64,000 nucleotides of DNA from Desulfobacca acetoxidans DSM 11109 (lineage in GTDB: Bacteria; Desulfobacterota; Desulfobaccia; Desulfobaccales; Desulfobaccaceae). Location of the stretch: assembly GCF_000195295.1 (NCBI RefSeq), contig NC_015388.1, forward strand, positions 62,001 through 126,000, given 5' to 3'. The notes beneath the pieces were generated by a model. It searched no databases. It was not told where the DNA came from and saw only the letters and a program-made list of their open reading frames with translations. Below are positions 1 through 64,000 of the stretch, piece after piece; position 1 is the stretch's first letter, and every line of letters begins with the position of its first letter. Made by a program: the position numbers and the translations under genes.

Positions 1-600
1 GGCGCATTTGTATAATGTCTGCACCAGGGCCACGGTAATTTTCTTGCCAACAGTCCGCTGGCCGTCGCCAATGACGCCGATAGCCGCCGCTGGTATTTCC
101 AGGAAGGTTTCGATGCGCTCACGCCATTGGTGCAGCAGTTCCTTTGAATGAACGACGATAAGGGTCGGTTGCCGGCGGGCAGCAATTATGGCCAGGGCAA
201 TGACCGTCTTGCCGGCTCCGGTCGGAGCCGCCAGGGTTCCGAAGTCCCGAAAATAGATGGTATCCGCGGCGTCGCATTGAAAATCTTTCAGTTCACCGGT
301 GAACTGAAGCTCGACTTCCGGTAAAAGCCGCCGCTGGTCTTTGATAATCCAAGTCAAGCCTGCTTCCTGCAGTAGCCCGAGCGCCTGGCCGATAAAACCC
401 CGGGGCATAAACAGACGGCCCCCGTTCAAGCGATATAAGCGCAGAGTCTCCGGCACTTTCCAGTTGGAATAGCCCCGCTTTTCGTTTTCCTGCCAAACGG
501 GGTTGGGGAAAGTCAGCCGTTCCTGGAGCTGCTCCACCACCGGGGGCGGCAGTTCACTCAGAGAAACAGCGATCCTGTTATTGATAGTCAGAGTGATCAC
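1..600 (-). CDS. SF2 DEAD/DEAH-type helicase, N-terminal part (runs off window)
   Basis: The first 200 codons of a superfamily II helicase are visible; the rest lies beyond base 1. I start it at the GTG at 600, six bases after a GAGGTAAG ribosome-binding site. An unassigned N-terminal segment of about 100 residues precedes the motor. The Walker A motif APTGAGKT is at residues 125-132 and a motif-Ia stretch (TLIVVHSKELLHQW) at 146-159, in the style of XPB/type III restriction helicases. The DEAD/DEAH box and C-terminal domain are not in view, so the exact subfamily and role (repair or defence) cannot be fixed. It is transcribed away from the toxin-antitoxin pair. Confidence 0.75.
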   Translation of the reverse strand, partial: MITLTINNRIAVSLSELPPPVVEQLQERLTFPNPVWQENEKRGYSNWKVPETLRLYRLNGGRLFMPRGFIGQALGLLQEAGLTWIIKDQRRLLPEVELQFTGELKDFQCDAADTIYFRDFGTLAAPTGAGKTVIALAIIAARRQPTLIVVHSKELLHQWRERIETFLEIPAAAIGVIGDGQRTVGKKITVALVQTLYKCA

Positions 601-677
601 CCAGCTTACCTCTAATCAGCCGAAGCCGTCAACAAAAACAGCTTGCATGTTAATTGTAGTACATATATTCTATTAAA

Positions 678-707
678 GACAGTGTTTACTGTCAAACTAT
701 ATATAAT
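678..707 (+). promoter_or_regulatory. Candidate operator and -10 box of the toxin-antitoxin operon
   Basis: A perfect palindrome GACAGT-GTTT-ACTGTC (678-693) is followed by TATAAT (702-707), 17 bases before the ATG at 724. Ribbon-helix-helix antitoxins usually repress their own promoter through such short palindromes, so an autoregulatory operator is likely. No good -35 box is seen. The element lies in the gap between the divergent helicase and antitoxin genes and could affect both. Confidence 0.5.
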
Positions 708-723
708 AAGGTAGGAAGAAATA

Positions 724-951
724 ATGTCGGTATCGGTGCGGCTGCCAGATGATCTCAATAACCGACTGGATTTTTTGGCGCGCCAGACCGGCCGCACCAA
801 GACATATTATATTCTGGAGGCGCTCTACGCCCAGATCGACGAGCTGGAGAGCTATTATCTGGCCGCCGATGTCCTTGAGCGCCTGCGAAAGAAAAAAGAA
901 ACTGCCCATGCCGCTGATGAAGTGAGGAAGGACCTTGGCCTGGAAGATTGA
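724..951 (+). CDS. Ribbon-helix-helix antitoxin (RelB/CopG type)
   Basis: A 75-aa protein whose N-terminus (MSVSVRLPDDLNNRLDFLAR, followed by TGRTKTYYILEAL) has the short beta strand plus two helices of ribbon-helix-helix DNA-binding antitoxins. The charged C-terminal tail is the usual toxin-neutralising part. The ATG follows an AGGAAG site by six bases. The downstream toxin gene starts inside its 3' end (17-base overlap), the usual arrangement for translational coupling of such pairs. The antitoxin, with its toxin, probably represses the promoter at 678-707. Confidence 0.78.
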   Translation: MSVSVRLPDDLNNRLDFLARQTGRTKTYYILEALYAQIDELESYYLAADVLERLRKKKETAHAADEVRKDLGLED

Positions 952-1201
952 GTATTCCCGGACTGCCAGAAAGCAGCTGTGGGAGCTGGACCTGCAAAAA
1001 GCCAGGAATGTGCTTGCATTTGGCGACGATCTGGCAAAACAGGAGAATCCCCGGGATATGGGGAAGGCCCTCAGTGGCCCTATGGGGACTTTATGGAGTT
1101 ATCGGCTGGGAGGAATTCGTTTGATCTGTGACCTGCAAGACGACTTGGCCCGTATCCAAGTCTTGCGCCTGGGGGAATTTAAGGAAGGAGATAATGGCTA
1201 A
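935..1201 (+). CDS. RelE/ParE-family toxin
   Basis: An 88-aa basic protein. The start is a TTG at 935, after AGGAAGGA; no ATG fits. The opening (MAWKIEYSRTARKQLWELD) and the later strand pattern (SYRLGGIRLICDLQDD, then IQVLRLGEF) match the RelE/ParE toxin fold, in which the 'YRlGgiRli' strand and a C-terminal 'vlrlG' strand are diagnostic. RelE-type proteins cleave mRNA on the ribosome and ParE-type proteins poison gyrase. I cannot decide between them from sequence, though the size and the 'Y-R-x-G' strand lean to RelE. It overlaps the antitoxin gene and is presumably neutralised by it. Confidence 0.75.
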   Translation: MAWKIEYSRTARKQLWELDLQKARNVLAFGDDLAKQENPRDMGKALSGPMGTLWSYRLGGIRLICDLQDDLARIQVLRLGEFKEGDNG

Positions 1202-1388
1202 AATTAGTCCGGCTTTGCTGAAATCCGCCTGCCTGATCGCCACGGGCAGCCCAAAGCAGGCTTTCTATAACATCTGGATTGAGCAAGACAGCCAGGCTTT
1301 TCGGGTCTGTAAGGCTAGCGGCGCCGGGGGCCCAACGCCAAAAGTGTATCGAAGGTTTCTGGCGGGAATGCGCCTGGAAGCGCGCTAA
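1194..1388 (+). CDS. Small hypothetical protein overlapping the toxin stop codon
   Basis: A 64-aa ORF. Its ATG (1194) overlaps the last eight bases of the toxin gene (ATGGCTAA) and is preceded by AAGGAAGGAG, so translational coupling is plausible. The middle (FYNIWIEQDSQAFRVCKASG, then AGGPTPKVYRRF) has the spacing of a shortened WGR-like strand pattern, but it ends before a full domain would. I do not recognise a family with certainty. It may be a third member of the toxin-antitoxin operon or a decayed domain fragment. Confidence 0.4.
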   Translation: MAKISPALLKSACLIATGSPKQAFYNIWIEQDSQAFRVCKASGAGGPTPKVYRRFLAGMRLEAR

Positions 1389-1475
1389 GAGCAAGATGTG
1401 ACAGAGACGCGGGCCGGCGCGGTATTCCTATTGCGGCCATCATCTGGATGGCCCAGGAGCGAGAGAATAATTTAT

Positions 1476-1505
1476 TTGACAGCTTTTCGTATTTTGCTTT
1501 ATAAT
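1476..1505 (+). promoter_or_regulatory. Sigma70 promoter of the TonB-receptor operon
   Basis: A consensus TTGACA (1476-1481) and a consensus TATAAT (1500-1505) are separated by 18 bases. Both hexamers match 6/6, so this should be a strong housekeeping promoter. Transcription would start near 1512, giving a leader of about 230 bases before the ATG at 1742. No operator palindrome is obvious at the promoter, so control may act in the leader. Confidence 0.75.
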
Positions 1506-1624
1506 GATGTGGCGTATGGGAGAGATGAACTCTGCCAAGGCCAAAACGTCTGGAAATGACAGGAACTATAAAATGACTTAGAGCAATTTTGGGTTCCTGA
1601 CCAAATAATTCTGAAAAACATCAG

Positions 1625-1671
1625 CCACGAAGGCTTATCCACCTAAAGGTGGAGACTTCGTGGTTTTTTTT
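1625..1671 (+). terminator. Intrinsic terminator-like hairpin in the operon leader
   Basis: The arms CCACGAAG (1625-1632) and CTTCGTGG (1656-1663) enclose a second stem CCACCT/AGGTGG, and eight T residues follow at once (1664-1671). It lies about 110 bases after the predicted transcription start and 70 bases before the TonB-receptor ATG. It would therefore stop most leader transcripts unless an alternative fold prevents it. The leader between 1512 and 1624 does not match a riboswitch class that I can recognise. Confidence 0.7.
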
Positions 1672-1741
1672 GGGCTGACATGTGAATGGAATCACAATAA
1701 GACAGCGACAGCGCTTTGGCTGAAAGGGGAGGAAGGTCGTG

Positions 1742-3862
1742 ATGAAAAAACAGGTCTATGTCATTAGCATCTTCATTAGTCTAATGATGCTGGTCATGGT
1801 ATGGTTGCCAATCCTGGCACAGGCCCAGGAGCTGGAGGCATCACCGCCAGCGCTCCAGGGAGAGGAAGCGGGTCAGGCGCAGAGTCAGGAAACTGTCCAG
1901 ATGGTTGACGAAATTGCGGTGACTGCCAGCCGCACCGAAATGCGGGTCTTTGACACCCCCCAGAGTGTTACGGTCATCACCAGGGAGCAGATCAAGGCCT
2001 CGCCGTTTGAAAATGTGGAGGATATCGTGCGCCAGGCGGCGGGTGTGTATAATTTTCGTCACTTTGCGCTGCACACCAACGGCATTGCCAGTCCCCTAAA
2101 GATGCGGGGCGTGGGGTCCAACCGGGTTTTATTTCTGGTGGATGGCGTTCCCCAAAACGATAATTTTAATAACTCCATTGCCTGGGTGGCCTTCGGGTAT
2201 ATTCCGAAAAAGGCCATTGAGCGCATTGAAATTGTGCGCGGTCCCATGTCGGCCCTGTACGGTTCCGAGGGCCTGGGGGGGGTCATTAATGTCATTACCA
2301 GAAACCCCCAGGAACCCCGGGAGAGCAACGTCACCGGCAAGGCCGGCAACGGCAATACCTTTGGCGGAGATATCTTTCATTCCCAAAAATTCGGTGATGC
2401 CGGGGTCCTCCTGACCGGCGGCTACGACAAAAGCCATGGTTTTTTTATGGATTCCCCCATCCAGCCCTACACTATCAAACGCTACAGCCAGGTGGGCAAG
2501 ATTTTCGGCAAGGCGACCTATGATTTCAGCCCCCAGTCACATCTAAGGTACACCCAAATTTTTTATATCCATAATCAGGGCCAGGGGCGGCCAAATTTCC
2601 ATAATACCTTAGGGTTGAACCAATTTATCCTGGCGTATGAGCACAAATGGGACACGGTGGTTTTTAAAGGGGTCACCTATCTGAATCAAGCGAACAAGAC
2701 AGCCTTTCAAGATGCCACCGGCGATAACTACAGCTCTCTCAATCGCAAGGAGATATTCCCCGGGCCGTCAGTCTGGGGACTTGATCTGCAAACGAACCTA
2801 TTCCCGTCAAACTGGGCCACTATCACTGCTGGGGCAGCGATTAAAAAAATCTGGTGGAAATACGATGAAGACTATATGAAGGTTATCCGGGATGGCGGCG
2901 CCCAAGGTGAGCAACTCTTCCTGTCCCCGTTTATCAATGCTGATTTCTCTTTCTTCAACCATAAATTGATCGTCAATATGGGGGCGCGCTATGACTGGAT
3001 AGAATCCTCCCAGGGCCGGAACTGGGATAGCCTTCCTGACGGTGGCCGCGCAGCGTATGACAATTCGTATCCCACCAGTCAGTGGGATAATTTTTCTCCC
3101 AAGGGTGGGGTGACCTACCATCCTGATGAGAAAACAGCCCTGAAGGTCACGGCCGGCACCGGGTTTCGGGCTCCCAGCCTTTTCGAACTCTATAAAATTC
3201 AGGTTAGGGGTGGAGGGACGTTCTTCCGGTTTGCCAATCCCTTCCTGCAACCGGAAAAGATTACCTCGTATGATGTGGGCGCCGAGCGATTCTTTACCGA
3301 CCAACTGTGGGGCAGGGTGACGTTTTATCAGTCCTGGGCCTCGGACTATATCGGGGATCGACTGCTGAACTCCTACATAAAAAAGAAGAAAACCTTTTCG
3401 GAATATAAACTCGAAAATATTTCCAAGGTTGATATCCACGGCCTTGAAGTGGAGTTGAAGTGGGACGTCAGGAAAGATCTATCATTGTTCAGCAATTATA
3501 CCTATAATATTTCAAAAATTGCCAAAGATGACAATGATCCTGAGTTGGAGGGGAAATATCTACCAACGGACCCCTTGCATAAATTTCATTTTGGCGTGTG
3601 GTATAAAAATCCTCAGTATGTCAATGTTCTTTTGCAGGGAAGTTATTACATCAACATCTATTATGACAATGAAAACACCTTTAAAAATGGCGGCTATTTT
3701 ACCATGGATGCCTCAATTTCCCGCCGATTTTTCGATAAGGTGGAACTAACGTTGGACCTGGAAAACATTTTTAACCGAAAATATCCGTTATTTATGGCGA
3801 CGGATGGCACTACCATCGTACCCGGCTTCCTGGCCATGGGGAAGTTGACGTTGTATTTTTGA
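1742..3862 (+). CDS. TonB-dependent outer-membrane receptor
   Basis: A 706-aa receptor starting at the ATG at 1742, five bases after GAGGAAGG (the GTG at 1739 is less likely). The signal peptide spans about residues 1-29. A TonB-box-like 'DEIAVTASR' comes next, then a plug domain with typical blocks (DTPQSVTVITREQI, VLFLVDGVP, IERIEIVRGPMSALYGS, GGVINVITR). The C-terminal 22-strand barrel carries 'AGTGFRAPSLFELY' and ends in the aromatic 'GKLTLYF' recognised by the outer-membrane assembly machinery. The substrate is not readable from sequence. The downstream DUF4198-like and NikL-like genes suggest a metal or metal chelate, possibly nickel, cobalt or a corrinoid. Confidence 0.9.
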   Translation: MKKQVYVISIFISLMMLVMVWLPILAQAQELEASPPALQGEEAGQAQSQETVQMVDEIAVTASRTEMRVFDTPQSVTVITREQIKASPFENVEDIVRQAAGVYNFRHFALHTNGIASPLKMRGVGSNRVLFLVDGVPQNDNFNNSIAWVAFGYIPKKAIERIEIVRGPMSALYGSEGLGGVINVITRNPQEPRESNVTGKAGNGNTFGGDIFHSQKFGDAGVLLTGGYDKSHGFFMDSPIQPYTIKRYSQVGKIFGKATYDFSPQSHLRYTQIFYIHNQGQGRPNFHNTLGLNQFILAYEHKWDTVVFKGVTYLNQANKTAFQDATGDNYSSLNRKEIFPGPSVWGLDLQTNLFPSNWATITAGAAIKKIWWKYDEDYMKVIRDGGAQGEQLFLSPFINADFSFFNHKLIVNMGARYDWIESSQGRNWDSLPDGGRAAYDNSYPTSQWDNFSPKGGVTYHPDEKTALKVTAGTGFRAPSLFELYKIQVRGGGTFFRFANPFLQPEKITSYDVGAERFFTDQLWGRVTFYQSWASDYIGDRLLNSYIKKKKTFSEYKLENISKVDIHGLEVELKWDVRKDLSLFSNYTYNISKIAKDDNDPELEGKYLPTDPLHKFHFGVWYKNPQYVNVLLQGSYYINIYYDNENTFKNGGYFTMDASISRRFFDKVELTLDLENIFNRKYPLFMATDGTTIVPGFLAMGKLTLYF

Positions 3863-3886
3863 TTGTGCGTATCCGGGAGAACAACT

Positions 3887-4594
3887 GTGAAAAGATTCAT
3901 TCTCTTTCTTATTATCAGTATCATGCTGACCTCGGTCACTCAGGCTCATTACCTGTGGGTGGAACGGCAAGACAATGCGTATCTCATCGCCCGAGGCCTT
4001 TTGCCTGACAAACTGTATCCTTACGCGCCCACCAGCATCAAGGAAATCAAAGCCTTCGATACAACGGGAAAACTTCTGACCGGGCAACGGCTTGACGGAG
4101 CCGACACAGTGCGTCTCCAGACCAAGAGCGCCCCGGCCATGGTTACGGTATTGGCCGAGTGGGGCTATCGCGTCAATACGCCAACCGGGAAAGAGTTTCT
4201 CACCAAGCAGGAGGCCATAGACAAGGGTCTCAAGGTTGAGGAGGCCTTTTTTTCCACGCAGATCGGCAAGACCATCTTTGCTTTCGGCGAAGCTTTGACC
4301 AAACCGGTGGGGCTGAAATTTGAGGCGGTGCCGTTAAAGGATCCCCTCACCTTAGCACCGGAAGAGGAGTTGCCGGTGCAGTTTTTTTTCCAGGGGGCGC
4401 CCCTGACCGGTTGCCGGGTCAGGGTGGGGAAGGTGAAAGATTGGTTGGAAACTGATAGCCAAGGCGTGGTTCGAGTCAAACTGCCGGAACCAGGGTATCA
4501 GGCGATTTTTGCCAGCCATCGGACGCCGGCCCCGAACAGAGCCGATATCGACTATGTGCTCTATACCACCTTTTTGACTTTTCAGAAAAAATGA
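3887..4594 (+). CDS. Exported DUF4198/NikK-like protein
   Basis: A 235-aa protein. I use the GTG at 3887 (VKRFILFLII), preceded by GGGAGA, because it places the signal peptide at the very N-terminus. The predicted cleavage after TQA leaves 'HYLWVERQ' as mature N-terminus. That pattern (an early His after the signal peptide, then 'W' and two beta-rich domains) is typical of DUF4198 proteins, which in many anaerobes accompany nickel/cobalt ECF transporters (NikK). The C-terminal half resembles a beta-sandwich carrier (GCRVRVGKVKDWLETDSQG). It is 24 bases after the receptor gene and surely cotranscribed. Metal binding is inferred from family and context only. Confidence 0.65.
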   Translation: MKRFILFLIISIMLTSVTQAHYLWVERQDNAYLIARGLLPDKLYPYAPTSIKEIKAFDTTGKLLTGQRLDGADTVRLQTKSAPAMVTVLAEWGYRVNTPTGKEFLTKQEAIDKGLKVEEAFFSTQIGKTIFAFGEALTKPVGLKFEAVPLKDPLTLAPEEELPVQFFFQGAPLTGCRVRVGKVKDWLETDSQGVVRVKLPEPGYQAIFASHRTPAPNRADIDYVLYTTFLTFQKK

Positions 4595-4642
4595 TATGTT
4601 TGAGAAAGATCGGCATTCATACCATAAAAGGAGAAATATATT

Positions 4643-5152
4643 GTGGTTCAAGCACGTTGTTGGGAATTAGCGGCCTTCCTGGGCATGCTTTTCTTGCTGC
4701 CGCAGCCGGCGCTTCCCCACGGGGTAGAAGGCTCGATTGAAAAAGGGGGCCTGGTGGTTGTAGCCAAATATGTTGGTGACGAACCCATGAGCTACGCCAA
4801 AGTCACGATTACTTCCCCGGCATCCGAGAAACCTTTCCAAACCGGCCGCGCCGACCACAACGGCAAGTTCGCTTTCGTGCCAGATCTCCCAGGGGAATGG
4901 CGCTTCGTGGCAGACGACGAAATGGGACACCGTCTGAGTATGACAGTGAAGGTGGACGAAAACAGCCTGGCCGAACCGACGGGCCCGCTGCCCCAACCGC
5001 CGTCCGGTTCAAAAGACCTGACTTCCAGGGCCTTTTTCGGGGTTGCTGTATTCCTGATGGCAGCCAGCCTGATGTTTTGGTGGCAAGGGAAAAAAGTCAG
5101 GCAAGGCGCGATGCTTGCCCAGGCCAAAAAGAAACCGGATACAACCACGTAA
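4643..5152 (+). CDS. Membrane-anchored NikL-like envelope protein
   Basis: A 169-aa protein starting at the GTG at 4643, nine bases after AAGGAG. It has an N-terminal signal/membrane segment and a small beta-sandwich of the carboxypeptidase-regulatory type (MSYAKVTITSPASEKPFQTG, then GKFAFVPDLPGEWRFVADDE). A Pro-rich linker is followed by one C-terminal transmembrane helix (AFFGVAVFLMAASLMFWW) and a basic cytoplasmic tail. Two membrane segments around a short extracytoplasmic domain is the architecture described for NikL, the partner of NikK in some nickel ECF transporters. No NikM/Q/O genes are in the window, so this role is a hypothesis. Confidence 0.55.
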   Translation: MVQARCWELAAFLGMLFLLPQPALPHGVEGSIEKGGLVVVAKYVGDEPMSYAKVTITSPASEKPFQTGRADHNGKFAFVPDLPGEWRFVADDEMGHRLSMTVKVDENSLAEPTGPLPQPPSGSKDLTSRAFFGVAVFLMAASLMFWWQGKKVRQGAMLAQAKKKPDTTT

Positions 5153-5161
5153 GGATTCTTT

Positions 5162-6025
5162 ATGAAGCTGAAATTTTCTCTGCTTGGCCTTATTTTTCTC
5201 TTGCTAACGTTTATGGCCTGCCCCGGTATGGCTGCGCCGCCACCGGCGGGGAAATTTTTCCTGGTGGGATTAGGACCGGCCGGTCCGGAGCACACTACCT
5301 TAAAGGCCCTGGAAACCATAAAAAAAGCCGATCTGGTTCTGTGCCACCCGGAGTTGGCGGTGCCCTTCCAAACATATCTGCAGGGCAAGGAGGTCTTTGA
5401 CCCCTGGAAAGAATTATGGGTCAACCCCGAGAAGAAAAATCTCAAACCGGAGGAACGGCGGGAGTTGCTGGCTGAGAAAGAAAAACAGAGGGATGAATTT
5501 ATCAAGCAGATGAAGGTCCGTTTGAGCCAGGGACAGAACATTGCCCTGCTCACGGGGGGCGATCCCACCGTCTATAGCCGGACCTTCTGGCTCATGAAAG
5601 GACTGGACGACGACGCCGTGGAAATTATTCCCGGCCTGGGAGCGATCACCGCCTCCATGGCCGCGCTGAAGCGGGCCAGCACCGGGGCCAAGGCGCGCTT
5701 TGTGCTCCAAACGGCAGCCCGTAGTTTTCTCGGAAAAACGGACCCGGATGACCTGGCCAGGAACCTGTCCAAATACAATGGCACGCTGGTCTTTTATATG
5801 GGTCTGAAAGAAATCGACAACCTGCTGAATACCTTAAAGAAGTACAATCCGGGCGACCTGCCTGTGGCGATCGTGTATTATGCCGGCTATCCCGACAAAG
5901 AAAAAGTGGTGAAAGGCACGTTGGATACTATTCTGGCCAAGATCACCCCGGAACAGGAAAAATGGTGGGGGATGATCGTCGTCGGCAGGTGTTTGGCAGG
6001 ACCCGGCTTTGAGATGAATGAGTAA
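5162..6025 (+). CDS. Tetrapyrrole-methylase-family protein with a signal peptide
   Basis: A 287-aa protein whose ATG (5162) follows AAGGA by six bases. Residues 1-25 form a clear export signal (basic start, 'LLGLIFLLLTFMACPGMAA'). The remainder is a SAM-dependent tetrapyrrole (precorrin) methylase: 'FFLVGLGPAGPEHTTLKALE' is the N-terminal VGxGPGxxxLLT motif, 'IALLTGGDPTVYSR' the GDP motif and 'EIIPGLGAITASMAALKR' the PGxxS/A motif. Homologues in cobalamin and sirohaem synthesis are cytoplasmic, because SAM is. An exported version is odd and may instead bind a tetrapyrrole or metal complex. It ends the TonB/NikK-like/NikL-like operon. Confidence 0.8.
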   Translation: MKLKFSLLGLIFLLLTFMACPGMAAPPPAGKFFLVGLGPAGPEHTTLKALETIKKADLVLCHPELAVPFQTYLQGKEVFDPWKELWVNPEKKNLKPEERRELLAEKEKQRDEFIKQMKVRLSQGQNIALLTGGDPTVYSRTFWLMKGLDDDAVEIIPGLGAITASMAALKRASTGAKARFVLQTAARSFLGKTDPDDLARNLSKYNGTLVFYMGLKEIDNLLNTLKKYNPGDLPVAIVYYAGYPDKEKVVKGTLDTILAKITPEQEKWWGMIVVGRCLAGPGFEMNE

Positions 6026-6105
6026 AAGAAATGAGTGCATCTTAAAGAATGGCTATAGAGTTCATGGTCTAGCCTCATTTTATGAAGCCGCACCTTCTCT
6101 AAACC

Positions 6106-6822
6106 TTATCTCCTGGTTTTCAAAGAAAGCAATTCCTCCCTTTCCAGCGGATGCTCTCTTTCCTGTTCCTCTCTGGTAATCTTCCCGTGCCACCAGACCA
6201 GGCTGCCGGGAAATTTTCCGGGGCGGAGGTGGACGTGATACATATGCCAGATAAACAGCGCCAGCGCCGCCAGTATGGCTTCGTGGTAGTGAGCCTCCCG
6301 GGCGGCCCCGGATACAGCGGTTGCCGCCCCGGGGGGCAGCCAGACCGCCACCTGGGCCGGATACAGCATGATGAACCCTGTCCCGATCATGATGATGCTT
6401 CCCCAAAACACGGCCCAATAGTCGAATTTTTCGAAATAGGCAAAGCGGCCGAAACTCGGGGGCGTATCGGTTTTGCCCAGGAAGTACAGAATATTTTGAT
6501 AAAAATCGCGGAAATCCTTTTTCCGGGGCAACATGAGCAGAAAGTCCCGGCGGCCGGCAGGATGAATCAGTATATAAAGGATGTGGTAGCCAAAAGCGAA
6601 GAGCAGCAGGAAACCGGCGGCAATATGCACCGTGCGCACCCTCTCAATACCGCCGAAACCATCTATGACGCCGGCCGGGAAGGGGGAAAAGGGATAGCGC
6701 AGGCCCCACATGGGGATGGCGGTGATCACCAGGATGATGACGCTGATAAACAGCAAGAAATGCTGCAGGCGAAAGTAGAGATCAAAGCGCTGGACCTCTA
6801 CTGCCGCATCCCTCTTAGTCAC
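6106..6822 (-). CDS. Cytochrome b membrane subunit (formate-dehydrogenase-gamma/b561 type)
   Basis: A 238-aa integral membrane protein. I start it at the GTG at 6822, which overlaps the stop of the octahaem gene (GTGACTAA) and follows AAGGGAGG; longer reading frames are shadows of that gene. Four hydrophobic helices carry haem-ligand-type histidines: RLQH near the start, 'VHIAAGFLLLFAFGYHILY', and 'WHMYHVHL' near the end. This is the usual diahaem b quinone module. Together with the membrane-anchored octahaem cytochrome it probably forms a quinol:cytochrome complex on the outer face of the inner membrane. The partner reductase or acceptor is unknown. Confidence 0.78.
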   Translation of the reverse strand: MTKRDAAVEVQRFDLYFRLQHFLLFISVIILVITAIPMWGLRYPFSPFPAGVIDGFGGIERVRTVHIAAGFLLLFAFGYHILYILIHPAGRRDFLLMLPRKKDFRDFYQNILYFLGKTDTPPSFGRFAYFEKFDYWAVFWGSIIMIGTGFIMLYPAQVAVWLPPGAATAVSGAAREAHYHEAILAALALFIWHMYHVHLRPGKFPGSLVWWHGKITREEQEREHPLEREELLSLKTRR

Positions 6823-8950
6823 GGTCGCCTCCCTTGCCGTTGCCCTGGTAATACCTCCAGGCATCCAGCAGCATGTGGCCGACCAGTCCCACCATAACGA
6901 TAATGGTAAGGGAGATAAAAAAGATCCCGGTCCAGTAGGTCCAGGGTTCGGCATCACTTGGAACGGTCTGATATTTCAGGTGGTCCGCCTGACTCATGGT
7001 AACGGGTTTGCCGTCCTCGCCAAAGGGGTAGGTCAGTATCCGGGCGGTAAACCAGGGGGCCTCTTTACTGTGGCAGTCGGCGCAGCCTTTGGCGCCCAGG
7101 GCGGCCCGGGCAGGGGCCACGCCGTGGCTATATTTATAGACGGAGGCGTACGGGGAGGCCTCGAAATCAGATTTGGGGAGCGTCCGCCACTGGGTTCCCG
7201 AGGTATAGGCCCGGTCATTATTGACCCACACCAGGGTCTTGCCGGTTAGATCGAACTTGGTGTCGGTGAGGTAGGACTTGACCGATTTGAGAAAGGCGTC
7301 GATCTCTTCGGAGCGGTTGACTTCCGGGACATTATCGCCATTATCATCCCGAATAAGGGCCAATTCCGGGTAGAGCGCCGGATTTTGGCGGTGCTGCTGC
7401 CACATCAGGAAGGTGTCTTTCATAAAGGCCTGGTTGAGGCCGGGTTTTCCCTCCTCGATGAAGCCGGGCCAGGCGCTGTGCACTCGATTCACCGGGTAGA
7501 TCTTGCCCTTGTACCAGGTCAGGACCGGACGGAAAGGGTCGGTGGGCTGGTCCTTGAAGGTGAACCTGGCCAGTTCACCGTAGTGGTTCCAGTACTTCAG
7601 GAAGGGATCGTAAAAGGTCCAGATGCGTTTGGGCGGCGGAGAGATAAGGGGGCCAGTGTTAAAGACGTCGCTCACCTGGACCTGGGCGGATTTCACCATC
7701 CGGTGAGGGATATGGCAGGCCTGGCATGATATCTTCTCGAGGTGCAACGAAGGCAGACCCTCATGTTTGGCGATGGGGGCGTTCAGGTAGCCGCTGATAT
7801 GGCAGTCGGCGCACTGGCGGACGGTGTTGTCAAGATCATTGCGGACGAACAAAGCCGGCTCGTCCCCCTTGCCGATCTGATGCACCTCTTTGCCGCGAAT
7901 CCGGGGGTCCGTGGCCTTGCTGCCGGCCGGGTGGCAATCCACGCAGCGCATTCCCGCCTTGAGATGGACATCCGTGCGGGGAGAAAAAGCCGCGCCGCGT
8001 TTTTTCCAGCCCGGTTTGGCGTGGCAGTTGAGGCAGGCCTCATTGCGCGGTTCCGGGGCCAGATGAAGTTTGACATTGCCGTCAGCGTCAAAGGCCTCCC
8101 GGTTGTAGGCAACTTCGGGTTGTTGTCCGGCCGCGACTTTGCCTATGACCGTGCCGAAGTTGGCCCCCACGGTGGCGGCCCACTTGAAATTAAGATCAGC
8201 AAGCTGATCGTTGCGTTTTTTGTAATTATATTCCGGCATGTGGCAGAGCAGACAATCGGCTTCGATGATCCCGGTATCCGACCAGCGGGCCTTGAAATAA
8301 TCGCCGTCCAGGCCGTTGTCGCCGCCGGGGCTGAACCCGGTAGCGGGATCACGCATGCGGGCGTCGTAGCGTTGGCCGTCCCGGTCGTATTCCAGGGGGC
8401 CGCCGCCGGGATGGCAGGCGCCGCAGCTGGCGGTAACAAAATCAAAGGAGGTCATGTCGATCATGCGGGGGTTGGTATTCTTTTTGGGGGCCAGTTGCCG
8501 ATAGAGGGGGGCCGGGGAACACCAGTTGCCGCCGTAGTTGCCCGGGAAGAGGACCCAGTTGTAGCGCTCGCCGTATTCCTTGGGCAGGGCTTCCCCCTTG
8601 CCCTGGGTGAAATGGAAGCCTTCCGTAATGAGTTGATAATTATGACAGGCGCCGCAGGTCTGCCGGGGGGAATACGGAACCTTGTCGTTGATCCCGTGGA
8701 CCGGATCGATGATCTGGCCCTGCTCGTCCCGGAGTTTAAAAGGCGGGCAGACGCCGGCGGGACTTTCCGGTTTCTTCGGAACAGCGGCGGCCACGGCCGG
8801 CGCCGTCACCTGCCCCGCCGAGGAAGCGCCGGGGGGTGTCGTTTGGCCACGATCAGGCGACGTCAGGTGAAAAACCCAAAAAAGTGTAAGTGACAGGATA
8901 ATGACGGATAAGGCACTTCGGGCGCCTTTCCCTTTGGTCTTTTTTCCCAC
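6815..8950 (-). CDS. Membrane-anchored octahaem cytochrome c
   Basis: A 711-aa protein beginning at the GTG at 8950, five bases after AGGAGG. A basic N-terminus and a hydrophobic segment (SALSVIILSLTLFWVFHL) act as signal or anchor. Eight CxxCH haem-binding motifs follow (CGACH twice, CLLCH, CLNCH, CVDCH, CADCH, CQACH, CADCH). Seven lie in the first 60 percent; the last is isolated near the C-terminus, just before a transmembrane helix (GIFFISLTIIVMVGLVGHML). The size and spacing differ from NrfA and hydroxylamine oxidoreductase. A relation to octahaem tetrathionate-reductase-like cytochromes is possible but unproven. It overlaps the cytochrome b gene by eight bases. Confidence 0.85.
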   Translation of the reverse strand: MGKKTKGKGARSALSVIILSLTLFWVFHLTSPDRGQTTPPGASSAGQVTAPAVAAAVPKKPESPAGVCPPFKLRDEQGQIIDPVHGINDKVPYSPRQTCGACHNYQLITEGFHFTQGKGEALPKEYGERYNWVLFPGNYGGNWCSPAPLYRQLAPKKNTNPRMIDMTSFDFVTASCGACHPGGGPLEYDRDGQRYDARMRDPATGFSPGGDNGLDGDYFKARWSDTGIIEADCLLCHMPEYNYKKRNDQLADLNFKWAATVGANFGTVIGKVAAGQQPEVAYNREAFDADGNVKLHLAPEPRNEACLNCHAKPGWKKRGAAFSPRTDVHLKAGMRCVDCHPAGSKATDPRIRGKEVHQIGKGDEPALFVRNDLDNTVRQCADCHISGYLNAPIAKHEGLPSLHLEKISCQACHIPHRMVKSAQVQVSDVFNTGPLISPPPKRIWTFYDPFLKYWNHYGELARFTFKDQPTDPFRPVLTWYKGKIYPVNRVHSAWPGFIEEGKPGLNQAFMKDTFLMWQQHRQNPALYPELALIRDDNGDNVPEVNRSEEIDAFLKSVKSYLTDTKFDLTGKTLVWVNNDRAYTSGTQWRTLPKSDFEASPYASVYKYSHGVAPARAALGAKGCADCHSKEAPWFTARILTYPFGEDGKPVTMSQADHLKYQTVPSDAEPWTYWTGIFFISLTIIVMVGLVGHMLLDAWRYYQGNGKGGDRD

Positions 8951-9052
8951 CGCGTCCTCCTGTTCAGGCAGGCCTTGAAGCCCCTCGGCACGTTGCCGCA
9001 AGACTGCCGGCCAGCATTGGCCCTTTTCCTGTTAAAAAGTTTTCCACCTCAC

Positions 9053-9607
9053 TCAAGTTGCATCCAGGGCCCGCCAGCCAAAGCTTTCCAGGTAGGCCTG
9101 AAGGTTTTCCCGTTTTTCCCGATATCTTTCTTCCATTAAGGGCAGGCAATCCGGAAGCGTAATTTCCCCTTCCCGCAAGGCCGTGGCATAGGCCATACAG
9201 GTGGCATAGCCGCAGAGTTTACAGTTGGTCATGGGCAGGAGCTTCAAAATGTTAATGACCTTGAGGCCCGCCTGACCGGTGTAGCGGGGCGTGATCAGGT
9301 CCCGGCGGTCATAAATGTCGTTGATCTGCCCCTTGATCCACTCCAGGAGGGCCCGGGACTCCTCAATATCCCGGGCGCCCCGGATAGCGATTTTTTGGGC
9401 GTGCAGGGTAATCCATTTGCCAGCCGACAATTTGAGGAGCAGCACCTGGTTTCTCTGATCGTAATCCCAGCCGCCCAACTCCGTGTTAATATATGGGAAG
9501 GCGGGGGAGATGTCGTCGGCCAGGGTGGCGATGCTGTGCAGCACCTCCTTGCTGGAATCCATCTTGGGTCGGAAGATTTCATAGGTTATAACTTTTTCTA
9601 ACAGCAT
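9053..9607 (-). CDS. Fe-S domain protein (CxxCG-type four-Cys cluster)
   Basis: A 184-aa protein starting at the ATG at 9607 (MLLEKVITYEIF), seven bases after AGGAAG; the longer frame upstream belongs to the neighbour's complement. The C-terminal part has 'LLPMTNCKLCGYATCMAYAT' followed by 'LPDCLPL', the CxxCGxxxC...C pattern of the [4Fe-4S] domain found in corrinoid/Fe-S proteins and related anaerobe proteins. The N-terminal 120 residues are an alpha/beta domain I cannot name. It lies 103 bases upstream of the octahaem cytochrome on the same strand. It may serve electron transfer or be a co-inherited housekeeping gene. Confidence 0.65.
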   Translation of the reverse strand: MLLEKVITYEIFRPKMDSSKEVLHSIATLADDISPAFPYINTELGGWDYDQRNQVLLLKLSAGKWITLHAQKIAIRGARDIEESRALLEWIKGQINDIYDRRDLITPRYTGQAGLKVINILKLLPMTNCKLCGYATCMAYATALREGEITLPDCLPLMEERYREKRENLQAYLESFGWRALDAT

Positions 9608-9624
9608 GAGGAATCTTCCTGAAA

Positions 9625-9975
9625 CTATCTCTTTGCCGTGGTAACAGCCCGTTGCCAAATTTCCCGGATTTTTCTGCCATAGTGCATCAGGGACGCAAAA
9701 AAGACGCCAACTAAGGCGGCACCGCCAGCACCCACCGGACAGCCGGCCGCGCCGCAGAAAGGGCACACCGAAGAAGCAGAATAAATGCCAAAAAACGTCA
9801 GGAACCAGATGACCCAACGTTTCTTGGCATGAGGAATGGATACGTCTTGACCTTCCGGATGTTTCGAGAAGCAAAGCGAGTCATCTCCAACAGTTCCAGA
9901 ATGGCAGCCAGGGCAGCAGTTGGATAAAGACGAATGCCCACAGCCACAAGGCGGGGGCGGCATTTTCTGAACCAT
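9625..9975 (-). CDS. Cys-rich small membrane protein
   Basis: A 116-aa protein starting at the ATG at 9975 after TAAGG. The N-terminal 35 residues hold seven cysteines (PCGCGHSS, NCCPGCHS, SLCFSK) and look like a metal- or Fe-S-binding segment. Then come one or two membrane helices (VIWFLTFFGIYSASSV; GAALVGVFFASLMHY) separated by 'CPFCGAAGCPVG', another paired-cysteine motif. No family is recognised. Lying 13 bases after arsC in an arsenic-type cluster, it may handle a thiophilic metal or metalloid, but this is inference from cysteine content and context. Confidence 0.55.
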   Translation of the reverse strand: MVQKMPPPPCGCGHSSLSNCCPGCHSGTVGDDSLCFSKHPEGQDVSIPHAKKRWVIWFLTFFGIYSASSVCPFCGAAGCPVGAGGAALVGVFFASLMHYGRKIREIWQRAVTTAKR

Positions 9976-9988
9976 AAGTTACCTTATT

Positions 9989-10432
9989 TTATCCGGCGAT
10001 TTTCACTTTTGGGCCAGCAAGCAATTCCTCCCGGAGGAAAGCGCCCAGCTGTCGGCGGATATCATCCCGCACCTTGCGGAACTCTGCCATAATCTCCGCT
10101 TCCGTGCCGGTGGCCTGGGCCGGATCGGGGAAACCCAGGTGAATCAGGCGGATAGCATTGAGAAACATGGGGCATTCCCGTTGGGCCTGATCGCAGAGGG
10201 TGATGGCCAGGTCGAAGTGATCCTCGTTAAACTCATCCATGGATTTCGAGCGCTGCCCGCTAATATCGATGCCGATCTCGGCCATGGCCTGGATGGCCCG
10301 GGGATTCACCCGGCTGGGCCGCACTCCGGCGGAAAAGGCCTGCACCTCTCCCGCAAGGTCGTAGTTGACCAGACCCTCGGCCATCTGGCTGCGGCAGGAA
10401 TTTTCCGTGCATAAAAACAGTACCTTCTTCAT
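9989..10432 (-). CDS. arsC: Arsenate reductase, thioredoxin-coupled low-MW phosphatase type
   Basis: A 147-aa protein; I use the ATG at 10432 (MKKVLFLCTENSCRSQ), seven bases after GAGGGG, rather than the GTG at 10444. It carries the CxxxxxR catalytic loop (CTENSCR) and a resolving pair C-x6-C (LCDQAQREC) spaced as in the pI258 type of ArsC. It also has the 'FPDPA' aspartate loop for proton donation. Such enzymes reduce arsenate to arsenite through a thiol relay regenerated by thioredoxin, and the mini-thioredoxin at 11037-11270 is a plausible partner. It lies in the cluster with a second paralogue and a permease remnant. Confidence 0.85.
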   Translation of the reverse strand: MKKVLFLCTENSCRSQMAEGLVNYDLAGEVQAFSAGVRPSRVNPRAIQAMAEIGIDISGQRSKSMDEFNEDHFDLAITLCDQAQRECPMFLNAIRLIHLGFPDPAQATGTEAEIMAEFRKVRDDIRRQLGAFLREELLAGPKVKIAG

Positions 10433-10451
10433 GGCACCCCTCACTGTTGGC

Positions 10452-10934
10452 CTATGGCGTCGTGATTTTTAACTCACAGGTTTGCCAATGAGAATCAAAA
10501 CGCGGCAGATCGTGCAGCCAGTCTTGAATGCGCCGATCGATCTGATCCCGCACCTGGCGGAATTTCGCCAGTTTTTCTTCTTCGCTGCCTGTGGCTGCGG
10601 CCGGGTCATCAAAGGGCCAGAATACCCTAAATCTTACTCCTGGGAAGTTTTTCGGGCAGGTTTGCTCAGCCACCTCACAGACGATGATGAGATACCGGAA
10701 CTCCATTTTCCCCAGGAAATCCCGCACCCCTTTGGATTGGTGGCCGCTTAAATCCAAGCCTTTCTCGGCCATCACCTTGAGGGTGAGAGGGTTGATTTCC
10801 CGGGGATGATAGCCGGCGCTGAAAACCTCCAGGGACTCTCCGGCATATTTTTTCAAAAAAGCTTCGGCCATCTGGCTGCGGGCCGTGTTGCCGGTGCACA
10901 GGATCAAGACATTCGGTTTTGCCATCTGTTCCAT
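10452..10934 (-). CDS. Second arsenate-reductase-like low-MW phosphatase
   Basis: A 160-aa paralogue of the adjacent ArsC, starting at the ATG at 10934 eight bases after AGGAGG. The catalytic loop is CTGNTAR (CxxxxxR intact), the resolving pair is C-x6-C (VCEVAEQTC) and the acid loop is 'PFDDPA'. All three redox cysteines are therefore present, unlike simple tyrosine phosphatases. Having two divergent copies side by side may reflect different substrates or redox partners. It is 19 bases upstream of arsC, clearly in one operon. Confidence 0.8.
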   Translation of the reverse strand: MEQMAKPNVLILCTGNTARSQMAEAFLKKYAGESLEVFSAGYHPREINPLTLKVMAEKGLDLSGHQSKGVRDFLGKMEFRYLIIVCEVAEQTCPKNFPGVRFRVFWPFDDPAAATGSEEEKLAKFRQVRDQIDRRIQDWLHDLPRFDSHWQTCELKITTP

Positions 10935-11036
10935 AACAAGAGCCTCCTTTTTTACCTGCCTCTTCTCATATTCAGGTTTGCAGGAGATGAGGAAAACAAT
11001 TGTATTTGGTTTGGCCCCTGGAGAGGTTGCCAGACC

Positions 11037-11270
11037 TCAGGCAATCATCTTCTTGATTTCCTCGACGCTGGGGACCTTACCGATGACCTTGACCTCGCCG
11101 TCCACCACCAGGGCCGGCGTCATAAAGACGCCAAAGGACATGATCTCTTTGAGATCGGTGACCTTCTCCACCTCAAAATCGCCGCCGGCGGCCTGGGCGG
11201 CCTCCTGGGCGCGCTTGGTAAGTTCAACACATTTAGGACAGCCGGGGCCCAAAACTTGCACTTTTTTCAT
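11037..11270 (-). CDS. Mini-thioredoxin (thioredoxin-family, CPKC)
   Basis: A 77-aa protein. The ATG at 11270 has ideal spacing (seven bases) to GGAGG, better than the ATG two codons earlier. The fold is the small redox-active disulfide type: 'KKVQVLGPGCPKC' near the N-terminus, 'MTPALVVDGEV' with the cis-proline, and a C-terminal helix. Such proteins are often found beside arsenic or mercury permeases and arsenate reductases in anaerobes and are thought to supply reducing power. Here it follows the permease tail by 67 bases and precedes both ArsC-like genes. Confidence 0.8.
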   Translation of the reverse strand: MKKVQVLGPGCPKCVELTKRAQEAAQAAGGDFEVEKVTDLKEIMSFGVFMTPALVVDGEVKVIGKVPSVEEIKKMIA

Positions 11271-11337
11271 ACGCATGCCTCCAATTAAAATACCTTCGGC
11301 GGTCTCCGGTTCCGACCAGCGCCCCGCCTCCAACGCC

Positions 11338-12189
11338 TTAGCCCACCACGTTGCCGTAAAACAGGCCGGCGAGTGTAGAGATGATAACAATTATAGAACA
11401 AAAAACTGCTGTTTTCTTCCAGCCCATGACCCGGCCGATGACGATCATATTGGGCAGCGACAGGGCCGGGCCGGCCAGCAGCAAGGCCAGGGAAGGACCT
11501 GGAGCCATACCCATCCTGATAAGGGCCTGGGTGATGGGCACCTCGGTAAGGGTGGCAAAGGAAAAGACGTTGGGCACGAACATGGCTGGGACTTCTTTTT
11601 CGTAAATCTGGTTGATCTGGAAGGCGCCGTCGAACCAGGTGACCGCGGCGCGGGTGGGGGTCTTGGCCTCGCCGATAACCAGGGGCAGGCCATTCGCCAG
11701 GAATACCAAGTCGAAGCGCTTTTCCACCGGCCCGGCCTGGTAGACCCATTGGTTGGTGACGGTGAACCGGTTGTTGCCCGGCTGGTCCAGGTCCACCAGG
11801 CGGATGGCAACATGCTCGCCATGCTCGCCAAAGGGCATGGTCTTCTCGCCTCGGAGCCAGGCCATAAAATTCTCGTTGGCCCGCACCAGACCGTCGGCCT
11901 GCACGGAGAGAATACAGGCCCGCAGGTTATAGATGACCTCGTTGGCCCGGTCGGGCTGGGCGGCGATTTCGGGGTTGAGCCTGATGAGGGCCTCTTTCAC
12001 CCAGGACTCTACCATGACGTCACTGCTCTGACGGGGGAGGTTAGTGGCGGGTAGATAGGTCCATTGCAACGGCCGCAAGGCCCCACCCAAAGATTTTCCC
12101 CAACCCGGCGGTAATTCCTCTGTAAGACTGGACGGACCCTTAACAGCATCCAGGATCATCTGTTCGACGGTGGAGGATTCGTTAAACAT
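11338..12189 (-). pseudogene. Chimera: HsdR nuclease domain fused in frame to permease C-terminus
   Basis: A 283-residue ORF from the ATG at 12189. Residues 1 to about 210 are the N-terminal nuclease region of a type I restriction R subunit, with the PD-(D/E)xK signature (D160, then E174 and K176 in 'FDLVFLANGLPLVIGEAKTP') and the following 'EVPAMFVPNVFSFAT'. From about residue 211 the sequence switches to the last 70 residues of a YraQ/DUF318-type permease ('LTEVPITQALIRMGMAPGPS', 'LLLAGPALSLPNMIVI', then a terminal helix). Normal HsdR is near 1000 aa; the translocase is missing, as is the front of the permease. It is best read as a deletion junction near 11,550-11,580. An active membrane-tethered nuclease is possible but unlikely. 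Confidence 0.8.
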
Positions 12190-12197
12190 AGATAGAC

Positions 12198-14888
12198 CTA
12201 TTCGCAAAAAATATCGTTAAGGAATGAGGTTGCCAGAAATCGAATTGCTGATATAAGCTCTTCGTAACCCTGATCGCCGGAAGAGAGTTCCTTAATATCT
12301 GAGAGTCTCTCACTCTGAAATGAAAGCGGAGGCAAGGGAATTAATAACGACCCGTATTCGGTCCCGTTGACATTTGGCTGCGCCCCAACTCGTATGTTAT
12401 TCTCCAGCCAATTACGATAATATGAGGATTGAGTCACTCGAAATAGATATTCAGGAAGAACTATTTCGCGATTTGGACGAAACCGCACTAAGTAGCCAGC
12501 ATATACACACCGCCCGTCTGACTCAGAATACAAGTAACTTTTACCTACCGTATTACCGGTCCGTGCTATGAGAAGATCTCCGTCGGCGAGTTCATATTTC
12601 TTTTGGCTTGACTCATCCAATAAAACGGCCACAATGTCTTGTTTGGTCAAGCGCCCCTTGGTTTCAATATCCGTAATTCTGACGTAGCGTGGCATTCCAT
12701 CGCGATAATTAGCTGCCGGTGCGTTAGCCCCATATTGGGGCTTACCTATGATAAGCTCCCTTAAGGGTTTTGACTCGAAATTGGCCGCTGCAGATCTGAC
12801 CATAATATCAACCAGTGCATTCTCAATTTTCGCTAAAGCTTTAGTTACTGAAAAATACTTACCGAAAACCTTGTCGGCCTCCCAAAGAATTTCCGCAATC
12901 CGCCGCTGCTGGTCGATCGACGGCAAGGGGAACTTTTCAAGTTTCAGGGTTTTCCAGTTAATTGTAGGCGAAAGCGAGCCCACGGAAATCTCCACCGCCC
13001 TATTCATAAAGCGGTCGCTCACCATCAGGAAGGGCAGGAACTCGGGCAGCACGACTTCGGGCTTAGCCCGCACAACCATGGCGTGCGCTGAGCAGATGCC
13101 GTCAAACTGAGCTATAGCAAGTTTGCGCTGGTACGCGCGCCTGCGGCCAAAAATAAGGTCTCCCTTGCGAAACCTGAGCTTGGTGCCAATGACGTCGCTC
13201 CCCTTGCCCCAGCGGCGGATGTGCAGGTCTTGCGGGTCGAGGTGCTCCAGCCCGACATAAATTTCGTCACCTGCGTCACTCGGTTCCACCCGTTCGTTAA
13301 TGCTTTCCGCAAAAGCCCCAAAAGGCAGGCGCTGCCATTCCTCCCGCTTTAGCCAGGTTGGCAAAGAACTGGCCGGTTTGGCTGCCAACCCTTCACTTTC
13401 TATAATCGGGTTCGCTCCTAAAACTCCTGCCAAAGAACTTCGAGCCTCTCGGGCCGAAGATAGCCAGGCAGCAAGCGATTCCTGTAAGGAACCATTTGCC
13501 GAAACCTGGATTTGGTTGTTGGCTTCCGGCGAGGAAACATACAGTAGAATACTCAGGTTGCCGTCCCTGGCCCGGATTTCCTCCAGTGAAGCCACCCCGG
13601 TGAAGCCAGGTTCGTCCTGGAACGTCTGGTAGGCATGTAAGATGTGCTGGATGTGCGTGTCGGTGAGAAAGCTCTGGGCGCGCTCGCGAGTGACTTCGTT
13701 CACTGCGTTGATAAGGAGAATTTTGCCCCGGCGCTCCCTGGGCTTGGCCATGCGGCAGACGACGACGCAGGCCTCCATGGGGGAGTTGTAGAAGAGGTTC
13801 GGCCCCAGACCCAGGACGCACTCAATGAGGTCGGCCTCGATGATCTTCCGGCGCATCTCTGCTTCTTCCTGCCGGAAGAGGACACCATGGGGGAAAAGGA
13901 TGGCACAACGGCCAGTCTGAGGTGACAGACTACAAAGGATGTGCTGCCAGAAGGCGTAATCGGCCCGGCCCTGGGGCGGGGTGCCGAAGAGGTTGCGGCC
14001 CCAGGGATCGGCGGCAAAGGCTTTTCGGTTCCACTGCTTGATGGAATAGGGCGGATTGGCCAGGACCACGTCAAAGCGCTGCAGGCGGTCGCCCTCCACG
14101 AACCGAGGGTGGGCCAGGGTGTCGCCCCGGACAATATGAAAATCCTCGACGCCATGGAGAAAGCAGTTCATCCGGGCGATGGCGGAGGTCATCAGGTTGC
14201 GTTCCTGCCCGTAGAGGCGGACGTTGCGCCACTCCTGCCCTTGCCGCCTCAGGTGGGCGATACAAGAGAGCAGCATCCCTCCGGAACCGCAGGTGGGGTC
14301 GTAGACCGATTCCCCCGGCTGGGGCGCCAGCATCTCGGTCATGAGGTGGACCAGGGTGCGGTTGGTGTAGAACTCCGCGGCCGTGTGGCCGGAGTCGTCG
14401 GCAAACTTCTTGATGAGGTATTCGTAGCCCTGCCCCAGCTCGTCTTCCGGCAGGTTGGCCAGGGAGAGGTTCAGGGTGGCGAAGTGTTCAATGAGGTCCC
14501 GCAACATGGCGTCAGGAAGACGGTCCTTATTGGTCCACTGGGCGTCCCCGAAGATGCCGTAGAGCTTGTCAGGGTTGGCGGTCTCGATGCTTCTCAGGGC
14601 ATTGTGCAGGGTCCGACCGACGTCTTTGGCTACCTGCCGCATTTCTTGCCAGTGGGCCTCAGGGGGAATTTGAAAACGGTGGTTCTCCGGGTAGGCGGCA
14701 AATTCGGTATCACCGCCGGATTCTGTCAGCGCCACCTGGGTTTCCTCGTCAAAAACGTCACAGAGGCGCTTGTAAAAGAGCAGCGGGAAGATGAACTGCT
14801 TGTAATCCCCGGCATCGATGGTCCCCCGCAGGAGCGTCGCCGCCCCCCAGAGATAGGATTCAAGCTGCTGTTGGGTGATACGGCTCAT
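12198..14888 (-). CDS. hsdM: Type I modification-specificity fusion (HsdM-HsdS)
   Basis: An 896-aa fusion. Residues 1 to about 480 are an HsdM adenine methyltransferase, with the N-terminal HsdM helical domain, SAM motif DPTCGSGG (197-204) and catalytic NPPY (278-281). Residues from about 510 onward form an HsdS-like part with two target-recognition domains, each followed by a 'LPSIDQQRRIAEIL'/'LPPLSFQSERL' conserved helix region. Fusion of M and S places specificity and methylation in one chain. The ATG overlaps the upstream GmrSD-like stop (ATGA). With HsdR reduced to its nuclease domain, the methylase may now be an orphan or may work with another effector. Confidence 0.85.
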   Translation of the reverse strand: MSRITQQQLESYLWGAATLLRGTIDAGDYKQFIFPLLFYKRLCDVFDEETQVALTESGGDTEFAAYPENHRFQIPPEAHWQEMRQVAKDVGRTLHNALRSIETANPDKLYGIFGDAQWTNKDRLPDAMLRDLIEHFATLNLSLANLPEDELGQGYEYLIKKFADDSGHTAAEFYTNRTLVHLMTEMLAPQPGESVYDPTCGSGGMLLSCIAHLRRQGQEWRNVRLYGQERNLMTSAIARMNCFLHGVEDFHIVRGDTLAHPRFVEGDRLQRFDVVLANPPYSIKQWNRKAFAADPWGRNLFGTPPQGRADYAFWQHILCSLSPQTGRCAILFPHGVLFRQEEAEMRRKIIEADLIECVLGLGPNLFYNSPMEACVVVCRMAKPRERRGKILLINAVNEVTRERAQSFLTDTHIQHILHAYQTFQDEPGFTGVASLEEIRARDGNLSILLYVSSPEANNQIQVSANGSLQESLAAWLSSAREARSSLAGVLGANPIIESEGLAAKPASSLPTWLKREEWQRLPFGAFAESINERVEPSDAGDEIYVGLEHLDPQDLHIRRWGKGSDVIGTKLRFRKGDLIFGRRRAYQRKLAIAQFDGICSAHAMVVRAKPEVVLPEFLPFLMVSDRFMNRAVEISVGSLSPTINWKTLKLEKFPLPSIDQQRRIAEILWEADKVFGKYFSVTKALAKIENALVDIMVRSAAANFESKPLRELIIGKPQYGANAPAANYRDGMPRYVRITDIETKGRLTKQDIVAVLLDESSQKKYELADGDLLIARTGNTVGKSYLYSESDGRCVYAGYLVRFRPNREIVLPEYLFRVTQSSYYRNWLENNIRVGAQPNVNGTEYGSLLIPLPPLSFQSERLSDIKELSSGDQGYEELISAIRFLATSFLNDIFCE

Positions 14889-17116
14889 TTTTTCAAAACC
14901 TGGTTGAACCAGAGGATCGCCGCTTCACCTTCTTTCCGAGTGATCTCGTCTACGCTGCGACTGTGGCGAATACCGTTGCGCAGTTCCGCCAGTTGATCGA
15001 ATTTCTTAATGAGGGTCTCTTTGTTGGCAAAGATAGTTTCGAAGTTTGGCCAGAGGGCTTTGCTGGTAATGGTGTCTTGCAGCTCGCGCAAGCCGAAATA
15101 CTCCAGCTTCCCGGCCAGGGTCTGGTAATGTTCGCCATTGAGGGCGGCATTCTTCTTGAGGGCGCGGGAGAGACGGACATCAACTTTTTGGAGCACGTGA
15201 GGCGGAATTGATGATAAGTCGCCAGTGCTTGCCCCTTCTATGACTTGCCGCAACGGCAGTTCCACCTGCTCAATGGCGGCGTCAAGTTCTCTAAGCTGTG
15301 GCGTCAGGTCTAAACGTTCTTTGATGAGCAGGTTTTCAATGGCATCAATTATCGTCCGCTGGCGATCGGTAATGAAGGCCTCGAAATCTTCAGGGGTGAA
15401 CGGTTCGCGCAGGAGAATGTCAAATGCTGCCGGAGAAATAAAATGCGATTCCAAAATGGCCCGAACCGTCGCCTCACCACTTTCTCTGATCAATTCTGGC
15501 AGATAGGCGTTGGGCAGACGTCCACGGATGACAAGCCGGTTGGTTTCGGCCGTCATCGGCGTCCGGTTGAGGATTGTGTGAATAAGACCCCCCTTCACGT
15601 GTTCTGCACCCCAGGATGCTGGAACAATGTGATGGTCATCGAGATTATTATGCAAAGGGACAGTCCCTTTCATCCAATCTCGCGCCCCCTGGAGGACTAA
15701 GAGATTGAATATGCCATTATAAACTGAAGTGCCGCGCTTGGTTTCCTTGCGCAGGTCCAGGTTGCGAAATGTATTGGCAAACTCAAAGACAAAAGATGGC
15801 TCTAAAGCATCCTCATCGATCCAGGCTTTGAGGTCGATGAAATCGCGGGCAGTGGTGGATTCCACTGCGCCGGAATAGCGGTTATTGAAAACAGAGGCCC
15901 AATACCAATGTCGAATCTTGCGCTGCGCGTCAAGCTGGCGCGCCGCCGGTAGCACGTTAACGTGAGCTTGCAAGGCGGCGAAGGCCGGGAGGATTGACAC
16001 GTAGGGCAGGTAGTCCGATTTGATGGCGCCAAACTCCTGGGGATGTTGCAATACCTTAATGGCTGATTCCAGGGCTGACACTGCCTTGTTCCAAGCCTTT
16101 TCAAATTCGGCGATGTCAGCAATCAAGACCTCTTTGTAGCGACTGCCGTCTGGGTTGCGCACCTGTTTTTCCTGGCCCGGCAAGAGGAAGTAGAGGTATT
16201 TAGGCGAACAATAACCTTGGCGCAGGATCGACATGACCTGGAGGATATAGACGTTCATTCTTTCGGTATCAACGAACTCCAAACGGGGGGCGGCGTCGCG
16301 CCACATTTGTTTGAGCTTAAGACCCTTGGGTTTCAGCAAGGCGTTAACGAGGTCAAAAATGTCCAGGCGAACGCCCCGGCTATTGATCTGCGTGAAAATA
16401 TCGCAGACCTTGTCTATCTCAAGGTCTTGATCTAACTCAATATAAGATATTTGGTATTGTTCAGTAATGCCCTTGAGGTGATTGCCAAACATCCTGGCAT
16501 TTTCGACGTTTTGATTAGCAATATCGAACTTGGCGGAGTCTCCCGATGATTCAGCATCTGCGGCCTTTTTCCGCCAAAATTGCTCGTAGCCCTGGACCCA
16601 GTTCGGCAGGTCCCAACCACCTGAACCGACAACAGATAATGGGAAAATATGATTCTCAAATTGTTCCTCGGGGTTGCCGAGAATTTTCTTCCACCGTTGC
16701 GTGAGCCAATCATAGCCAAAAGCTTCGTCGTATATCTCGGCCATGAATTTTTCAATGTTTATGGTATAGATGGCTTGATTTGACCGGCTGGGAAGGTTGA
16801 TAGCGGGAGCGAGGAAAGCATAATATATTGCCGTAAGGCGTTGCTGGCCATCAAGGACGATGGATTCTGGTCGTCCATCTCCATTAAAGCCATAGATCGC
16901 TTCACAAGAAAGGGCGTCGAAGTTTTCCTTCTTACCTCTCCAAAGGAGCAGACTACCAATATAGTAGTCAAGAAAGATGGACCGCATCAGGTCCCGAATG
17001 TCCCACGGCTTCCATTCGAACTCCCGTTGGAAGTCTGGAATGACAAATCGTCCCTCTTTCAGCCTTAAGATGAGCGTGTTGAGGCTGACATGGTCAGGTT
17101 TTTGGGCGTCTTTCAT
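14885..17116 (-). CDS. DUF262/HNH protein (GmrSD-like restriction enzyme)
   Basis: A 743-aa protein. The N-terminal DUF262 domain shows 'VIPDFQREFEWKPWDIRDLM' (residues 25-44) and 'IVLDGQQRLTAIYY' (86-99); its DGQQR motif belongs to the ParB/sulfiredoxin-like NTPase fold of GmrS. An HNH-like segment 'LDDHHIVPASWG' followed by 'NRTPMTAETNR' lies near residues 490-530, corresponding to the GmrD (DUF1524) nuclease. About 200 mostly helical residues follow. GmrSD enzymes cut DNA carrying modified bases, in an NTP-dependent way. Its position between two HsdM genes, overlapping the second, suggests a composite defence locus. Confidence 0.75.
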   Translation of the reverse strand: MKDAQKPDHVSLNTLILRLKEGRFVIPDFQREFEWKPWDIRDLMRSIFLDYYIGSLLLWRGKKENFDALSCEAIYGFNGDGRPESIVLDGQQRLTAIYYAFLAPAINLPSRSNQAIYTINIEKFMAEIYDEAFGYDWLTQRWKKILGNPEEQFENHIFPLSVVGSGGWDLPNWVQGYEQFWRKKAADAESSGDSAKFDIANQNVENARMFGNHLKGITEQYQISYIELDQDLEIDKVCDIFTQINSRGVRLDIFDLVNALLKPKGLKLKQMWRDAAPRLEFVDTERMNVYILQVMSILRQGYCSPKYLYFLLPGQEKQVRNPDGSRYKEVLIADIAEFEKAWNKAVSALESAIKVLQHPQEFGAIKSDYLPYVSILPAFAALQAHVNVLPAARQLDAQRKIRHWYWASVFNNRYSGAVESTTARDFIDLKAWIDEDALEPSFVFEFANTFRNLDLRKETKRGTSVYNGIFNLLVLQGARDWMKGTVPLHNNLDDHHIVPASWGAEHVKGGLIHTILNRTPMTAETNRLVIRGRLPNAYLPELIRESGEATVRAILESHFISPAAFDILLREPFTPEDFEAFITDRQRTIIDAIENLLIKERLDLTPQLRELDAAIEQVELPLRQVIEGASTGDLSSIPPHVLQKVDVRLSRALKKNAALNGEHYQTLAGKLEYFGLRELQDTITSKALWPNFETIFANKETLIKKFDQLAELRNGIRHSRSVDEITRKEGEAAILWFNQVLKK

Positions 17117-17212
17117 GGTTAGTATAACCTTTATGTCTGAGTATTTCCGGCCTTAATTCTTTTCTCTGTGCCCTGATCGGCACAGGGTGCAATGTTCAGT
17201 AATTTTGCCCAC

Positions 17213-18712
17213 TCAGATGAGCAGGCCTTCCCTTTTCAAGAGGCCGATGAGCTTCTCTTCGGCCGCGAATGCCGCTTCGGCGCTTTGTCGCAGCCGCTGC
17301 AGGGTCTCTTCGATGGAAAGGACTTCCTGTTCAACTCTTGGTTCCACGTAGCGAGGGATGTTGAGGATATAGTCGTTGGTGGCGATCTCCTCCAGGGTAA
17401 CCACCCTGGCAATCCCCTCAACATCGGCGTAATCCCGATACCATGTATAGATGTGCGCCACATGGTCCGGGAGCAATTCATTCTGGGCACGCCCCTTCTT
17501 AAACTCTTGGGAAGCATCAATGATAAGCACTTTATTGCGGTGTTCCGGCGGCTTCCTCAGGCGAAAAATGAGGATGCAGGCAGCAAGCCCGGTACCATAG
17601 AAGAGGTTGGGTCCGAGGCCGATGACGGCTTCCAGCAGGTCCATATTCAAAAGCTTCTGGCGTATCTTGCCCTCAGCGCCCATGCGAAACAGCACCCCAT
17701 GAGGCAGCACCACCGCCATGCGCCCGGTCTTTGGGGCCATGGATTTTATCATGTGTTGCACCCAGGCGAAATCACCGCTCTTGGCCGGGGGCATACCAGC
17801 AAAATTTCTTCCGAAAGGGTCGCTGGTCCAAACTTCCTCTCCCCATTTTTCAAGCGAAAAGGGCGGATTGGCTATAACGCAGTCATAGGTGGCGAGGTTG
17901 TCGCCGGAAAAAAAGGCTGGCTGACGCAAGGTGTCGGCCCGTATGATTTTGAAATCGGCGGCGCCGTGGAGGATAAGGTTCATGCGGGCAATGGCCGAGG
18001 TGGTCAGGTTCTTTTCCTGGCCGAACAACCGGCCCCAGAGGGTGCGGACGTCACCATGGTGCTCGCGAACGTGATGAATGGCCTCCAGGAGCATCCCTCC
18101 GGTGCCGCAAGCGGGATCATAAATGGATTCGCCCTCCTGAGGGTCCAGGATGTTTACCATGAGTCGCACGACCGCGCGCGGTGTGTAGAACTCACCCGCC
18201 TTTTTATTGGTCAGATCGGCGAACTTCTTGATGAGATATTCATACGATTGACCGAGAATATCAGCCTGGGCGACAGCATTGCCCAAAGGTATCTTGGAGA
18301 AGTGCTCGATAAGGTCACGCAGCAAGGCGTCAGAGAGGCGGTCTTTGTTGGTCCACTGGGCGTCTCCAAAAATACCGTAGAGCGTCTCCGGGTTGGCAGT
18401 TTCGATGCAGCGCATGGCTGTCTGGAGGGCCTGGCCAACATTGGTGGCAACGGCCCGCACATCCCGCCAGTGGCAGTCTTCTGGGATCTGAAAGCGGTAG
18501 TTCTGGGGGAAGCGGGCGTATTCCTCATCGCCACCAGCCTCTTTCAAGGCCTCCTGATACTCTTCATCGTACACGTCGCTAAGGCGCTTAAAGAACAGCA
18601 AAGGAAACACGTACGTCTTGAAGTCGGCGGCGTCCACCGGCCCGCGCAAAATATTGGCGGCTTCCCAGAGGTGTGATTCAAGTTGCGATAAAGAAAGAGT
18701 GCTGTTGTCCAA
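17213..18712 (-). CDS. hsdM: Type I DNA methyltransferase subunit M
   Basis: A 499-aa HsdM with SAM motif DPACGTGG (199-206) and catalytic NPPF in 'CVIANPPFSLEKWG'. The start is a TTG at 18712 without a clear ribosome-binding site; no better start is in frame. It is related to, but clearly distinct from, the M half of the HsdM-HsdS fusion downstream, with the same 'ETANP..LYGIFGDAQWTNKDRL' block. It has no HsdS of its own here, so it depends on an S protein elsewhere, on the fused S domains, or is a leftover. It leads the minus-strand run toward 6106. Confidence 0.82.
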   Translation of the reverse strand: MDNSTLSLSQLESHLWEAANILRGPVDAADFKTYVFPLLFFKRLSDVYDEEYQEALKEAGGDEEYARFPQNYRFQIPEDCHWRDVRAVATNVGQALQTAMRCIETANPETLYGIFGDAQWTNKDRLSDALLRDLIEHFSKIPLGNAVAQADILGQSYEYLIKKFADLTNKKAGEFYTPRAVVRLMVNILDPQEGESIYDPACGTGGMLLEAIHHVREHHGDVRTLWGRLFGQEKNLTTSAIARMNLILHGAADFKIIRADTLRQPAFFSGDNLATYDCVIANPPFSLEKWGEEVWTSDPFGRNFAGMPPAKSGDFAWVQHMIKSMAPKTGRMAVVLPHGVLFRMGAEGKIRQKLLNMDLLEAVIGLGPNLFYGTGLAACILIFRLRKPPEHRNKVLIIDASQEFKKGRAQNELLPDHVAHIYTWYRDYADVEGIARVVTLEEIATNDYILNIPRYVEPRVEQEVLSIEETLQRLRQSAEAAFAAEEKLIGLLKREGLLI

Positions 18713-19015
18713 GAGAAAATCCGGATTGGGGTATAGTCAGTGTATCGACAGAAAGCCAGGAGGTGATAAACAATAACAGTGCCAGTTCCCGCCAATTTCA
18801 TTTCACCCGAGAACCGGTCATTTTGTCAAGGAGATTAAATTTTTCGGTTAGATCCCCCTTGAGTATTCTAGTTTTAACCGGGCCAAGCCTTTTTACATGC
18901 TCTTTATCATGGTAGGCCAGCTATCTTTTCGGCATATGTGATTAGCGATCCCGATAGATAGTTTCTCTTTCACCTTGTCTCAACGGCTAACCTGTAATCG
19001 CTAACCTGGGGCAGT
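18713..19015. other. Gene-free stretch upstream of hsdM
   Basis: About 300 bases that are richer in A+T than the flanking genes. I find no ORF, terminator or strong promoter. It separates the restriction locus from the repeat-protein gene and should hold the hsdM promoter, since nothing upstream on that strand is close. Confidence 0.4.
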
Positions 19016-19369
19016 TCACTGCTTCTTCTCCAACCGATACCTCAATCGATAATTCCCATCATACACTTTATTGCCATCAGTCCGGTATTTTAATCTGTAA
19101 TCACGGTCATAAACTTTCCCATCATCAACCCGATACCGCAGTTTATAATCCCGGTCATAAATTTTGTTGCCGTCAATCCGATATTGCTGACGGTAATCAC
19201 GGTCATAGACTTTGTCGCCCCGGATTCGATACTGGAGCCGGTAATTGTCGTCATAAATATCTACGTCTTCGGCTACGGCAGTAGGAAATATCCCAAAGAT
19301 AATTGCCAGCAGCAAAAATGTCGTCAGACCCATATAACCAGAAGAATCGGTTCGGCTTTGACTCCACAT
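19016..19369 (-). CDS. Exported protein of five 16-residue repeats
   Basis: A 117-aa protein with a signal peptide (LTTFLLLAIIFGIFPTAVA) followed by five tandem 16-residue units of the form 'VYDRDYRLKYRTDGNK'. The units differ at only a few positions and run to the last residues. The 48-base DNA period is obvious. Each unit alternates aromatic, basic and acidic residues with a 'DG' turn, which suggests a stack of beta hairpins. A second possible ATG lies at 'MGLTTFLLL'. I know no function for it. Its compact repeated design suggests a periplasmic or surface protein. Confidence 0.65.
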   Translation of the reverse strand: MWSQSRTDSSGYMGLTTFLLLAIIFGIFPTAVAEDVDIYDDNYRLQYRIRGDKVYDRDYRQQYRIDGNKIYDRDYKLRYRVDDGKVYDRDYRLKYRTDGNKVYDGNYRLRYRLEKKQ

Positions 19370-19391
19370 AATCTTTTTTACCCCTGACTCA

Positions 19392-19826
19392 TTATCTCAC
19401 CAGGTTATGGCGTCTCCCGGAAGCCCGGCGCATAGGCCTCTCATTATTACCAGTCTTTTGACCAATATCTTTCTGAAAAAGGCTTAACTGCAAAATCTGG
19501 TTTTCGAACTCCAACCCTGCCCCAACGACATTCTCTGATTCAAGGCGAATATCCCATCCCACAGACACAGACTTTCTCCTGTCCATAGGGGATTTAGCCG
19601 CATTTGCCAGAAATTCAATTAACGCATTAAAGGAACGAGTAGTTTGTTCTTTGGAGGCCTCAACATTATTCTCCAGGGCATCCATGACATAACTTGATAC
19701 CAATTTGTGATAGAGGAGCTGGAATTTGTCATGTTGCCCTAAAAATTCGACACCGGCTATCTTGCCATCAATAAACACTGCCAGGCCCATTTGCTTATCC
19801 ACCAGGGAAAAGTTTTTTAGACTCAA
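19392..19826 (-). pseudogene. 5'-truncated ARPP-1-like protein
   Basis: An open frame of 144 codons. 'MGLAVFIDGKIAGVEFLGQH' followed by 'LLYHKLVSSYVMDALE' matches the core of ARPP-1 domain proteins, which are normally about 300 aa. The only available start is a TTG (19826), directly after an in-frame TAG, and the IS1634-type element begins within a few tens of bases upstream. The N-terminal half is absent on both sides of the element, so the gene is a remnant. The family assignment is from memory of its motif and is moderate. Confidence 0.5.
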
Positions 19827-19859
19827 GTTCTACAGTCAACTTTGTGAAATATAGTTAAT

Positions 19860-21473
19860 TCAATTGGTTATATGGGCGCGAGTGTCCTTTGGCACCACAC
19901 TATTTTCTTTGGGACGAACTGGCGCAGGTATTTTGACGCCCACAGCCTGAAGGACCTTGCCGGCACACCCTTGAAGGGCAGTACGCAAGAAGTACAACTG
20001 GTCCTCCTGTCGTACCTCGACTTCTGCCAGGGCCAGAAGATCCTGGCGGATGTCGGACCAGGAGAGTTCCCAGCCACGTGACCGGAGTCGGCGCTGCAGT
20101 TCGTCGAGTAACACCAAGGCCAGAAACGAACAGAAGACATGCCCCCGAATCGTCGCATCCCACTGGTGAAAGACCGGCCGCGTGTCCAACAGGGATTTGG
20201 TGGCTCGGAAAAACCTCTCTACCAGATACAGCCGTTTATATTGCCGGGCAACTTCTGCAGCTGGCAGGGTAGTATTCGTGCAGAGCACGTATTTGCCGTC
20301 AAAACGAGCTTCTGCCTCGATTCTGGCAGGATCGAGGTGGACAGCGCCCTTCTCGATTTTCAGAAACCGACGATAACCCCGGTTGCCGATGATACCTTTG
20401 GCCCCCTGTTTGAGCCTTTCTGCTAGGGTCTTGAGGATGGCCTGACGATCGGCCGCATCTTTAGCCGCTTCCAGAGGATTCAGACAGATGATGTAGCGCC
20501 GGGACTCTACCCAGACCTCTTTTACCTTAAGATTATCAGCTACCTGCTGATAGCGACCAGGACGTCCCAGGACCTGCTCTCTAATCTCCCGCTGACGCCG
20601 CAAGCGGCCGCCCAAGATGTACTGGAGCCCGCGGTCTTGCAGTTCCTGCATGGTCGTCTGGCTGATCATGCCCCGATCTGCTACCCAACAGACCTGCTGG
20701 AGGTCGAATCGACGCCGCAGGCGATCCACCACGGGCAACAAGGCCTTGGCGTCCGAGAGGTTACCGGGCCACAATTCGCAACAGACCGGTTGACCTTCTC
20801 CGGTCAGGACGGCGCCGACGATCATCTGCCGACGATCCGGTCGATGGTCCTTGGAAAAGCCGAATTTGCCCAGGCTCTCACCACCATGACCCTCAAAGTA
20901 GATACTGGTGGTATCAAAAAAGGCCAAAGACAGTTCGGTGAACAGGTCCCGGCGGTGATGAAAGAGGGATTCCTCCACATCGTCCTTGTGATTGCCCAAC
21001 CACCGCATAGCCCGATAGAGGTGATGTAATCCCAGGTTGTCAGAGCCAGGGACCTGCACATCACGCCCCCACTTATCCGCGGCTCGATCGGAGCCAGACT
21101 CGAAGAGCCGATGCAAAACAGTCAGATAAATCGCCCGCTCTACCGAGAATTCGAAATGCCGATCTTGCAGCCGACGGCTCAATATCTGGTCCAAACCCAG
21201 TTGGCGCCACAACCGACCGAACACCAAGTCTGGACCGATCAGCTGCATGGTCCCGGCTTCCAGGCTGCCTTGACGATAGCCCTCAATCACTTGGACCTGA
21301 GTGGCAAACCGACTCAAGGATTTCAGCAGAATATCTACTTCACCATGGGCGGTCAGTTGATCGACCCGCCCCAAGGTGGCCAGGACGCGCTGCACGGTAC
21401 GTTTACCCTCGCGATGATTTTCAACGATCTGCAGATAACGGTTGGGCTCTTTGCCTTTTATCCTGACAAACAT
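19860..21473 (-). CDS. IS1634-family (IS4 group) transposase
   Basis: A 537-aa DDE transposase starting at the ATG at 21473 after GAGGAGG. The catalytic residues are recognisable in 'LAFFDTTSIYFEG' (first Asp), 'CWVADRGMIS' (second Asp) and the C-terminal YREK-like block 'YLVERFFRATKSLLDTRPVF' (Glu). The insertion domain between the second Asp and the Glu is the long beta-rich segment usual for this family. The length is normal and there is no frameshift, so the element may be active. Confidence 0.88.
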   Translation of the reverse strand: MFVRIKGKEPNRYLQIVENHREGKRTVQRVLATLGRVDQLTAHGEVDILLKSLSRFATQVQVIEGYRQGSLEAGTMQLIGPDLVFGRLWRQLGLDQILSRRLQDRHFEFSVERAIYLTVLHRLFESGSDRAADKWGRDVQVPGSDNLGLHHLYRAMRWLGNHKDDVEESLFHHRRDLFTELSLAFFDTTSIYFEGHGGESLGKFGFSKDHRPDRRQMIVGAVLTGEGQPVCCELWPGNLSDAKALLPVVDRLRRRFDLQQVCWVADRGMISQTTMQELQDRGLQYILGGRLRRQREIREQVLGRPGRYQQVADNLKVKEVWVESRRYIICLNPLEAAKDAADRQAILKTLAERLKQGAKGIIGNRGYRRFLKIEKGAVHLDPARIEAEARFDGKYVLCTNTTLPAAEVARQYKRLYLVERFFRATKSLLDTRPVFHQWDATIRGHVFCSFLALVLLDELQRRLRSRGWELSWSDIRQDLLALAEVEVRQEDQLYFLRTALQGCAGKVLQAVGVKIPAPVRPKENSVVPKDTRAHITN

Positions 21474-21500
21474 GCGGCGATCCTCCTCAAAGTCACCGCC

Positions 21501-21529
21501 ATAATGCCATTAATAGCCTTATATGTCAA
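21501..21529 (-). promoter_or_regulatory. Transposase promoter of the IS1634-type element
   Basis: Read on the minus strand: TTGACA (21524-21529), a 17-base spacer and CATTAT (21501-21506), 28 bases before the transposase start. The -35 matches 6/6 and the -10 matches 4/6. Confidence 0.5.
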
Positions 21530-21601
21530 GATAATAATGGACTATAAAAATATTATATTGGCACCGCATATTTTCAAAATTCGCCATCGGCTTATGTAAT
21601 T

Positions 21602-21622
21602 TCAAAGGGTTAAACCCTTTGA
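21602..21622. repeat. 21-base perfect palindrome
   Basis: TCAAAGGGTT-AAACCCTTTGA is a perfect inverted repeat just outside the transposase promoter. It could be an operator, an IS end structure or the IS target site. No T tract follows, so it is not a typical intrinsic terminator. Confidence 0.5.
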
Positions 21623-22088
21623 CCATATAATGACTGTAGAAGATGAGTCTTAGTAACTTTGGAAGAGTGGGAATAACGATATCCATATTTGGTCCATCCT
21701 TTTCCCAGAAATCTTTTTCCCAAGAATTTGGGTGCAGGACAATCCCTGAGAGGGATAATTCCTCTTTATCTGGGAAGGATGATACCCCTATGCGGCATAA
21801 TAGTCAAGCTTAAATTACCGTTTCCGTGTATTTTTTGAAAGTATTTAGGTGGTATATTGGAAATGTAGGGAAAAATTAAATCATTCATATGTAATATTTA
21901 TCTAAGTTATCTTTTTTATTTTTCTGGTGCGAAAACATAACCGTTAATGCCGCACCTACTTTTCGCGATATCCGATCTGCGAAAAACCTACTTCCTGTTC
22001 ATCTCCTGCCTTCCACAGATCCGCTCCGTTAACATAACTTGTAGATCAAGTTTTGGGGGGGGCTCATAAAAGACAGTAAACCAGAAAA
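21623..22088. other. Gene-free A+T-rich stretch
   Basis: About 465 bases without a credible ORF on either strand. It holds a loose inverted repeat, TTTTCCCAGA (near 21709) with TCTGGGAAGG (near 21770), and an eight-G run near 22060. I see no RNA gene. It may be decayed sequence left by past insertions. Confidence 0.4.
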
Positions 22089-22715
22089 TTATATCATCGT
22101 GGATCGACTATCTATAATTATTGGCATATCTGCAACGTTTACAAAATTAGGTAGGAATGATACTTTTTTATTTGCTTCCCCCAACTCTACAAAATGAATT
22201 AATTTTTCGTCATGATCAAGAATAACACGTAATTTCGGAAATTTTTCTTTTGTGGCTATCCCAATACCGCCGATCTTAGCTGTTGTATTAGGCTTCCAAG
22301 AATTTCTAGAGTCATAAAGTTCGAAAACTGCTTTCGACCATTCCCTATGATAACCAATCCAGTTGGACACAAAAGCCCTCATTGGCTCCGAAGTAGTTCT
22401 CCAAATACTACTTTCGGCTTCAATAAATACTTCGTTATCTTTACCAGAGGCAATTGCAATTTCAAATAGCAGAGATAGGTTCAATAACCGTTCCCGCCTT
22501 TCTTCAGGATTATTCGCAGGGAAATTTCGTAATTCGCGCACATCTAATCCACTATCATAGGCCAACCACCACAACAGACCGAGAAGGCGGGAAACATCCT
22601 CTTCCGGATCATTACCCACGGCTTCAGTAAATGACACAAAGAGCCTCTGTTTGCGGCCAAATAATGCTGTCATTGATCCATCCAAAAGTTGCTTTCTACA
22701 TTCCAAAGGCACCAA
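22089..22715 (-). CDS. Hypothetical protein, possibly 5'-truncated
   Basis: About 208 codons from a TTG/GTG start near 22715. The open frame continues about 12 codons further upstream to a TGA, with no ATG, which suggests that the original start has been lost. The sequence is soluble and mixed alpha/beta (SRLLGLLWWLAYDSGLDVRE; then 'KLRVILDHDEKLIHFVELG' near the end). No membrane segment, signal peptide or known motif is seen. Low G+C compared with the flanking IS genes hints at a different origin. Confidence 0.45.
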   Translation of the reverse strand: MVPLECRKQLLDGSMTALFGRKQRLFVSFTEAVGNDPEEDVSRLLGLLWWLAYDSGLDVRELRNFPANNPEERRERLLNLSLLFEIAIASGKDNEVFIEAESSIWRTTSEPMRAFVSNWIGYHREWSKAVFELYDSRNSWKPNTTAKIGGIGIATKEKFPKLRVILDHDEKLIHFVELGEANKKVSFLPNFVNVADMPIIIDSRSTMI

Positions 22716-22783
22716 GCTCTGGCCTCTAGCTAATTGAGGAAATCTATCCCGGATAATTCATCAAAATCCCATATACCCGGTGG

Positions 22784-22805
22784 CACAGGCTTTCCAGCCT
22801 GTGCA
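22784..22805. repeat. Short palindrome GCACAGGCT/AGCCTGTGC
   Basis: Nine-base arms with a TTCC loop, followed on the + strand by eight A residues. The hairpin lacks a U tract on the side needed for termination on either strand. It resembles the short dispersed palindromes found in many bacterial intergenic regions. Confidence 0.45.
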
Positions 22806-22880
22806 AAAAAAACAGTCTGTATTTCAGGTAAGCCTGTTAATCTATGGCATTAAAATGAGTTAGCTATCTTTTTCAAAATA

Positions 22881-23126
22881 TCATGAATAAAGCGGGCTAT
22901 AATCCTGTGCCCTGACTTCCCGCATTACAGCAAGAATTGCTAAGAGTTTTTCTACCGGTCTATATATTGGTGCATTATCCTCACTAATTTCAAAATTTTT
23001 AAGCATTCTACTTATAAGTGTTTTAATTTTTCGCTGAATTATCTTGATATCGTCAATCTTTGGAATTACAACCGGGGAGCTCTCTTCTTCCTTACCGATT
23101 TGTTCTTCCTCATTAATGTCGATCAT
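22881..23126 (-). CDS. Small hypothetical protein beside IS21
   Basis: An 81-aa ORF from the ATG at 23126 (MIDINEEEQIGKEEE). The longer frame runs into the IS21 end and is artificial. The N-terminus is acidic, then 'DDIKIIQRKIKTLISRML' forms an amphipathic helix and the C-terminus is 'AILAVMREVRAQDYSPLYS'. Rejoining the IS21 flanks puts a TGA just upstream of this frame, so the ORF could be intact at this size. No function is recognised and the ribosome-binding site is poor. Confidence 0.3.
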   Translation of the reverse strand: MIDINEEEQIGKEEESSPVVIPKIDDIKIIQRKIKTLISRMLKNFEISEDNAPIYRPVEKLLAILAVMREVRAQDYSPLYS

Positions 23127-23238
23127 CTCCAGTGAAGATCTACACTGAAAACTGACCCCCAATCGCCGTTGAAAATTGACCCCCTCAGAGATAAACCGAT
23201 GCCAGCTTATGGCGTCGGAGGTGAGGAGGGTGATTTCT

Positions 23239-24696
23239 ATGGAAGAATGGCAGGCCATTCAAGTTTTAAAGCGTCAGGGGCATGGGAAAAAAGCCATAGC
23301 CCGGCAATTGGGGATTTCCAAGAACACGGTGAAGCGCCACTGGAACCGCCAAGCGCCACCAGCGTATCAGAGAGCGGCATCGGAGAAGATGTTAGACCCC
23401 TTTGCCCCTCAGATTAAAGAGATGATTGGCAAACAATTTATCGGTACCCGCATCTTTCAGGAACTATCCGAGTTGGGCTATACCGGGTCCTTGACCAGCG
23501 TGTATCGCTATCTCCGGCAGTTTCAAGATGATGTCCGAGACAGAACCACGATCCATTTCGAGACTTCCCCGGGTCAACAGATGCAATACGACTGGAAAGA
23601 ATGGCAGGTGCCGGTAGCCGGCCGGCCACTGAAGATTTACTTCCACCAGGCGATCCTGTCATACAGTCGCTATAAGTTTGTGACCTTTTCTTTGGATATC
23701 AGTACTCCCAGCATTATTCGGGTGTTAACTCAGGCCCTGGTCTTTTTCCAGGGAGTGCCGGCAGAAATCGTCATCGACAATCCCAAGCAGTTGGTCCTGT
23801 CGCACGACCGTCAGGGCGTCATCCGCTATCAGGATGATTTCCTGGCTTTCTTGGGGACCTATGGCCTTAAGCCGGACCCCTGCCAACCATATCGGGCCCG
23901 GACCAAGGGCAAGGTGGAAAATCCATTCTTTTATCTCCAGGAGCATTTCCTGCGGGGTTTGGAAGTGGAGCATCTCGACCACCTGGGAGAGCGCTTGGCC
24001 CGGTTTATGGAACAGTATAATGCCCGGACCCATAGCACCACCGGACTGGCGCCAGTACAACTCTGGCCACAAGAAAACCTCAAGCCCTTACAGTCCGATA
24101 TTCCCCTGTCATTTCAAAAAGAATCCCGGAAAGTCTCCTGGGATGGCTACGTACACGCGGACAGCAACCGCTACCCGGTGTCTTTGGCCATGGCCGGGAA
24201 AAAAGTCTGGATCGAACGGGTGCTGGGGCGCTGGCTGGATATCCTGGATGCTGACTTGAAACCCCTGGCTCGGTATGAACTGCTTCGTGAACATCAGGTA
24301 ACCTTGCCGCATCCTGAACACGCCGATCTGGCCAAGGAATTTCTGGACCGGAAAGAACAGCGGCGCTTGCAGGTCAAGGTGGTTTTTCAGGAGACTTTTC
24401 CAGCTTTGGCGCCAGACTTTATCCGCTTGGCGGAACAGTCATATACCCTCAACGCCTCCTACCATTTGAATAAAATCCTGGACCTGCTCTCTGTCTATGA
24501 CCACCAGGCCGTCGCCGCTGCCTTGCAGACGGCCCTGGAGTTGGGTACGCCGTCGGTCAGATCGGTCCAGGGCCTGCTGCCGGAAAAACTGCAGCAGCCG
24601 GTGCTCCCGACTTCGTGCCGGACAGCCTGTTTGCCAGCCGTGGCCAAAAGACCGCTTTCACTCTATAGAGCCAGTTACGGAGGAGGCGCCCGATGA
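23239..24696 (+). CDS. istA: IS21 transposase IstA
   Basis: A 485-aa transposase. I choose the ATG at 23239 (MEEWQAIQVLKRQGHGKK), preceded by GAGGAGG, rather than an earlier start inside the terminal repeats. The N-terminal helix-turn-helix is 'GKKAIARQLGISKNTVKRHW'. The DDE integrase core follows, with 'QMQYDWKEW' (first Asp), 'VIDNPKQLVLSH' (second Asp) and 'TKGKVENPFFYLQEHFL' (Glu). The stop overlaps the istB start (ATGA), the usual coupling in this family. Confidence 0.92.
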   Translation: MEEWQAIQVLKRQGHGKKAIARQLGISKNTVKRHWNRQAPPAYQRAASEKMLDPFAPQIKEMIGKQFIGTRIFQELSELGYTGSLTSVYRYLRQFQDDVRDRTTIHFETSPGQQMQYDWKEWQVPVAGRPLKIYFHQAILSYSRYKFVTFSLDISTPSIIRVLTQALVFFQGVPAEIVIDNPKQLVLSHDRQGVIRYQDDFLAFLGTYGLKPDPCQPYRARTKGKVENPFFYLQEHFLRGLEVEHLDHLGERLARFMEQYNARTHSTTGLAPVQLWPQENLKPLQSDIPLSFQKESRKVSWDGYVHADSNRYPVSLAMAGKKVWIERVLGRWLDILDADLKPLARYELLREHQVTLPHPEHADLAKEFLDRKEQRRLQVKVVFQETFPALAPDFIRLAEQSYTLNASYHLNKILDLLSVYDHQAVAAALQTALELGTPSVRSVQGLLPEKLQQPVLPTSCRTACLPAVAKRPLSLYRASYGGGAR

Positions 24697-25436
24697 TCCC
24701 CCGACTGGACCTGCAGCTCAAGAGCCTGTCATTAACCAAAATCTTGGCCCACTACCAGGAGGAAGCCCACAAGGCCGCCCAGGAAAAACTTTCTTACGAA
24801 AACTACTTGGCCCGGCTAGTGGAAATGGAGGCCATGAGCAAACTGGACCGCTCTATCAATGCCAAGATTCACAAGGCTCGTTTCCCCTCCTTGAAAACCC
24901 TGGAAGAGTTTGATTTCTCCTTTCAGCCGCAGCTCAACGAAAAAGAGATCATCCGGCTTGCTTCCCTGGACTTTCTGGAGAAAAAAGAAAACCTGCTTTT
25001 CCTGGGGCCTCCAGGCGTCGGCAAGACCCATCTGGCCATTGCCTTTGGCGTTAAAGCCTGCATGGCCAAGTATCGGGTCTTATTTATCCGTACCCAAGAT
25101 CTGTTGACTGATCTCAGTGTGGCTCACAAAACCGGCCGGCTGGGCCAGGTGCTGTTGAACCTCTCCCGACTGGACCTGGTGATTCTGGACGAACTAGGCT
25201 ATCTGCCCATCACCCCGGAACAGGCCAATCTCCTTTTTCAATTAGTATCGATTCGCTATGAGAAGGGGGCCATGATTTTGACCAGTAATTACGGCTTCGA
25301 AGATTGGGGACCGATTTTTACCGACCAGGTAATCGCTGCTGCCATCATTGACCCTCTGGTGCACCACTCCCATATTTTTGTGATTAACGGGAATAGTTTT
25401 CGCATGAAACAGAAGCTTTTACCAGAGGCCGCATGA
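24693..25436 (+). CDS. istB: IS21 helper ATPase IstB
   Basis: A 247-aa DnaC/DnaA-like AAA+ ATPase that assists IstA in target selection. Walker A is 'LFLGPPGVGKTHLAIAFG', Walker B 'LDLVILDELGYL', and the sensor region 'MILTSNYGFEDWG'. The ATG overlaps the istA stop. After its stop, about 120 G+C-rich bases carry an inverted repeat (GCGGATTCGGCC / GGCCGAATCCGC) before the right terminal repeats. Confidence 0.92.
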   Translation: MIPRLDLQLKSLSLTKILAHYQEEAHKAAQEKLSYENYLARLVEMEAMSKLDRSINAKIHKARFPSLKTLEEFDFSFQPQLNEKEIIRLASLDFLEKKENLLFLGPPGVGKTHLAIAFGVKACMAKYRVLFIRTQDLLTDLSVAHKTGRLGQVLLNLSRLDLVILDELGYLPITPEQANLLFQLVSIRYEKGAMILTSNYGFEDWGPIFTDQVIAAAIIDPLVHHSHIFVINGNSFRMKQKLLPEAA

Positions 25437-25672
25437 ACCGGAAAAAGTTCGGCTGGGAGAAGCCAGCCGCCGGCCGGCCAAAGCGGATTCGGCCGGCCGG
25501 CACCAAGCGTTTGCGGGGCAGGCCGAATCCGCCCCTCATGGCACCAATAAGTCTACCCCGGCCAAGGCTGGCCCTCGTTAACAGCAACTTTTCCGCTAAC
25601 CAGGGGGGTCAATTTTCGATGACCAAAGGGGTCAATTTTTGTTGACAATCTTCAATTTTATGGATTTTCATT

Positions 25673-28600
25673 GTTTCAATCCTTGTTTTAGTGGATGTAT
25701 CGCTAAAAGCCCCTGCTGGGTCCAGCCTGGTGTTGCTTTGGCCAGTTTCAATCCTTGTTTTAGTGGATGTATCGCTAAAAGAAGAGCCAAGTTCTTGGGT
25801 GATGTGGAGGAATAAGAGTTTCAATCCTTGTTTTAGTGGATGTATCGCTAAAAGTCTAACCGATTCACGTTATCGATCATACAACAAATTGTTTCAATCC
25901 TTGTTTTAGTGGATGTATCGCTAAAAGAACTCTATCAGGCTCGTGCTATCACAAGTCGATAAAGTTTCAATCCTTGTTTTAGTGGATGTATCGCTAAAAG
26001 CCTGCTCGTGCTCGCACGGCATGATCAGGTCCCAGGTGTTTCAATCCTTGTTTTAGTGGATGTATCGCTAAAAGGCGGGTGGACGCCGGGCACGGCCTCG
26101 GCCTGACATAGTTTCAATCCTTGTTTTAGTGGATGTATCGCCAAAAGTCAGCATGCGAATGGCAGTTGTTTGAAGGTAAATTTAGTTTCAATCCTTGTTT
26201 TAGTGGATGTATCGCCAAAAGGCGTGCAGCCGGAAGGGGTGTCGCTGGTCGATTATATGTTTCAATCCTTGTTTTAGTGGATGTATCGCCAAAAGTCCAG
26301 TCCCAGGTTGTAATTATAGAACCAATTATGTGTTTCAATCCTTGTTTTAGTGGATGTATCGCCAAAAGTCTTAATTCATGAGACGGGGGATTTTTCTATT
26401 TTGAAGTTTCAATCCTTGTTTTAGTGGATGTATCGCCAAAAGTCAATTTGTCAAGGAGGAGTTTGAACGGTCAATATGGGTTTCAATCCTTGTTTTAGTG
26501 GATGTATCGCCAAAAGAGGGCTAATCTGCTGGGATATCGGGAGTCCAAGGGCGTTTCAATCCTTGTTTTAGTGGATGTATCGCCAAAAGAATTTGGAATA
26601 GGTCCCTGCGGACCTGAAGGAGGGTTTCAATCCTTGTTTTAGTGGATGTATCGCCAAAAGTCGTGAGAGTTATCAATACCTAACTTTATAGTAATGTTTC
26701 AATCCTTGTTTTAGTGGATGTATCGCCAAAAGTCTCCAGCCTTAAGGGCATGGTCGAAGGCCTAATCGTGTTTCAATCCTTGTTTTAGTGGATGTATCGC
26801 CAAAAGCAAGGATCGGCCCTCGATGGCCTTGACCTCTCTATGTTTCAATCCTTGTTTTAGTGGATGTATCGCCAAAAGCATGTTGGCTGCGGTCGGCGGA
26901 GTTTATAGCGCGTAGTTTCAATCCTTGTTTTAGTGGATGTATCGCCAAAAGTGGCGGCCATTACAGCCGGATCAAATCCCATATAAAGTTTCAATCCTTG
27001 TTTTAGTGGATGTATCGCCAAAAGTGGCGGCCATTACAGCCGGATCAAATCCCATATAAAGTTTCAATCCTTGTTTTAGTGGATGTATCGCCAAAAGCAG
27101 GCCATGGTTGAATACCGCCCGGTCGGTGGGATGTTTCAATCCTTGTTTTAGTGGATGTATCGCCAAAAGCCAGAAGCGTCATGGCATGGGTAATGGCTTG
27201 CTTGGTTTCAATCCTTGTTTTAGTGGATGTATCGCCAAAAGCCCGCTTCCGATCTTTTCCCTTGCCTTGCCCATCAAGTTTCAATCCTTGTTTTAGTGGA
27301 TGTATCGCCAAAAGTGGCTTATAACCTCGGGATTACTGGAGTCACAATAAGTTTCAATCCTTGTTTTAGTGGATGTATCGCCAAAAGTCCTTCTACCAAC
27401 ATAGTCAGTGAGGGAACGCAACTCGAGTTTCAATCCTTGTTTTAGTGGATGTATCGCCAAAAGACCACGGCCTCTGCGCCAGGGGCACTGGCATAGCTCT
27501 GTTTCAATCCTTGTTTTAGTGGATGTATCGCCAAAAGTCCTGAGTTCCCCTGCCACTGATCCGGTAGATGAAAGTTTCAATCCTTGTTTTAGTGGATGTA
27601 TCGCCAAAAGAAGGAAGCTTTCAGACAGGCCGGGGATATGTTACATAGTTTCAATCCTTGTTTTAGTGGATGTATCGCCAAAAGAAAGGTTTGGGGCGAG
27701 GGGGTATATGCTTCACTCGAGTTTCAATCCTTGTTTTAGTGGATGTATCGCCAAAAGTCGATTCCTATTTCAATTAGATTGTCCCTCAGTATTTGTTTCA
27801 ATCCTTGTTTTAGTGGATGTATCGCCAAAAGCCCTAGATTCCGGGCCAGGGAACGACCCCGTATTGAGTTTCAATCCTTGTTTTAGTGGATGTATCGCCA
27901 AAAGCATGAATGCCCCACTCCAGGCCACTGGGCGTGATTCGTTTCAATCCTTGTTTTAGTGGATGTATCGCCAAAAGTTTTCTGGCTCTTGCGATGCTTG
28001 GCCATTCTTGCATGTTTCAATCCTTGTTTTAGTGGATGTATCGCCAAAAGGCAATTTCCATTCATATGGACGAGCCTGATAAATGTTTCAATCCTTGTTT
28101 TAGTGGATGTATCGCCAAAAGCTATGGATTACGGCCATGGAACGTCAAGAATCGCGTGTTTCAATCCTTGTTTTAGTGGATGTATCGCCAAAAGGCCGCA
28201 AGCAGGCAAGGGCCATGGAAATGAAAAATGTTTCAATCCTTGTTTTAGTGGATGTATCGCCAAAAGCCACTATCGCATGATGTGCATATTGCGCATCACG
28301 GAGTTTCAATCCTTGTTTTAGTGGATGTATCGCCAAAAGGCTGGGATCGTGGTTAGCAAGAAGGGAACCTATCCAAGTTTCAATCCTTGTTTTAGTGGAT
28401 GTATCGCCAAAAGGCCAAATAGGACTCATCCTCCTCAACTGCCAAATTAGTTTCAATCCTTGTTTTATTGGATGTATCGCCAAAAGATTGCTATTCATGT
28501 CAGAAATTTGATGAGGAATTCAGTTTCAATCCTTGTTTTAGTGGATGTATCGCCAAAAGTTCCATTGGCAGACTAGTCCGCCGGACACGAAGAAGTTTCA

Positions 28601-31600
28601 ATCCTTGTTTTAGTGGATGTATCGCCAAAAGTCAAGGATCGGCCCTCGATGGCCTTGACCTCTTTATGTTTCAATCCTTGTTTTAGTGGATGTATCGCCA
28701 AAAGCTTGGATACAGTTTTTCCGGAGACAGGGACATCTAGTTTCAATCCTTGTTTTAGTGGATGTATCGCCAAAAGAGTCTGGTCCATGCTCCTTCTCAC
28801 TTCTATCGCGGCGTTTCAATCCTTGTTTTAGTGGATGTATCGCCAAAAGCCAGAAGCGTCATGGCATGGGTAATGGCTTGCTTGGTTTCAATCCTTGTTT
28901 TAGTGGATGTATCGCCAAAAGAATTCCCAGTTGAGATCAGCCAACGAGGAGCATATGGTTTCAATCCTTGTTTTAGTGGATGTATCGCCAAAAGTGCGGG
29001 TTAATTGCACTGGCTTGCGGCTCTGGAAGAGTTTCAATCCTTGTTTTAGTGGATGTATCGCCAAAAGTTCCCCAGGCAGGGGGAACTGTTCTCCTCCAGC
29101 ATAAGTTTCAATCCTTGTTTTAGTGGATGTATCGCCAAAAGTGGGGAAATTCTTCGCCCTAAACCGGGTGAAGCGGTGTTTCAATCCTTGTTTTAGTGGA
29201 TGTATCGCCAAAAGCTTGACAGCAGTGTCCCCGGCTCTAGCCCGGCAGATGTTTCAATCCTTGTTTTAGTGGATGTATCGCCAAAAGCTGGGTCCAGTCG
29301 TGGATGCCAACCCTGGCTATCAGTTTCAATCCTTGTTTTAGTGGATGTATCGCCAAAAGGGGAAATCAGGGAGACGGTGCCCCATGCTACCGTCAGTTTC
29401 AATCCTTGTTTTAGTGGATGTATCGCCAAAAGCTTGACAGCAGTGTCCCCGGCTCTAGCCCGGCAGATGTTTCAATCCTTGTTTTAGTGGATGTATCGCC
29501 AAAAGGGTATTGGAGTTGGCAGCGCCCTGGCCAATTTACGGGTTTCAATCCTTGTTTTAGTGGATGTATCGCCAAAAGAGGAATCTCCGTCCTTTAGGGC
29601 GGAGAGGATGTCAAGGTTTCAATCCTTGTTTTAGTGGATGTATCGCCAAAAGAGTGTGGCTGAAGCATCAGGATATATTTCAGCAATAAGTTTCAATCCT
29701 TGTTTTAGTGGATGTATCGCCAAAAGCGAGTGAAATTGGATGATGCGGTTGGGGTCATCCAAAGTTTCAATCCTTGTTTTAGTGGATGTATCGCCAAAAG
29801 GCTGGCTCAGGCATTGGGTATAGCCTGGGAAAAAGGTTTCAATCCTTGTTTTAGTGGATGTATCGCCAAAAGCTGTATCGGAAGGAGCATTAGAATCAAC
29901 TCAGGGAAGTTTCAATCCTTGTTTTAGTGGATGTATCGCCAAAAGTTGATCTAAGATTCCTAATACGGATTCATGAAGATGTTTCAATCCTTGTTTTAGT
30001 GGATGTATCGCCAAAAGTTCATAATTTTTCTCCTGTTGATTTTTAGCTCGGGGCGTTTCAATCCTTGTTTTAGTGGATGTATCGCCAAAAGGGAAAGGCC
30101 GGTTGCCGATATTGGAGTATAAAGAGGTTTCAATCCTTGTTTTAGTGGATGTATCGCCAAAAGGCGGGCTGGTATGGGCCTTTCTCCCCCCCCTGGGAGT
30201 TTCAATCCTTGTTTTAGTGGATGTATCGCCAAAAGGGAAGAACGTGAAAAGCTTAGAACTGTATAACTTTGTGTTTCAATCCTTGTTTTAGTGGATGTAT
30301 CGCCAAAAGATGGACCATTTGAATCTCAAGGTTCGTGTAATCCGTAGTTTCAATCCTTGTTTTAGTGGATGTATCGCCAAAAGGCGTCTGGAAGTTTCGC
30401 ACCACTTCGTGGAACTCGGGTTTCAATCCTTGTTTTAGTGGATGTATCGCCAAAAGTTTTTAGGCTTGTGAGCCTCCTTTTATAATTTGTTGTTTCAATC
30501 CTTGTTTTAGTGGATGTATCGCCAAAAGCCAGGGTTTCTGCCCTATCCATGGGAACTTATTAACGTTTCAATCCTTGTTTTAGTGGATGTATCGCCAAAA
30601 GATCAACTGCAGATGTTGTGCGGCCCCCATAGTCAAAGTTTCAATCCTTGTTTTAGTGGATGTATCGCCAAAAGCTTCCGCCAGAGTTATCCCCCAAGTC
30701 GGTAAGCAAGTTTCAATCCTTGTTTTAGTGGATGTATCGCCAAAAGCTGGGCGGCCCTGGCGGTCTCCGGGCCCGCCTTCAGTTTCAATCCTTGTTTTAG
30801 TGGATGTATCGCCAAAAGATAGACGCCGCAGCCCGGTTCGTCATCCCTATAAGGTTTCAATCCTTGTTTTAGTGGATGTATCGCCAAAAGGGATTTAGGG
30901 GAAGTTTTCTTATTAATAGCCGTAGAGTTTCAATCCTTGTTTTAGTGGATGTATCGCCAAAAGACGAAAGTTTTTTCCGGCGACGCTTGGATAATCTTGT
31001 TTCAATCCTTGTTTTAGTGGATGTATCGCCAAAAGCCGAAGGTATATGCTCAACCTCCGGCAGCCATTGATGTTTCAATCCTTGTTTTAGTGGATGTATC
31101 GCCAAAAGCCCTTCCAGGTCTCTTCTATGGGTTCGTCGCCAACAGTTTCAATCCTTGTTTTAGTGGATGTATCGCCAAAAGTCTTTTCGTATTCCCCAGA
31201 GAGATAAGGCTGAAGGAGTTTCAATCCTTGTTTTAGTGGATGTATCGCCAAAAGTTGGCAGCCGCAATGGCCCCTGACGGAGATTTGGTATGTTTCAATC
31301 CTTGTTTTAGTGGATGTATCGCCAAAAGTTTACGCTTGGCGGAGATGGCGTCCTCGACCGAAGTTTCAATCCTTGTTTTAGTGGATGTATCGCCAAAAGC
31401 CTGCGGCTTAAAAACAAGCGGCCTGAAGTTTGATAGTTTCAATCCTTGTTTTAGTGGATGTATCGCCAAAAGGCGTCATTATCCGCCTCAAAGAAGGTGA
31501 TAGTCGGAGTTTCAATCCTTGTTTTAGTGGATGTATCGCCAAAAGCTGTTGGGGTATTCAACGCCGCCGACGACACCTTGAGTTTCAATCCTTGTTTTAG

Positions 31601-32203
31601 TGGATGTATCGCCAAAAGCCGGTCGGTCCCAGGCGAAGATTTCCTCCAGGCGTTGTTTCAATCCTTGTTTTAGTGGATGTATCGCCAAAAGTCATCGCCT
31701 GCGAAAGCCGCCGCAGTTTCTTTGAGGTTTCAATCCTTGTTTTAGTGGATGTATCGCCAAAAGTGGCGACTACCTCTACCTGGGCAAGCTGACACAATTG
31801 TTTCAATCCTTGTTTTAGTGGATGTATCGCCAAAAGTGGAATATCTCCGGCGGGAGGATTATCTCCGTAATTGTTTCAATCCTTGTTTTAGTGGATGTAT
31901 CGCCAAAAGGCGTCATTATCCGCCTCAAAGAAGGTGATAGTCGGAGTTTCAATCCTTGTTTTAGTGGATGTATCGCCAAAAGAAAACCAGGAATGGTTTG
32001 ACAAACGATGGAAATACTGTTTCAATCCTTGTTTTAGTGGATGTATCGCCAAAAGTTTTTTTTATTACATTTGTCATTCCCCTCCCACTTATGTTTCAAT
32101 CCTTGTTTTAGTGGATGTATCGCCAAAAGGCTGTTGGGGTATTCAACGCCGCCGACGACACCTTGAGTTTCAATCCTTGTTTTAGTGGATGTATCGCCAA
32201 AAG
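25673..32203 (-). CRISPR. CRISPR array: 90 repeats of 37 bp, 89 spacers
   Basis: I counted 90 repeats at intervals of 71-76 bases without a gap, so spacers are 34-39 nt. On the + strand each repeat starts GTTTCAATCCTTG and ends GTATCGCCAAAAG. The reverse complement ends in ATTGAAAC, the usual crRNA 5' handle, so the array is read on the minus strand from the leader at 32204-32356. Repeats 1-6 (25673-26074, the oldest) have CGCTAAAAG instead of CGCCAAAAG, and repeat 39 (28450) has one G-to-T change. Spacers occur twice in at least six cases: spacer 18=19, 21=44, 49=52, 80=86, 16~41 and 81~89, numbered from the left. Spacer 54 (29579-29615) contains an IS200/IS605-like palindrome. The cas operon is adjacent on the same strand. 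Confidence 0.98.
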
Positions 32204-32356
32204 CCGCTTTCTGCCGGTTCCAAAGCCAAAACAACATGTTATAAAATTTCTCGTAAGCAGATATTTGCAGCTCAAACCTCAAAAGAGATTGCCTTAAAAG
32301 GTATTATTGATGTACCAGAGTTAAGTTATCCATATATTATCACGATGGATTTTTGA
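32204..32356 (-). promoter_or_regulatory. CRISPR leader
   Basis: The 153 bases between the cas4 stop and the newest repeat are A+T-rich (for example TATAAAATTTCT on the + strand) and contain no credible ORF. Position, composition and the perfect repeat next to it identify the leader, which should hold the pre-crRNA promoter and the integration site for new spacers. I cannot place the promoter boxes with confidence. Confidence 0.75.
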
Positions 32357-32998
32357 TCAGATCACCTTTTCACAAATATTTCGGTAGCAACAATCCAGGC
32401 ATCTGGCTTTTGCCTTCGTGGGCGGGGGATATTTCCCTTGAACAACTATAGACGTCAATACAGCGATAATATCCTGCAACTCATTATACATGGATTCGGT
32501 GATTCCCACTTCGATCAGCTTATTGCGGCTCCGGGTATAGACAATATAGCCTTTATTTACCGGGACAGAATAGTTATCCCTGATAAGCAGTCCATAAAAA
32601 GTTAGTTGAAAACGGTGGTTTTTAAAGGTTCGTTCCTTATATTCGGCGTATTTATAATCCAACGGCGCTGCGGACCCATCTTGGAGGAACAGAATTTCAT
32701 CCACTATTCCACGCATGCCCCGTGTGGAGCTGAGGTAGACTGATTTTTTTCTTTCCACCACCCCGAGCTTTTTTCGCAAATAATTAGGATTAAGGCGTGC
32801 CTTGTCCTCGTGTACGGTCCGGCCGGTTTGGACTTTGAAGCGCTTTTCTTCGTGTTGGGAGATGGCAAGATAATTTTGGAAATAAATAAATCGCGGGCAA
32901 AAAAGATATTCCAGGATATCTGAGGTAGTTATGGAATACCCTGCCTCATCAAAGTTTAATTCCGCTATGTTTTCCAACTCTGACTCGGTTCTTGGCAA
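32357..32998 (-). CDS. cas4: CRISPR-associated exonuclease Cas4
   Basis: A 213-aa RecB-like protein; a TTG start (32998) follows AAAGG and no ATG is available nearby. The nuclease motifs are 'MRGIVDEILFL' and 'APLDYKYAEYK' (D...D/ExK), with 'FQLTFYGLLI' (QxxxY) after them. Four cysteines for the Fe-S cluster are present: one in 'EYLFCPRFIYFQ' and three in the terminal 'CLDCCYRNICE'. Cas4 trims prespacers and helps to enforce PAM selection with Cas1-Cas2. It is the last cas gene before the leader. Confidence 0.88.
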   Translation of the reverse strand: MPRTESELENIAELNFDEAGYSITTSDILEYLFCPRFIYFQNYLAISQHEEKRFKVQTGRTVHEDKARLNPNYLRKKLGVVERKKSVYLSSTRGMRGIVDEILFLQDGSAAPLDYKYAEYKERTFKNHRFQLTFYGLLIRDNYSVPVNKGYIVYTRSRNKLIEVGITESMYNELQDIIAVLTSIVVQGKYPPPTKAKARCLDCCYRNICEKVI

Positions 32999-33014
32999 TT
33001 CTTTAACCTTTGGG

Positions 33015-33698
33015 TCATTTTACCTTGCTTATTGTGCCAAATCCTCTGGAAACAGATTTTCCAATGCCCCAGTATTCGGGAATTTGAAAGTTGACTGAAA
33101 ATATCGAGTAGAATCCCAGCATAGGCATCCCTTTCAAGGATGTCTCAATTTCTTGATAATTTTCAAGTTTTCCATATAAGGGCCCTGGAACTGTAAAATT
33201 CAATCCTTTGGCCATGGAAATGATGTTGCCAATAATCACTTTTTCTAAAAGCTGTTTTCTTTTGTAATTATTTCCACATCTTAAATATTGCTGATAATTT
33301 TTTTCGTTTAAAGCCAGCCAAGGCGTAAGGAAATGATACTTTTCGACTGAATGGCTTATGCCAATAATCTCTATTCTTTCCTGAAGCTCAATCTTATCTA
33401 CCAGCATCTCTTGTTTACCTAACGATAAGATTCCAATACTTGGCATTTCTTTTAATAATTCCGCTCCTTCCGCTAATCCGATAATTTTTGCCTCACCATC
33501 TATAACTTTATATTGAATTCTAGGGTAAGAATAAATCAGCCCGCTATCGTTGTGATTATGAACTAAGACATTTCCCCTTAATATATTGGCAATGCATCCT
33601 CGTAATCCACGGCCCTGCTCAAAAGTTAACGGCCTGGAAGTCTTGATAGATATTTCAATAGTTGGGATATATTCGATTCTTTTTAGTCCCCTGTTCAT
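33015..33698 (-). CDS. cas6: CRISPR pre-crRNA endonuclease Cas6
   Basis: A 227-aa RAMP protein whose ATG overlaps the cas5 stop (ATGA). The C-terminal glycine-rich motif 'PEYWGIGKSVSRGFGTI' is characteristic of Cas6, and 'MLGFYSIFSVNFQIP' is the preceding beta strand. Possible catalytic histidines are at 'GISHSVEKYHFLTPW'. It would cleave the minus-strand array transcript inside each repeat to leave the ATTGAAAC handle. Confidence 0.8.
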   Translation of the reverse strand: MNRGLKRIEYIPTIEISIKTSRPLTFEQGRGLRGCIANILRGNVLVHNHNDSGLIYSYPRIQYKVIDGEAKIIGLAEGAELLKEMPSIGILSLGKQEMLVDKIELQERIEIIGISHSVEKYHFLTPWLALNEKNYQQYLRCGNNYKRKQLLEKVIIGNIISMAKGLNFTVPGPLYGKLENYQEIETSLKGMPMLGFYSIFSVNFQIPEYWGIGKSVSRGFGTISKVK

Positions 33699-34462
33699 GT
33701 CTTCTTCCGCTTGAAATTCTTTATTTTCTTCCCCTTGACGTCATTTTCAGGCGGTTCCGGAAAAAGTGCCGCAATTCTTCTCCCCCTGATAAAAAAACCA
33801 TTTCCTGAGGAACAATATGAACGCTCTTCCAAGGGATAATAAGCATCTCCTCTGGCGCATAAGGGGGCCAAATATCTTTCCAGAACCGCGTCAACCGCGA
33901 CAGGGTCTTCCTGCATATAAAGCACTACCCCTTTATTATTTTCTCTGAAGTTTTTTATAAGATCGAATCGGACCAGTGAATTTAAAGGAATATCATCCCC
34001 TTCGAAAACTTTCTTAATGTTATGTTCAGGAACTAATTCTACTGATTCGGGCAGCACACATGCCAGTGATTCGCTATCCCCCAGATAGATAGGAGCAACT
34101 TTCAAAGATTCAGCAATTTTTTTACCGAGCTCTTCCTCCCCATCTTTAAATGCAATCAGACAATCGATATATGGCGTGAAGGCATACTGCCTCAACCTGG
34201 CGTCCATCGGAATGACTCGGACAGTACAGGAAGATACTGCGATAGGATGTTCAGCCCTTGCTGTCGCCCCTAAGGCCTTGTTTTGAATATCTTTTAACAG
34301 CTTTACAGGATTTTCCCCCTCTTTTTGCCATAAGGCATTGGCACATAATCCCTTAATAGTTGATGGGGCGGGGAGGGGATATGTCCTGGCGCATTGATAG
34401 CTATAGGGCACTCGGATGGAATACATCGACGAGAGCTTCAGCCGAAACTCAAGGGCAATCAT
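33695..34462 (-). CDS. cas5: Cascade subunit Cas5 (type I-A/B style)
   Basis: A 255-aa RAMP protein after an AGGAG site. The N-terminus 'MIALEFRLKLSSMYSIRVPY' and 'ARTYPLPAPSTIKGLCANAL' are the Cas5 RRM-fold start and the conserved P-S/T-x-x-G-L loop. A basic C-terminal tail (KKIKNFKRKKT) follows. It should cap the 5' handle of the crRNA in the surveillance complex. It overlaps cas6 by four bases. Confidence 0.83.
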   Translation of the reverse strand: MIALEFRLKLSSMYSIRVPYSYQCARTYPLPAPSTIKGLCANALWQKEGENPVKLLKDIQNKALGATARAEHPIAVSSCTVRVIPMDARLRQYAFTPYIDCLIAFKDGEEELGKKIAESLKVAPIYLGDSESLACVLPESVELVPEHNIKKVFEGDDIPLNSLVRFDLIKNFRENNKGVVLYMQEDPVAVDAVLERYLAPLCARGDAYYPLEERSYCSSGNGFFIRGRRIAALFPEPPENDVKGKKIKNFKRKKT

Positions 34463-34471
34463 CGCTATCTC

Positions 34472-35362
34472 CTAAATCTTAGCCAATATTTCCTGAAAGA
34501 CCTCCTGCACCGTCTTCTTGGCATTCTTTAAACCATCCCCATAGCTCCACCAATCCACACCATTCCCCATTGTCTCAAGTAATGCAATGGATTCTTCGAA
34601 TCCCGTTGAGTATATGGGGCTGATCAGATTGGGAACAGGCTTCTCCGTGGTTGATAAGGCCGCCAACAATCCCAGGCACTTGGCGTGCGGCAAGGCATGC
34701 GATTGTGAGGCCCCGAACGCCCCTAAAACAATGGGAAGCAACGCTTGAATTGCAACTCGGCGACGGGTTTTGATATCACCATTAACTTTTCGGTTATCTA
34801 TAGTCGAGCCGATGCGATTCAGATCAATACCTGCAACAAAAGCAAACACTCCTGATGCATAAGTTTTGTAAAAAATCATCTGAGATGTTTCTCCTGTGCT
34901 GCTGGAAGCTTCGGTTCCAGATGCCACTCGGGAGTGAATAACCTGTTTGCTTTCCGGTCTTGTTCCTAACGCAGGGAGCAACCACGAAAACGAAGCGCAT
35001 GAGCTCCGTCGCGGGGCATTGGTCATTTTTTTGGTAGAAAGAAAACCATGCACATCGCAAACAAGGCATTCTTCGATAGCTTGCAGCTCGTCTGTCGCCT
35101 GTGTTTGCCTATCCGGCTGGCCGGATTCACAGACACTGCAAAGTTTAACGTTTGATGATCCTAGTGCCTTTCGCCGCATATGTTCCAGATGCCAGTGTTT
35201 CATCATCCGCCCGCTCACCGCCGGCATTTCCTCTAAGGGGTTGCCATTCTCATCCACCATTCTAATCTGCCGAATATCCAAGGCCTGACCGACGCTCCCC
35301 TCATTATTGAGGTCATGCACGTTCAATACCAGTTTTGCCGCCACCGCGAGATATCCTGCCAT
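34472..35362 (-). CDS. cas7: Cascade backbone subunit Cas7 (Csa2/DevR type)
   Basis: A 296-aa protein after GAAGGAGG. 'NEGSVGQALDIRQIRMVDE' and 'MPAVSGRMMKHWHLEHM' are the conserved N-terminal parts of the Csa2/DevR family. Paired cysteines 'CSVC' and 'CLVCDVHGFL' form the usual zinc-finger insertion. 'IDNRKVNGDIKTRRRVAIQAL' carries the basic crRNA-binding patch. It polymerises along the crRNA spacer. Confidence 0.87.
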   Translation of the reverse strand: MAGYLAVAAKLVLNVHDLNNEGSVGQALDIRQIRMVDENGNPLEEMPAVSGRMMKHWHLEHMRRKALGSSNVKLCSVCESGQPDRQTQATDELQAIEECLVCDVHGFLSTKKMTNAPRRSSCASFSWLLPALGTRPESKQVIHSRVASGTEASSSTGETSQMIFYKTYASGVFAFVAGIDLNRIGSTIDNRKVNGDIKTRRRVAIQALLPIVLGAFGASQSHALPHAKCLGLLAALSTTEKPVPNLISPIYSTGFEESIALLETMGNGVDWWSYGDGLKNAKKTVQEVFQEILAKI

Positions 35363-35364
35363 CT

Positions 35365-36774
35365 TTAATCCTCCTTCTTGTAATAAGTAAATGCCAAAAG
35401 CGCCACGAGTGTTTGAACGGATCGAAATTGTTTTTCATTATTCACCAGTTGCAGCATCTGCTGTACTGTATTTTGCCCAGGCAAATATGGTTTATATTGT
35501 TTCTTGGGGTCAAGCACCGAACTCTGTGCTTCTCTTTGGGCGTCTAATAAGAGCTTGGCAAATTCATCCGCATCTCTGGCCTTGCGAAGATTATCAACGT
35601 AGCCAAAATTTCTTTCCCGGACAAAATATTGCAGCATATCAGCAATTTTCTTAATAACGTCAAAATTCTCTCCTTCCAGAAGTGACTTATCCATGTTGAA
35701 AATCTCCTGTGCGAATGAATCGGTTGTTTTCCGTGAGAGCAGAGCTTTTCCTTCCCTAACCCCGACATACGTTCGTGCAAAATCTAATGCTGATTTTTCA
35801 TCAATATTCCTAAAAGCCCTGGCCAACAATCCCAATAGCTTGCTCCTATCCTGGGAAAAAATGCGTTCTTGAAGTAAGGCTTGAACTAAGGCGCGGTTGT
35901 AGGCATTTTTAAGAAAAGTTATTTCTTTTGGGTCTGATTTTTCTACCTGATATTCATAGCGTGGTGCATTGCCACTACTATCCAATCTCCCCACAAAGAA
36001 TGAATCAACCTTATCTCTTAAAATTTCAATTAGATGCGGATATAACGATAGAAGCGCTAATAATGCCGCCGGAGCTGGGATATCTTCTATCTTCCTGGAA
36101 ATATGTTTAGCAGTGGCGATATATTGGGCCATCTCTCCGCCCTTAATTATTCCTGCAAAATGGGGGAGAAAAAAGAACCTCTCCTTTTTTGAACGATCAG
36201 AGGTATTAATGGCCACATCAATTTGAAAAAAAAATGTTCCTGCTAAGCTTGATACCACACAAAATGGGCATAATGGTAAGGTAATTTGGTGAGTTACATT
36301 ATCCCTTTTTGGTGGCTGTCCTAATTGTGGGCAAAAAGATACTAACGCACCTGTTATTTTATCATTCCTTGAATAATTATGACCGCAGGCAGAGGCATGC
36401 GCTCCCTTTCGTATTTCGTTTTTCTCTGTAAATATATTTTTTGGTTTACTGTTTTTATTCGCTATTTTCTTGCCAAATTTAGCGATTCCAACTGATTGGT
36501 TTTCAAGATGCAACGGACGAAATCCAGGTATTCTTAGCAATAAAGATTGGTCCGAAATTTTATTCTGACAAAGCCACCCCAAAGCCTTCATCACCTTGGC
36601 TGTAACATCCCCATCGTCATCGATTTCCACACAATACCGGTCATACAATTCCACCAGCCTGATCTTTTCCGGCTCCACCGCATTCAATGCCGCCGCGCAC
36701 AGGCCCAGGGCAATCCGCATCTCAAAATCGGGCAGACCGGTGCCCGGTGTATAAAAAGTATTATTGGGATTCAT
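35365..36774 (-). CDS. cas8a: Cascade large subunit, Cas8a-like
   Basis: A 469-aa protein; the ATG at 36774 overlaps the stop of the HD-nuclease gene (ATGA), so the longer frame upstream is rejected. Cysteines at 'ACGHNY', 'SFCPQL' and 'LCPFCVV' may bind zinc. The rest is largely helical with no motif I can name. Identification rests on size, position between Cas3'' and Cas7, and the split-Cas3 context typical of type I-A. Large subunits read the PAM and recruit Cas3. Confidence 0.7.
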   Translation of the reverse strand: MNPNNTFYTPGTGLPDFEMRIALGLCAAALNAVEPEKIRLVELYDRYCVEIDDDGDVTAKVMKALGWLCQNKISDQSLLLRIPGFRPLHLENQSVGIAKFGKKIANKNSKPKNIFTEKNEIRKGAHASACGHNYSRNDKITGALVSFCPQLGQPPKRDNVTHQITLPLCPFCVVSSLAGTFFFQIDVAINTSDRSKKERFFFLPHFAGIIKGGEMAQYIATAKHISRKIEDIPAPAALLALLSLYPHLIEILRDKVDSFFVGRLDSSGNAPRYEYQVEKSDPKEITFLKNAYNRALVQALLQERIFSQDRSKLLGLLARAFRNIDEKSALDFARTYVGVREGKALLSRKTTDSFAQEIFNMDKSLLEGENFDVIKKIADMLQYFVRERNFGYVDNLRKARDADEFAKLLLDAQREAQSSVLDPKKQYKPYLPGQNTVQQMLQLVNNEKQFRSVQTLVALLAFTYYKKED

Positions 36775-37544
36775 GGCAGCAGGCCCCCGTCCAGAAAAAC
36801 GCTGAGAAGAGATTGCTTGCACTTTTTCTCAATTTTCTCACCCTCTTCATCCTCATCCGGTTCTTGCTGCGGTCTTTGACTCGCCGCCCGCCAATCGCAA
36901 ACCTTCAATATATGGTGCAATGCCAGCGCTTGCAGGCGACGCCGATGTCTGTCAATTTCCCTGGGGCAGCGGGCCCATTGGCGCAGATCCTTCGCCATAT
37001 TTTCTAATGATCCAAGTGTAATCGCCTCCGTTAACTCTGGAAGCTTTTCGGTTAAACTCGAAAATCCCACTGATCTTCTAAAGGATTCTTCGGCCCCTGC
37101 CGCCCAGCGAATCCTTTCCGTACCGTACTCCACCAGCCTACGGTTGATGGCATCTTCCGCCGGATGCTCCAGGTTGCCTTGCGCCAGACCGCTATCCGTA
37201 TGGTGCATCAAAATTGCCAAAGCCCCGGCATAATAGAGATCATGTTTGCTTCTCTCATTAAAATAAAGTACATACGGCGCCCCCAATGTTGCATGCGGCG
37301 GTCCTTTACTTCGTTTTTCTTTCGGTGATTTGATATAATCCTGCCACCTGGCCGATAACTTACCCACATCGTGGCAAACTATCATCATCTCTACCGTTGC
37401 CTTGACTTCATGGATCTGCGTATCAAAGAGGCGAGCCAGCGTCGGGATCATCCTTTCTTTAAAACCAGCCCAGGCCTTCAGGCAGAATTTTACGTGATCT
37501 TCATAAATTTCCCCGGGGGCACTGTAATTCAAAAGATCAAACAT
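36771..37544 (-). CDS. cas3'': Cas3'' HD nuclease
   Basis: A 257-aa HD-domain nuclease encoded separately from its helicase. Metal ligands are visible: H17 (IYEDHVKF), H58-D59 in 'VCHDVGKLSARW', H84 (GPPHATLG) and H114-H115 (ILMHHTDSG). It degrades the displaced target strand. Its start overlaps the helicase gene by 16 bases, and a charged tail precedes the cas8 overlap. Confidence 0.88.
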   Translation of the reverse strand: MFDLLNYSAPGEIYEDHVKFCLKAWAGFKERMIPTLARLFDTQIHEVKATVEMMIVCHDVGKLSARWQDYIKSPKEKRSKGPPHATLGAPYVLYFNERSKHDLYYAGALAILMHHTDSGLAQGNLEHPAEDAINRRLVEYGTERIRWAAGAEESFRRSVGFSSLTEKLPELTEAITLGSLENMAKDLRQWARCPREIDRHRRRLQALALHHILKVCDWRAASQRPQQEPDEDEEGEKIEKKCKQSLLSVFLDGGLLP

Positions 37545-39334
37545 GATGCCGCTTCCTCGCTCTTATCAGGTTCTTCTCTCTCTTCTTTCTTTACCAACCT
37601 CAAACCGATATTCGAATCATAATAATCATTTCGATCAATAACATACGTTTGAAAAGGCTGCAGCCGCCCCTTTTCAATTTTCTCCCCGATCTTTCCTTCC
37701 GTAAAATCGTACTTTCTTAGGTTTTCTGGTTTGATCCATGCCAAGTATCGATACGATATATTAACCAAAGTACCCCGCAATTTCTCAAAATCAATCTGTT
37801 TTTCAATCTTTGTTTTCTTACCTTTTTTTGCCTTTCGGTCTATTTGCTCATCGATTATTTTCTCATTTTTCAGCAATACTTCTTCATTTACTACCGACAG
37901 AGAACAATACATTTCTCCCCTGGCCGAAAGATTCCAGGCCAATTCGTCTGCAAACAGCGTCGCCTCAAACAATTGACCCAAGGCATTGCGTGCTTCCACA
38001 TCGTCAGTGTGATACTCCATCCTATTGCAAAATTCGGCGGTGGCCGTCCAGTCTATAAACAGATTCGACGGTGCGTTTTTCAAATATTCCCAGGCGATGC
38101 CAGCAAATTCTCCCTTTTTTCTACCGGCGAATTCGCTTTCATCTTCATTCTTTTTATCCACATAAGGATAGGCTATACTCCAGTCTTCCCCGATTAGTTC
38201 TTCCCGCCCCAGTGGCTTTACTATATAAACAATCCCCTCACCGCCCCATCTTGCAACCCGACCTATACGCTGCACCAGGGCATCCGCAGCCGCACATTCC
38301 GTGATCAAAATATCGCAGCTTATATCCAGTCCCACCTCACAAACCTGCGTAGATACTATAATACCTGGTTTTTGCTCATTCTTATCCTTGCCAAAAAACC
38401 GGCAGACCTCTCTTTCTTTTTTTTCGCGATCACTTACCGTAAAACGCGAATGTATGAGAGTGAGGAGGTCACGCCTGTCTTTTAAAGCTGTCACCACCCG
38501 CTGCGCTACATCAACTCGGTTAGCGACTATTAAAATTCGCTTTCCTTGATTATCGTTAAGGACCTTGTTTAGGCCCGAAGAAATCTTCTCCTCTTCAAGG
38601 AAACCCCATTCTTCCTGGTGCCACTTTACGGTTCGGTGACCCATATGATTTGGCCATTTCCCTCTAAATTCAATCCGTTCATAATCTCTAATATTTTCAT
38701 TTTTTAGCAGACCAGCCTCCAAAGATTTTGGCATAGTTGCGGTCATCAAAATCGTTGGTATTCTACTAATTGTCAAAATCTCCAACAAGGCCCTCATGAG
38801 CGAATGGGTATATGGGGAATATAAATGCGCCTCATCAAAGACAACTATGGAATTGGCAATGCTCCCGGCGGGTAAATCAAAATGCCTTCCCACTCGTTTG
38901 GCCCGGGCATACCCATATAAAAATTGATCAAATGTGGTCACACAAATATCCGCAAAAAAAAGGGGATCAAGAGAACTGACCCCGTGTTCGATACCGACTA
39001 CAATCTTTTTGCCAAATTTTTGTTCGATATTATTTGCGTAACTCTGAATTCTATCTCTGATCTGATTACATAAGGCCCTGGTAGGGAGAACATAAATCAG
39101 CCTCGGGGCTAATAACCATTGATTGTGTAGAACTTGCGCCAGATATGGAGCAATTACAGCTTCTGTTTTTCCGTATCCACACGGCAGCCTGACCAGTAAA
39201 GGATTCAGTGAAAAATCCCCAGCAGAAAGAAAATTAAAAATCTCTTGTTGTTCAGGCGTCGGTGCGAACCCACAAATATCAAGGAAGTGTTGTTCTAAAT
39301 CCCTTCCGGGACTGCGGCCCGCATGTTGGCTCAT
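37529..39334 (-). CDS. cas3: Cas3' helicase
   Basis: A 601-aa SF2 helicase. Walker A is 'LPCGYGKTEA' (K57), the DEAH box is at 167-170 (VVFDEAHLYSPYTH), motif III is 'LMTATMP', and motif VI 'ALVQRIGRVARWG'. There is no HD domain; that function is in the next gene, a split typical of type I-A. The start at 39334 follows GGGAGG by nine bases. It unwinds target DNA for Cas3''. Confidence 0.88.
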   Translation of the reverse strand: MSQHAGRSPGRDLEQHFLDICGFAPTPEQQEIFNFLSAGDFSLNPLLVRLPCGYGKTEAVIAPYLAQVLHNQWLLAPRLIYVLPTRALCNQIRDRIQSYANNIEQKFGKKIVVGIEHGVSSLDPLFFADICVTTFDQFLYGYARAKRVGRHFDLPAGSIANSIVVFDEAHLYSPYTHSLMRALLEILTISRIPTILMTATMPKSLEAGLLKNENIRDYERIEFRGKWPNHMGHRTVKWHQEEWGFLEEEKISSGLNKVLNDNQGKRILIVANRVDVAQRVVTALKDRRDLLTLIHSRFTVSDREKKEREVCRFFGKDKNEQKPGIIVSTQVCEVGLDISCDILITECAAADALVQRIGRVARWGGEGIVYIVKPLGREELIGEDWSIAYPYVDKKNEDESEFAGRKKGEFAGIAWEYLKNAPSNLFIDWTATAEFCNRMEYHTDDVEARNALGQLFEATLFADELAWNLSARGEMYCSLSVVNEEVLLKNEKIIDEQIDRKAKKGKKTKIEKQIDFEKLRGTLVNISYRYLAWIKPENLRKYDFTEGKIGEKIEKGRLQPFQTYVIDRNDYYDSNIGLRLVKKEEREEPDKSEEAASCLIF

Positions 39335-39354
39335 TGCTCATATCCTCCCATCAC

Positions 39355-39374
39355 GGGCGAGGCAAGCCTCGCCC
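39355..39374. repeat. Palindrome GGGCGAGGC-AA-GCCTCGCCC between cas2 and cas3'
   Basis: A perfect nine-base inverted repeat in the short gap between the cas2 stop and the cas3' start. An imperfect copy (GGGCGAGGC-AT-GCCTCAC, 39711-39728) lies just upstream of cas2. Both are of the dispersed REP-like kind and could form hairpins in the mRNA that tune the relative output of the adaptation and interference genes. Confidence 0.6.
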
Positions 39375-39389
39375 CTACAAATAATAACT

Positions 39390-39686
39390 TTAGAAAAACC
39401 TCGCCAACAACTCCTCATTCACCAATTTCGGGTCAAAACCCTGGCCCAGGACCTTGATCTTCCTGAAATCCTCCTGGCAGAAAGGGAAGAGATAAACGCT
39501 GTCAATGTCTTCATCAATTAGACTTTGGCATTTCACCGCCAGTTCATCGAAGCGAGACGCTTCCAGCTTTCCTAAAAAGGCGCTCTTCTGGACCCGTTCC
39601 AGACCGTATTGTTTACAGGCCTTGGAAACCCGGCTGCGGATTTTATCGTCACTGATATCGTAAAGGATCCAGACCAACACCGGCAT
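39390..39686 (-). CDS. cas2: CRISPR adaptation protein Cas2
   Basis: A 98-aa ferredoxin-fold protein from the ATG at 39686 (MPVLVWILYDISDDK), preceded by GAGGGAAAG. D10 is the conserved aspartate after the first strand. 'RVQKSAFLGKLEASRFDEL' is the conserved second half. It bridges two Cas1 dimers for spacer integration. Confidence 0.9.
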   Translation of the reverse strand: MPVLVWILYDISDDKIRSRVSKACKQYGLERVQKSAFLGKLEASRFDELAVKCQSLIDEDIDSVYLFPFCQEDFRKIKVLGQGFDPKLVNEELLARFF

Positions 39687-39770
39687 CTTTCCCTCAAGGC
39701 CGCCGCCAGTGGGCGAGGCATGCCTCACACTTACATAATGACGCTTTCCCTCTTCCCTCTTCCCTTTTCC

Positions 39771-40784
39771 CTAAATCTCTCTTATCTCCAGCCAATCCGG
39801 GCGCGGCTCCCCGGTTTCGGCCAAGAGTATATTGGCCAATCGATGGGCTTCGTGCTGGATAAGATAGCGCCGCTTGACGTTGCGCCGCCGGTAACGGACG
39901 CTCTCATCCAGGTGCTGCTGCATGGCAGCCACCACCACCGGCTTGCCTTCCTGGTTTAACGATACGGCGGTATCCTGAAAGTCGAAATAGGCATCTTTGA
40001 TCTTCTTGCCGGTAAACAGATAGACCGCGGTCTGTTCGGCAAACAGGCGGAAAGGCTCGATGAGATCAAAGACCAGGGATTTTTTATTGTAGTTGTCGGT
40101 GTGCAGAAAACCCACAAAGGGATCCAGTCCTGCCAGGATGCAGGCCTTTTCCACCATGGGGTAGAGCATGCCATAGCAATAGTTGAGACAGGCGTTGAAT
40201 GGGTCCAGGGCCGGGCGGCGGGATCGCCCCGGAAAGCGATATTTTTGGGGCAACACCCCGGAAAGGCACTGGAAATAGTGTCGGGCGGCCGTTCCTTCCA
40301 TACCCAAGAGACGCTGACGCACCGCTTCCAGATTCTGGTCCTTGGGGTTCAGATCAGACTTACAGTTTTCGATTTCTTTAAGGGGACCGAGAAAATTATC
40401 TTCCTGGCCAGGGCGGGCGTACATTAATTTTTTTAAGAAGGTAATCTGATTGGTCAACTTCTGCCGGACCATATCCAGAACCAGTGAAAGCCCTAGGGCG
40501 TTAGGCATAGCCTCTAACTGCCGCCGTCGGATCAGGGCGGTACTGCCCATTTTGCTAAACCAGACCCGGCCCACGGGGTCGCCGTAGCCGTCCAGAAAAA
40601 TGATATCGATATTGTGTTCCAGCGCCAGGACAATGGCTTGAGAGGAAATCATCGCTTGATTGGTAATAACGATGCTTTCCACTTTCAGGGGAGAGACATC
40701 CATCACCCTGTCCTGCAGTTTCAGGCGAAAACAGGCGTCTTTTTGGGTGATGAAAGAACCGGGAGTATTGATCACTAACTGCAA
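39771..40784 (-). CDS. cas1: CRISPR integrase Cas1
   Basis: A 337-aa Cas1 starting at a TTG (40784) after GAGGG. The metal-binding catalytic residues are E163 (LLGMEGTAARHY), H228 (VGFLHTDNYNK) and the acidic D240/E243 (VFDLIEPFRLF). 'NACLNYCYGMLYPMVEKA' is the conserved central helix. It is the first gene of the cas operon; the promoter should be in 40785-41050. Confidence 0.93.
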   Translation of the reverse strand: MQLVINTPGSFITQKDACFRLKLQDRVMDVSPLKVESIVITNQAMISSQAIVLALEHNIDIIFLDGYGDPVGRVWFSKMGSTALIRRRQLEAMPNALGLSLVLDMVRQKLTNQITFLKKLMYARPGQEDNFLGPLKEIENCKSDLNPKDQNLEAVRQRLLGMEGTAARHYFQCLSGVLPQKYRFPGRSRRPALDPFNACLNYCYGMLYPMVEKACILAGLDPFVGFLHTDNYNKKSLVFDLIEPFRLFAEQTAVYLFTGKKIKDAYFDFQDTAVSLNQEGKPVVVAAMQQHLDESVRYRRRNVKRRYLIQHEAHRLANILLAETGEPRPDWLEIREI

Positions 40785-41050
40785 AGCGCCCTCTGATGAG
40801 GAGGATCAAGTTAGTCTGTATTTATGATGAGATAATATCTTATACCACAAGAGTTAATTTAAGTATACGGAAATGCGCAGGTAGATGACTGGGGGGTGCT
40901 ATTTTTTACATGGCTCCAACCTGCGGCCGTCTTCAGCCAGAGATCGCGGCCATTAGCGGGCGCTAAAAATAGGCCGAATATTGCTTGCCGGAGGGCGCCC
41001 GGAGCAGCGACTCTTCGGAAGGTGAGGCCGAGCCTCAGTCTAACATTACG
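40785..41050. other. Gap upstream of cas1
   Basis: About 265 bases between cas1 and the cooT remnant. A+T-rich near cas1 (TTATGATGAGATAATATCTTATACC), so the cas operon promoter probably lies at 40830-40880, but no convincing -35/-10 pair can be fixed. A small hairpin (GAGGCTCGGCCTC on the minus strand) lies near 41025. No ORF is seen. Confidence 0.35.
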
Positions 41051-41173
41051 TTATTTGCCTACGAAGATTACTTTGTGGTCTGCCGGATTCAGCCTCAGAA
41101 AATCCGCCTTAACCACCCTCTGTTCGCCGAAGATGCTGACCAACCGTAAAAGACCGTCGTTTTCAGGTTCGAT
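41051..41173 (-). pseudogene. C-terminal remnant of a CooT-family nickel-binding protein
   Basis: In the frame overlapping the end of the cyclase gene, about 40 codons read '[20 protein letters not shown]' then 'KADFLRLNPADHKVIFVGK' and a stop. This matches the C-terminal two thirds of the small CooT family ('...G.lrl.nifGE.k.v...i....l..HkI'). No start codon is available and the Cys-bearing N-terminus is gone. It is too short for most gene finders. It is probably left by a deletion that also set the end of the cyclase gene. Confidence 0.5.
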
Positions 41174-42236
41174 CGTCTGCCACCGGGACCGAGAAGACCT
41201 TGACAGCCCTGGTCTTGCCTTTTAGCTGCACTTCACCCTGCGGCGCAACTTCGATTTTGCCGTTCAGGCCCAGATACGTGTTTTCCTCGATCAAGATGGG
41301 CTGTCCCACTGTCTTGGTGTGAGTCTCCAGGCGGGCGGCAAGATTGACCGTATCGCCGATGCAGGTATAGGTGGCCCGATGTTGGGTGCCGACGCAGCCG
41401 GCCACGACCGCCCCAGAGGCGATGCCGATGCCGATGCGGATCTGCACCCGATTCAACCTGGCCTGTTCTTGATTGAAGCGGCGGATAAGTTCAATCATCT
41501 GCCGGGCGGCTCGCACTGCCCGTTGATGATGGTCGATAAGGGGCAGAGGCGCCCCGAAGATACACATCAGGCCGTCGCCGATCATCTGGTTGACGACGCC
41601 CCCTTCGTTGGCAATGGCTTCGAACATCAGAGAAAAATAGTCATTAAGCAGCTCGATGGTCTCTTGCGGCGTTTTGGATTCGGCAATAGTAGTGAAGGAG
41701 CGGATGTCGCTGAAAAGCACCGTGGCCTCGACCAGCCGGCCGCCGAGCGAAAAGCCTGAATTAAGCAGTTCTTCGGCCACTTCGTCGCTGGTGAACTTGC
41801 AGAACAAGGCCCGTTGTTCGTCCCGCAGCCGTTTTTTCTCCAGGCTGGCGTCTACCCGGGCCTTCAGCAGGACAGGATTGAAGGGTTTGGTGAGATAGTC
41901 TTCGGCGCCTAATTCGATGCAGCGGACGACGCTGTCGATCTCATCCACCGCCGAGATCATGATAACCGGCAGATCGCGCCAGCGGACATTAGCCGCCAGA
42001 TGATCCAGTACCTGATAGCCGTTCATCTCGGGCATTTCGATGTCCAGCAGGATCAGATCGAAATCCTGTTCGGCTAACATTGCCAGGGCTTGGCGGCCAT
42101 TTTCGGCAAAGGCTGCTTGGTGGCCCTGTTTTTCCAAACCCCGCGCCAGCATCAGGCGGTTCATCCGGTTATCATCCACTACCAGGATATAGCCGGAGTT
42201 TTTAGGCCCGTGCTGCGGTTTAGCGTGTTGTTTCAT
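41163..42236 (-). CDS. Response regulator with nucleotide cyclase output
   Basis: A 357-aa two-domain protein. The receiver is at about 15-135: phospho-acceptor D65 ([13 protein letters not shown]), acidic pair D21-D22, and K117 in 'YLTKPFNP'. A class III adenylate/guanylate cyclase domain spans about 165-345, with metal aspartates D177 ([12 protein letters not shown]) and D221 ([12 protein letters not shown]) and '[15 protein letters not shown]'. Its ATG overlaps the hybrid-kinase stop (ATGA), so the two are almost certainly a cognate pair. Phosphorylation would set cAMP or cGMP production. Confidence 0.87.
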
Positions 42237-45200
42237 ATCTGGATCAACTTTTCCAGAGCCTGCTGAACCCGATCGTATTCGATTGCAGCCTGGGCCACGG
42301 AGTCTTCCGCCCCGTCCAGGCGGCCTTCCTTGCCGATTATTTCGAGTTCCCGAGCCAATTCGGCCAGGGTTACGGCCCCGAAGGAGGCGCTATTGGATTT
42401 TAGACTGTGAGCCGCGCGGCGAAAGAGTTCAGCATCGTTGTCGGCCAGGGCTTGACGCAGGTTCCGCAGCAATTCGGGGGCGTCTTCTTTGAATACCGCC
42501 AGCACCTCGCCGATAAAATCGGCGCCCAGGCTGTCCCGAAAATCGGCAAATATTTTGGGATCGATCACCGCTTCCTGATCCTCTGGGGCAGGCTGGGGCT
42601 GGGTTCGGGTCAAAGCATCCACCAAAGCTTCCACCTTAATCGGTTTAGTGAGATAGTCGTCCATGCCGGCCGCCAGGCATTTTTCCCGATCGCCTTGCAT
42701 GGCGTCAGCGGTCAAGGCGATGATTCGGGGGGCGGCGCGCCCGGCTTCACCCAGCTTAATACGCCGCGAGGCCTCCAATCCATCCATCTCCGGCATCTGC
42801 ACGTCCATCAGCACCACGTCATAGGATTGGCGCCGGACCGCCTCCAGGGCTTCCAACCCGTTGGCCACTACGTCGGCCCGGTAGCCGAGCCGCGCCAGGA
42901 GTCGCAGGGCTACCTTCTGGTTGACGGCGTTGTCTTCGGCCAATAGGATCTTGAGCGGCAGGCGGGTTGCCAGATCGGGATCAATCTGACTCTTGACCGC
43001 TTCGTCATGCTTACGCGTCGCCGCGGGTTGAGCCGAGAAAATAGTCAACAGGGCGTCGTATAGTTGTGAAGGTTTTATGGGCTTGGTAAGTTGAAAGGCG
43101 AAAAGGGCGGCGTCTGGTCCCACTTCCCGACAGCCCAGGGAGGAGTATAATACCAACGGCAGGTTGGGGCGATGGGCGCGAATCTCTCGACCCAGCATCA
43201 ACCCATTCATGTCAGGCATCTGCATGTCCAGAATCGCCAGATCAAAGGGATCGCCGCGTTTGATCCACCCGAGGGCCTCCTGGGGGCTGCGGCTATCCCG
43301 CACCAGCATGCCCCAGGATTGGCTTTGGAGGACGAGGATACGACGATTGGTGTCGTTGTCGTCTACCGCCAACAGACGCTTCCCAGCCAACTGGGGTTGC
43401 CGGTGGAGCAGTTCGTGGCGGGTAATTACCGGCATAGCCACCGGTTCAGTACGTATCAGCAGATGGAAGGTTGATCCTTTCCCCGGCACGCCTTTGCTTT
43501 CCACCCACAAACGGCCGCCCATCATTTCACTGAGACGTTTGCTGATAGCCAGTCCCAGGCCGGTACCGCCATACTTTCGGGTAGTGGAAGCATCTATCTG
43601 GCTGAAAGACTGGAACATGCGGTTCAGGCGGTCGGGGGGAATGCCGATGCCGCTATCGGCCACAGAAAACCGCAACAGCATACTACCGGGAGGGAGAGCC
43701 GCAGCGTCAGGACCGTCTTCTCCCCTCACCGTCAGAGAGATTTCCCCCTGTTCGGTGAATTTAACGGCGTTGTTGAGCAGGTTGAGCAGAATCTGCCGCA
43801 GACGCGTGACGTCGCCAGCTATCGTGGCAGGCACCTGTTTATCCACATGGTAAACGAGTTCCAGTCCTTTCTGTTGCGCCGGCGTGACTATCAGGTCCAG
43901 GGCGCTTTCCAGGCATTCCCGCAGATCGAAAGGCTGGTGTTCCAGTTCCATTTTACCGGCTTCGATCTTGGAAAAGTCGAGGATGTCGTTGATAATGGTA
44001 AGCAGGGCTTCGCCGCTGCCGCGAATGGTCTCGCAGAATTCCCGCTGTTCCTCATTGAGGGGGGTATCAAGCAGCAGATTGGTCATGCCGATAACGCCGT
44101 TCATGGGAGTGCGGATTTCATGGCTCATGGTGGCCAGAAAGGTACTCTTGGCCTCGTTGGCGGCTTCGGCGGCTGTGCGGGCCTCGCTGGCCTCGGCATA
44201 GAGTTTGGCGTTGTCCAAGGCCAGGGAGGCCAATTCTCCAAACCTCTCCAACAGGGCCTTTTCCTCATCACTAAAGGTCTGGTCCGTTTCCCGGTGGCAG
44301 GCCAGACCCAGGACCCCGGTGACCTGAGAGCCGGATTTTAGTGGGATCCCCATAATCATCCTGATGGACTGGTAATCCAATCCCGGGGTATCGGCCCGTC
44401 CTCCCCAGTCCTGGTAATTTTCGATGAGCAGGGATTGGCCGGTTTGCCAGACCTGGCCTGACAGACCCTGTCCGAGCTTCAGGCAGGCCCCGATCAATTT
44501 CTCGAAGATTCCCATTCCCACCCGGCACTCCAGGATCATTCTTTCAGGATTTACTAAGTGAATGAAGCCGTGGGGAGTGCCCAGCAACTGGCCGGCGCGG
44601 CAGATGAGGGTCTGCAACAGATCGTGCAAGTTCAGGCGATTGATAAGGCCTAGCGTAGTTTCATTCAGTGCCGCCAGATATTCCTTCTGCCGGTACAGCG
44701 CCTCCTCCATATGTTTGCGCTCGGTGTTGTCCCGGATGATCTCGATAGCGCCCGTCAGGTGGTCCGAGGAGTCGTAGAGACCCCCGGCGGTGGCGATAAG
44801 ATAAGCCCCACCGGCCTTTAGTTGCGGCACGTAGGTCTCGCCACAGAGAATCTCGCCCCGCCGGCTCACCTGGGCATAACGGGATCGGAACTCCTCTTCC
44901 TTGGCAAAGACAAAATCGATGAGAATGGGCCGACGCTCCCCATAAAAAGGCAGGGCGTATTCGTAGTTTCCCTTGCCCAGGATATCTTGGGCCTGGACTC
45001 CGGTCATGGCCTCGATGGCGCGGTTCCAGGCGATAACCTTCCCTTCCCGGTCAATGACCAGGGTTGCATCCGGCAGGAAATCGATGATATCCTGAAATTG
45101 CCGCTTTGATTCCCGTACCGCCTCTTCGGCCTCCTTCCGTTCGGTGATATCGAGGAAGGCGCCGTAAACAAACTCGAAGCCGCTTTGGGAGTGGCACATG

Positions 45201-45598
45201 ATCTGGCTGGACTCCTGAATCCATAAAACCTTGCCGCTCCGGTGCCGGATTCGGTATTCCCGAATATAAGCCTTGTCTGTCTTTAAGGCCGTTATCAACT
45301 CTTTTTGAATCCGGTCCAGATCTTCGGGCACCACAATATCGAGCCATTTTATCCTGCGGGAATCAAATTCTGCTTTGGGGTAACCGGTCAAGACCTCGAT
45401 CTTGTTGTCGATGAAGTCTACCGACCAGTCCATATAGCCCTTGAAGAAAACATTCGGCAGATTTTTCAATAGGAGTAAGTAGCTTGTCTCACGCGGCGGG
45501 ACGGCGGCCTCCGAAGCGGCCCGCAAACGGGTTACTTCTTGACGCAGCCGGTTTAATTCGTCGAGCATCCGGTCCTGGGTCGTAGCTTCATCCCTCAT
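42233..45598 (-). CDS. Hybrid sensor histidine kinase (PAS-PAS-GAF-HisKA-HATPase-REC-REC-Hpt)
   Basis: A 1121-aa cytoplasmic kinase without membrane segments. Two PAS domains (about 45-155 and 160-295) are followed by a GAF domain (325-465). The dimerisation helix carries the phospho-histidine near 491 ([15 protein letters not shown]). The ATPase has '[15 protein letters not shown]' and '[13 protein letters not shown]'. Two receivers follow, with Asp near 791 ([11 protein letters not shown]) and near 932 ([11 protein letters not shown]), then an Hpt with His near 1064 ([13 protein letters not shown]). This is a complete internal phosphorelay; the downstream REC-cyclase is its likely target. 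The signal is probably intracellular. Confidence 0.92.
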
Positions 45599-45874
45599 CT
45601 TAAAATACTCACTTTCAAGTTATTTCATCGGCATCTGGCCAGAGTTCTTTAAATTGTCCAGGACAGGATAGTAAGGGAGAACGCCAAGGCACGCGCCTTA
45701 AAAATATTTTCCGGGGAGGTTTGGGCAAGATACCTGTTTTTGGCAATCTAAACGAAGTAAATAATCTTTCCTGGTTCCCCGGCTCCGGCTTGGAAACGAA
45801 ATAGAAAATCAGTTATGCAGGAGCCTCAAGAGACTCAATTAATTTACAATTATAAGCCTAAGGTGACAATCGAC
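45599..45874. other. Gap between the dehydrogenase-like gene and the kinase gene
   Basis: About 275 bases with no credible ORF. It lies downstream of the minus-strand polysaccharide operon and upstream of the kinase start, so it should contain the kinase promoter. I see no clear terminator hairpin. Confidence 0.35.
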
Positions 45875-47212
45875 TCAGGCGGTTCTTTGTTTTTTGCCTA
45901 TATAAAAGTATTCAAAGCCAAGTTGGGTAAGCTTCTGACAGTTATAGAGGTTGCGTCCATCAAAGATAACCGCTGTTCTGAGGCGCGACTTGAGGCGGTT
46001 AAAATCAGGGGTACGAAACATAGTCCAATCGGTGTTAATGATCAGGGCTGCCGCGTCGTCCACGGCTTCGTACATATCGGCGGCATAGCTTATAGCCGTA
46101 TTTGACACTCCGAAAAATTCCTGGGCCGCTTTCTGGGCCTGCGGATCATAGGCCTTAAACCGCGCCCCTTTCTCCATCAGGGCGTTGATGACGGTCAAGG
46201 CCGGTGCCTCCCGGATGTCATCCGTCCAGGGCTTAAAGGACAGGCCCCAAACACCGAATACCCGTCCTCGGAGATCATCATGAAAATAAGCGCTGATCAT
46301 ATCGATAAACAGTCGGCGCTGGTTCTGATTAATGGCCTCAGTAGCCTCGAGCAGCCTAGGGGTATAGCCTATTGTTTTGGCCGTCTGGATCAACTCCCGG
46401 ACGCCTTGGGAAAACCGCAGGCCGCCATAGCCTAGTCCAGGAAACAGAAAGAGATTGCCGATCCGGGAGTCAGAGCCGAGTCCCAGGCGGATGAGATTGA
46501 TGTCGGCGCCGGTGATAGCGCAGATGTTAGCTAATTCATTCATAAAAGAAATCTTGGTGGCCAGAAAGGCGTTTGCAGAGTATTTAATCAACTCTGCTGA
46601 AACAAGGTCCATGATGATGATCGGGCGGTTGGTCCGGACGAAAGGGGCATACAACTCCTTCATCAGTTCGGCTACCCGTTCATTATCGCAGCCGATGACG
46701 ATGCGGTCCGGCTTCATGAAATCTTCGATGGCAGTCCCCTGTTTAACAAACTCCGGATCTACCACAACGTCAAATTCGTACTCCACTCCCCGGACCGCCA
46801 ACTCCTGAGCAATGGTTTTTTGCAGCCGGGCCGCCGTGCCAACAGGAACATTGGACTTATTGACGATGACTTTATAGCCGTTCAGATGGCGGCTGATATC
46901 CTGGGCAACGGCGAGGTAATAGGTAATATCAGATAGTTCACCTTCTCTGTATATCGGACTCAGGGTTAGGTAACAGATGAGGCTATCCTCTACAGCTTTT
47001 GAGAGATTGGTGCTAAAAAACAATCGATTGCCCTTGCAATTACGGCGGATCAGATCCTCCAGACCTGGTTCATAGACTGAAAGGCGGTAGTGATCCAGGT
47101 TGTCGATCTTCTTTTCATCGAAATCAACGCAGATGACTTCGTTCCCCATTTCGGCAAAACAGGAGGCCGTTATTAGACCTATGTATCCTGCCCCGATGAC
47201 GGCTAATTTCAT
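45875..47212 (-). CDS. UDP-sugar dehydrogenase homologue with degenerate active site
   Basis: A 445-aa member of the UDP-glucose/GDP-mannose dehydrogenase family. It has an intact Rossmann start (MKLAVIGAGYIGLITASCFA) and keeps 'VVDPEFVKQGTAIEDF' (Glu), K210 and N214. The signature around the catalytic Cys has become 'GLGYGGLRFSQGVREL', so R266 replaces Cys, and the Asp four residues on is also lost. 'ICVGTPS' has become 'ICYLTLSP'. It cannot form the thiohemiacetal, so it is not a normal dehydrogenase. The frame is intact and long, which argues for a retained role (regulatory partner or altered chemistry). It is the last gene of the operon that also holds the active paralogue. Confidence 0.82.
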   Translation of the reverse strand: MKLAVIGAGYIGLITASCFAEMGNEVICVDFDEKKIDNLDHYRLSVYEPGLEDLIRRNCKGNRLFFSTNLSKAVEDSLICYLTLSPIYREGELSDITYYLAVAQDISRHLNGYKVIVNKSNVPVGTAARLQKTIAQELAVRGVEYEFDVVVDPEFVKQGTAIEDFMKPDRIVIGCDNERVAELMKELYAPFVRTNRPIIIMDLVSAELIKYSANAFLATKISFMNELANICAITGADINLIRLGLGSDSRIGNLFLFPGLGYGGLRFSQGVRELIQTAKTIGYTPRLLEATEAINQNQRRLFIDMISAYFHDDLRGRVFGVWGLSFKPWTDDIREAPALTVINALMEKGARFKAYDPQAQKAAQEFFGVSNTAISYAADMYEAVDDAAALIINTDWTMFRTPDFNRLKSRLRTAVIFDGRNLYNCQKLTQLGFEYFYIGKKQRTA

Positions 47213-47386
47213 GAGAACCTCAGGTTATTAGGTGGCGATAAGACAAGTGAGGCGCACTGCAAGAACTATAGGCTTGATCATAAACTGATAAAATCGGTAT
47301 GGAGATCATTCCTCTTGAGGAGATGTAATCCCCTGCGGTCAGAAAACCGCTTTCGGTAACATTTCTGCGCGCCGCCGTAACAGGGG

Positions 47387-48766
47387 CTACAAACGAGGAC
47401 CCGCCGGGACCCAGTCGATGGAGACCAATTGGAGTTCGCCGTTCTCTAAGACATCGACCGTTTTTTCAAATAACCTGTCCGCCTTGGAATCGTACAGTCC
47501 CGGGGTGATTGTTCCACCAACGATGATGCACTCATCGATTACCGATCCCTGGCGGACTTCATGCCTATCCACCAACTTCCGTTCCCGAACCGAGATCTTT
47601 TCGCCCTGTTTAGTAAAATAGGCATACCGCTTCCAGAGGACGGAATTGCTGATGCACACATCCTTTTCGATAGTCCAGCCATCACCAATGATCGCATAAG
47701 GTCCAAGTTTGGCGCCACGTTCAATAATACATTCATTGCCGATAATGACCGGAGGAATTATGGTCACTTCAGCAAAATTGATGACGGTGCCGCTGCCCAG
47801 ATAACCCCAGGGCAATTTCTGGTATGGCAGGTCAAGATGGATTTTGTTATCCAGCACTGATTTGTTGATAGACAGGTAATCCCGCTTGCGACCAACATCA
47901 TACCATAAGCCATCATAGCGGATACCCCACAGCAGATAATCTTTCGGCGGCTTAAAGTAGGCAAGTTTTCCTAACATGGCTGGAAAAACATGCTTGCCAA
48001 AATCATAAAACGGTTCCCGGACGTTGGGGTCCGCAGCAGTACGAAAAGGATCGAGTTTCTCCAATAATTCCATTTCAATGAAATAGACGGAGGCATTATT
48101 GAGGTTGCTGGGAGAGTCTGGATCTTTTTCAATAAAGTCGATGATGGGGCCGGATTCTGATAGCGGCCCGCGGGAACGCTCAGATTTGCCGAGTATGACG
48201 GTGCCGAATTCTTTGCGTCGCTTCCAGGGAATCGGCGCCAATAACATGGTGAAAGCGGCGCCCTGGCGCTTGTGAATTTCATACATCTGCTCAAGGAGTT
48301 CAACCCCAAAATTGGTGACGATATCACCACTGGGAGCGATGACAGTGGTTCCGGAAAATGCCGCCGTGGAGCCCATTATCTCATCGGCCAGAGTCTGTTT
48401 GGCCTCGGTCCCGAGTGCCTGTTTGCACACCCCTCCCAAGGTACCGCTGGGCCGGTCCTCTTCTATGTAGTTGATATCGGCGCCGAACAGCAGACCGTCT
48501 TTGAAATGTGATCTGATGGTTTCTTGCAGAACGCATAAGTTCATGGAGACATTAGTAATACCGGCCTCGACGGCGCGTCTGACCCAGATCTCCGCCATGG
48601 GCACGGTACCTCCCAAGGGAAACATGGGCTTGGGGAGATGATGTGTCGAAATCGGATCCATCCGCCTTCCCAAACCGGCCGCCAGGATGGTGAGTTTCAA
48701 CTGATCTTGCACCTGTTTGCGGACAGCCCAGGTGTTCTTTAGATAATTGTCGAGTTCAATGGGCAT
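47387..48766 (-). CDS. NDP-sugar nucleotidyltransferase with left-handed beta-helix
   Basis: A 459-aa protein. The N-terminal transferase has a variant of the GxGxR...PKP motif ('ILAAGLGRRMDPISTHHLPK', then PMFPLGG), 'EEDRPSGTLGGV' and 'GDIVTNFG' for nucleotide and metal. From about residue 315 hexapeptide repeats ('VIIGNECIIERGAKLGPYAI') form a beta helix as in mannose-1-phosphate guanylyltransferases and GlmU-like enzymes. It would make an activated sugar for surface glycan synthesis, in the same operon as UDP-sugar dehydrogenase. The sugar cannot be told from sequence. Confidence 0.78.
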   Translation of the reverse strand: MPIELDNYLKNTWAVRKQVQDQLKLTILAAGLGRRMDPISTHHLPKPMFPLGGTVPMAEIWVRRAVEAGITNVSMNLCVLQETIRSHFKDGLLFGADINYIEEDRPSGTLGGVCKQALGTEAKQTLADEIMGSTAAFSGTTVIAPSGDIVTNFGVELLEQMYEIHKRQGAAFTMLLAPIPWKRRKEFGTVILGKSERSRGPLSESGPIIDFIEKDPDSPSNLNNASVYFIEMELLEKLDPFRTAADPNVREPFYDFGKHVFPAMLGKLAYFKPPKDYLLWGIRYDGLWYDVGRKRDYLSINKSVLDNKIHLDLPYQKLPWGYLGSGTVINFAEVTIIPPVIIGNECIIERGAKLGPYAIIGDGWTIEKDVCISNSVLWKRYAYFTKQGEKISVRERKLVDRHEVRQGSVIDECIIVGGTITPGLYDSKADRLFEKTVDVLENGELQLVSIDWVPAGPRL

Positions 48767-48813
48767 GGAAGGTCTCTATCGGTATGCATAAAAGTCCACG
48801 GTAACCTTCGAAT

Positions 48814-50145
48814 TCAACCGACGAAAAAGTAAGTAAACCCCATTTCCCGCATTTTGGCCGGATCGTAAATATTACGGCCGTCAAAAACCACCGGGTTTTT
48901 CATCCGGGATTTTATCAGGTTCAGCTCCGCATTTTTGTATACCTCCCATTCCGTGTTGATAATCAAGGCTTCAGCTTTGGGCAGCGCCGCCTCCGGGAGG
49001 TCTGCATAAGTGATTCGGTCGCGGTTCGCATGCTTCCGGAAGTAAAATTGAACTTCTTTCATGGCTTCCGGGTCATGAACCGAAAGTTCCGCCCCCATCT
49101 CTAACAGACGCTCGATGATGGTTAAGGACGGGGCTTCCCGGATGTCATCGGTTTCCGGTTTAAAGGCCAGACCCCAGAGGGCCAGTTTTTTGCCTTCCAG
49201 ATTATTCTGGAAGTATCGGGTTATCTCTAAAATAAACCGGTGTCGCTGGGCCTGGTTTACTATTTCGGTGGCTTCCAGAATCTTAAAGTTGTAGGCCAAC
49301 GTCTGGGCGATGTAAACCAGTGCCTTGACGTCTTTCGGGAAACAGGAGCCGCCGTAGCCTAAGCCGGGATAGAGGAAGTGGGGGCCGATTCTCTTGTCAG
49401 AGCCCATACCTTTCTGGACGCTTTTTATATTGGCCCCGGTAAGGGCGCACAGATTGGCGATCTCATTAATGAACGAAATTTTGGTGGCCAGGAAGGAGTT
49501 GGCGGCATATTTGGTCATTTCGGCGGAAGGGACTTCCATGACAAAGAGCTCAAATTTTCCATCGGTCCATGGTTTGTAGAGCTCTTGCATGATACGCTCG
49601 GCTTCAGGACTTTCGACTCCCACAACGATGCGGTCCGGCCGCATGAAATCGTCAATGGCCGAGCCTTCCCGGAGAAATTCGGGGTTAGAGACCACGTCAA
49701 AAGTCAGGTTTGTCCCGCGTCGGGCCAACTCCTTGGCAATGAGCTGGCGCACCCGGGCGGCGGTGCCGACGGGAACGGTGGATTTGTCGACCACAATTTT
49801 GTATTCCTGCATGGTTTGGCCAACGCTTCGAGCCACTTCATAGACATACCGCAGGTCCGCCGAACCGTCCTCCCGGCTGGGCGTGCCCACGCAGATGAAA
49901 ATAACCTGGCTCTGGGAAACCGCCTGGTTCAGGTCGGTGGTAAAAGAGAGCCGGCCGGCCGCAACGTTGAGTTTGACATAGTCTTTCAGACCGGGTTCAT
50001 AAATGGGAATTTCAATTTCATTTTTACGCAAACCTTCGATCTTTTTGGAATCGATGTCCATGCAGATTACCTCATGGCCCGTCTGTGCAAAACAGGCGCC
50101 GGTGACCAGACCGACGTAGCCGACTCCAATCATGGCCAATTTCAC
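48814..50145 (-). CDS. ugd: UDP-glucose 6-dehydrogenase (active-site complete)
   Basis: A 443-aa enzyme that oxidises UDP-glucose to UDP-glucuronate with two NAD+. I start it at the GTG at 50145 (VKLAMIGVGYVGLVTGACFA), six bases after AAGGGAGAG; upstream codons in the same frame overlap the preceding gene. The key residues are present: 'ICVGTPS' (T88), Glu in 'NPEFLREGSAI', K212 and N216 in 'TKYAANSFLATK', and catalytic C268 with D272 in 'GYGGSCFPKDVKAL'. GDP-mannose dehydrogenase is an alternative. The start overlaps the previous stop. Confidence 0.87.
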   Translation of the reverse strand: MKLAMIGVGYVGLVTGACFAQTGHEVICMDIDSKKIEGLRKNEIEIPIYEPGLKDYVKLNVAAGRLSFTTDLNQAVSQSQVIFICVGTPSREDGSADLRYVYEVARSVGQTMQEYKIVVDKSTVPVGTAARVRQLIAKELARRGTNLTFDVVSNPEFLREGSAIDDFMRPDRIVVGVESPEAERIMQELYKPWTDGKFELFVMEVPSAEMTKYAANSFLATKISFINEIANLCALTGANIKSVQKGMGSDKRIGPHFLYPGLGYGGSCFPKDVKALVYIAQTLAYNFKILEATEIVNQAQRHRFILEITRYFQNNLEGKKLALWGLAFKPETDDIREAPSLTIIERLLEMGAELSVHDPEAMKEVQFYFRKHANRDRITYADLPEAALPKAEALIINTEWEVYKNAELNLIKSRMKNPVVFDGRNIYDPAKMREMGFTYFFVG

Positions 50146-51302
50146 AAATTCTCTCCCTTCGAAACATAATCTAAGCGGCGTTTCAGCCAACCGCGGCCAT
50201 CTTTGGGAAGACGCTGCTGAGCTTTCAGTTGGAATACCAGGATGCCGCCGCGAGGTTCTCGAAAATACCAATAATGATTCAGGTAGCTCCCCAACCAGAC
50301 ATCATAGAGAGCGCAACTACCTCCGGAATCCAGCAGTCCCGCGGTTTTTATCCCTTTAGCGGCCAACTTCCGAGCCAGGTCCGGCAATGTCCCTTCCGTC
50401 TGCCACAGGATAATCTGATTATCCTGATCCAGGGCTAGAATGCTATGGTAAAAGGTGGCAAAAGGGCGATTGCCGGCCTCATGTTGCGAAATAAGCCGGG
50501 CGACTCGTTCATCCCATTGGTCAGGCCAGCCCTCATAGACATATTCAATTGCCTCATCCTCGCCTCGGCCCACCACCTGGCGCAGGTCATAATCATATCG
50601 GGCAATCTTTACGGCGGATAATGGTCTTGAGTCTTCCACCAGTGGGACTAAGGCCGCAGCCCAGACCAGACCCCGGTCCATGAGATTATCCCCGTTGCCG
50701 GCATCAAAAACCAGGTCTTGGGAGGCATCAAAGCGTAGCCAGCGGAATTCCAAGCGGCATGAAGGCTCAGAAGTCTGGGCGCTGAAATAACAGATACACC
50801 AATACGTCTTTCGGTCTAGGGGTTCACCCTGCAAAAAAAAGAGGCGCTGCAGCCGAATGGCAGATGCGGTAACTGACTTCAGATCGTCGTAGGTGCGAAG
50901 GCCGTCCCGATGGAAGCAGGGCCGCAAAAGGTTGGCCACCGTATCGCTGATAGGGACAGCGAGCATGTACGGCTCTTGTTGAAAGGTCTCGCCGTTAAAA
51001 TTTTCCAGTCCCTGCCAATCGGGGAGGAGACCGGCGTTGTGCATTGCCTGCAGGTGCAGCGGAATCGGCAGTTTTGGCGGTTCCCCCTGGGCTTTTAACG
51101 GGTTATTCGGCCCAAGGGTGGACCCATTTTTAGGGTTTAACTCTCCCGGATAGGCTGGATGCCGCCGCATATAGAGGCCAGTCCGGTTGCGTTGCTCCGG
51201 ATAGGCAAGCTTTAAATGCACTACGGCTAATTCCTCTGACTTAATGATTACTTCAGCTCGGCGGCCGTTTTGGCTAGCGGCGCCAATTTCCAGTTCTAGC
51301 TT
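50142..51302 (-). CDS. Unknown protein, C-terminus resembling NAGPA phosphodiester glycosidases
   Basis: About 386 aa from the ATG at 51302 (MKLELEIGAAS); a TTG at 51344 is also possible and neither has a good ribosome-binding site. There is no signal peptide. The C-terminal 120 residues ('FATFYHSILALDQDNQIILW', 'LARKLAAKGIKTAGLLDSGG', then SCALYDVWLG) follow the order of the NAGPA domain, where an 'LDGGGS' loop forms the active site; here it is LDSGGS. NAGPA-type proteins act on sugar phosphodiester bonds in exopolysaccharide biology. The first 260 residues are unassigned. It overlaps ugd, which supports a glycan role. Confidence 0.5.
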   Translation of the reverse strand, partial: KLELEIGAASQNGRRAEVIIKSEELAVVHLKLAYPEQRNRTGLYMRRHPAYPGELNPKNGSTLGPNNPLKAQGEPPKLPIPLHLQAMHNAGLLPDWQGLENFNGETFQQEPYMLAVPISDTVANLLRPCFHRDGLRTYDDLKSVTASAIRLQRLFFLQGEPLDRKTYWCICYFSAQTSEPSCRLEFRWLRFDASQDLVFDAGNGDNLMDRGLVWAAALVPLVEDSRPLSAVKIARYDYDLRQVVGRGEDEAIEYVYEGWPDQWDERVARLISQHEAGNRPFATFYHSILALDQDNQIILWQTEGTLPDLARKLAAKGIKTAGLLDSGGSCALYDVWLGSYLNHYWYFREPRGGILVFQLKAQQRLPKDGRGWLKRRLDYVSKGENL

Positions 51303-51713
51303 CATCAGGATGCTTTCAGCAATATTGATGCCAGGAGAATGCAATCCCGGGAGTTAATTTCCTGAACCTACCAGGGGACGCTAGAGCAGTTCTCATTCGG
51401 CAATTAGTTAGCAGTTTATTGATTATTTTGAGAACAAAGTATCAATGATTGGTTATGACAATAAGTCAAATATTTGTCAATATAATAAATTATTGCTAAA
51501 TTGTCAATGCTCTTTTTCCGTTTCGACACTTTCGCCAAGAAATCAGGCAAGATCATTCTCTCATTGAGATAGAAAGCGGGAAGGGTAGTCCTGACATCCC
51601 AGCCTCAACACTTAGAAGAGTCTATGATTCTGAGGATTTGAGGAACTTCGATTTCCTCGGGATGACAGAAAAAACCGGTTTTGCAATAGCCTTTCGGCTT
51701 TTTCTTAAAAAGG
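51303..51713. other. Gap between the NAGPA-like gene and the ROK-fusion gene
   Basis: About 410 A+T-rich bases. An inverted repeat AATAGCCTTT / AAAGGCTATT (about 51685-51718) reaches into the ROK-fusion stop codon and could form a hairpin at the mRNA end, though without a T tract. No ORF is seen; a promoter for the downstream four-gene set (51302 to 45875) probably lies here. Confidence 0.4.
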
Positions 51714-54700
51714 CTATTTTCGGCGGCGAACCACCTGCATCGACCAGCGGGTGTATTTGGCCGGGCCGGATCGATAATAACCCAGATCAGCAGCATATTT
51801 TTTAAAATAATTTTCGACATCTTTTGGAGTCAAGGCATATTCTAATAGTTCGATAGTATTCTTTCCGTTCGGTTCGAAAGAAATCTCATTAGAACCAATG
51901 GTCGCGGTACCATTTGGGCCCAGTCTCATAAGAACCTGTTCCAATTTGATTAAACCCTGTTCCTTAAGGTCCTGGAGAAATCCGGTGGCAGCATGGACGG
52001 CGGCGCCGAGTGTGCCTAAGTTAAATATTTTTCCTCCTGCTGGCGGATTCGGTTTCTCAATCTTGAGGTTTCCTATTCCATAGAGCAGGACTCTCTCTCT
52101 GGCGATCTTAATTGCCTGATCGCCAATTTTTCCACTCAGAATGCCCCCGCCTAGCACAACTTCGTTCATCTGATACAGGTCGTATAACAATGCGATTAAG
52201 TCTCCCAAATAATAACCGAACTTCTCTGCCAAGGACTCTACAAATTTTCCCGCTCCTTTCAGCTTCTCAAATTTTGTCGGATCATCTGCATTATCCGGCA
52301 GATCTAGAAGCGTGGCTATCCGCCAGGTTCCACGTTTCTCAATTTCTTCATCAAGTCTTTCCATGCCCTTCTTGTCTTGGGCGCGATAATACTTTCCAAT
52401 CGGAGCAAAAAACCGACCTTTTAATACGCTCTCTGACTCAGTCTGTTTCCTAACCCATCGTATAAGTTCTGCGTCGAATTCAAGGTTTGGTAGGGCCGCT
52501 AGATCCCTTAAGCCACATTCTTGGCGCAACTCTCGAGTGAAATTATCAAAACCGCATCTACTGTTGGGATCGGGTATTTGCTGACTTAAAGTCAAAATCA
52601 GGTCAAGTTCTTTGGGATTAAGCTTTTCGACCTGGAAAAATCGGCCGATCTCATGCATATACTTTGTGATAAGATTTGCCATGGTGTTTTGTGACAGGTA
52701 TGGGTTTGCCACCCCCTGGGGGAAATCCTGACCAACAGAAGCCGCGGCCGGAGCATGAATATCCAGGAGGATTTTTCCCCATTCATTCAATCCGGGTTCT
52801 ATTCGACCACCGGTAAATACCGCTCCCGCAGTGCCAGTGCCGATCTTAATAACCACCAGTTTTTGGTTTTTATCTTCTTCTCCTTTTGAATTTTTCTGCA
52901 ATTCCGGATCTTTTTGGAAATAATCCACGGCGCCCATGCCATCGGCATCACCGTCGTTGATAAGTCTTACTGAGGTTACATCGGCAAGCCATCTGAAAAC
53001 ATCTCCTTTCGAACTACATTTTTCCCGCCATATTTTTTGGAAATTACCGGCTACCTCAAGATTCATGATATCCTGGATTTGATTTTCGACGATCTTACCG
53101 GTTAAAGGAGGAAAATTTCTGAGGATACCACTCGTGCCGGCAACGAGATTATAACGCACCGGTCCAGGCCAGGAGATACCTATTCCAAGGAGTTTCCTCG
53201 GTTTTTTATCGGATGATTTCTGTTGGTGGCTCTTGAGAAATTCGCTATTTTCAAGAAAAAGAACCATCTGATCGATGAGTGAACGAAGCCATTCTCCAAT
53301 AGGCTCTTTTTTCGCATTAGAAACCGGCATGGCCGTGGATAACCGAAAGGATTCACTCTCTTCCTTGAAGGCGGACCGACCGTCGGCATGAATAAAATCA
53401 AATGTATAAAAATGGATTTTGATATTTGTTCCGCCGATATCAATCCCGAGGGAATATGGTTCTTCATTTCTCGGTTCGAAGTAAGTCTTAAGTTCTTTGG
53501 AAGTAGCGGCGATTCCGGGAGGGGTTAAAGGCGACGGCCGCAGGAATGGCAACGGTTGAACATTTGTATGGGCGCTATAATAGTCCCGGAGGTATTTTTC
53601 TTCTAACAAGGCATAGCAATTTTCTTGGCAGGCCTCATTAATCCGCTCTTTCCATGCCTCAGGAGTCATTAAATCATGTCCATTTCGGCATCTTCCATTA
53701 ATATTCCCATCCAATTCTCCCAGACCGAGCTCACAACCAAGGAACCCCCTGGAGACGCCTTGATTCAATACCATGGCGTGAACGTAATGAGAGATTAAAC
53801 TTATTTCGTCTTCGTTACATTTTGGGCAGAGATCTTTAGGAATAGAGATAATCTCTTGACTCAAACTATCGTCTACACCCTTATAAGTTATAGGGAGGCA
53901 CAAACAAGTTTCCGGTCGCAAACGATATACCGTATTGAGAAGTCTACGCAGGAGCGGAAATGGAAAGTAAAATTTCTGGCCTTTATGCAGTGCCAGCTTT
54001 TCTAATTGAAAATCTTCCTTGGCTCGCCTGAAGAGATGACAGAATAAAGACGCCGCCGACTCTTCTGGGAGAGGATTCTGCTGTCCGTCATCTTCCTTAC
54101 AATCATTGAATAATAGAAGTTCAGCGGCAATGACATCCCTCAGACGAACCTCAATAACCAATTCTTTGTTAGCTGCGGCATCAAAACAATTTGGCACGTC
54201 AATTTTTCTGAAATCGAAAAATTTAGGAAAATCAGATTCATTTCTTACCTTTTCAATATATTTTGGGATAAAATCCCTTAAGTCTTTGGCTTGATCCCGT
54301 CCAAAGGTAAATGAAATGCTATGATAGCGAGATTCTTTTTTTATTTCTTCTTCTTCTGTTATTTTCTCTACTGTATCTTTAAATCTATTTAGGTCGTCCG
54401 GTTTTATATTAAAAGCTGTAGTAAATCCCCAGGTATATGTTGGTCTTTTTATAGAGGGTTTGTCTGGACCTGGATAGTCTTTTATTTCATAGATTTCCTC
54501 GGCACTGAAAATCGCTTTAGCGTGTCGGATAAGATTAAATTCAGACCTCCCGATAATTACTGCAATCAAATCGCCCCGCAAATGTGAATGCCTCAGCCTC
54601 AAATCATCTTCCAAATGATCTTTATTTCGGTAGATTTTAAAGAGCGAGGCCAAAGAATATTTTTTTATATCATCTCTGCTCAGAAGGAAACAGGTTGCTT

Positions 54701-55544
54701 CCCCCCATTTCCGATCCACATCGGCGTTTACCGGCAAATTATTAATGACCCAGGTTTTATCATTCCCTGGGAGCATGTGATTCCTGGCCTCGTGGACTAC
54801 GCCGATGAGGTTGAGAGTATTTAATATTGAATTTTTACCTAACTCAAAACTATCTTCATATTTTCGGCATTGATCTGTGAAACTGACATCTCCGGTAAAC
54901 CGGGCATATTGCCCCGGAGACGATTGATAGCGGATAAAAAGGGTCACCAGGTCTACCACAGATTTTGGTATGTTAGGCAGGCGGCTGTCGAGTTCTTCCC
55001 GAGCGCGGGCGGCGCTATAGGCTTCCCAGAAAACCGGGCGGAAAAATTCAATCTGGGACAGGGCCAAAGACATGACCAACAACAATCCCATAGAAACCTT
55101 AACGTGAGGTTCACCTTCCAGATCAAGATGAATTTCAGTTAGTTTATCGAGGGCTTTTGCTAGATCGGCACAACCTTCGACAATATATTGAGCCGATCCT
55201 TTAAGTTTATCTTCTAGATACTTTTCATTCTTCCCGTCATGCACTTTTGAAAAAAGGGCCTTGAAATATAATAACAGGCGGAGAGTTCGAGCCAGGGCTG
55301 TCTTCCCTTCCAGCCGCATCTCGTACAAACCCTGAGATACATTTTTCAGTGGCTCCCCCTGGCTCAGGGCATCAATCCAGTGGTCGATTTCAGCCAAGAT
55401 TTTTTCTCTTTCATCAACCAAGTGATAAAAATCGCCCATTTCTGTACACAAAACGCCTTTGTAGGCCTCTCCCTCTTCGCGTACTACAACTAAGCGAAGA
55501 ATGTCCTTTTTATGATTGTTGAGCAAATGTTCAATAGTATTCAT
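51714..55544 (-). CDS. Giant fusion: unassigned ~690-aa region plus ROK-like sugar kinase
   Basis: A 1276-aa protein from the ATG at 55544, seven bases after AAGGG. Residues 1 to about 690 are mostly helical and match no family I know; near 600-650 they carry 'LCPKCNEDE' and 'GRCRNGHDL', a possible zinc site. From about 700 a ROK/ASKHA kinase follows: 'YSLGIDIGGTNIKIHFY' (phosphate 1), 'VRLINDGDADGMGAVDYF' with the catalytic-Asp motif near 863, 'VVIKIGTGTAGAVFTGGRIE' (phosphate 2), 'GLNEWGKI' and 'EVVLGGGILSGKIGDQAI' (adenosine). The ROK zinc motif CxCGxxGC is missing. ROK proteins are usually 300-400 aa, so this architecture is unusual. Upstream of glycan genes, it may phosphorylate a sugar. 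Confidence 0.72.
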   Translation of the reverse strand: MNTIEHLLNNHKKDILRLVVVREEGEAYKGVLCTEMGDFYHLVDEREKILAEIDHWIDALSQGEPLKNVSQGLYEMRLEGKTALARTLRLLLYFKALFSKVHDGKNEKYLEDKLKGSAQYIVEGCADLAKALDKLTEIHLDLEGEPHVKVSMGLLLVMSLALSQIEFFRPVFWEAYSAARAREELDSRLPNIPKSVVDLVTLFIRYQSSPGQYARFTGDVSFTDQCRKYEDSFELGKNSILNTLNLIGVVHEARNHMLPGNDKTWVINNLPVNADVDRKWGEATCFLLSRDDIKKYSLASLFKIYRNKDHLEDDLRLRHSHLRGDLIAVIIGRSEFNLIRHAKAIFSAEEIYEIKDYPGPDKPSIKRPTYTWGFTTAFNIKPDDLNRFKDTVEKITEEEEIKKESRYHSISFTFGRDQAKDLRDFIPKYIEKVRNESDFPKFFDFRKIDVPNCFDAAANKELVIEVRLRDVIAAELLLFNDCKEDDGQQNPLPEESAASLFCHLFRRAKEDFQLEKLALHKGQKFYFPFPLLRRLLNTVYRLRPETCLCLPITYKGVDDSLSQEIISIPKDLCPKCNEDEISLISHYVHAMVLNQGVSRGFLGCELGLGELDGNINGRCRNGHDLMTPEAWKERINEACQENCYALLEEKYLRDYYSAHTNVQPLPFLRPSPLTPPGIAATSKELKTYFEPRNEEPYSLGIDIGGTNIKIHFYTFDFIHADGRSAFKEESESFRLSTAMPVSNAKKEPIGEWLRSLIDQMVLFLENSEFLKSHQQKSSDKKPRKLLGIGISWPGPVRYNLVAGTSGILRNFPPLTGKIVENQIQDIMNLEVAGNFQKIWREKCSSKGDVFRWLADVTSVRLINDGDADGMGAVDYFQKDPELQKNSKGEEDKNQKLVVIKIGTGTAGAVFTGGRIEPGLNEWGKILLDIHAPAAASVGQDFPQGVANPYLSQNTMANLITKYMHEIGRFFQVEKLNPKELDLILTLSQQIPDPNSRCGFDNFTRELRQECGLRDLAALPNLEFDAELIRWVRKQTESESVLKGRFFAPIGKYYRAQDKKGMERLDEEIEKRGTWRIATLLDLPDNADDPTKFEKLKGAGKFVESLAEKFGYYLGDLIALLYDLYQMNEVVLGGGILSGKIGDQAIKIARERVLLYGIGNLKIEKPNPPAGGKIFNLGTLGAAVHAATGFLQDLKEQGLIKLEQVLMRLGPNGTATIGSNEISFEPNGKNTIELLEYALTPKDVENYFKKYAADLGYYRSGPAKYTRWSMQVVRRRK

Positions 55545-55566
55545 CACTCAGCCCTTCGCAAAACAT

Positions 55567-56244
55567 TCAATGCTTCTCATCGGACTTTGGTAATGGACTC
55601 TGCCCGGGCGAGGTTTGCATCAACCATAACGACAGCGTTCCCGTCAAGAGATACCTATGCAATCGCTGTTCATTGATCCAACAGACCCAAAATGCTAGGG
55701 CAAAAAAAACCGCTAAAAGTCGCCTCTCCGATGGAGAATTAGAGTAGTAGAAGAGATTCATAATAAATAAGAGAATAAAGCCTACCATCAGAACCTGGCA
55801 CAGCCGACGCTCAGCCCGGATTTTTAAGAGTCTGGGGACTTGGGTGGGCAGGATTATTCTCAGGTGATCTCGAATCACAAAGTCGCGAGGGAGGTCGGCG
55901 GGATTGATTGTTAAAGGAGGATAATTTAGTAGGCATAATAACTTATTATGTTCGGCAAGACATTCTTCTCGACATCTCTCTTCAAGCAGATCATACCTTT
56001 TGGCATTCATCAAGCCGATAGAAACCTCAAATAATCGGCCGGCAATCAACCCGGTGAAGTATGAGATCAGGATGACAAGGAGTAAATGATAAGGGGAAAA
56101 GAGGCTTACGGCCTGATTCGTAGTGAGAAATGTTGCCGTGTCCGAAGGTCCGAAAATTACCAGTACCAAACCTAAAAGTAGGATGGCGCCAGGAACAATA
56201 CGTGCCAGAAAGTCGTAGAAAAGCTGAGGAATCAACGTCCACAT
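55567..56244 (-). CDS. Four-helix membrane protein of unknown function
   Basis: About 225 aa from the ATG at 56244 (MWTLIPQLFYDFLAR); GGAG lies nine to twelve bases upstream. Two N-terminal helices (VPGAILLLGLVLVIFG; LLLVILISYFTGLIAGRLF) and two C-terminal helices (QVLMVGFILLFIMNLFYY; LLAVFFALAFWVCWI) flank a cytoplasmic-type segment of about 75 residues rich in charge and cysteine (EERCREECLAEHNKLLC). It lies 23 bases before the ROK-fusion gene and is surely cotranscribed, so it may anchor it. No family is recognised. Confidence 0.65.
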   Translation of the reverse strand: MWTLIPQLFYDFLARIVPGAILLLGLVLVIFGPSDTATFLTTNQAVSLFSPYHLLLVILISYFTGLIAGRLFEVSIGLMNAKRYDLLEERCREECLAEHNKLLCLLNYPPLTINPADLPRDFVIRDHLRIILPTQVPRLLKIRAERRLCQVLMVGFILLFIMNLFYYSNSPSERRLLAVFFALAFWVCWINEQRLHRYLLTGTLSLWLMQTSPGQSPLPKSDEKH

Positions 56245-56863
56245 CTCTCTTCTCTCCAAAGCGGCTTATTATCCTGATATTTCCAACTACGTATTGCTAT
56301 TTTACCGTGTGGCCAATGGATGCGATTATATAATGATTTAAATCGGAAATCAAACAAGAGCCGATGAAAGGGAAAGTTTCTTTTACCCTAACCGATATTT
56401 AAAGAATTGTCGACCAAGCCATCTAAGACTATATTTCTGTTGACAACAGAATTCTTTTTAGCATAGTCTACATGCAGAATAACTTCTAGACACGATAGAA
56501 ACCCTCGTTCTTTGAATACGTTACCTTAGTTTTAGTAAAAAATCGGTGGCTCAGGCCTTAGGGTAGGCGCTTACGGGTGCTCCCAACGTGCCGGCGATTA
56601 GGTCTGAACCCATCCCTCGGGGATTATCTGGCAAGAAACTCTTTTAAAGACTGAAAGCCTATGCCAGCAGGAAGCTGTTTGATGGAAAGAGATATCTGCC
56701 AGGTATGGGCCTGTCGGTGCTGGAGGGTGGGCACGGCGCAGCTTTCTTTGATCTATTCTCTCAGATAGCTGGAGTATTACGTCAGGTTTAATTAACTCTT
56801 TACGGGGTCAAAGCGGGACGGGATGCATTAGCATCTCACCTGAGAAAAAGGGAGGGGGAGGCA
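56245..56863. other. Divergent intergenic region upstream of the autotransporter
   Basis: About 620 bases. A TTGACA at about 56440 followed after 17 bases by CATAGT could be an autotransporter promoter; if so the leader is nearly 400 bases long. A short open frame (about 56645-56793, ending 'FDLFSQIAGVLRQV') has no start codon and may be a relic. A small hairpin GATGC-ATTA-GCATC is near 56822. I see no recognised riboswitch. Confidence 0.4.
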
Positions 56864-59800
56864 ATGGTTTCAAGAGAGAAGGTTAGGCGGCAATGGTTGC
56901 CGAGTATCCTGCTGGCCACCTGTGTTTTCTTAGGGTGTCTACCGTCTGTCGGTTGGGCTCAAGTGAGTTATTCCTGGATCGGCGGTCCCGGCACCCAGGA
57001 TTGGGGCAATGCGGCTCATTGGTCTCCCAGCACCCCTCCGGGTCCTCCCAATGCAGGGGACAGCGCTTTACTCTATGTGGGCGACGACAGTACGAAGGTG
57101 GCGAATTACTATAATATATTTGCCGAAGCCCCCCTTCTGGGCGGGGTCTATATCAACTCCGGACCTGCGGGGAGTATGACCCTCCTGCTGGAGCAGGCCG
57201 GTCTGGCTGGGCAACTGCGGGCAAATGAAGTCATTGTGGGGGACAAGGTACAGGGTCAAGTCGAACAGAGGGATGGAACCCTAACCGTGGCGGGGACCCT
57301 AGATATAGGTAATCCTGTCGGCAGTAATGGAACTTATACTATGACTGGCGGCGTTCTAGATACCGCCAATACGTATGTGGGGAATTTCGGTACCGGCGAT
57401 TTTTACCAAAATGGCGGCGCCCACACCGTGGCCAACGAATTGAACCTGGGTTACCAGGCAGGCAGCAACGGCACATATAACCTGGAAGGCGGCACGGTTA
57501 ACTCGCAACTACTCTTTGTCGGATATAATGGCGGGGGTGTCTTTCACCAAAACGGCGGGGACGTCGTTATTATTGACCATCTGGGGGTAGGTCGGGAGGC
57601 GGGCAGTACCGGTGAATATAATTTAAACAACGGTACCTTCACTACCTCAAACCTTTATGTGGGCTATGGCGGCACCGGTACCTTCAATAAGAATGGCGGT
57701 ACCCTCACCGTTAACGGCTTCATTTCCATGGCCGAAACAGCTACAGGCAATGCCATCTTTAATCTGGGCAGCGGCAGTCTGGCGGCTACCAACCTGGATG
57801 TCGGCCTGAATGGAGTGGGCGAATTTAATCAGAGCAGCGATACAACCCTGACGATCGGTTCCGGCGCCGCCTTTGGAATCTTGGGAGTCAACAGCCAGGC
57901 TGGAGTCAGTATATTTAATCAGCATGGCGGTGACACCACCGTCTTCGGCAATATCGAAGTGGGTCGGGAAACCAACAGTCAGGGGCAATACTACCTGCAC
58001 GGCGGCACCTTGACCGTCCACGATAGTCTCTATCTCGGGTATCAAGGTACCGGTATGTTCACTCAGACGGCTGGAACCCTCACAATTGCCAACTATATCA
58101 ATCTGGGTGACCGGCCGACTGGCAATGGCGTCTACAATCTGGAGGGCGGCAGCGTTACCGCTCAAGATCTTTTTGTGGGGACGGCCGGAGTTGGCCTCTT
58201 TAACCAATCAGGGGAGACCTCAAACGCCACCTTTAATAATAGTCTCAACCTGGTAAACGGCATATATGACCTGAGCGGCGGCAACCTTATCGCCCACAAT
58301 ATCAATGTCGGGGATGGCGGTACCGGGACCTTCAATCAATCGGGCAGTTCCACCGTGACCATCAGTAATTATCTGGGAATCGGCAGAAACGCCGGCGATA
58401 TCGGAACTTTTGAACTGACCAGCGGCACGGTCTCCTTTTCTCCGGCACCCGGTGCGATTGGCACGATGTTTTTGGGGGTAGCCGGCTCCGGAGTCTTCAA
58501 TCAATATGGCGGCACGGTTGACCTAACCGGGGGGACGCTTCAGATAGGGGTCGAAACAGGCGGTATCGGAACCTACAACCTGAGTGGCGGTCAACTCCAG
58601 GTCGGGACTCTTGATCTGGCAGTGGTTGGCCCCGCTACTCCCGGTACCGGCGTCTTTAACCTGTCCGAAACGGGAATTCTGACCGCTGAGACCATCAACC
58701 TGAATCCGGGAGGAACCTTCAATCAGACCGGCGGCACCCTGAATTATACCACCTTCAACCACCAGGGCGGCGATGTCCTGGGCGATCTGGAGAACCGCGG
58801 CGCCTATAACTATACCGGGGGGACTTTTTCCGGCCGTTTGCTGAACTTTGGCACCGTCAATTTCGCCGCCGATTTTACCGCAGGAAATGGCATGGCGCAC
58901 CTGGGCGCCGTACCTGTGACTTTGGACGGTGTTCTTAATGTTACCTGCAACGGCCTGGGGCTGGAGGTGGATCAAGGCGCCGTCTTTAATCAAACCGGTG
59001 GCACCCTCACCTCCACCGATACCATCATTGGCAACACCGGTGAAGGCACCTTTAATCAGAGCGGCGGAACGCACACGGTAGCCAATCCGACAACCCTCAT
59101 CCTGGGGGCCGCGGAATACAGCATCGGGACTTATAATCTCGAAAATGGCATCTTGCAGACCAATAATACAATTGTGGGGAATTTCGGCTCCGGCATTTTC
59201 AACCAGACGGGCGGCAGCCATAACGTCACCAATGATCTAAGCCTGGGCCGGGAGTTATTTAGTGATGGCATTTACAGCCTGGAAGGCGGCACGCTTTCGA
59301 CCCTCAACACCTACCTGGGATACGCTGGCATTGGCGGCTTCCAACAGACGGGCGCCGATACCGTCCACACCGTCGGCAATGCCCTGGTCTTGGGGCAAGA
59401 GCTTGGCGGCGCCGGCGCTTATAGCCTGGAAAATGGCCAGCTTAACACCGCTTATACCATGGTGGGCATAAACGGGCCCGGGGCCTTCCAACAGATTGGG
59501 GGCACCCATACCATCACCCTGGGGATGGGTCTGGCCGCTATCGTTGATACCAGCTATGGCGTGTACGAGCTTCAAAACGGCAACCTGATCATTACCGGGG
59601 TGCCGGCTACCTCAACCGGTGGATTCCTGGATATCGGCGAGACCGGCGAAGCAGCTTTTTCGCAGACCGGCGGTACCCTCCAGGTTTACGGGTCCATGAA
59701 CCTTGGTGTTTATGCCGGGAGCCTGGGTGAATATCAGATAACCGGAGGCACCCTGGAGGTGCTCAACGCCTACGTGCCGCCCAATCCCGATCCGGTTATC

Positions 59801-62800
59801 TACGGCGATATGTTTGTGGGGGACAACGGCACCGGCATCTTTACTCAATCAGGAATCAATACCACGGTTACGGTAAATAACCACCTGGGCATAGGTCGGG
59901 GACAAGCCGGTCAGGGAGAGTACAACCTTGATGGCGGGCAACTGACCACCGGCTATCTCTTCGTAGGCAATCAGGGGACCGGCGTCTTCAACCACGGGGC
60001 CGCAACCCACACCATTACCGGCAGCGGCTATGTAGGCAGTGATACCACCGGCACTGGCATCTATAATTTGAATCAGAACGGTATCCTGAATGTCACTGAT
60101 TCATTCGAGGTTGGCAACCCCGGCACCGGCACTTTCAATCAGTATGCCGGCTCCACTTTCACGACCGGCGCTCTTTTTGTAGGGGATGGCGTCGGTTTCT
60201 ATAACCAGTATGGCGGTGACACCACGGTAGCCGAACATTTAGGGGTCGGCCGCAGCGCCGGGGGGAATGGGCAATATCTCCTGCAGGGTGGAAACCTGAC
60301 AGTGGGAGACCTCTTTGTGGGCTATGAGGGTACCGGCACCTTCCGCCAGACGGGCGGCACCCACCAGGTAAATTGTTGTATTCATATCGGTCATGAAAAT
60401 ACCGGCATCGGCACCTACCTACTTGAAAATGGTAATCTCTTCGGGCAGCACACCCACGTGGGTATCAACGGAACCGGCATTTTCAGCCAGTCGGGCGGGA
60501 TCCATACCCTGACCGGGGATCTAACCCTGGCGGCGAATCCCGGCAGTCAGGGGACCTATAATCTGACCGGTGGAGACCTGACCGCAGCCAACATCTTCCT
60601 GAACGCCGGGGGGCTCTTTAACCAGACCGGCGGCAATCTCGCTTATACCACCTTCTATCATCAAGGCGGGGAGGTGCAGGGCAACCTGGTAAACCAGAGC
60701 GCCTATATCTACGACGGCGGTTTATTTAGCGGCCGTCTGCTGAACTATGGGGCGGGGACTGTCACCTTCAATGCCGACTTTATTGCGGCCGATGGCCTAG
60801 CCCACCACTCCAGCAACGCTATTACCCTGGCTGACAACCGCAGCCTTACCTTCAACGGCCAGGGTCTGACGGTGGATCAAGGGGCAATTTTTAACCAAAC
60901 CGGCGGCAGTCTGAACACGACCGACAGCATTATCGGCAACGCCGGGGTCGGAACCTTTGATCAGACCGGCGGCAGTCACACCATAAGCAACGCTCTGACC
61001 CTGGCTGCTACCGCGGGCAGCACCGGGACTTATAATCTTCAGGGAGGCACGCTTACAGCACCGGCAATCAATGTCAATGCGGGCGGGACGCTCAATCAGA
61101 CCGGAGGCACCTTGATACCTACCAATGCGTGCAGCATTGCACCCGGCGGCAGCTTCTCCCAAACCGACGGCATTGTCGACGGCACTAGCAACACTATCTT
61201 TCTTACCGAAGGAACGTGCACCCTCTCCGACAACGGCACCTTGAGACCCGGCGGCATCATGCGTATAGCTCCCGGCGGTTCATTTACCCAAAACGGTGGC
61301 ATCCTCGACGGTCTCAGCAACACCACCTTGATCACCGAAGGTATTTTCAATCTCAATAACGGCACCGTCAGACCGGGTAATGCCCTGGTAATCCAGAACG
61401 GTGGCGTTTTCAACCAGCTCGCGGGTCTGTTTGATGGGACAAGCAATACTATTTCTATCTTTGCAGGAACCTGTACCCTAGGTGGCGGAACGTATAACGC
61501 CGGAACCCTAAACCTATATACCGGAGGCAGTTTCCACTGGAATGGAGGAGATTTTAGTTACAATACCTTAAACCTGCAAGGTGGCAATTTCTATGGCGAT
61601 CTAAATAACCTTAACTTAATCAGCGGCTACGGGACAATTACCGGTAATGTCACCAACCAGGGTAATGTCAGTCCCGGTAACTCGCCCGGTGTCTTGAATA
61701 TCGTTGGCAGTTTCACTCAGACCGCCGCCGGTACCTATATCACGGAGATAGCTTCGGCCACCAGCTATGATCAGATCAACGTTACTGGCAACCCTGGTAC
61801 GGCTACTGTCGATGGTACCCTGACACCGGTATTGCTGGGAGGCTACACCCCGAGCTGGAATCAGGTATTTCCGGGAATAGTCAACGCTTCCGGCGGGGTG
61901 TTCGGGACTTTCAGCGACATTGATTCAATCCTCACTTGGAGAGTGCGGTATAACCAGACCAGCATCGACCTGATTGCCGGGAATCGCAACTTTGCCGACC
62001 CGGCCTTTCACCTGACGCCCAACCAATTAAATGTGGGGAATATGCTCAATCAGATTGCCGACACTGCTACCGGCGACCTGGGGGTCGTGTTGACCAACTT
62101 GGCGGAACTGCCTGACAATGCCGTGGGCAGCGCCTACCAGCAGATCACCCCGGACAAGGCCAGCACCCTGCCAGCACTAAGCCTGGCCGGCTCCATGATG
62201 CAGGGGCAGTCGATAGCCAATCGCCTGAGCTACCAACGCTGGCGGCAGGGGGGCTCGCCCACCCTGGCTGGAGGACGTCCGGGCTCCTTTAACCTGTCAT
62301 ACAACAATCTGGCCGGACTAATGCTGGCCTATAACAGCGCTGACCTCAGCGGGCTGATGAGCAGCTCCCGGATGCAGCCCGGATCCAGCGGCAATTGGGG
62401 CTTCTTCACCGATTTTGTCTCCTCCTTTGGGAAACAGGACACCACCACTGACCAGATCGGCTATGATTTTTCCATCTTCGGCTTCACTACCGGGATCGAC
62501 TACCGGTTCCGGGAAGATCTGGTCCTGGGCCTGGGAACGGGCTATTACCATACCGGGGCAACGTATAAGGGTTCCGGCGGCGACGCCGACATCAACAGCA
62601 TCCCCTTCTATGCCTACGGGGCCTTTACCCCTGGTTCATTTTACGCTCAGGGGTATGTCGGCTACACCCTCAACCTTTATAGTATGAACCGGGATTTTGT
62701 CTTCGGCGGCATTAACCGGCGGGCTACCAGTTCAGTCAATGGCAACCAGCTTAATGTTTCTCTCGAAACCGGCTATGATGTCAAACTGCCGTTTGCCACC

Positions 62801-63223
62801 ATGACGCCGGCGGCCTCGTTATACTACTCCCAGGCCTGGGTGGACGGCTTCACCGAAACGGGCGCCGGGGCTTTGAATCTAAGCGTTGACTCCCAAAGTG
62901 CCGATTCGCTTCAGACCGGGGTGGGGATGCGGCTGTCCCGCACCATCAAGACCAAGAAGGCCGTGGTGCTTCCCCAGGTCTATGCCTTCTATCAACATGA
63001 ATTTGCCAATGACAGTCGGGGATTAAACTCCCGCCTGGCCCAGACCGGCAATACCTTCCTCTTCCGGACCAATTCTCCCTCTCGGGATTTCGCCGTGCTG
63101 GGGGCCGGTCTGGCGGTGGGCTTGAAGAAGAACCTCACCCTGCAGGTCAATTACAACGCCGAAGTAGGCCGGGGAGACTACACCCCTCATGTCGTCAGCG
63201 CCGGCCTGCGTTTTGAATTTTAG
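56864..63223 (+). CDS. Type V autotransporter with beta-helical repeat passenger
   Basis: A 2119-aa secreted surface protein. The ATG follows GGGAGGGGGAGG by a few bases. The signal peptide ends near 'GWA' (residue 32). The passenger (about 33-1760) is made of tens of imperfect units of roughly 40-45 residues containing 'GTGTFNQSGG', 'LGVGREAGSTGEYNL' and 'GGTLTV', the pattern of an autotransporter right-handed beta helix. Cysteine is nearly absent. The last 290 residues are a 12-strand autotransporter barrel ('GFTTGIDYRFREDLVLGLG') ending in 'VVSAGLRFEF', the C-terminal Phe signal for outer-membrane insertion. It is probably an adhesin or biofilm factor. Confidence 0.9.
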   Translation: MVSREKVRRQWLPSILLATCVFLGCLPSVGWAQVSYSWIGGPGTQDWGNAAHWSPSTPPGPPNAGDSALLYVGDDSTKVANYYNIFAEAPLLGGVYINSGPAGSMTLLLEQAGLAGQLRANEVIVGDKVQGQVEQRDGTLTVAGTLDIGNPVGSNGTYTMTGGVLDTANTYVGNFGTGDFYQNGGAHTVANELNLGYQAGSNGTYNLEGGTVNSQLLFVGYNGGGVFHQNGGDVVIIDHLGVGREAGSTGEYNLNNGTFTTSNLYVGYGGTGTFNKNGGTLTVNGFISMAETATGNAIFNLGSGSLAATNLDVGLNGVGEFNQSSDTTLTIGSGAAFGILGVNSQAGVSIFNQHGGDTTVFGNIEVGRETNSQGQYYLHGGTLTVHDSLYLGYQGTGMFTQTAGTLTIANYINLGDRPTGNGVYNLEGGSVTAQDLFVGTAGVGLFNQSGETSNATFNNSLNLVNGIYDLSGGNLIAHNINVGDGGTGTFNQSGSSTVTISNYLGIGRNAGDIGTFELTSGTVSFSPAPGAIGTMFLGVAGSGVFNQYGGTVDLTGGTLQIGVETGGIGTYNLSGGQLQVGTLDLAVVGPATPGTGVFNLSETGILTAETINLNPGGTFNQTGGTLNYTTFNHQGGDVLGDLENRGAYNYTGGTFSGRLLNFGTVNFAADFTAGNGMAHLGAVPVTLDGVLNVTCNGLGLEVDQGAVFNQTGGTLTSTDTIIGNTGEGTFNQSGGTHTVANPTTLILGAAEYSIGTYNLENGILQTNNTIVGNFGSGIFNQTGGSHNVTNDLSLGRELFSDGIYSLEGGTLSTLNTYLGYAGIGGFQQTGADTVHTVGNALVLGQELGGAGAYSLENGQLNTAYTMVGINGPGAFQQIGGTHTITLGMGLAAIVDTSYGVYELQNGNLIITGVPATSTGGFLDIGETGEAAFSQTGGTLQVYGSMNLGVYAGSLGEYQITGGTLEVLNAYVPPNPDPVIYGDMFVGDNGTGIFTQSGINTTVTVNNHLGIGRGQAGQGEYNLDGGQLTTGYLFVGNQGTGVFNHGAATHTITGSGYVGSDTTGTGIYNLNQNGILNVTDSFEVGNPGTGTFNQYAGSTFTTGALFVGDGVGFYNQYGGDTTVAEHLGVGRSAGGNGQYLLQGGNLTVGDLFVGYEGTGTFRQTGGTHQVNCCIHIGHENTGIGTYLLENGNLFGQHTHVGINGTGIFSQSGGIHTLTGDLTLAANPGSQGTYNLTGGDLTAANIFLNAGGLFNQTGGNLAYTTFYHQGGEVQGNLVNQSAYIYDGGLFSGRLLNYGAGTVTFNADFIAADGLAHHSSNAITLADNRSLTFNGQGLTVDQGAIFNQTGGSLNTTDSIIGNAGVGTFDQTGGSHTISNALTLAATAGSTGTYNLQGGTLTAPAINVNAGGTLNQTGGTLIPTNACSIAPGGSFSQTDGIVDGTSNTIFLTEGTCTLSDNGTLRPGGIMRIAPGGSFTQNGGILDGLSNTTLITEGIFNLNNGTVRPGNALVIQNGGVFNQLAGLFDGTSNTISIFAGTCTLGGGTYNAGTLNLYTGGSFHWNGGDFSYNTLNLQGGNFYGDLNNLNLISGYGTITGNVTNQGNVSPGNSPGVLNIVGSFTQTAAGTYITEIASATSYDQINVTGNPGTATVDGTLTPVLLGGYTPSWNQVFPGIVNASGGVFGTFSDIDSILTWRVRYNQTSIDLIAGNRNFADPAFHLTPNQLNVGNMLNQIADTATGDLGVVLTNLAELPDNAVGSAYQQITPDKASTLPALSLAGSMMQGQSIANRLSYQRWRQGGSPTLAGGRPGSFNLSYNNLAGLMLAYNSADLSGLMSSSRMQPGSSGNWGFFTDFVSSFGKQDTTTDQIGYDFSIFGFTTGIDYRFREDLVLGLGTGYYHTGATYKGSGGDADINSIPFYAYGAFTPGSFYAQGYVGYTLNLYSMNRDFVFGGINRRATSSVNGNQLNVSLETGYDVKLPFATMTPAASLYYSQAWVDGFTETGAGALNLSVDSQSADSLQTGVGMRLSRTIKTKKAVVLPQVYAFYQHEFANDSRGLNSRLAQTGNTFLFRTNSPSRDFAVLGAGLAVGLKKNLTLQVNYNAEVGRGDYTPHVVSAGLRFEF

Positions 63224-63282
63224 AACAGACTCGTAAAGCCTGTTAAGAAAAATACAATATAATTAATTATATTATAGAGTTA

Positions 63283-63345
63283 TGCATGGAAAGCTGGTAT
63301 AATTGAGATGGTCGATCTTAATAAATACCAGGAGCTTTCCATGCA
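63283..63345 (+). promoter_or_regulatory. Internal promoter and read-through hairpin over the transposase start
   Basis: The left arm TGCATGGAAAGCTGGTAT (63283-63300) pairs with the segment 63325-63345, which covers the GGAG ribosome-binding site and the ATG at 63341. An extended -10 box TGGTATAAT (63295-63303) lies across the left arm and loop, so a transcript started there (near 63310) lacks the left arm and is free to be translated. Transcripts entering from upstream would fold the hairpin and hide the start. IS10 and IS50 use the same logic. Confidence 0.6.
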
Positions 63346-64000
63346 AGAAAAAGATATCAAGCGGATCGTGATTAAGCAACTCAAGATCAAATTTCCTTAC
63401 TGGCGACGCCTTACCAAGAAACAGAAGAAAGCCTTGGTTGAAGAAGCGTTGCGCGATGTCATGGAAAATTACCAGCCAAGTCAAGCCATGCCTGTGTCGC
63501 TCCATGAGTTAACCAACACGCCGGTTCCCCCGGCAGGTATTATCCTATTGTCGGAGATGGGCAAATTTATCGAAAATCGTACTCGTGGCTTCTTGCCCTT
63601 TACCAAGCAGTATTCCCAACGATATCTCAATGATCGGGAACTCCGCCTGATTGACAGCCTGCTGGATGACCGGATACTCAACGACCTCCTGGCATGCCTG
63701 GGTTATACGCCGTCGATGCGGCAAATCTCCCCGGCTCACTTATTCCGGGCAGAACTCTTGAAAGCCTTACGGTATGCTGACCTGAGCTATCGGAAGTATT
63801 GCGATTTGCACGTCAACCGGTTAGAAAACAAATCCGTTCGCGCCTTTTTACATCTCCCCCTGCACAGGAAAATTATGGTGCATCACAGTCAATTGAGTCA
63901 ATTCCGGAGCACTTTGACCATAACCCACTTGGTCAATCTGATGGTTTACATCACCCACCTTTTGGTTAAAGAGATCAACCTACCGTATCCATTCCAGATT
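63341..64000 (+). CDS. Probable transposase, N-terminal part (runs off window)
   Basis: 220 codons, open to the window end, from the ATG at 63341 six bases after CAGGAG. The N-terminus is basic (MQEKDIKRIVIKQLKIKFPY), and 'ISPAHLFRAELLKALRYADL' followed by 'SYRKYCD' resembles the helical region preceding the catalytic core of DDE transposases. The first catalytic Asp is not yet reached. The hairpin-protected start and the position after a complete gene fit an insertion sequence. The family cannot be named from this part. Confidence 0.6.
   Translation, partial: MQEKDIKRIVIKQLKIKFPYWRRLTKKQKKALVEEALRDVMENYQPSQAMPVSLHELTNTPVPPAGIILLSEMGKFIENRTRGFLPFTKQYSQRYLNDRELRLIDSLLDDRILNDLLACLGYTPSMRQISPAHLFRAELLKALRYADLSYRKYCDLHVNRLENKSVRAFLHLPLHRKIMVHHSQLSQFRSTLTITHLVNLMVYITHLLVKEINLPYPFQI

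Follow-up and report, generated by a model that had tools for sequence, protein, structure and literature searches.

A divergent ROK/hexokinase-type kinase and a NAGPA-like neighbour as a possible two-gene module in Desulfobacca acetoxidans

ROK kinases are typically, though not universally, marked by an ExGH motif together with the zinc/sugar motif CxCGxxGCxE, and the Asp of their ND motif is the established catalytic base. The ROK kinase domain can also form the C-terminal part of a longer polypeptide, as in GNE, the animal UDP-GlcNAc 2-epimerase/ManNAc kinase. We describe here a protein of D. acetoxidans, encoded within a 64,000-nucleotide stretch (the window) of a genome that consists of a single contig of 3,282,536 bp, which to judge from its sequence is an unusually long protein with a divergent kinase domain in its C-terminal half. 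The C-terminal placement of the ROK domain is like that in GNE, and the fold matches to the low-confidence predicted structure include the kinase part of GNE (2yhw, Z 16.5; 3eo3), but sequence searches with Pfam and NCBIfam find no UDP-GlcNAc 2-epimerase domain in the N-terminal part. ROK repressors such as Mlc and Lmo0178 likewise have a module ahead of the ROK domain, whereas that of the window protein is about 690 residues long and contains no HTH domain detectable by Pfam or NCBIfam. Compared with ROK kinases and hexokinases (PF00480 and PF00349; glucokinase 2qm1), the protein shares the DxGxT, PG, ND, GTGxxG and GG motifs, and its low-confidence predicted structure resembles theirs; it differs from ROK kinases in lacking CxCGxxGCxE, in having ExGK in place of ExGH, and in carrying a large insert and 500-700 extra N-terminal residues.

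The 1276-aa reading frame given in the preliminary description is real, and lies on the minus strand, which was missing there (Table 1). The gene extends from ATG 55544 to a TAG ending at 51714, the length of 1276 aa being counted from this ATG; an in-frame GTG at 55547 offers an alternative start upstream, and residue numbers are counted from that GTG. The GC content of the gene is 0.435 and its GC3 0.421. Two distant relatives are present in other families of the same phylum, in genomes G210 (1111 aa) and G512 (1247 aa); both have the same layout, with 500-600 residues ahead of the kinase, and the G512 member carries a C-terminal NUDIX domain. The known members are these three proteins, all from one sampled phylum.

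Table 1. Features of the ROK-fusion locus, with positions in the window.
Feature	Position	Strand	Basis
1276-aa ROK-fusion protein	51714..55544	-	ORF listing, translation; GC, GC3
N-terminal part without detectable relative, residues 2-521	53985..55544	-	library, PDB and viral-contig searches
Segment weakly common to both relatives, residues 525-646	53610..53975	-	hhalign
Divergent ROK/ASKHA kinase domain (predicted), residues 695-1190	51978..53465	-	Pfam ROK, motif alignment, Foldseek/VIA matches
225-aa membrane protein, directly upstream	55567..56244	-	hydropathy; stop 22 bp before ROK ATG
Promoter-like site TTGACA-17-TATATT	51479..51507	-	consensus scan only, 11/12
387-aa partner, NAGPA-like C-terminus	50142..51305	-	Pfam, PDB profile search, hhalign, homologues beside relatives
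UDP-glucose/GDP-mannose dehydrogenase (UGD1)	48814..50145	-	Pfam UDPG_MGDP_dh domains; active-site GGSCFPKD
Sugar-phosphate nucleotidyltransferase, hexapeptide repeats	47387..48766	-	Pfam NTP_transferase E 2.5e-21
Second UGD-like protein without catalytic Cys	45875..47212	-	Pfam; motif GGLRFSQG vs GGSCFPKD

The ROK-family motifs phosphate-1 DxGxT, catalytic ND, phosphate-2 GTGxxG and adenosine GG are present in the window protein (DIGGTNI at 703, INDGDA at 863, GTGTAG at 903 and VVLGGG at 1130). When the window protein is aligned to a canonical ROK kinase encoded at one of the related loci, D703-x-G, W-P-G 793-795, N864-D865, G903-T-G-T-A-G, E922 and the terminal GG are retained, and N864-D865 and both phosphate loops, including GTGTAG, are kept in all three members. 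Pfam ROK scores 23.2 bits at residues 889-933 (E 5.7e-5), just above its threshold of 22.9, and Pfam hexokinase gives a weak match to residues 694-794, while both relatives score below the PF00480 cut-off. An AlphaFold model of residues 690-1195 is of low confidence (pLDDT 44.2, pTM 0.47); this low-confidence model matches the ROK glucokinase 2qm1 with a Foldseek E of 6e-8 and a VIA Z of 16.8 (rmsd 5.2 over 265 residues), and the Foldseek and VIA matches listed for it are almost exclusively ROK kinases, ROK repressors and hexokinases. All the motifs quoted in the preliminary description are found, and by the Pfam score and these model matches the ROK domain is above chance.

The domain nevertheless departs from canonical ROK kinases, with which it is compared above. 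The canonical zinc motif is absent, as had been claimed, with no CxCGxxGC in the window protein and no CxCxxGC in any of the three members; a canonical ROK control in L006 carries CYCGRQGCVE. That control matches the PROSITE ROK signature, and none of the three members does. ExGH is represented by E922-W-G-K925, all three members keeping the Glu but having Lys where the His would stand, and the large insert lies inside the kinase domain at residues ~935-1105.

The region ahead of the kinase, which had been described as some 690 unassigned residues, falls into no known family by sequence, but it is not a single conserved unit because only residues ~525-646 resemble the relatives. Residues 2-521 have no match in Pfam, NCBIfam, PADLOC, PHROGs or PDB and no relative among the viral contigs searched, such that the first 520 residues appear so far to be unique to the window protein. 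Residues 525-646, which read YFPFPLLRRLL ... VDDSL ... NQGVSRGF, align with the profile of the relatives with an hhalign score of 31.8 (the best of 300 shuffles scores 27.7), and HMMER comparison of the whole N-terminal region with the relatives gives nothing that exceeds shuffles. The N-terminal parts of the G210 and G512 members are 41% identical to each other. AlphaFold applied to residues 1-690, with three sequences, gives a pLDDT of 31.6. A candidate Cys4 site proposed earlier (C574, C577, C605, C620) was rejected, the cysteines not being conserved in the two relatives.

Relatives are rare, with 2/395 and 2/389 genomes containing them, and searches of plasmids, phages and viral contigs found no copy. 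Scans of genome contigs with a few short peptide patterns found no related loci, and as these scans are the sole coverage of phyla beyond that of the window they are a weak test of absence. A weak match in G777 (E 5e-4) is to an ORF that appears ParB-like by eye and is without the kinase motifs, and was rejected. A literature search for the domain combination seen here returned nothing relevant. In all of the three genomes the kinase gene has the highest AT content among its neighbours or comes close to it; this GC drop may partly reflect protein composition, although GC3 drops as well.

Homologues of the 387-aa protein encoded next after the ROK-fusion gene are adjacent or close to the kinase gene at all three loci. 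In G210 the homologue (317 aa) precedes the kinase gene with 11 bp between them, and in G512 it is three positions upstream. Each of the two genes is found in 2 of the 395 genomes of the phylum sample, and these are the identical two (chance 1.3e-5). The likely start of the window partner is ATG 51305, with an in-frame TTG at 51344. Its likeness to the NAGPA phosphodiester glycosidases (PF09992) spans ~45-80 residues at the C-terminus, where the elements D-x-G/N ... G-x-L-x-D-L-A ... LD-x-G-x-S are shared in register. The Pfam NAGPA match of 16.0 bits (E 0.014) is below the 25-bit cut-off, the two best PDB matches to a profile of the three partner proteins are NAGPA structures (E 0.026), and hhalign aligns the partner in register with a profile of 30 NAGPA family members of the same phylum (probability 83, score 45.5; best of 300 column shuffles 25.3). 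In contrast to the NAGPA family, the partner has an extra N-terminal region, shows no hydrophobic N-terminal segment, and has an altered LDGG motif, which is LDSGGS in the window and LDNSGS in the partners of the relatives; LDGG is present in most NAGPA family members of the phylum. Because LDGG is altered and the likeness is short and below the Pfam cut-off, the partner is possibly not catalytic, and the altered motif and the lack of a hydrophobic segment make both activity and secretion doubtful; we infer that it is a cytosolic protein.

In the window, the partner gene is separated from the ROK-fusion gene by a 369-bp gap containing a promoter-like site, and its TGA overlaps the GTG start of UGD1 by 4 bp (GTGA). 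The ROK-fusion gene and the membrane-protein gene upstream form one composition unit, unlike that of the NAGPA-like gene, and the ROK-fusion and NAGPA-like genes may be separate transcription units. The second UGD-like protein is, from its motif, probably a pseudoenzyme beside an intact UGD1. Elsewhere in the window there is a type I CRISPR-Cas set at 32357-40784 on the minus strand (Cas4, Cas5, DevR/Cas7, Cas3 and Cas1 by Pfam, no Cas2 noted), whose genes are mostly AT-rich, and at 56864-63223 on the plus strand a 2119-aa repeat protein ('GTGTFNQSGG...') that by eye is autotransporter-like with a C-terminal barrel.

The preliminary description had linked the kinase to the upstream membrane protein and to the glycan-precursor genes that follow, as a possible new regulatory or metabolic kinase system for surface polysaccharide. 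The membrane protein is present 22 bp from the ATG, but it has no relative in 297 genomes of the phylum and has no counterpart next to either kinase relative, and its role as a component of the system is not supported. Attention shifts instead to the NAGPA-like gene, which is the conserved partner. Nucleotide-sugar genes do lie downstream, although the immediately following gene is the NAGPA-like one, and neither the G210 nor the G512 locus shares the glycan genes. The G210 pair forms a low-GC3 islet between transporter and cytochrome genes (GC3 0.405 and 0.585; most genes around it have 0.65-0.78, and one AAA gene has 0.577). Of the preliminary description, the odd ROK-like kinase and the nucleotide-sugar genes downstream are supported; the link to surface polysaccharide holds in the window alone.

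The neighbourhood in G512 contains a CofD/nucleotidyltransferase fusion, a radical SAM gene, a ThuA gene and an RtcR-like MBL-AAA gene. In L006, an 884-aa RtcR-like protein (1734-4388, minus strand) has a sigma54-type AAA domain and an MBL-like N-terminal part that replaces CARF (the MBL match is weak, E 0.085), a 751-aa protein (6305-8560, plus strand) is a CofD domain/nucleotidyltransferase fusion, and a 520-aa protein (8761-10323, plus strand) that carries HETGH and matches no Pfam family is possibly a zinc peptidase. For the CofD/nucleotidyltransferase fusion beside the G512 member, G000 and G210 have only partial matches, which cover its nucleotidyltransferase part and lie away from the locus.

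The reading that we favour, at a probability of roughly 0.45, is a rare and probably mobile two-gene module in which a kinase of the ROK/hexokinase class and a NAGPA-like partner act on a sugar, sugar phosphate or nucleotide sugar. The large protein would be a small-molecule kinase with variable N- and C-terminal additions. Using D865 as the base, it would most likely phosphorylate a sugar, a sugar phosphate or a similar sugar compound with the gamma-phosphate of ATP, and the partner would make, cleave or bind a phosphate-linked sugar. In D. acetoxidans the module may feed or control the downstream nucleotide-sugar genes for UGD1 and the nucleotidyltransferase. This is the best-supported reading because its parts share sugar-phosphate and nucleotide-sugar chemistry, to which the NUDIX domain of the G512 member and the UGD and nucleotidyltransferase genes of the window also belong. 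Against it count the missing ROK signature and zinc site and the Lys at one sugar-contacting His position, the short, sub-threshold NAGPA likeness with its altered LDGG, the unconserved glycan genes, and the differing base composition of the two genes in the window.

The main rival is a role in defence or conflict, with a variable N-terminal sensor joined to an effector that alters the nucleotide or sugar-nucleotide pool; the NAGPA-like protein would serve as its partner or confer immunity. The patchy spread of the module, how strongly it has diverged, its variable ends and the low GC that the kinase gene shows in each of the three genomes would suit such a role, as would the CRISPR-Cas genes 11 kb off in the window and, in G512, the RtcR-like MBL-AAA gene nearby and the resemblance of the NUDIX part to the phage-defence candidate PDC-S07 (E 5e-5). 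Yet PADLOC has no match for the window kinase and NAGPA-like proteins, the only match among window proteins being an insignificant one of the membrane protein to Csx27 (E 0.17); the plasmid, phage and viral-contig searches gave no copy, no known defence genes were noted around the G210 locus, and a survey of conflict systems mentions neither ROK nor NAGPA (PMC7159879). No direct evidence for a defence role was found, and we judge it unlikely. We consider it distinctly improbable that the giant ROK-type kinase, with its variable sensor N-terminus, and the NAGPA-like partner are a two-component conflict or signalling system that makes or removes a signal in the form of a phosphorylated sugar or a nucleotide sugar.

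As doubtful as the defence role is a sugar-sensing regulator, in which the ROK domain would bind sugar and ATP and signal through the N-terminal part by analogy with the ROK repressors. The repressors 5f7r, 1z6r and 1z05 are among the structural matches of the low-confidence model, the zinc site is lost with the His changed to Lys, and the same cluster holds a catalytically altered UGD paralogue; however, none of the three members has lost the catalytic Asp or either phosphate loop, and no HTH domain was found. Least probable of all is that an ordinary ROK kinase has diverged and gained its N-terminal addition by chance, its neighbours being functionally unrelated. The rarity of relatives and the first 520 residues, for which no relatives were detected, would fit such an origin, but the layout and the partner gene recur in both relatives, which belong to other families of the phylum. 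If the kinase and its NAGPA-like partner do work as a unit, they would add to the ROK-type kinases a branch not described before, which has a partner of its own and is known so far from three genomes of one phylum.
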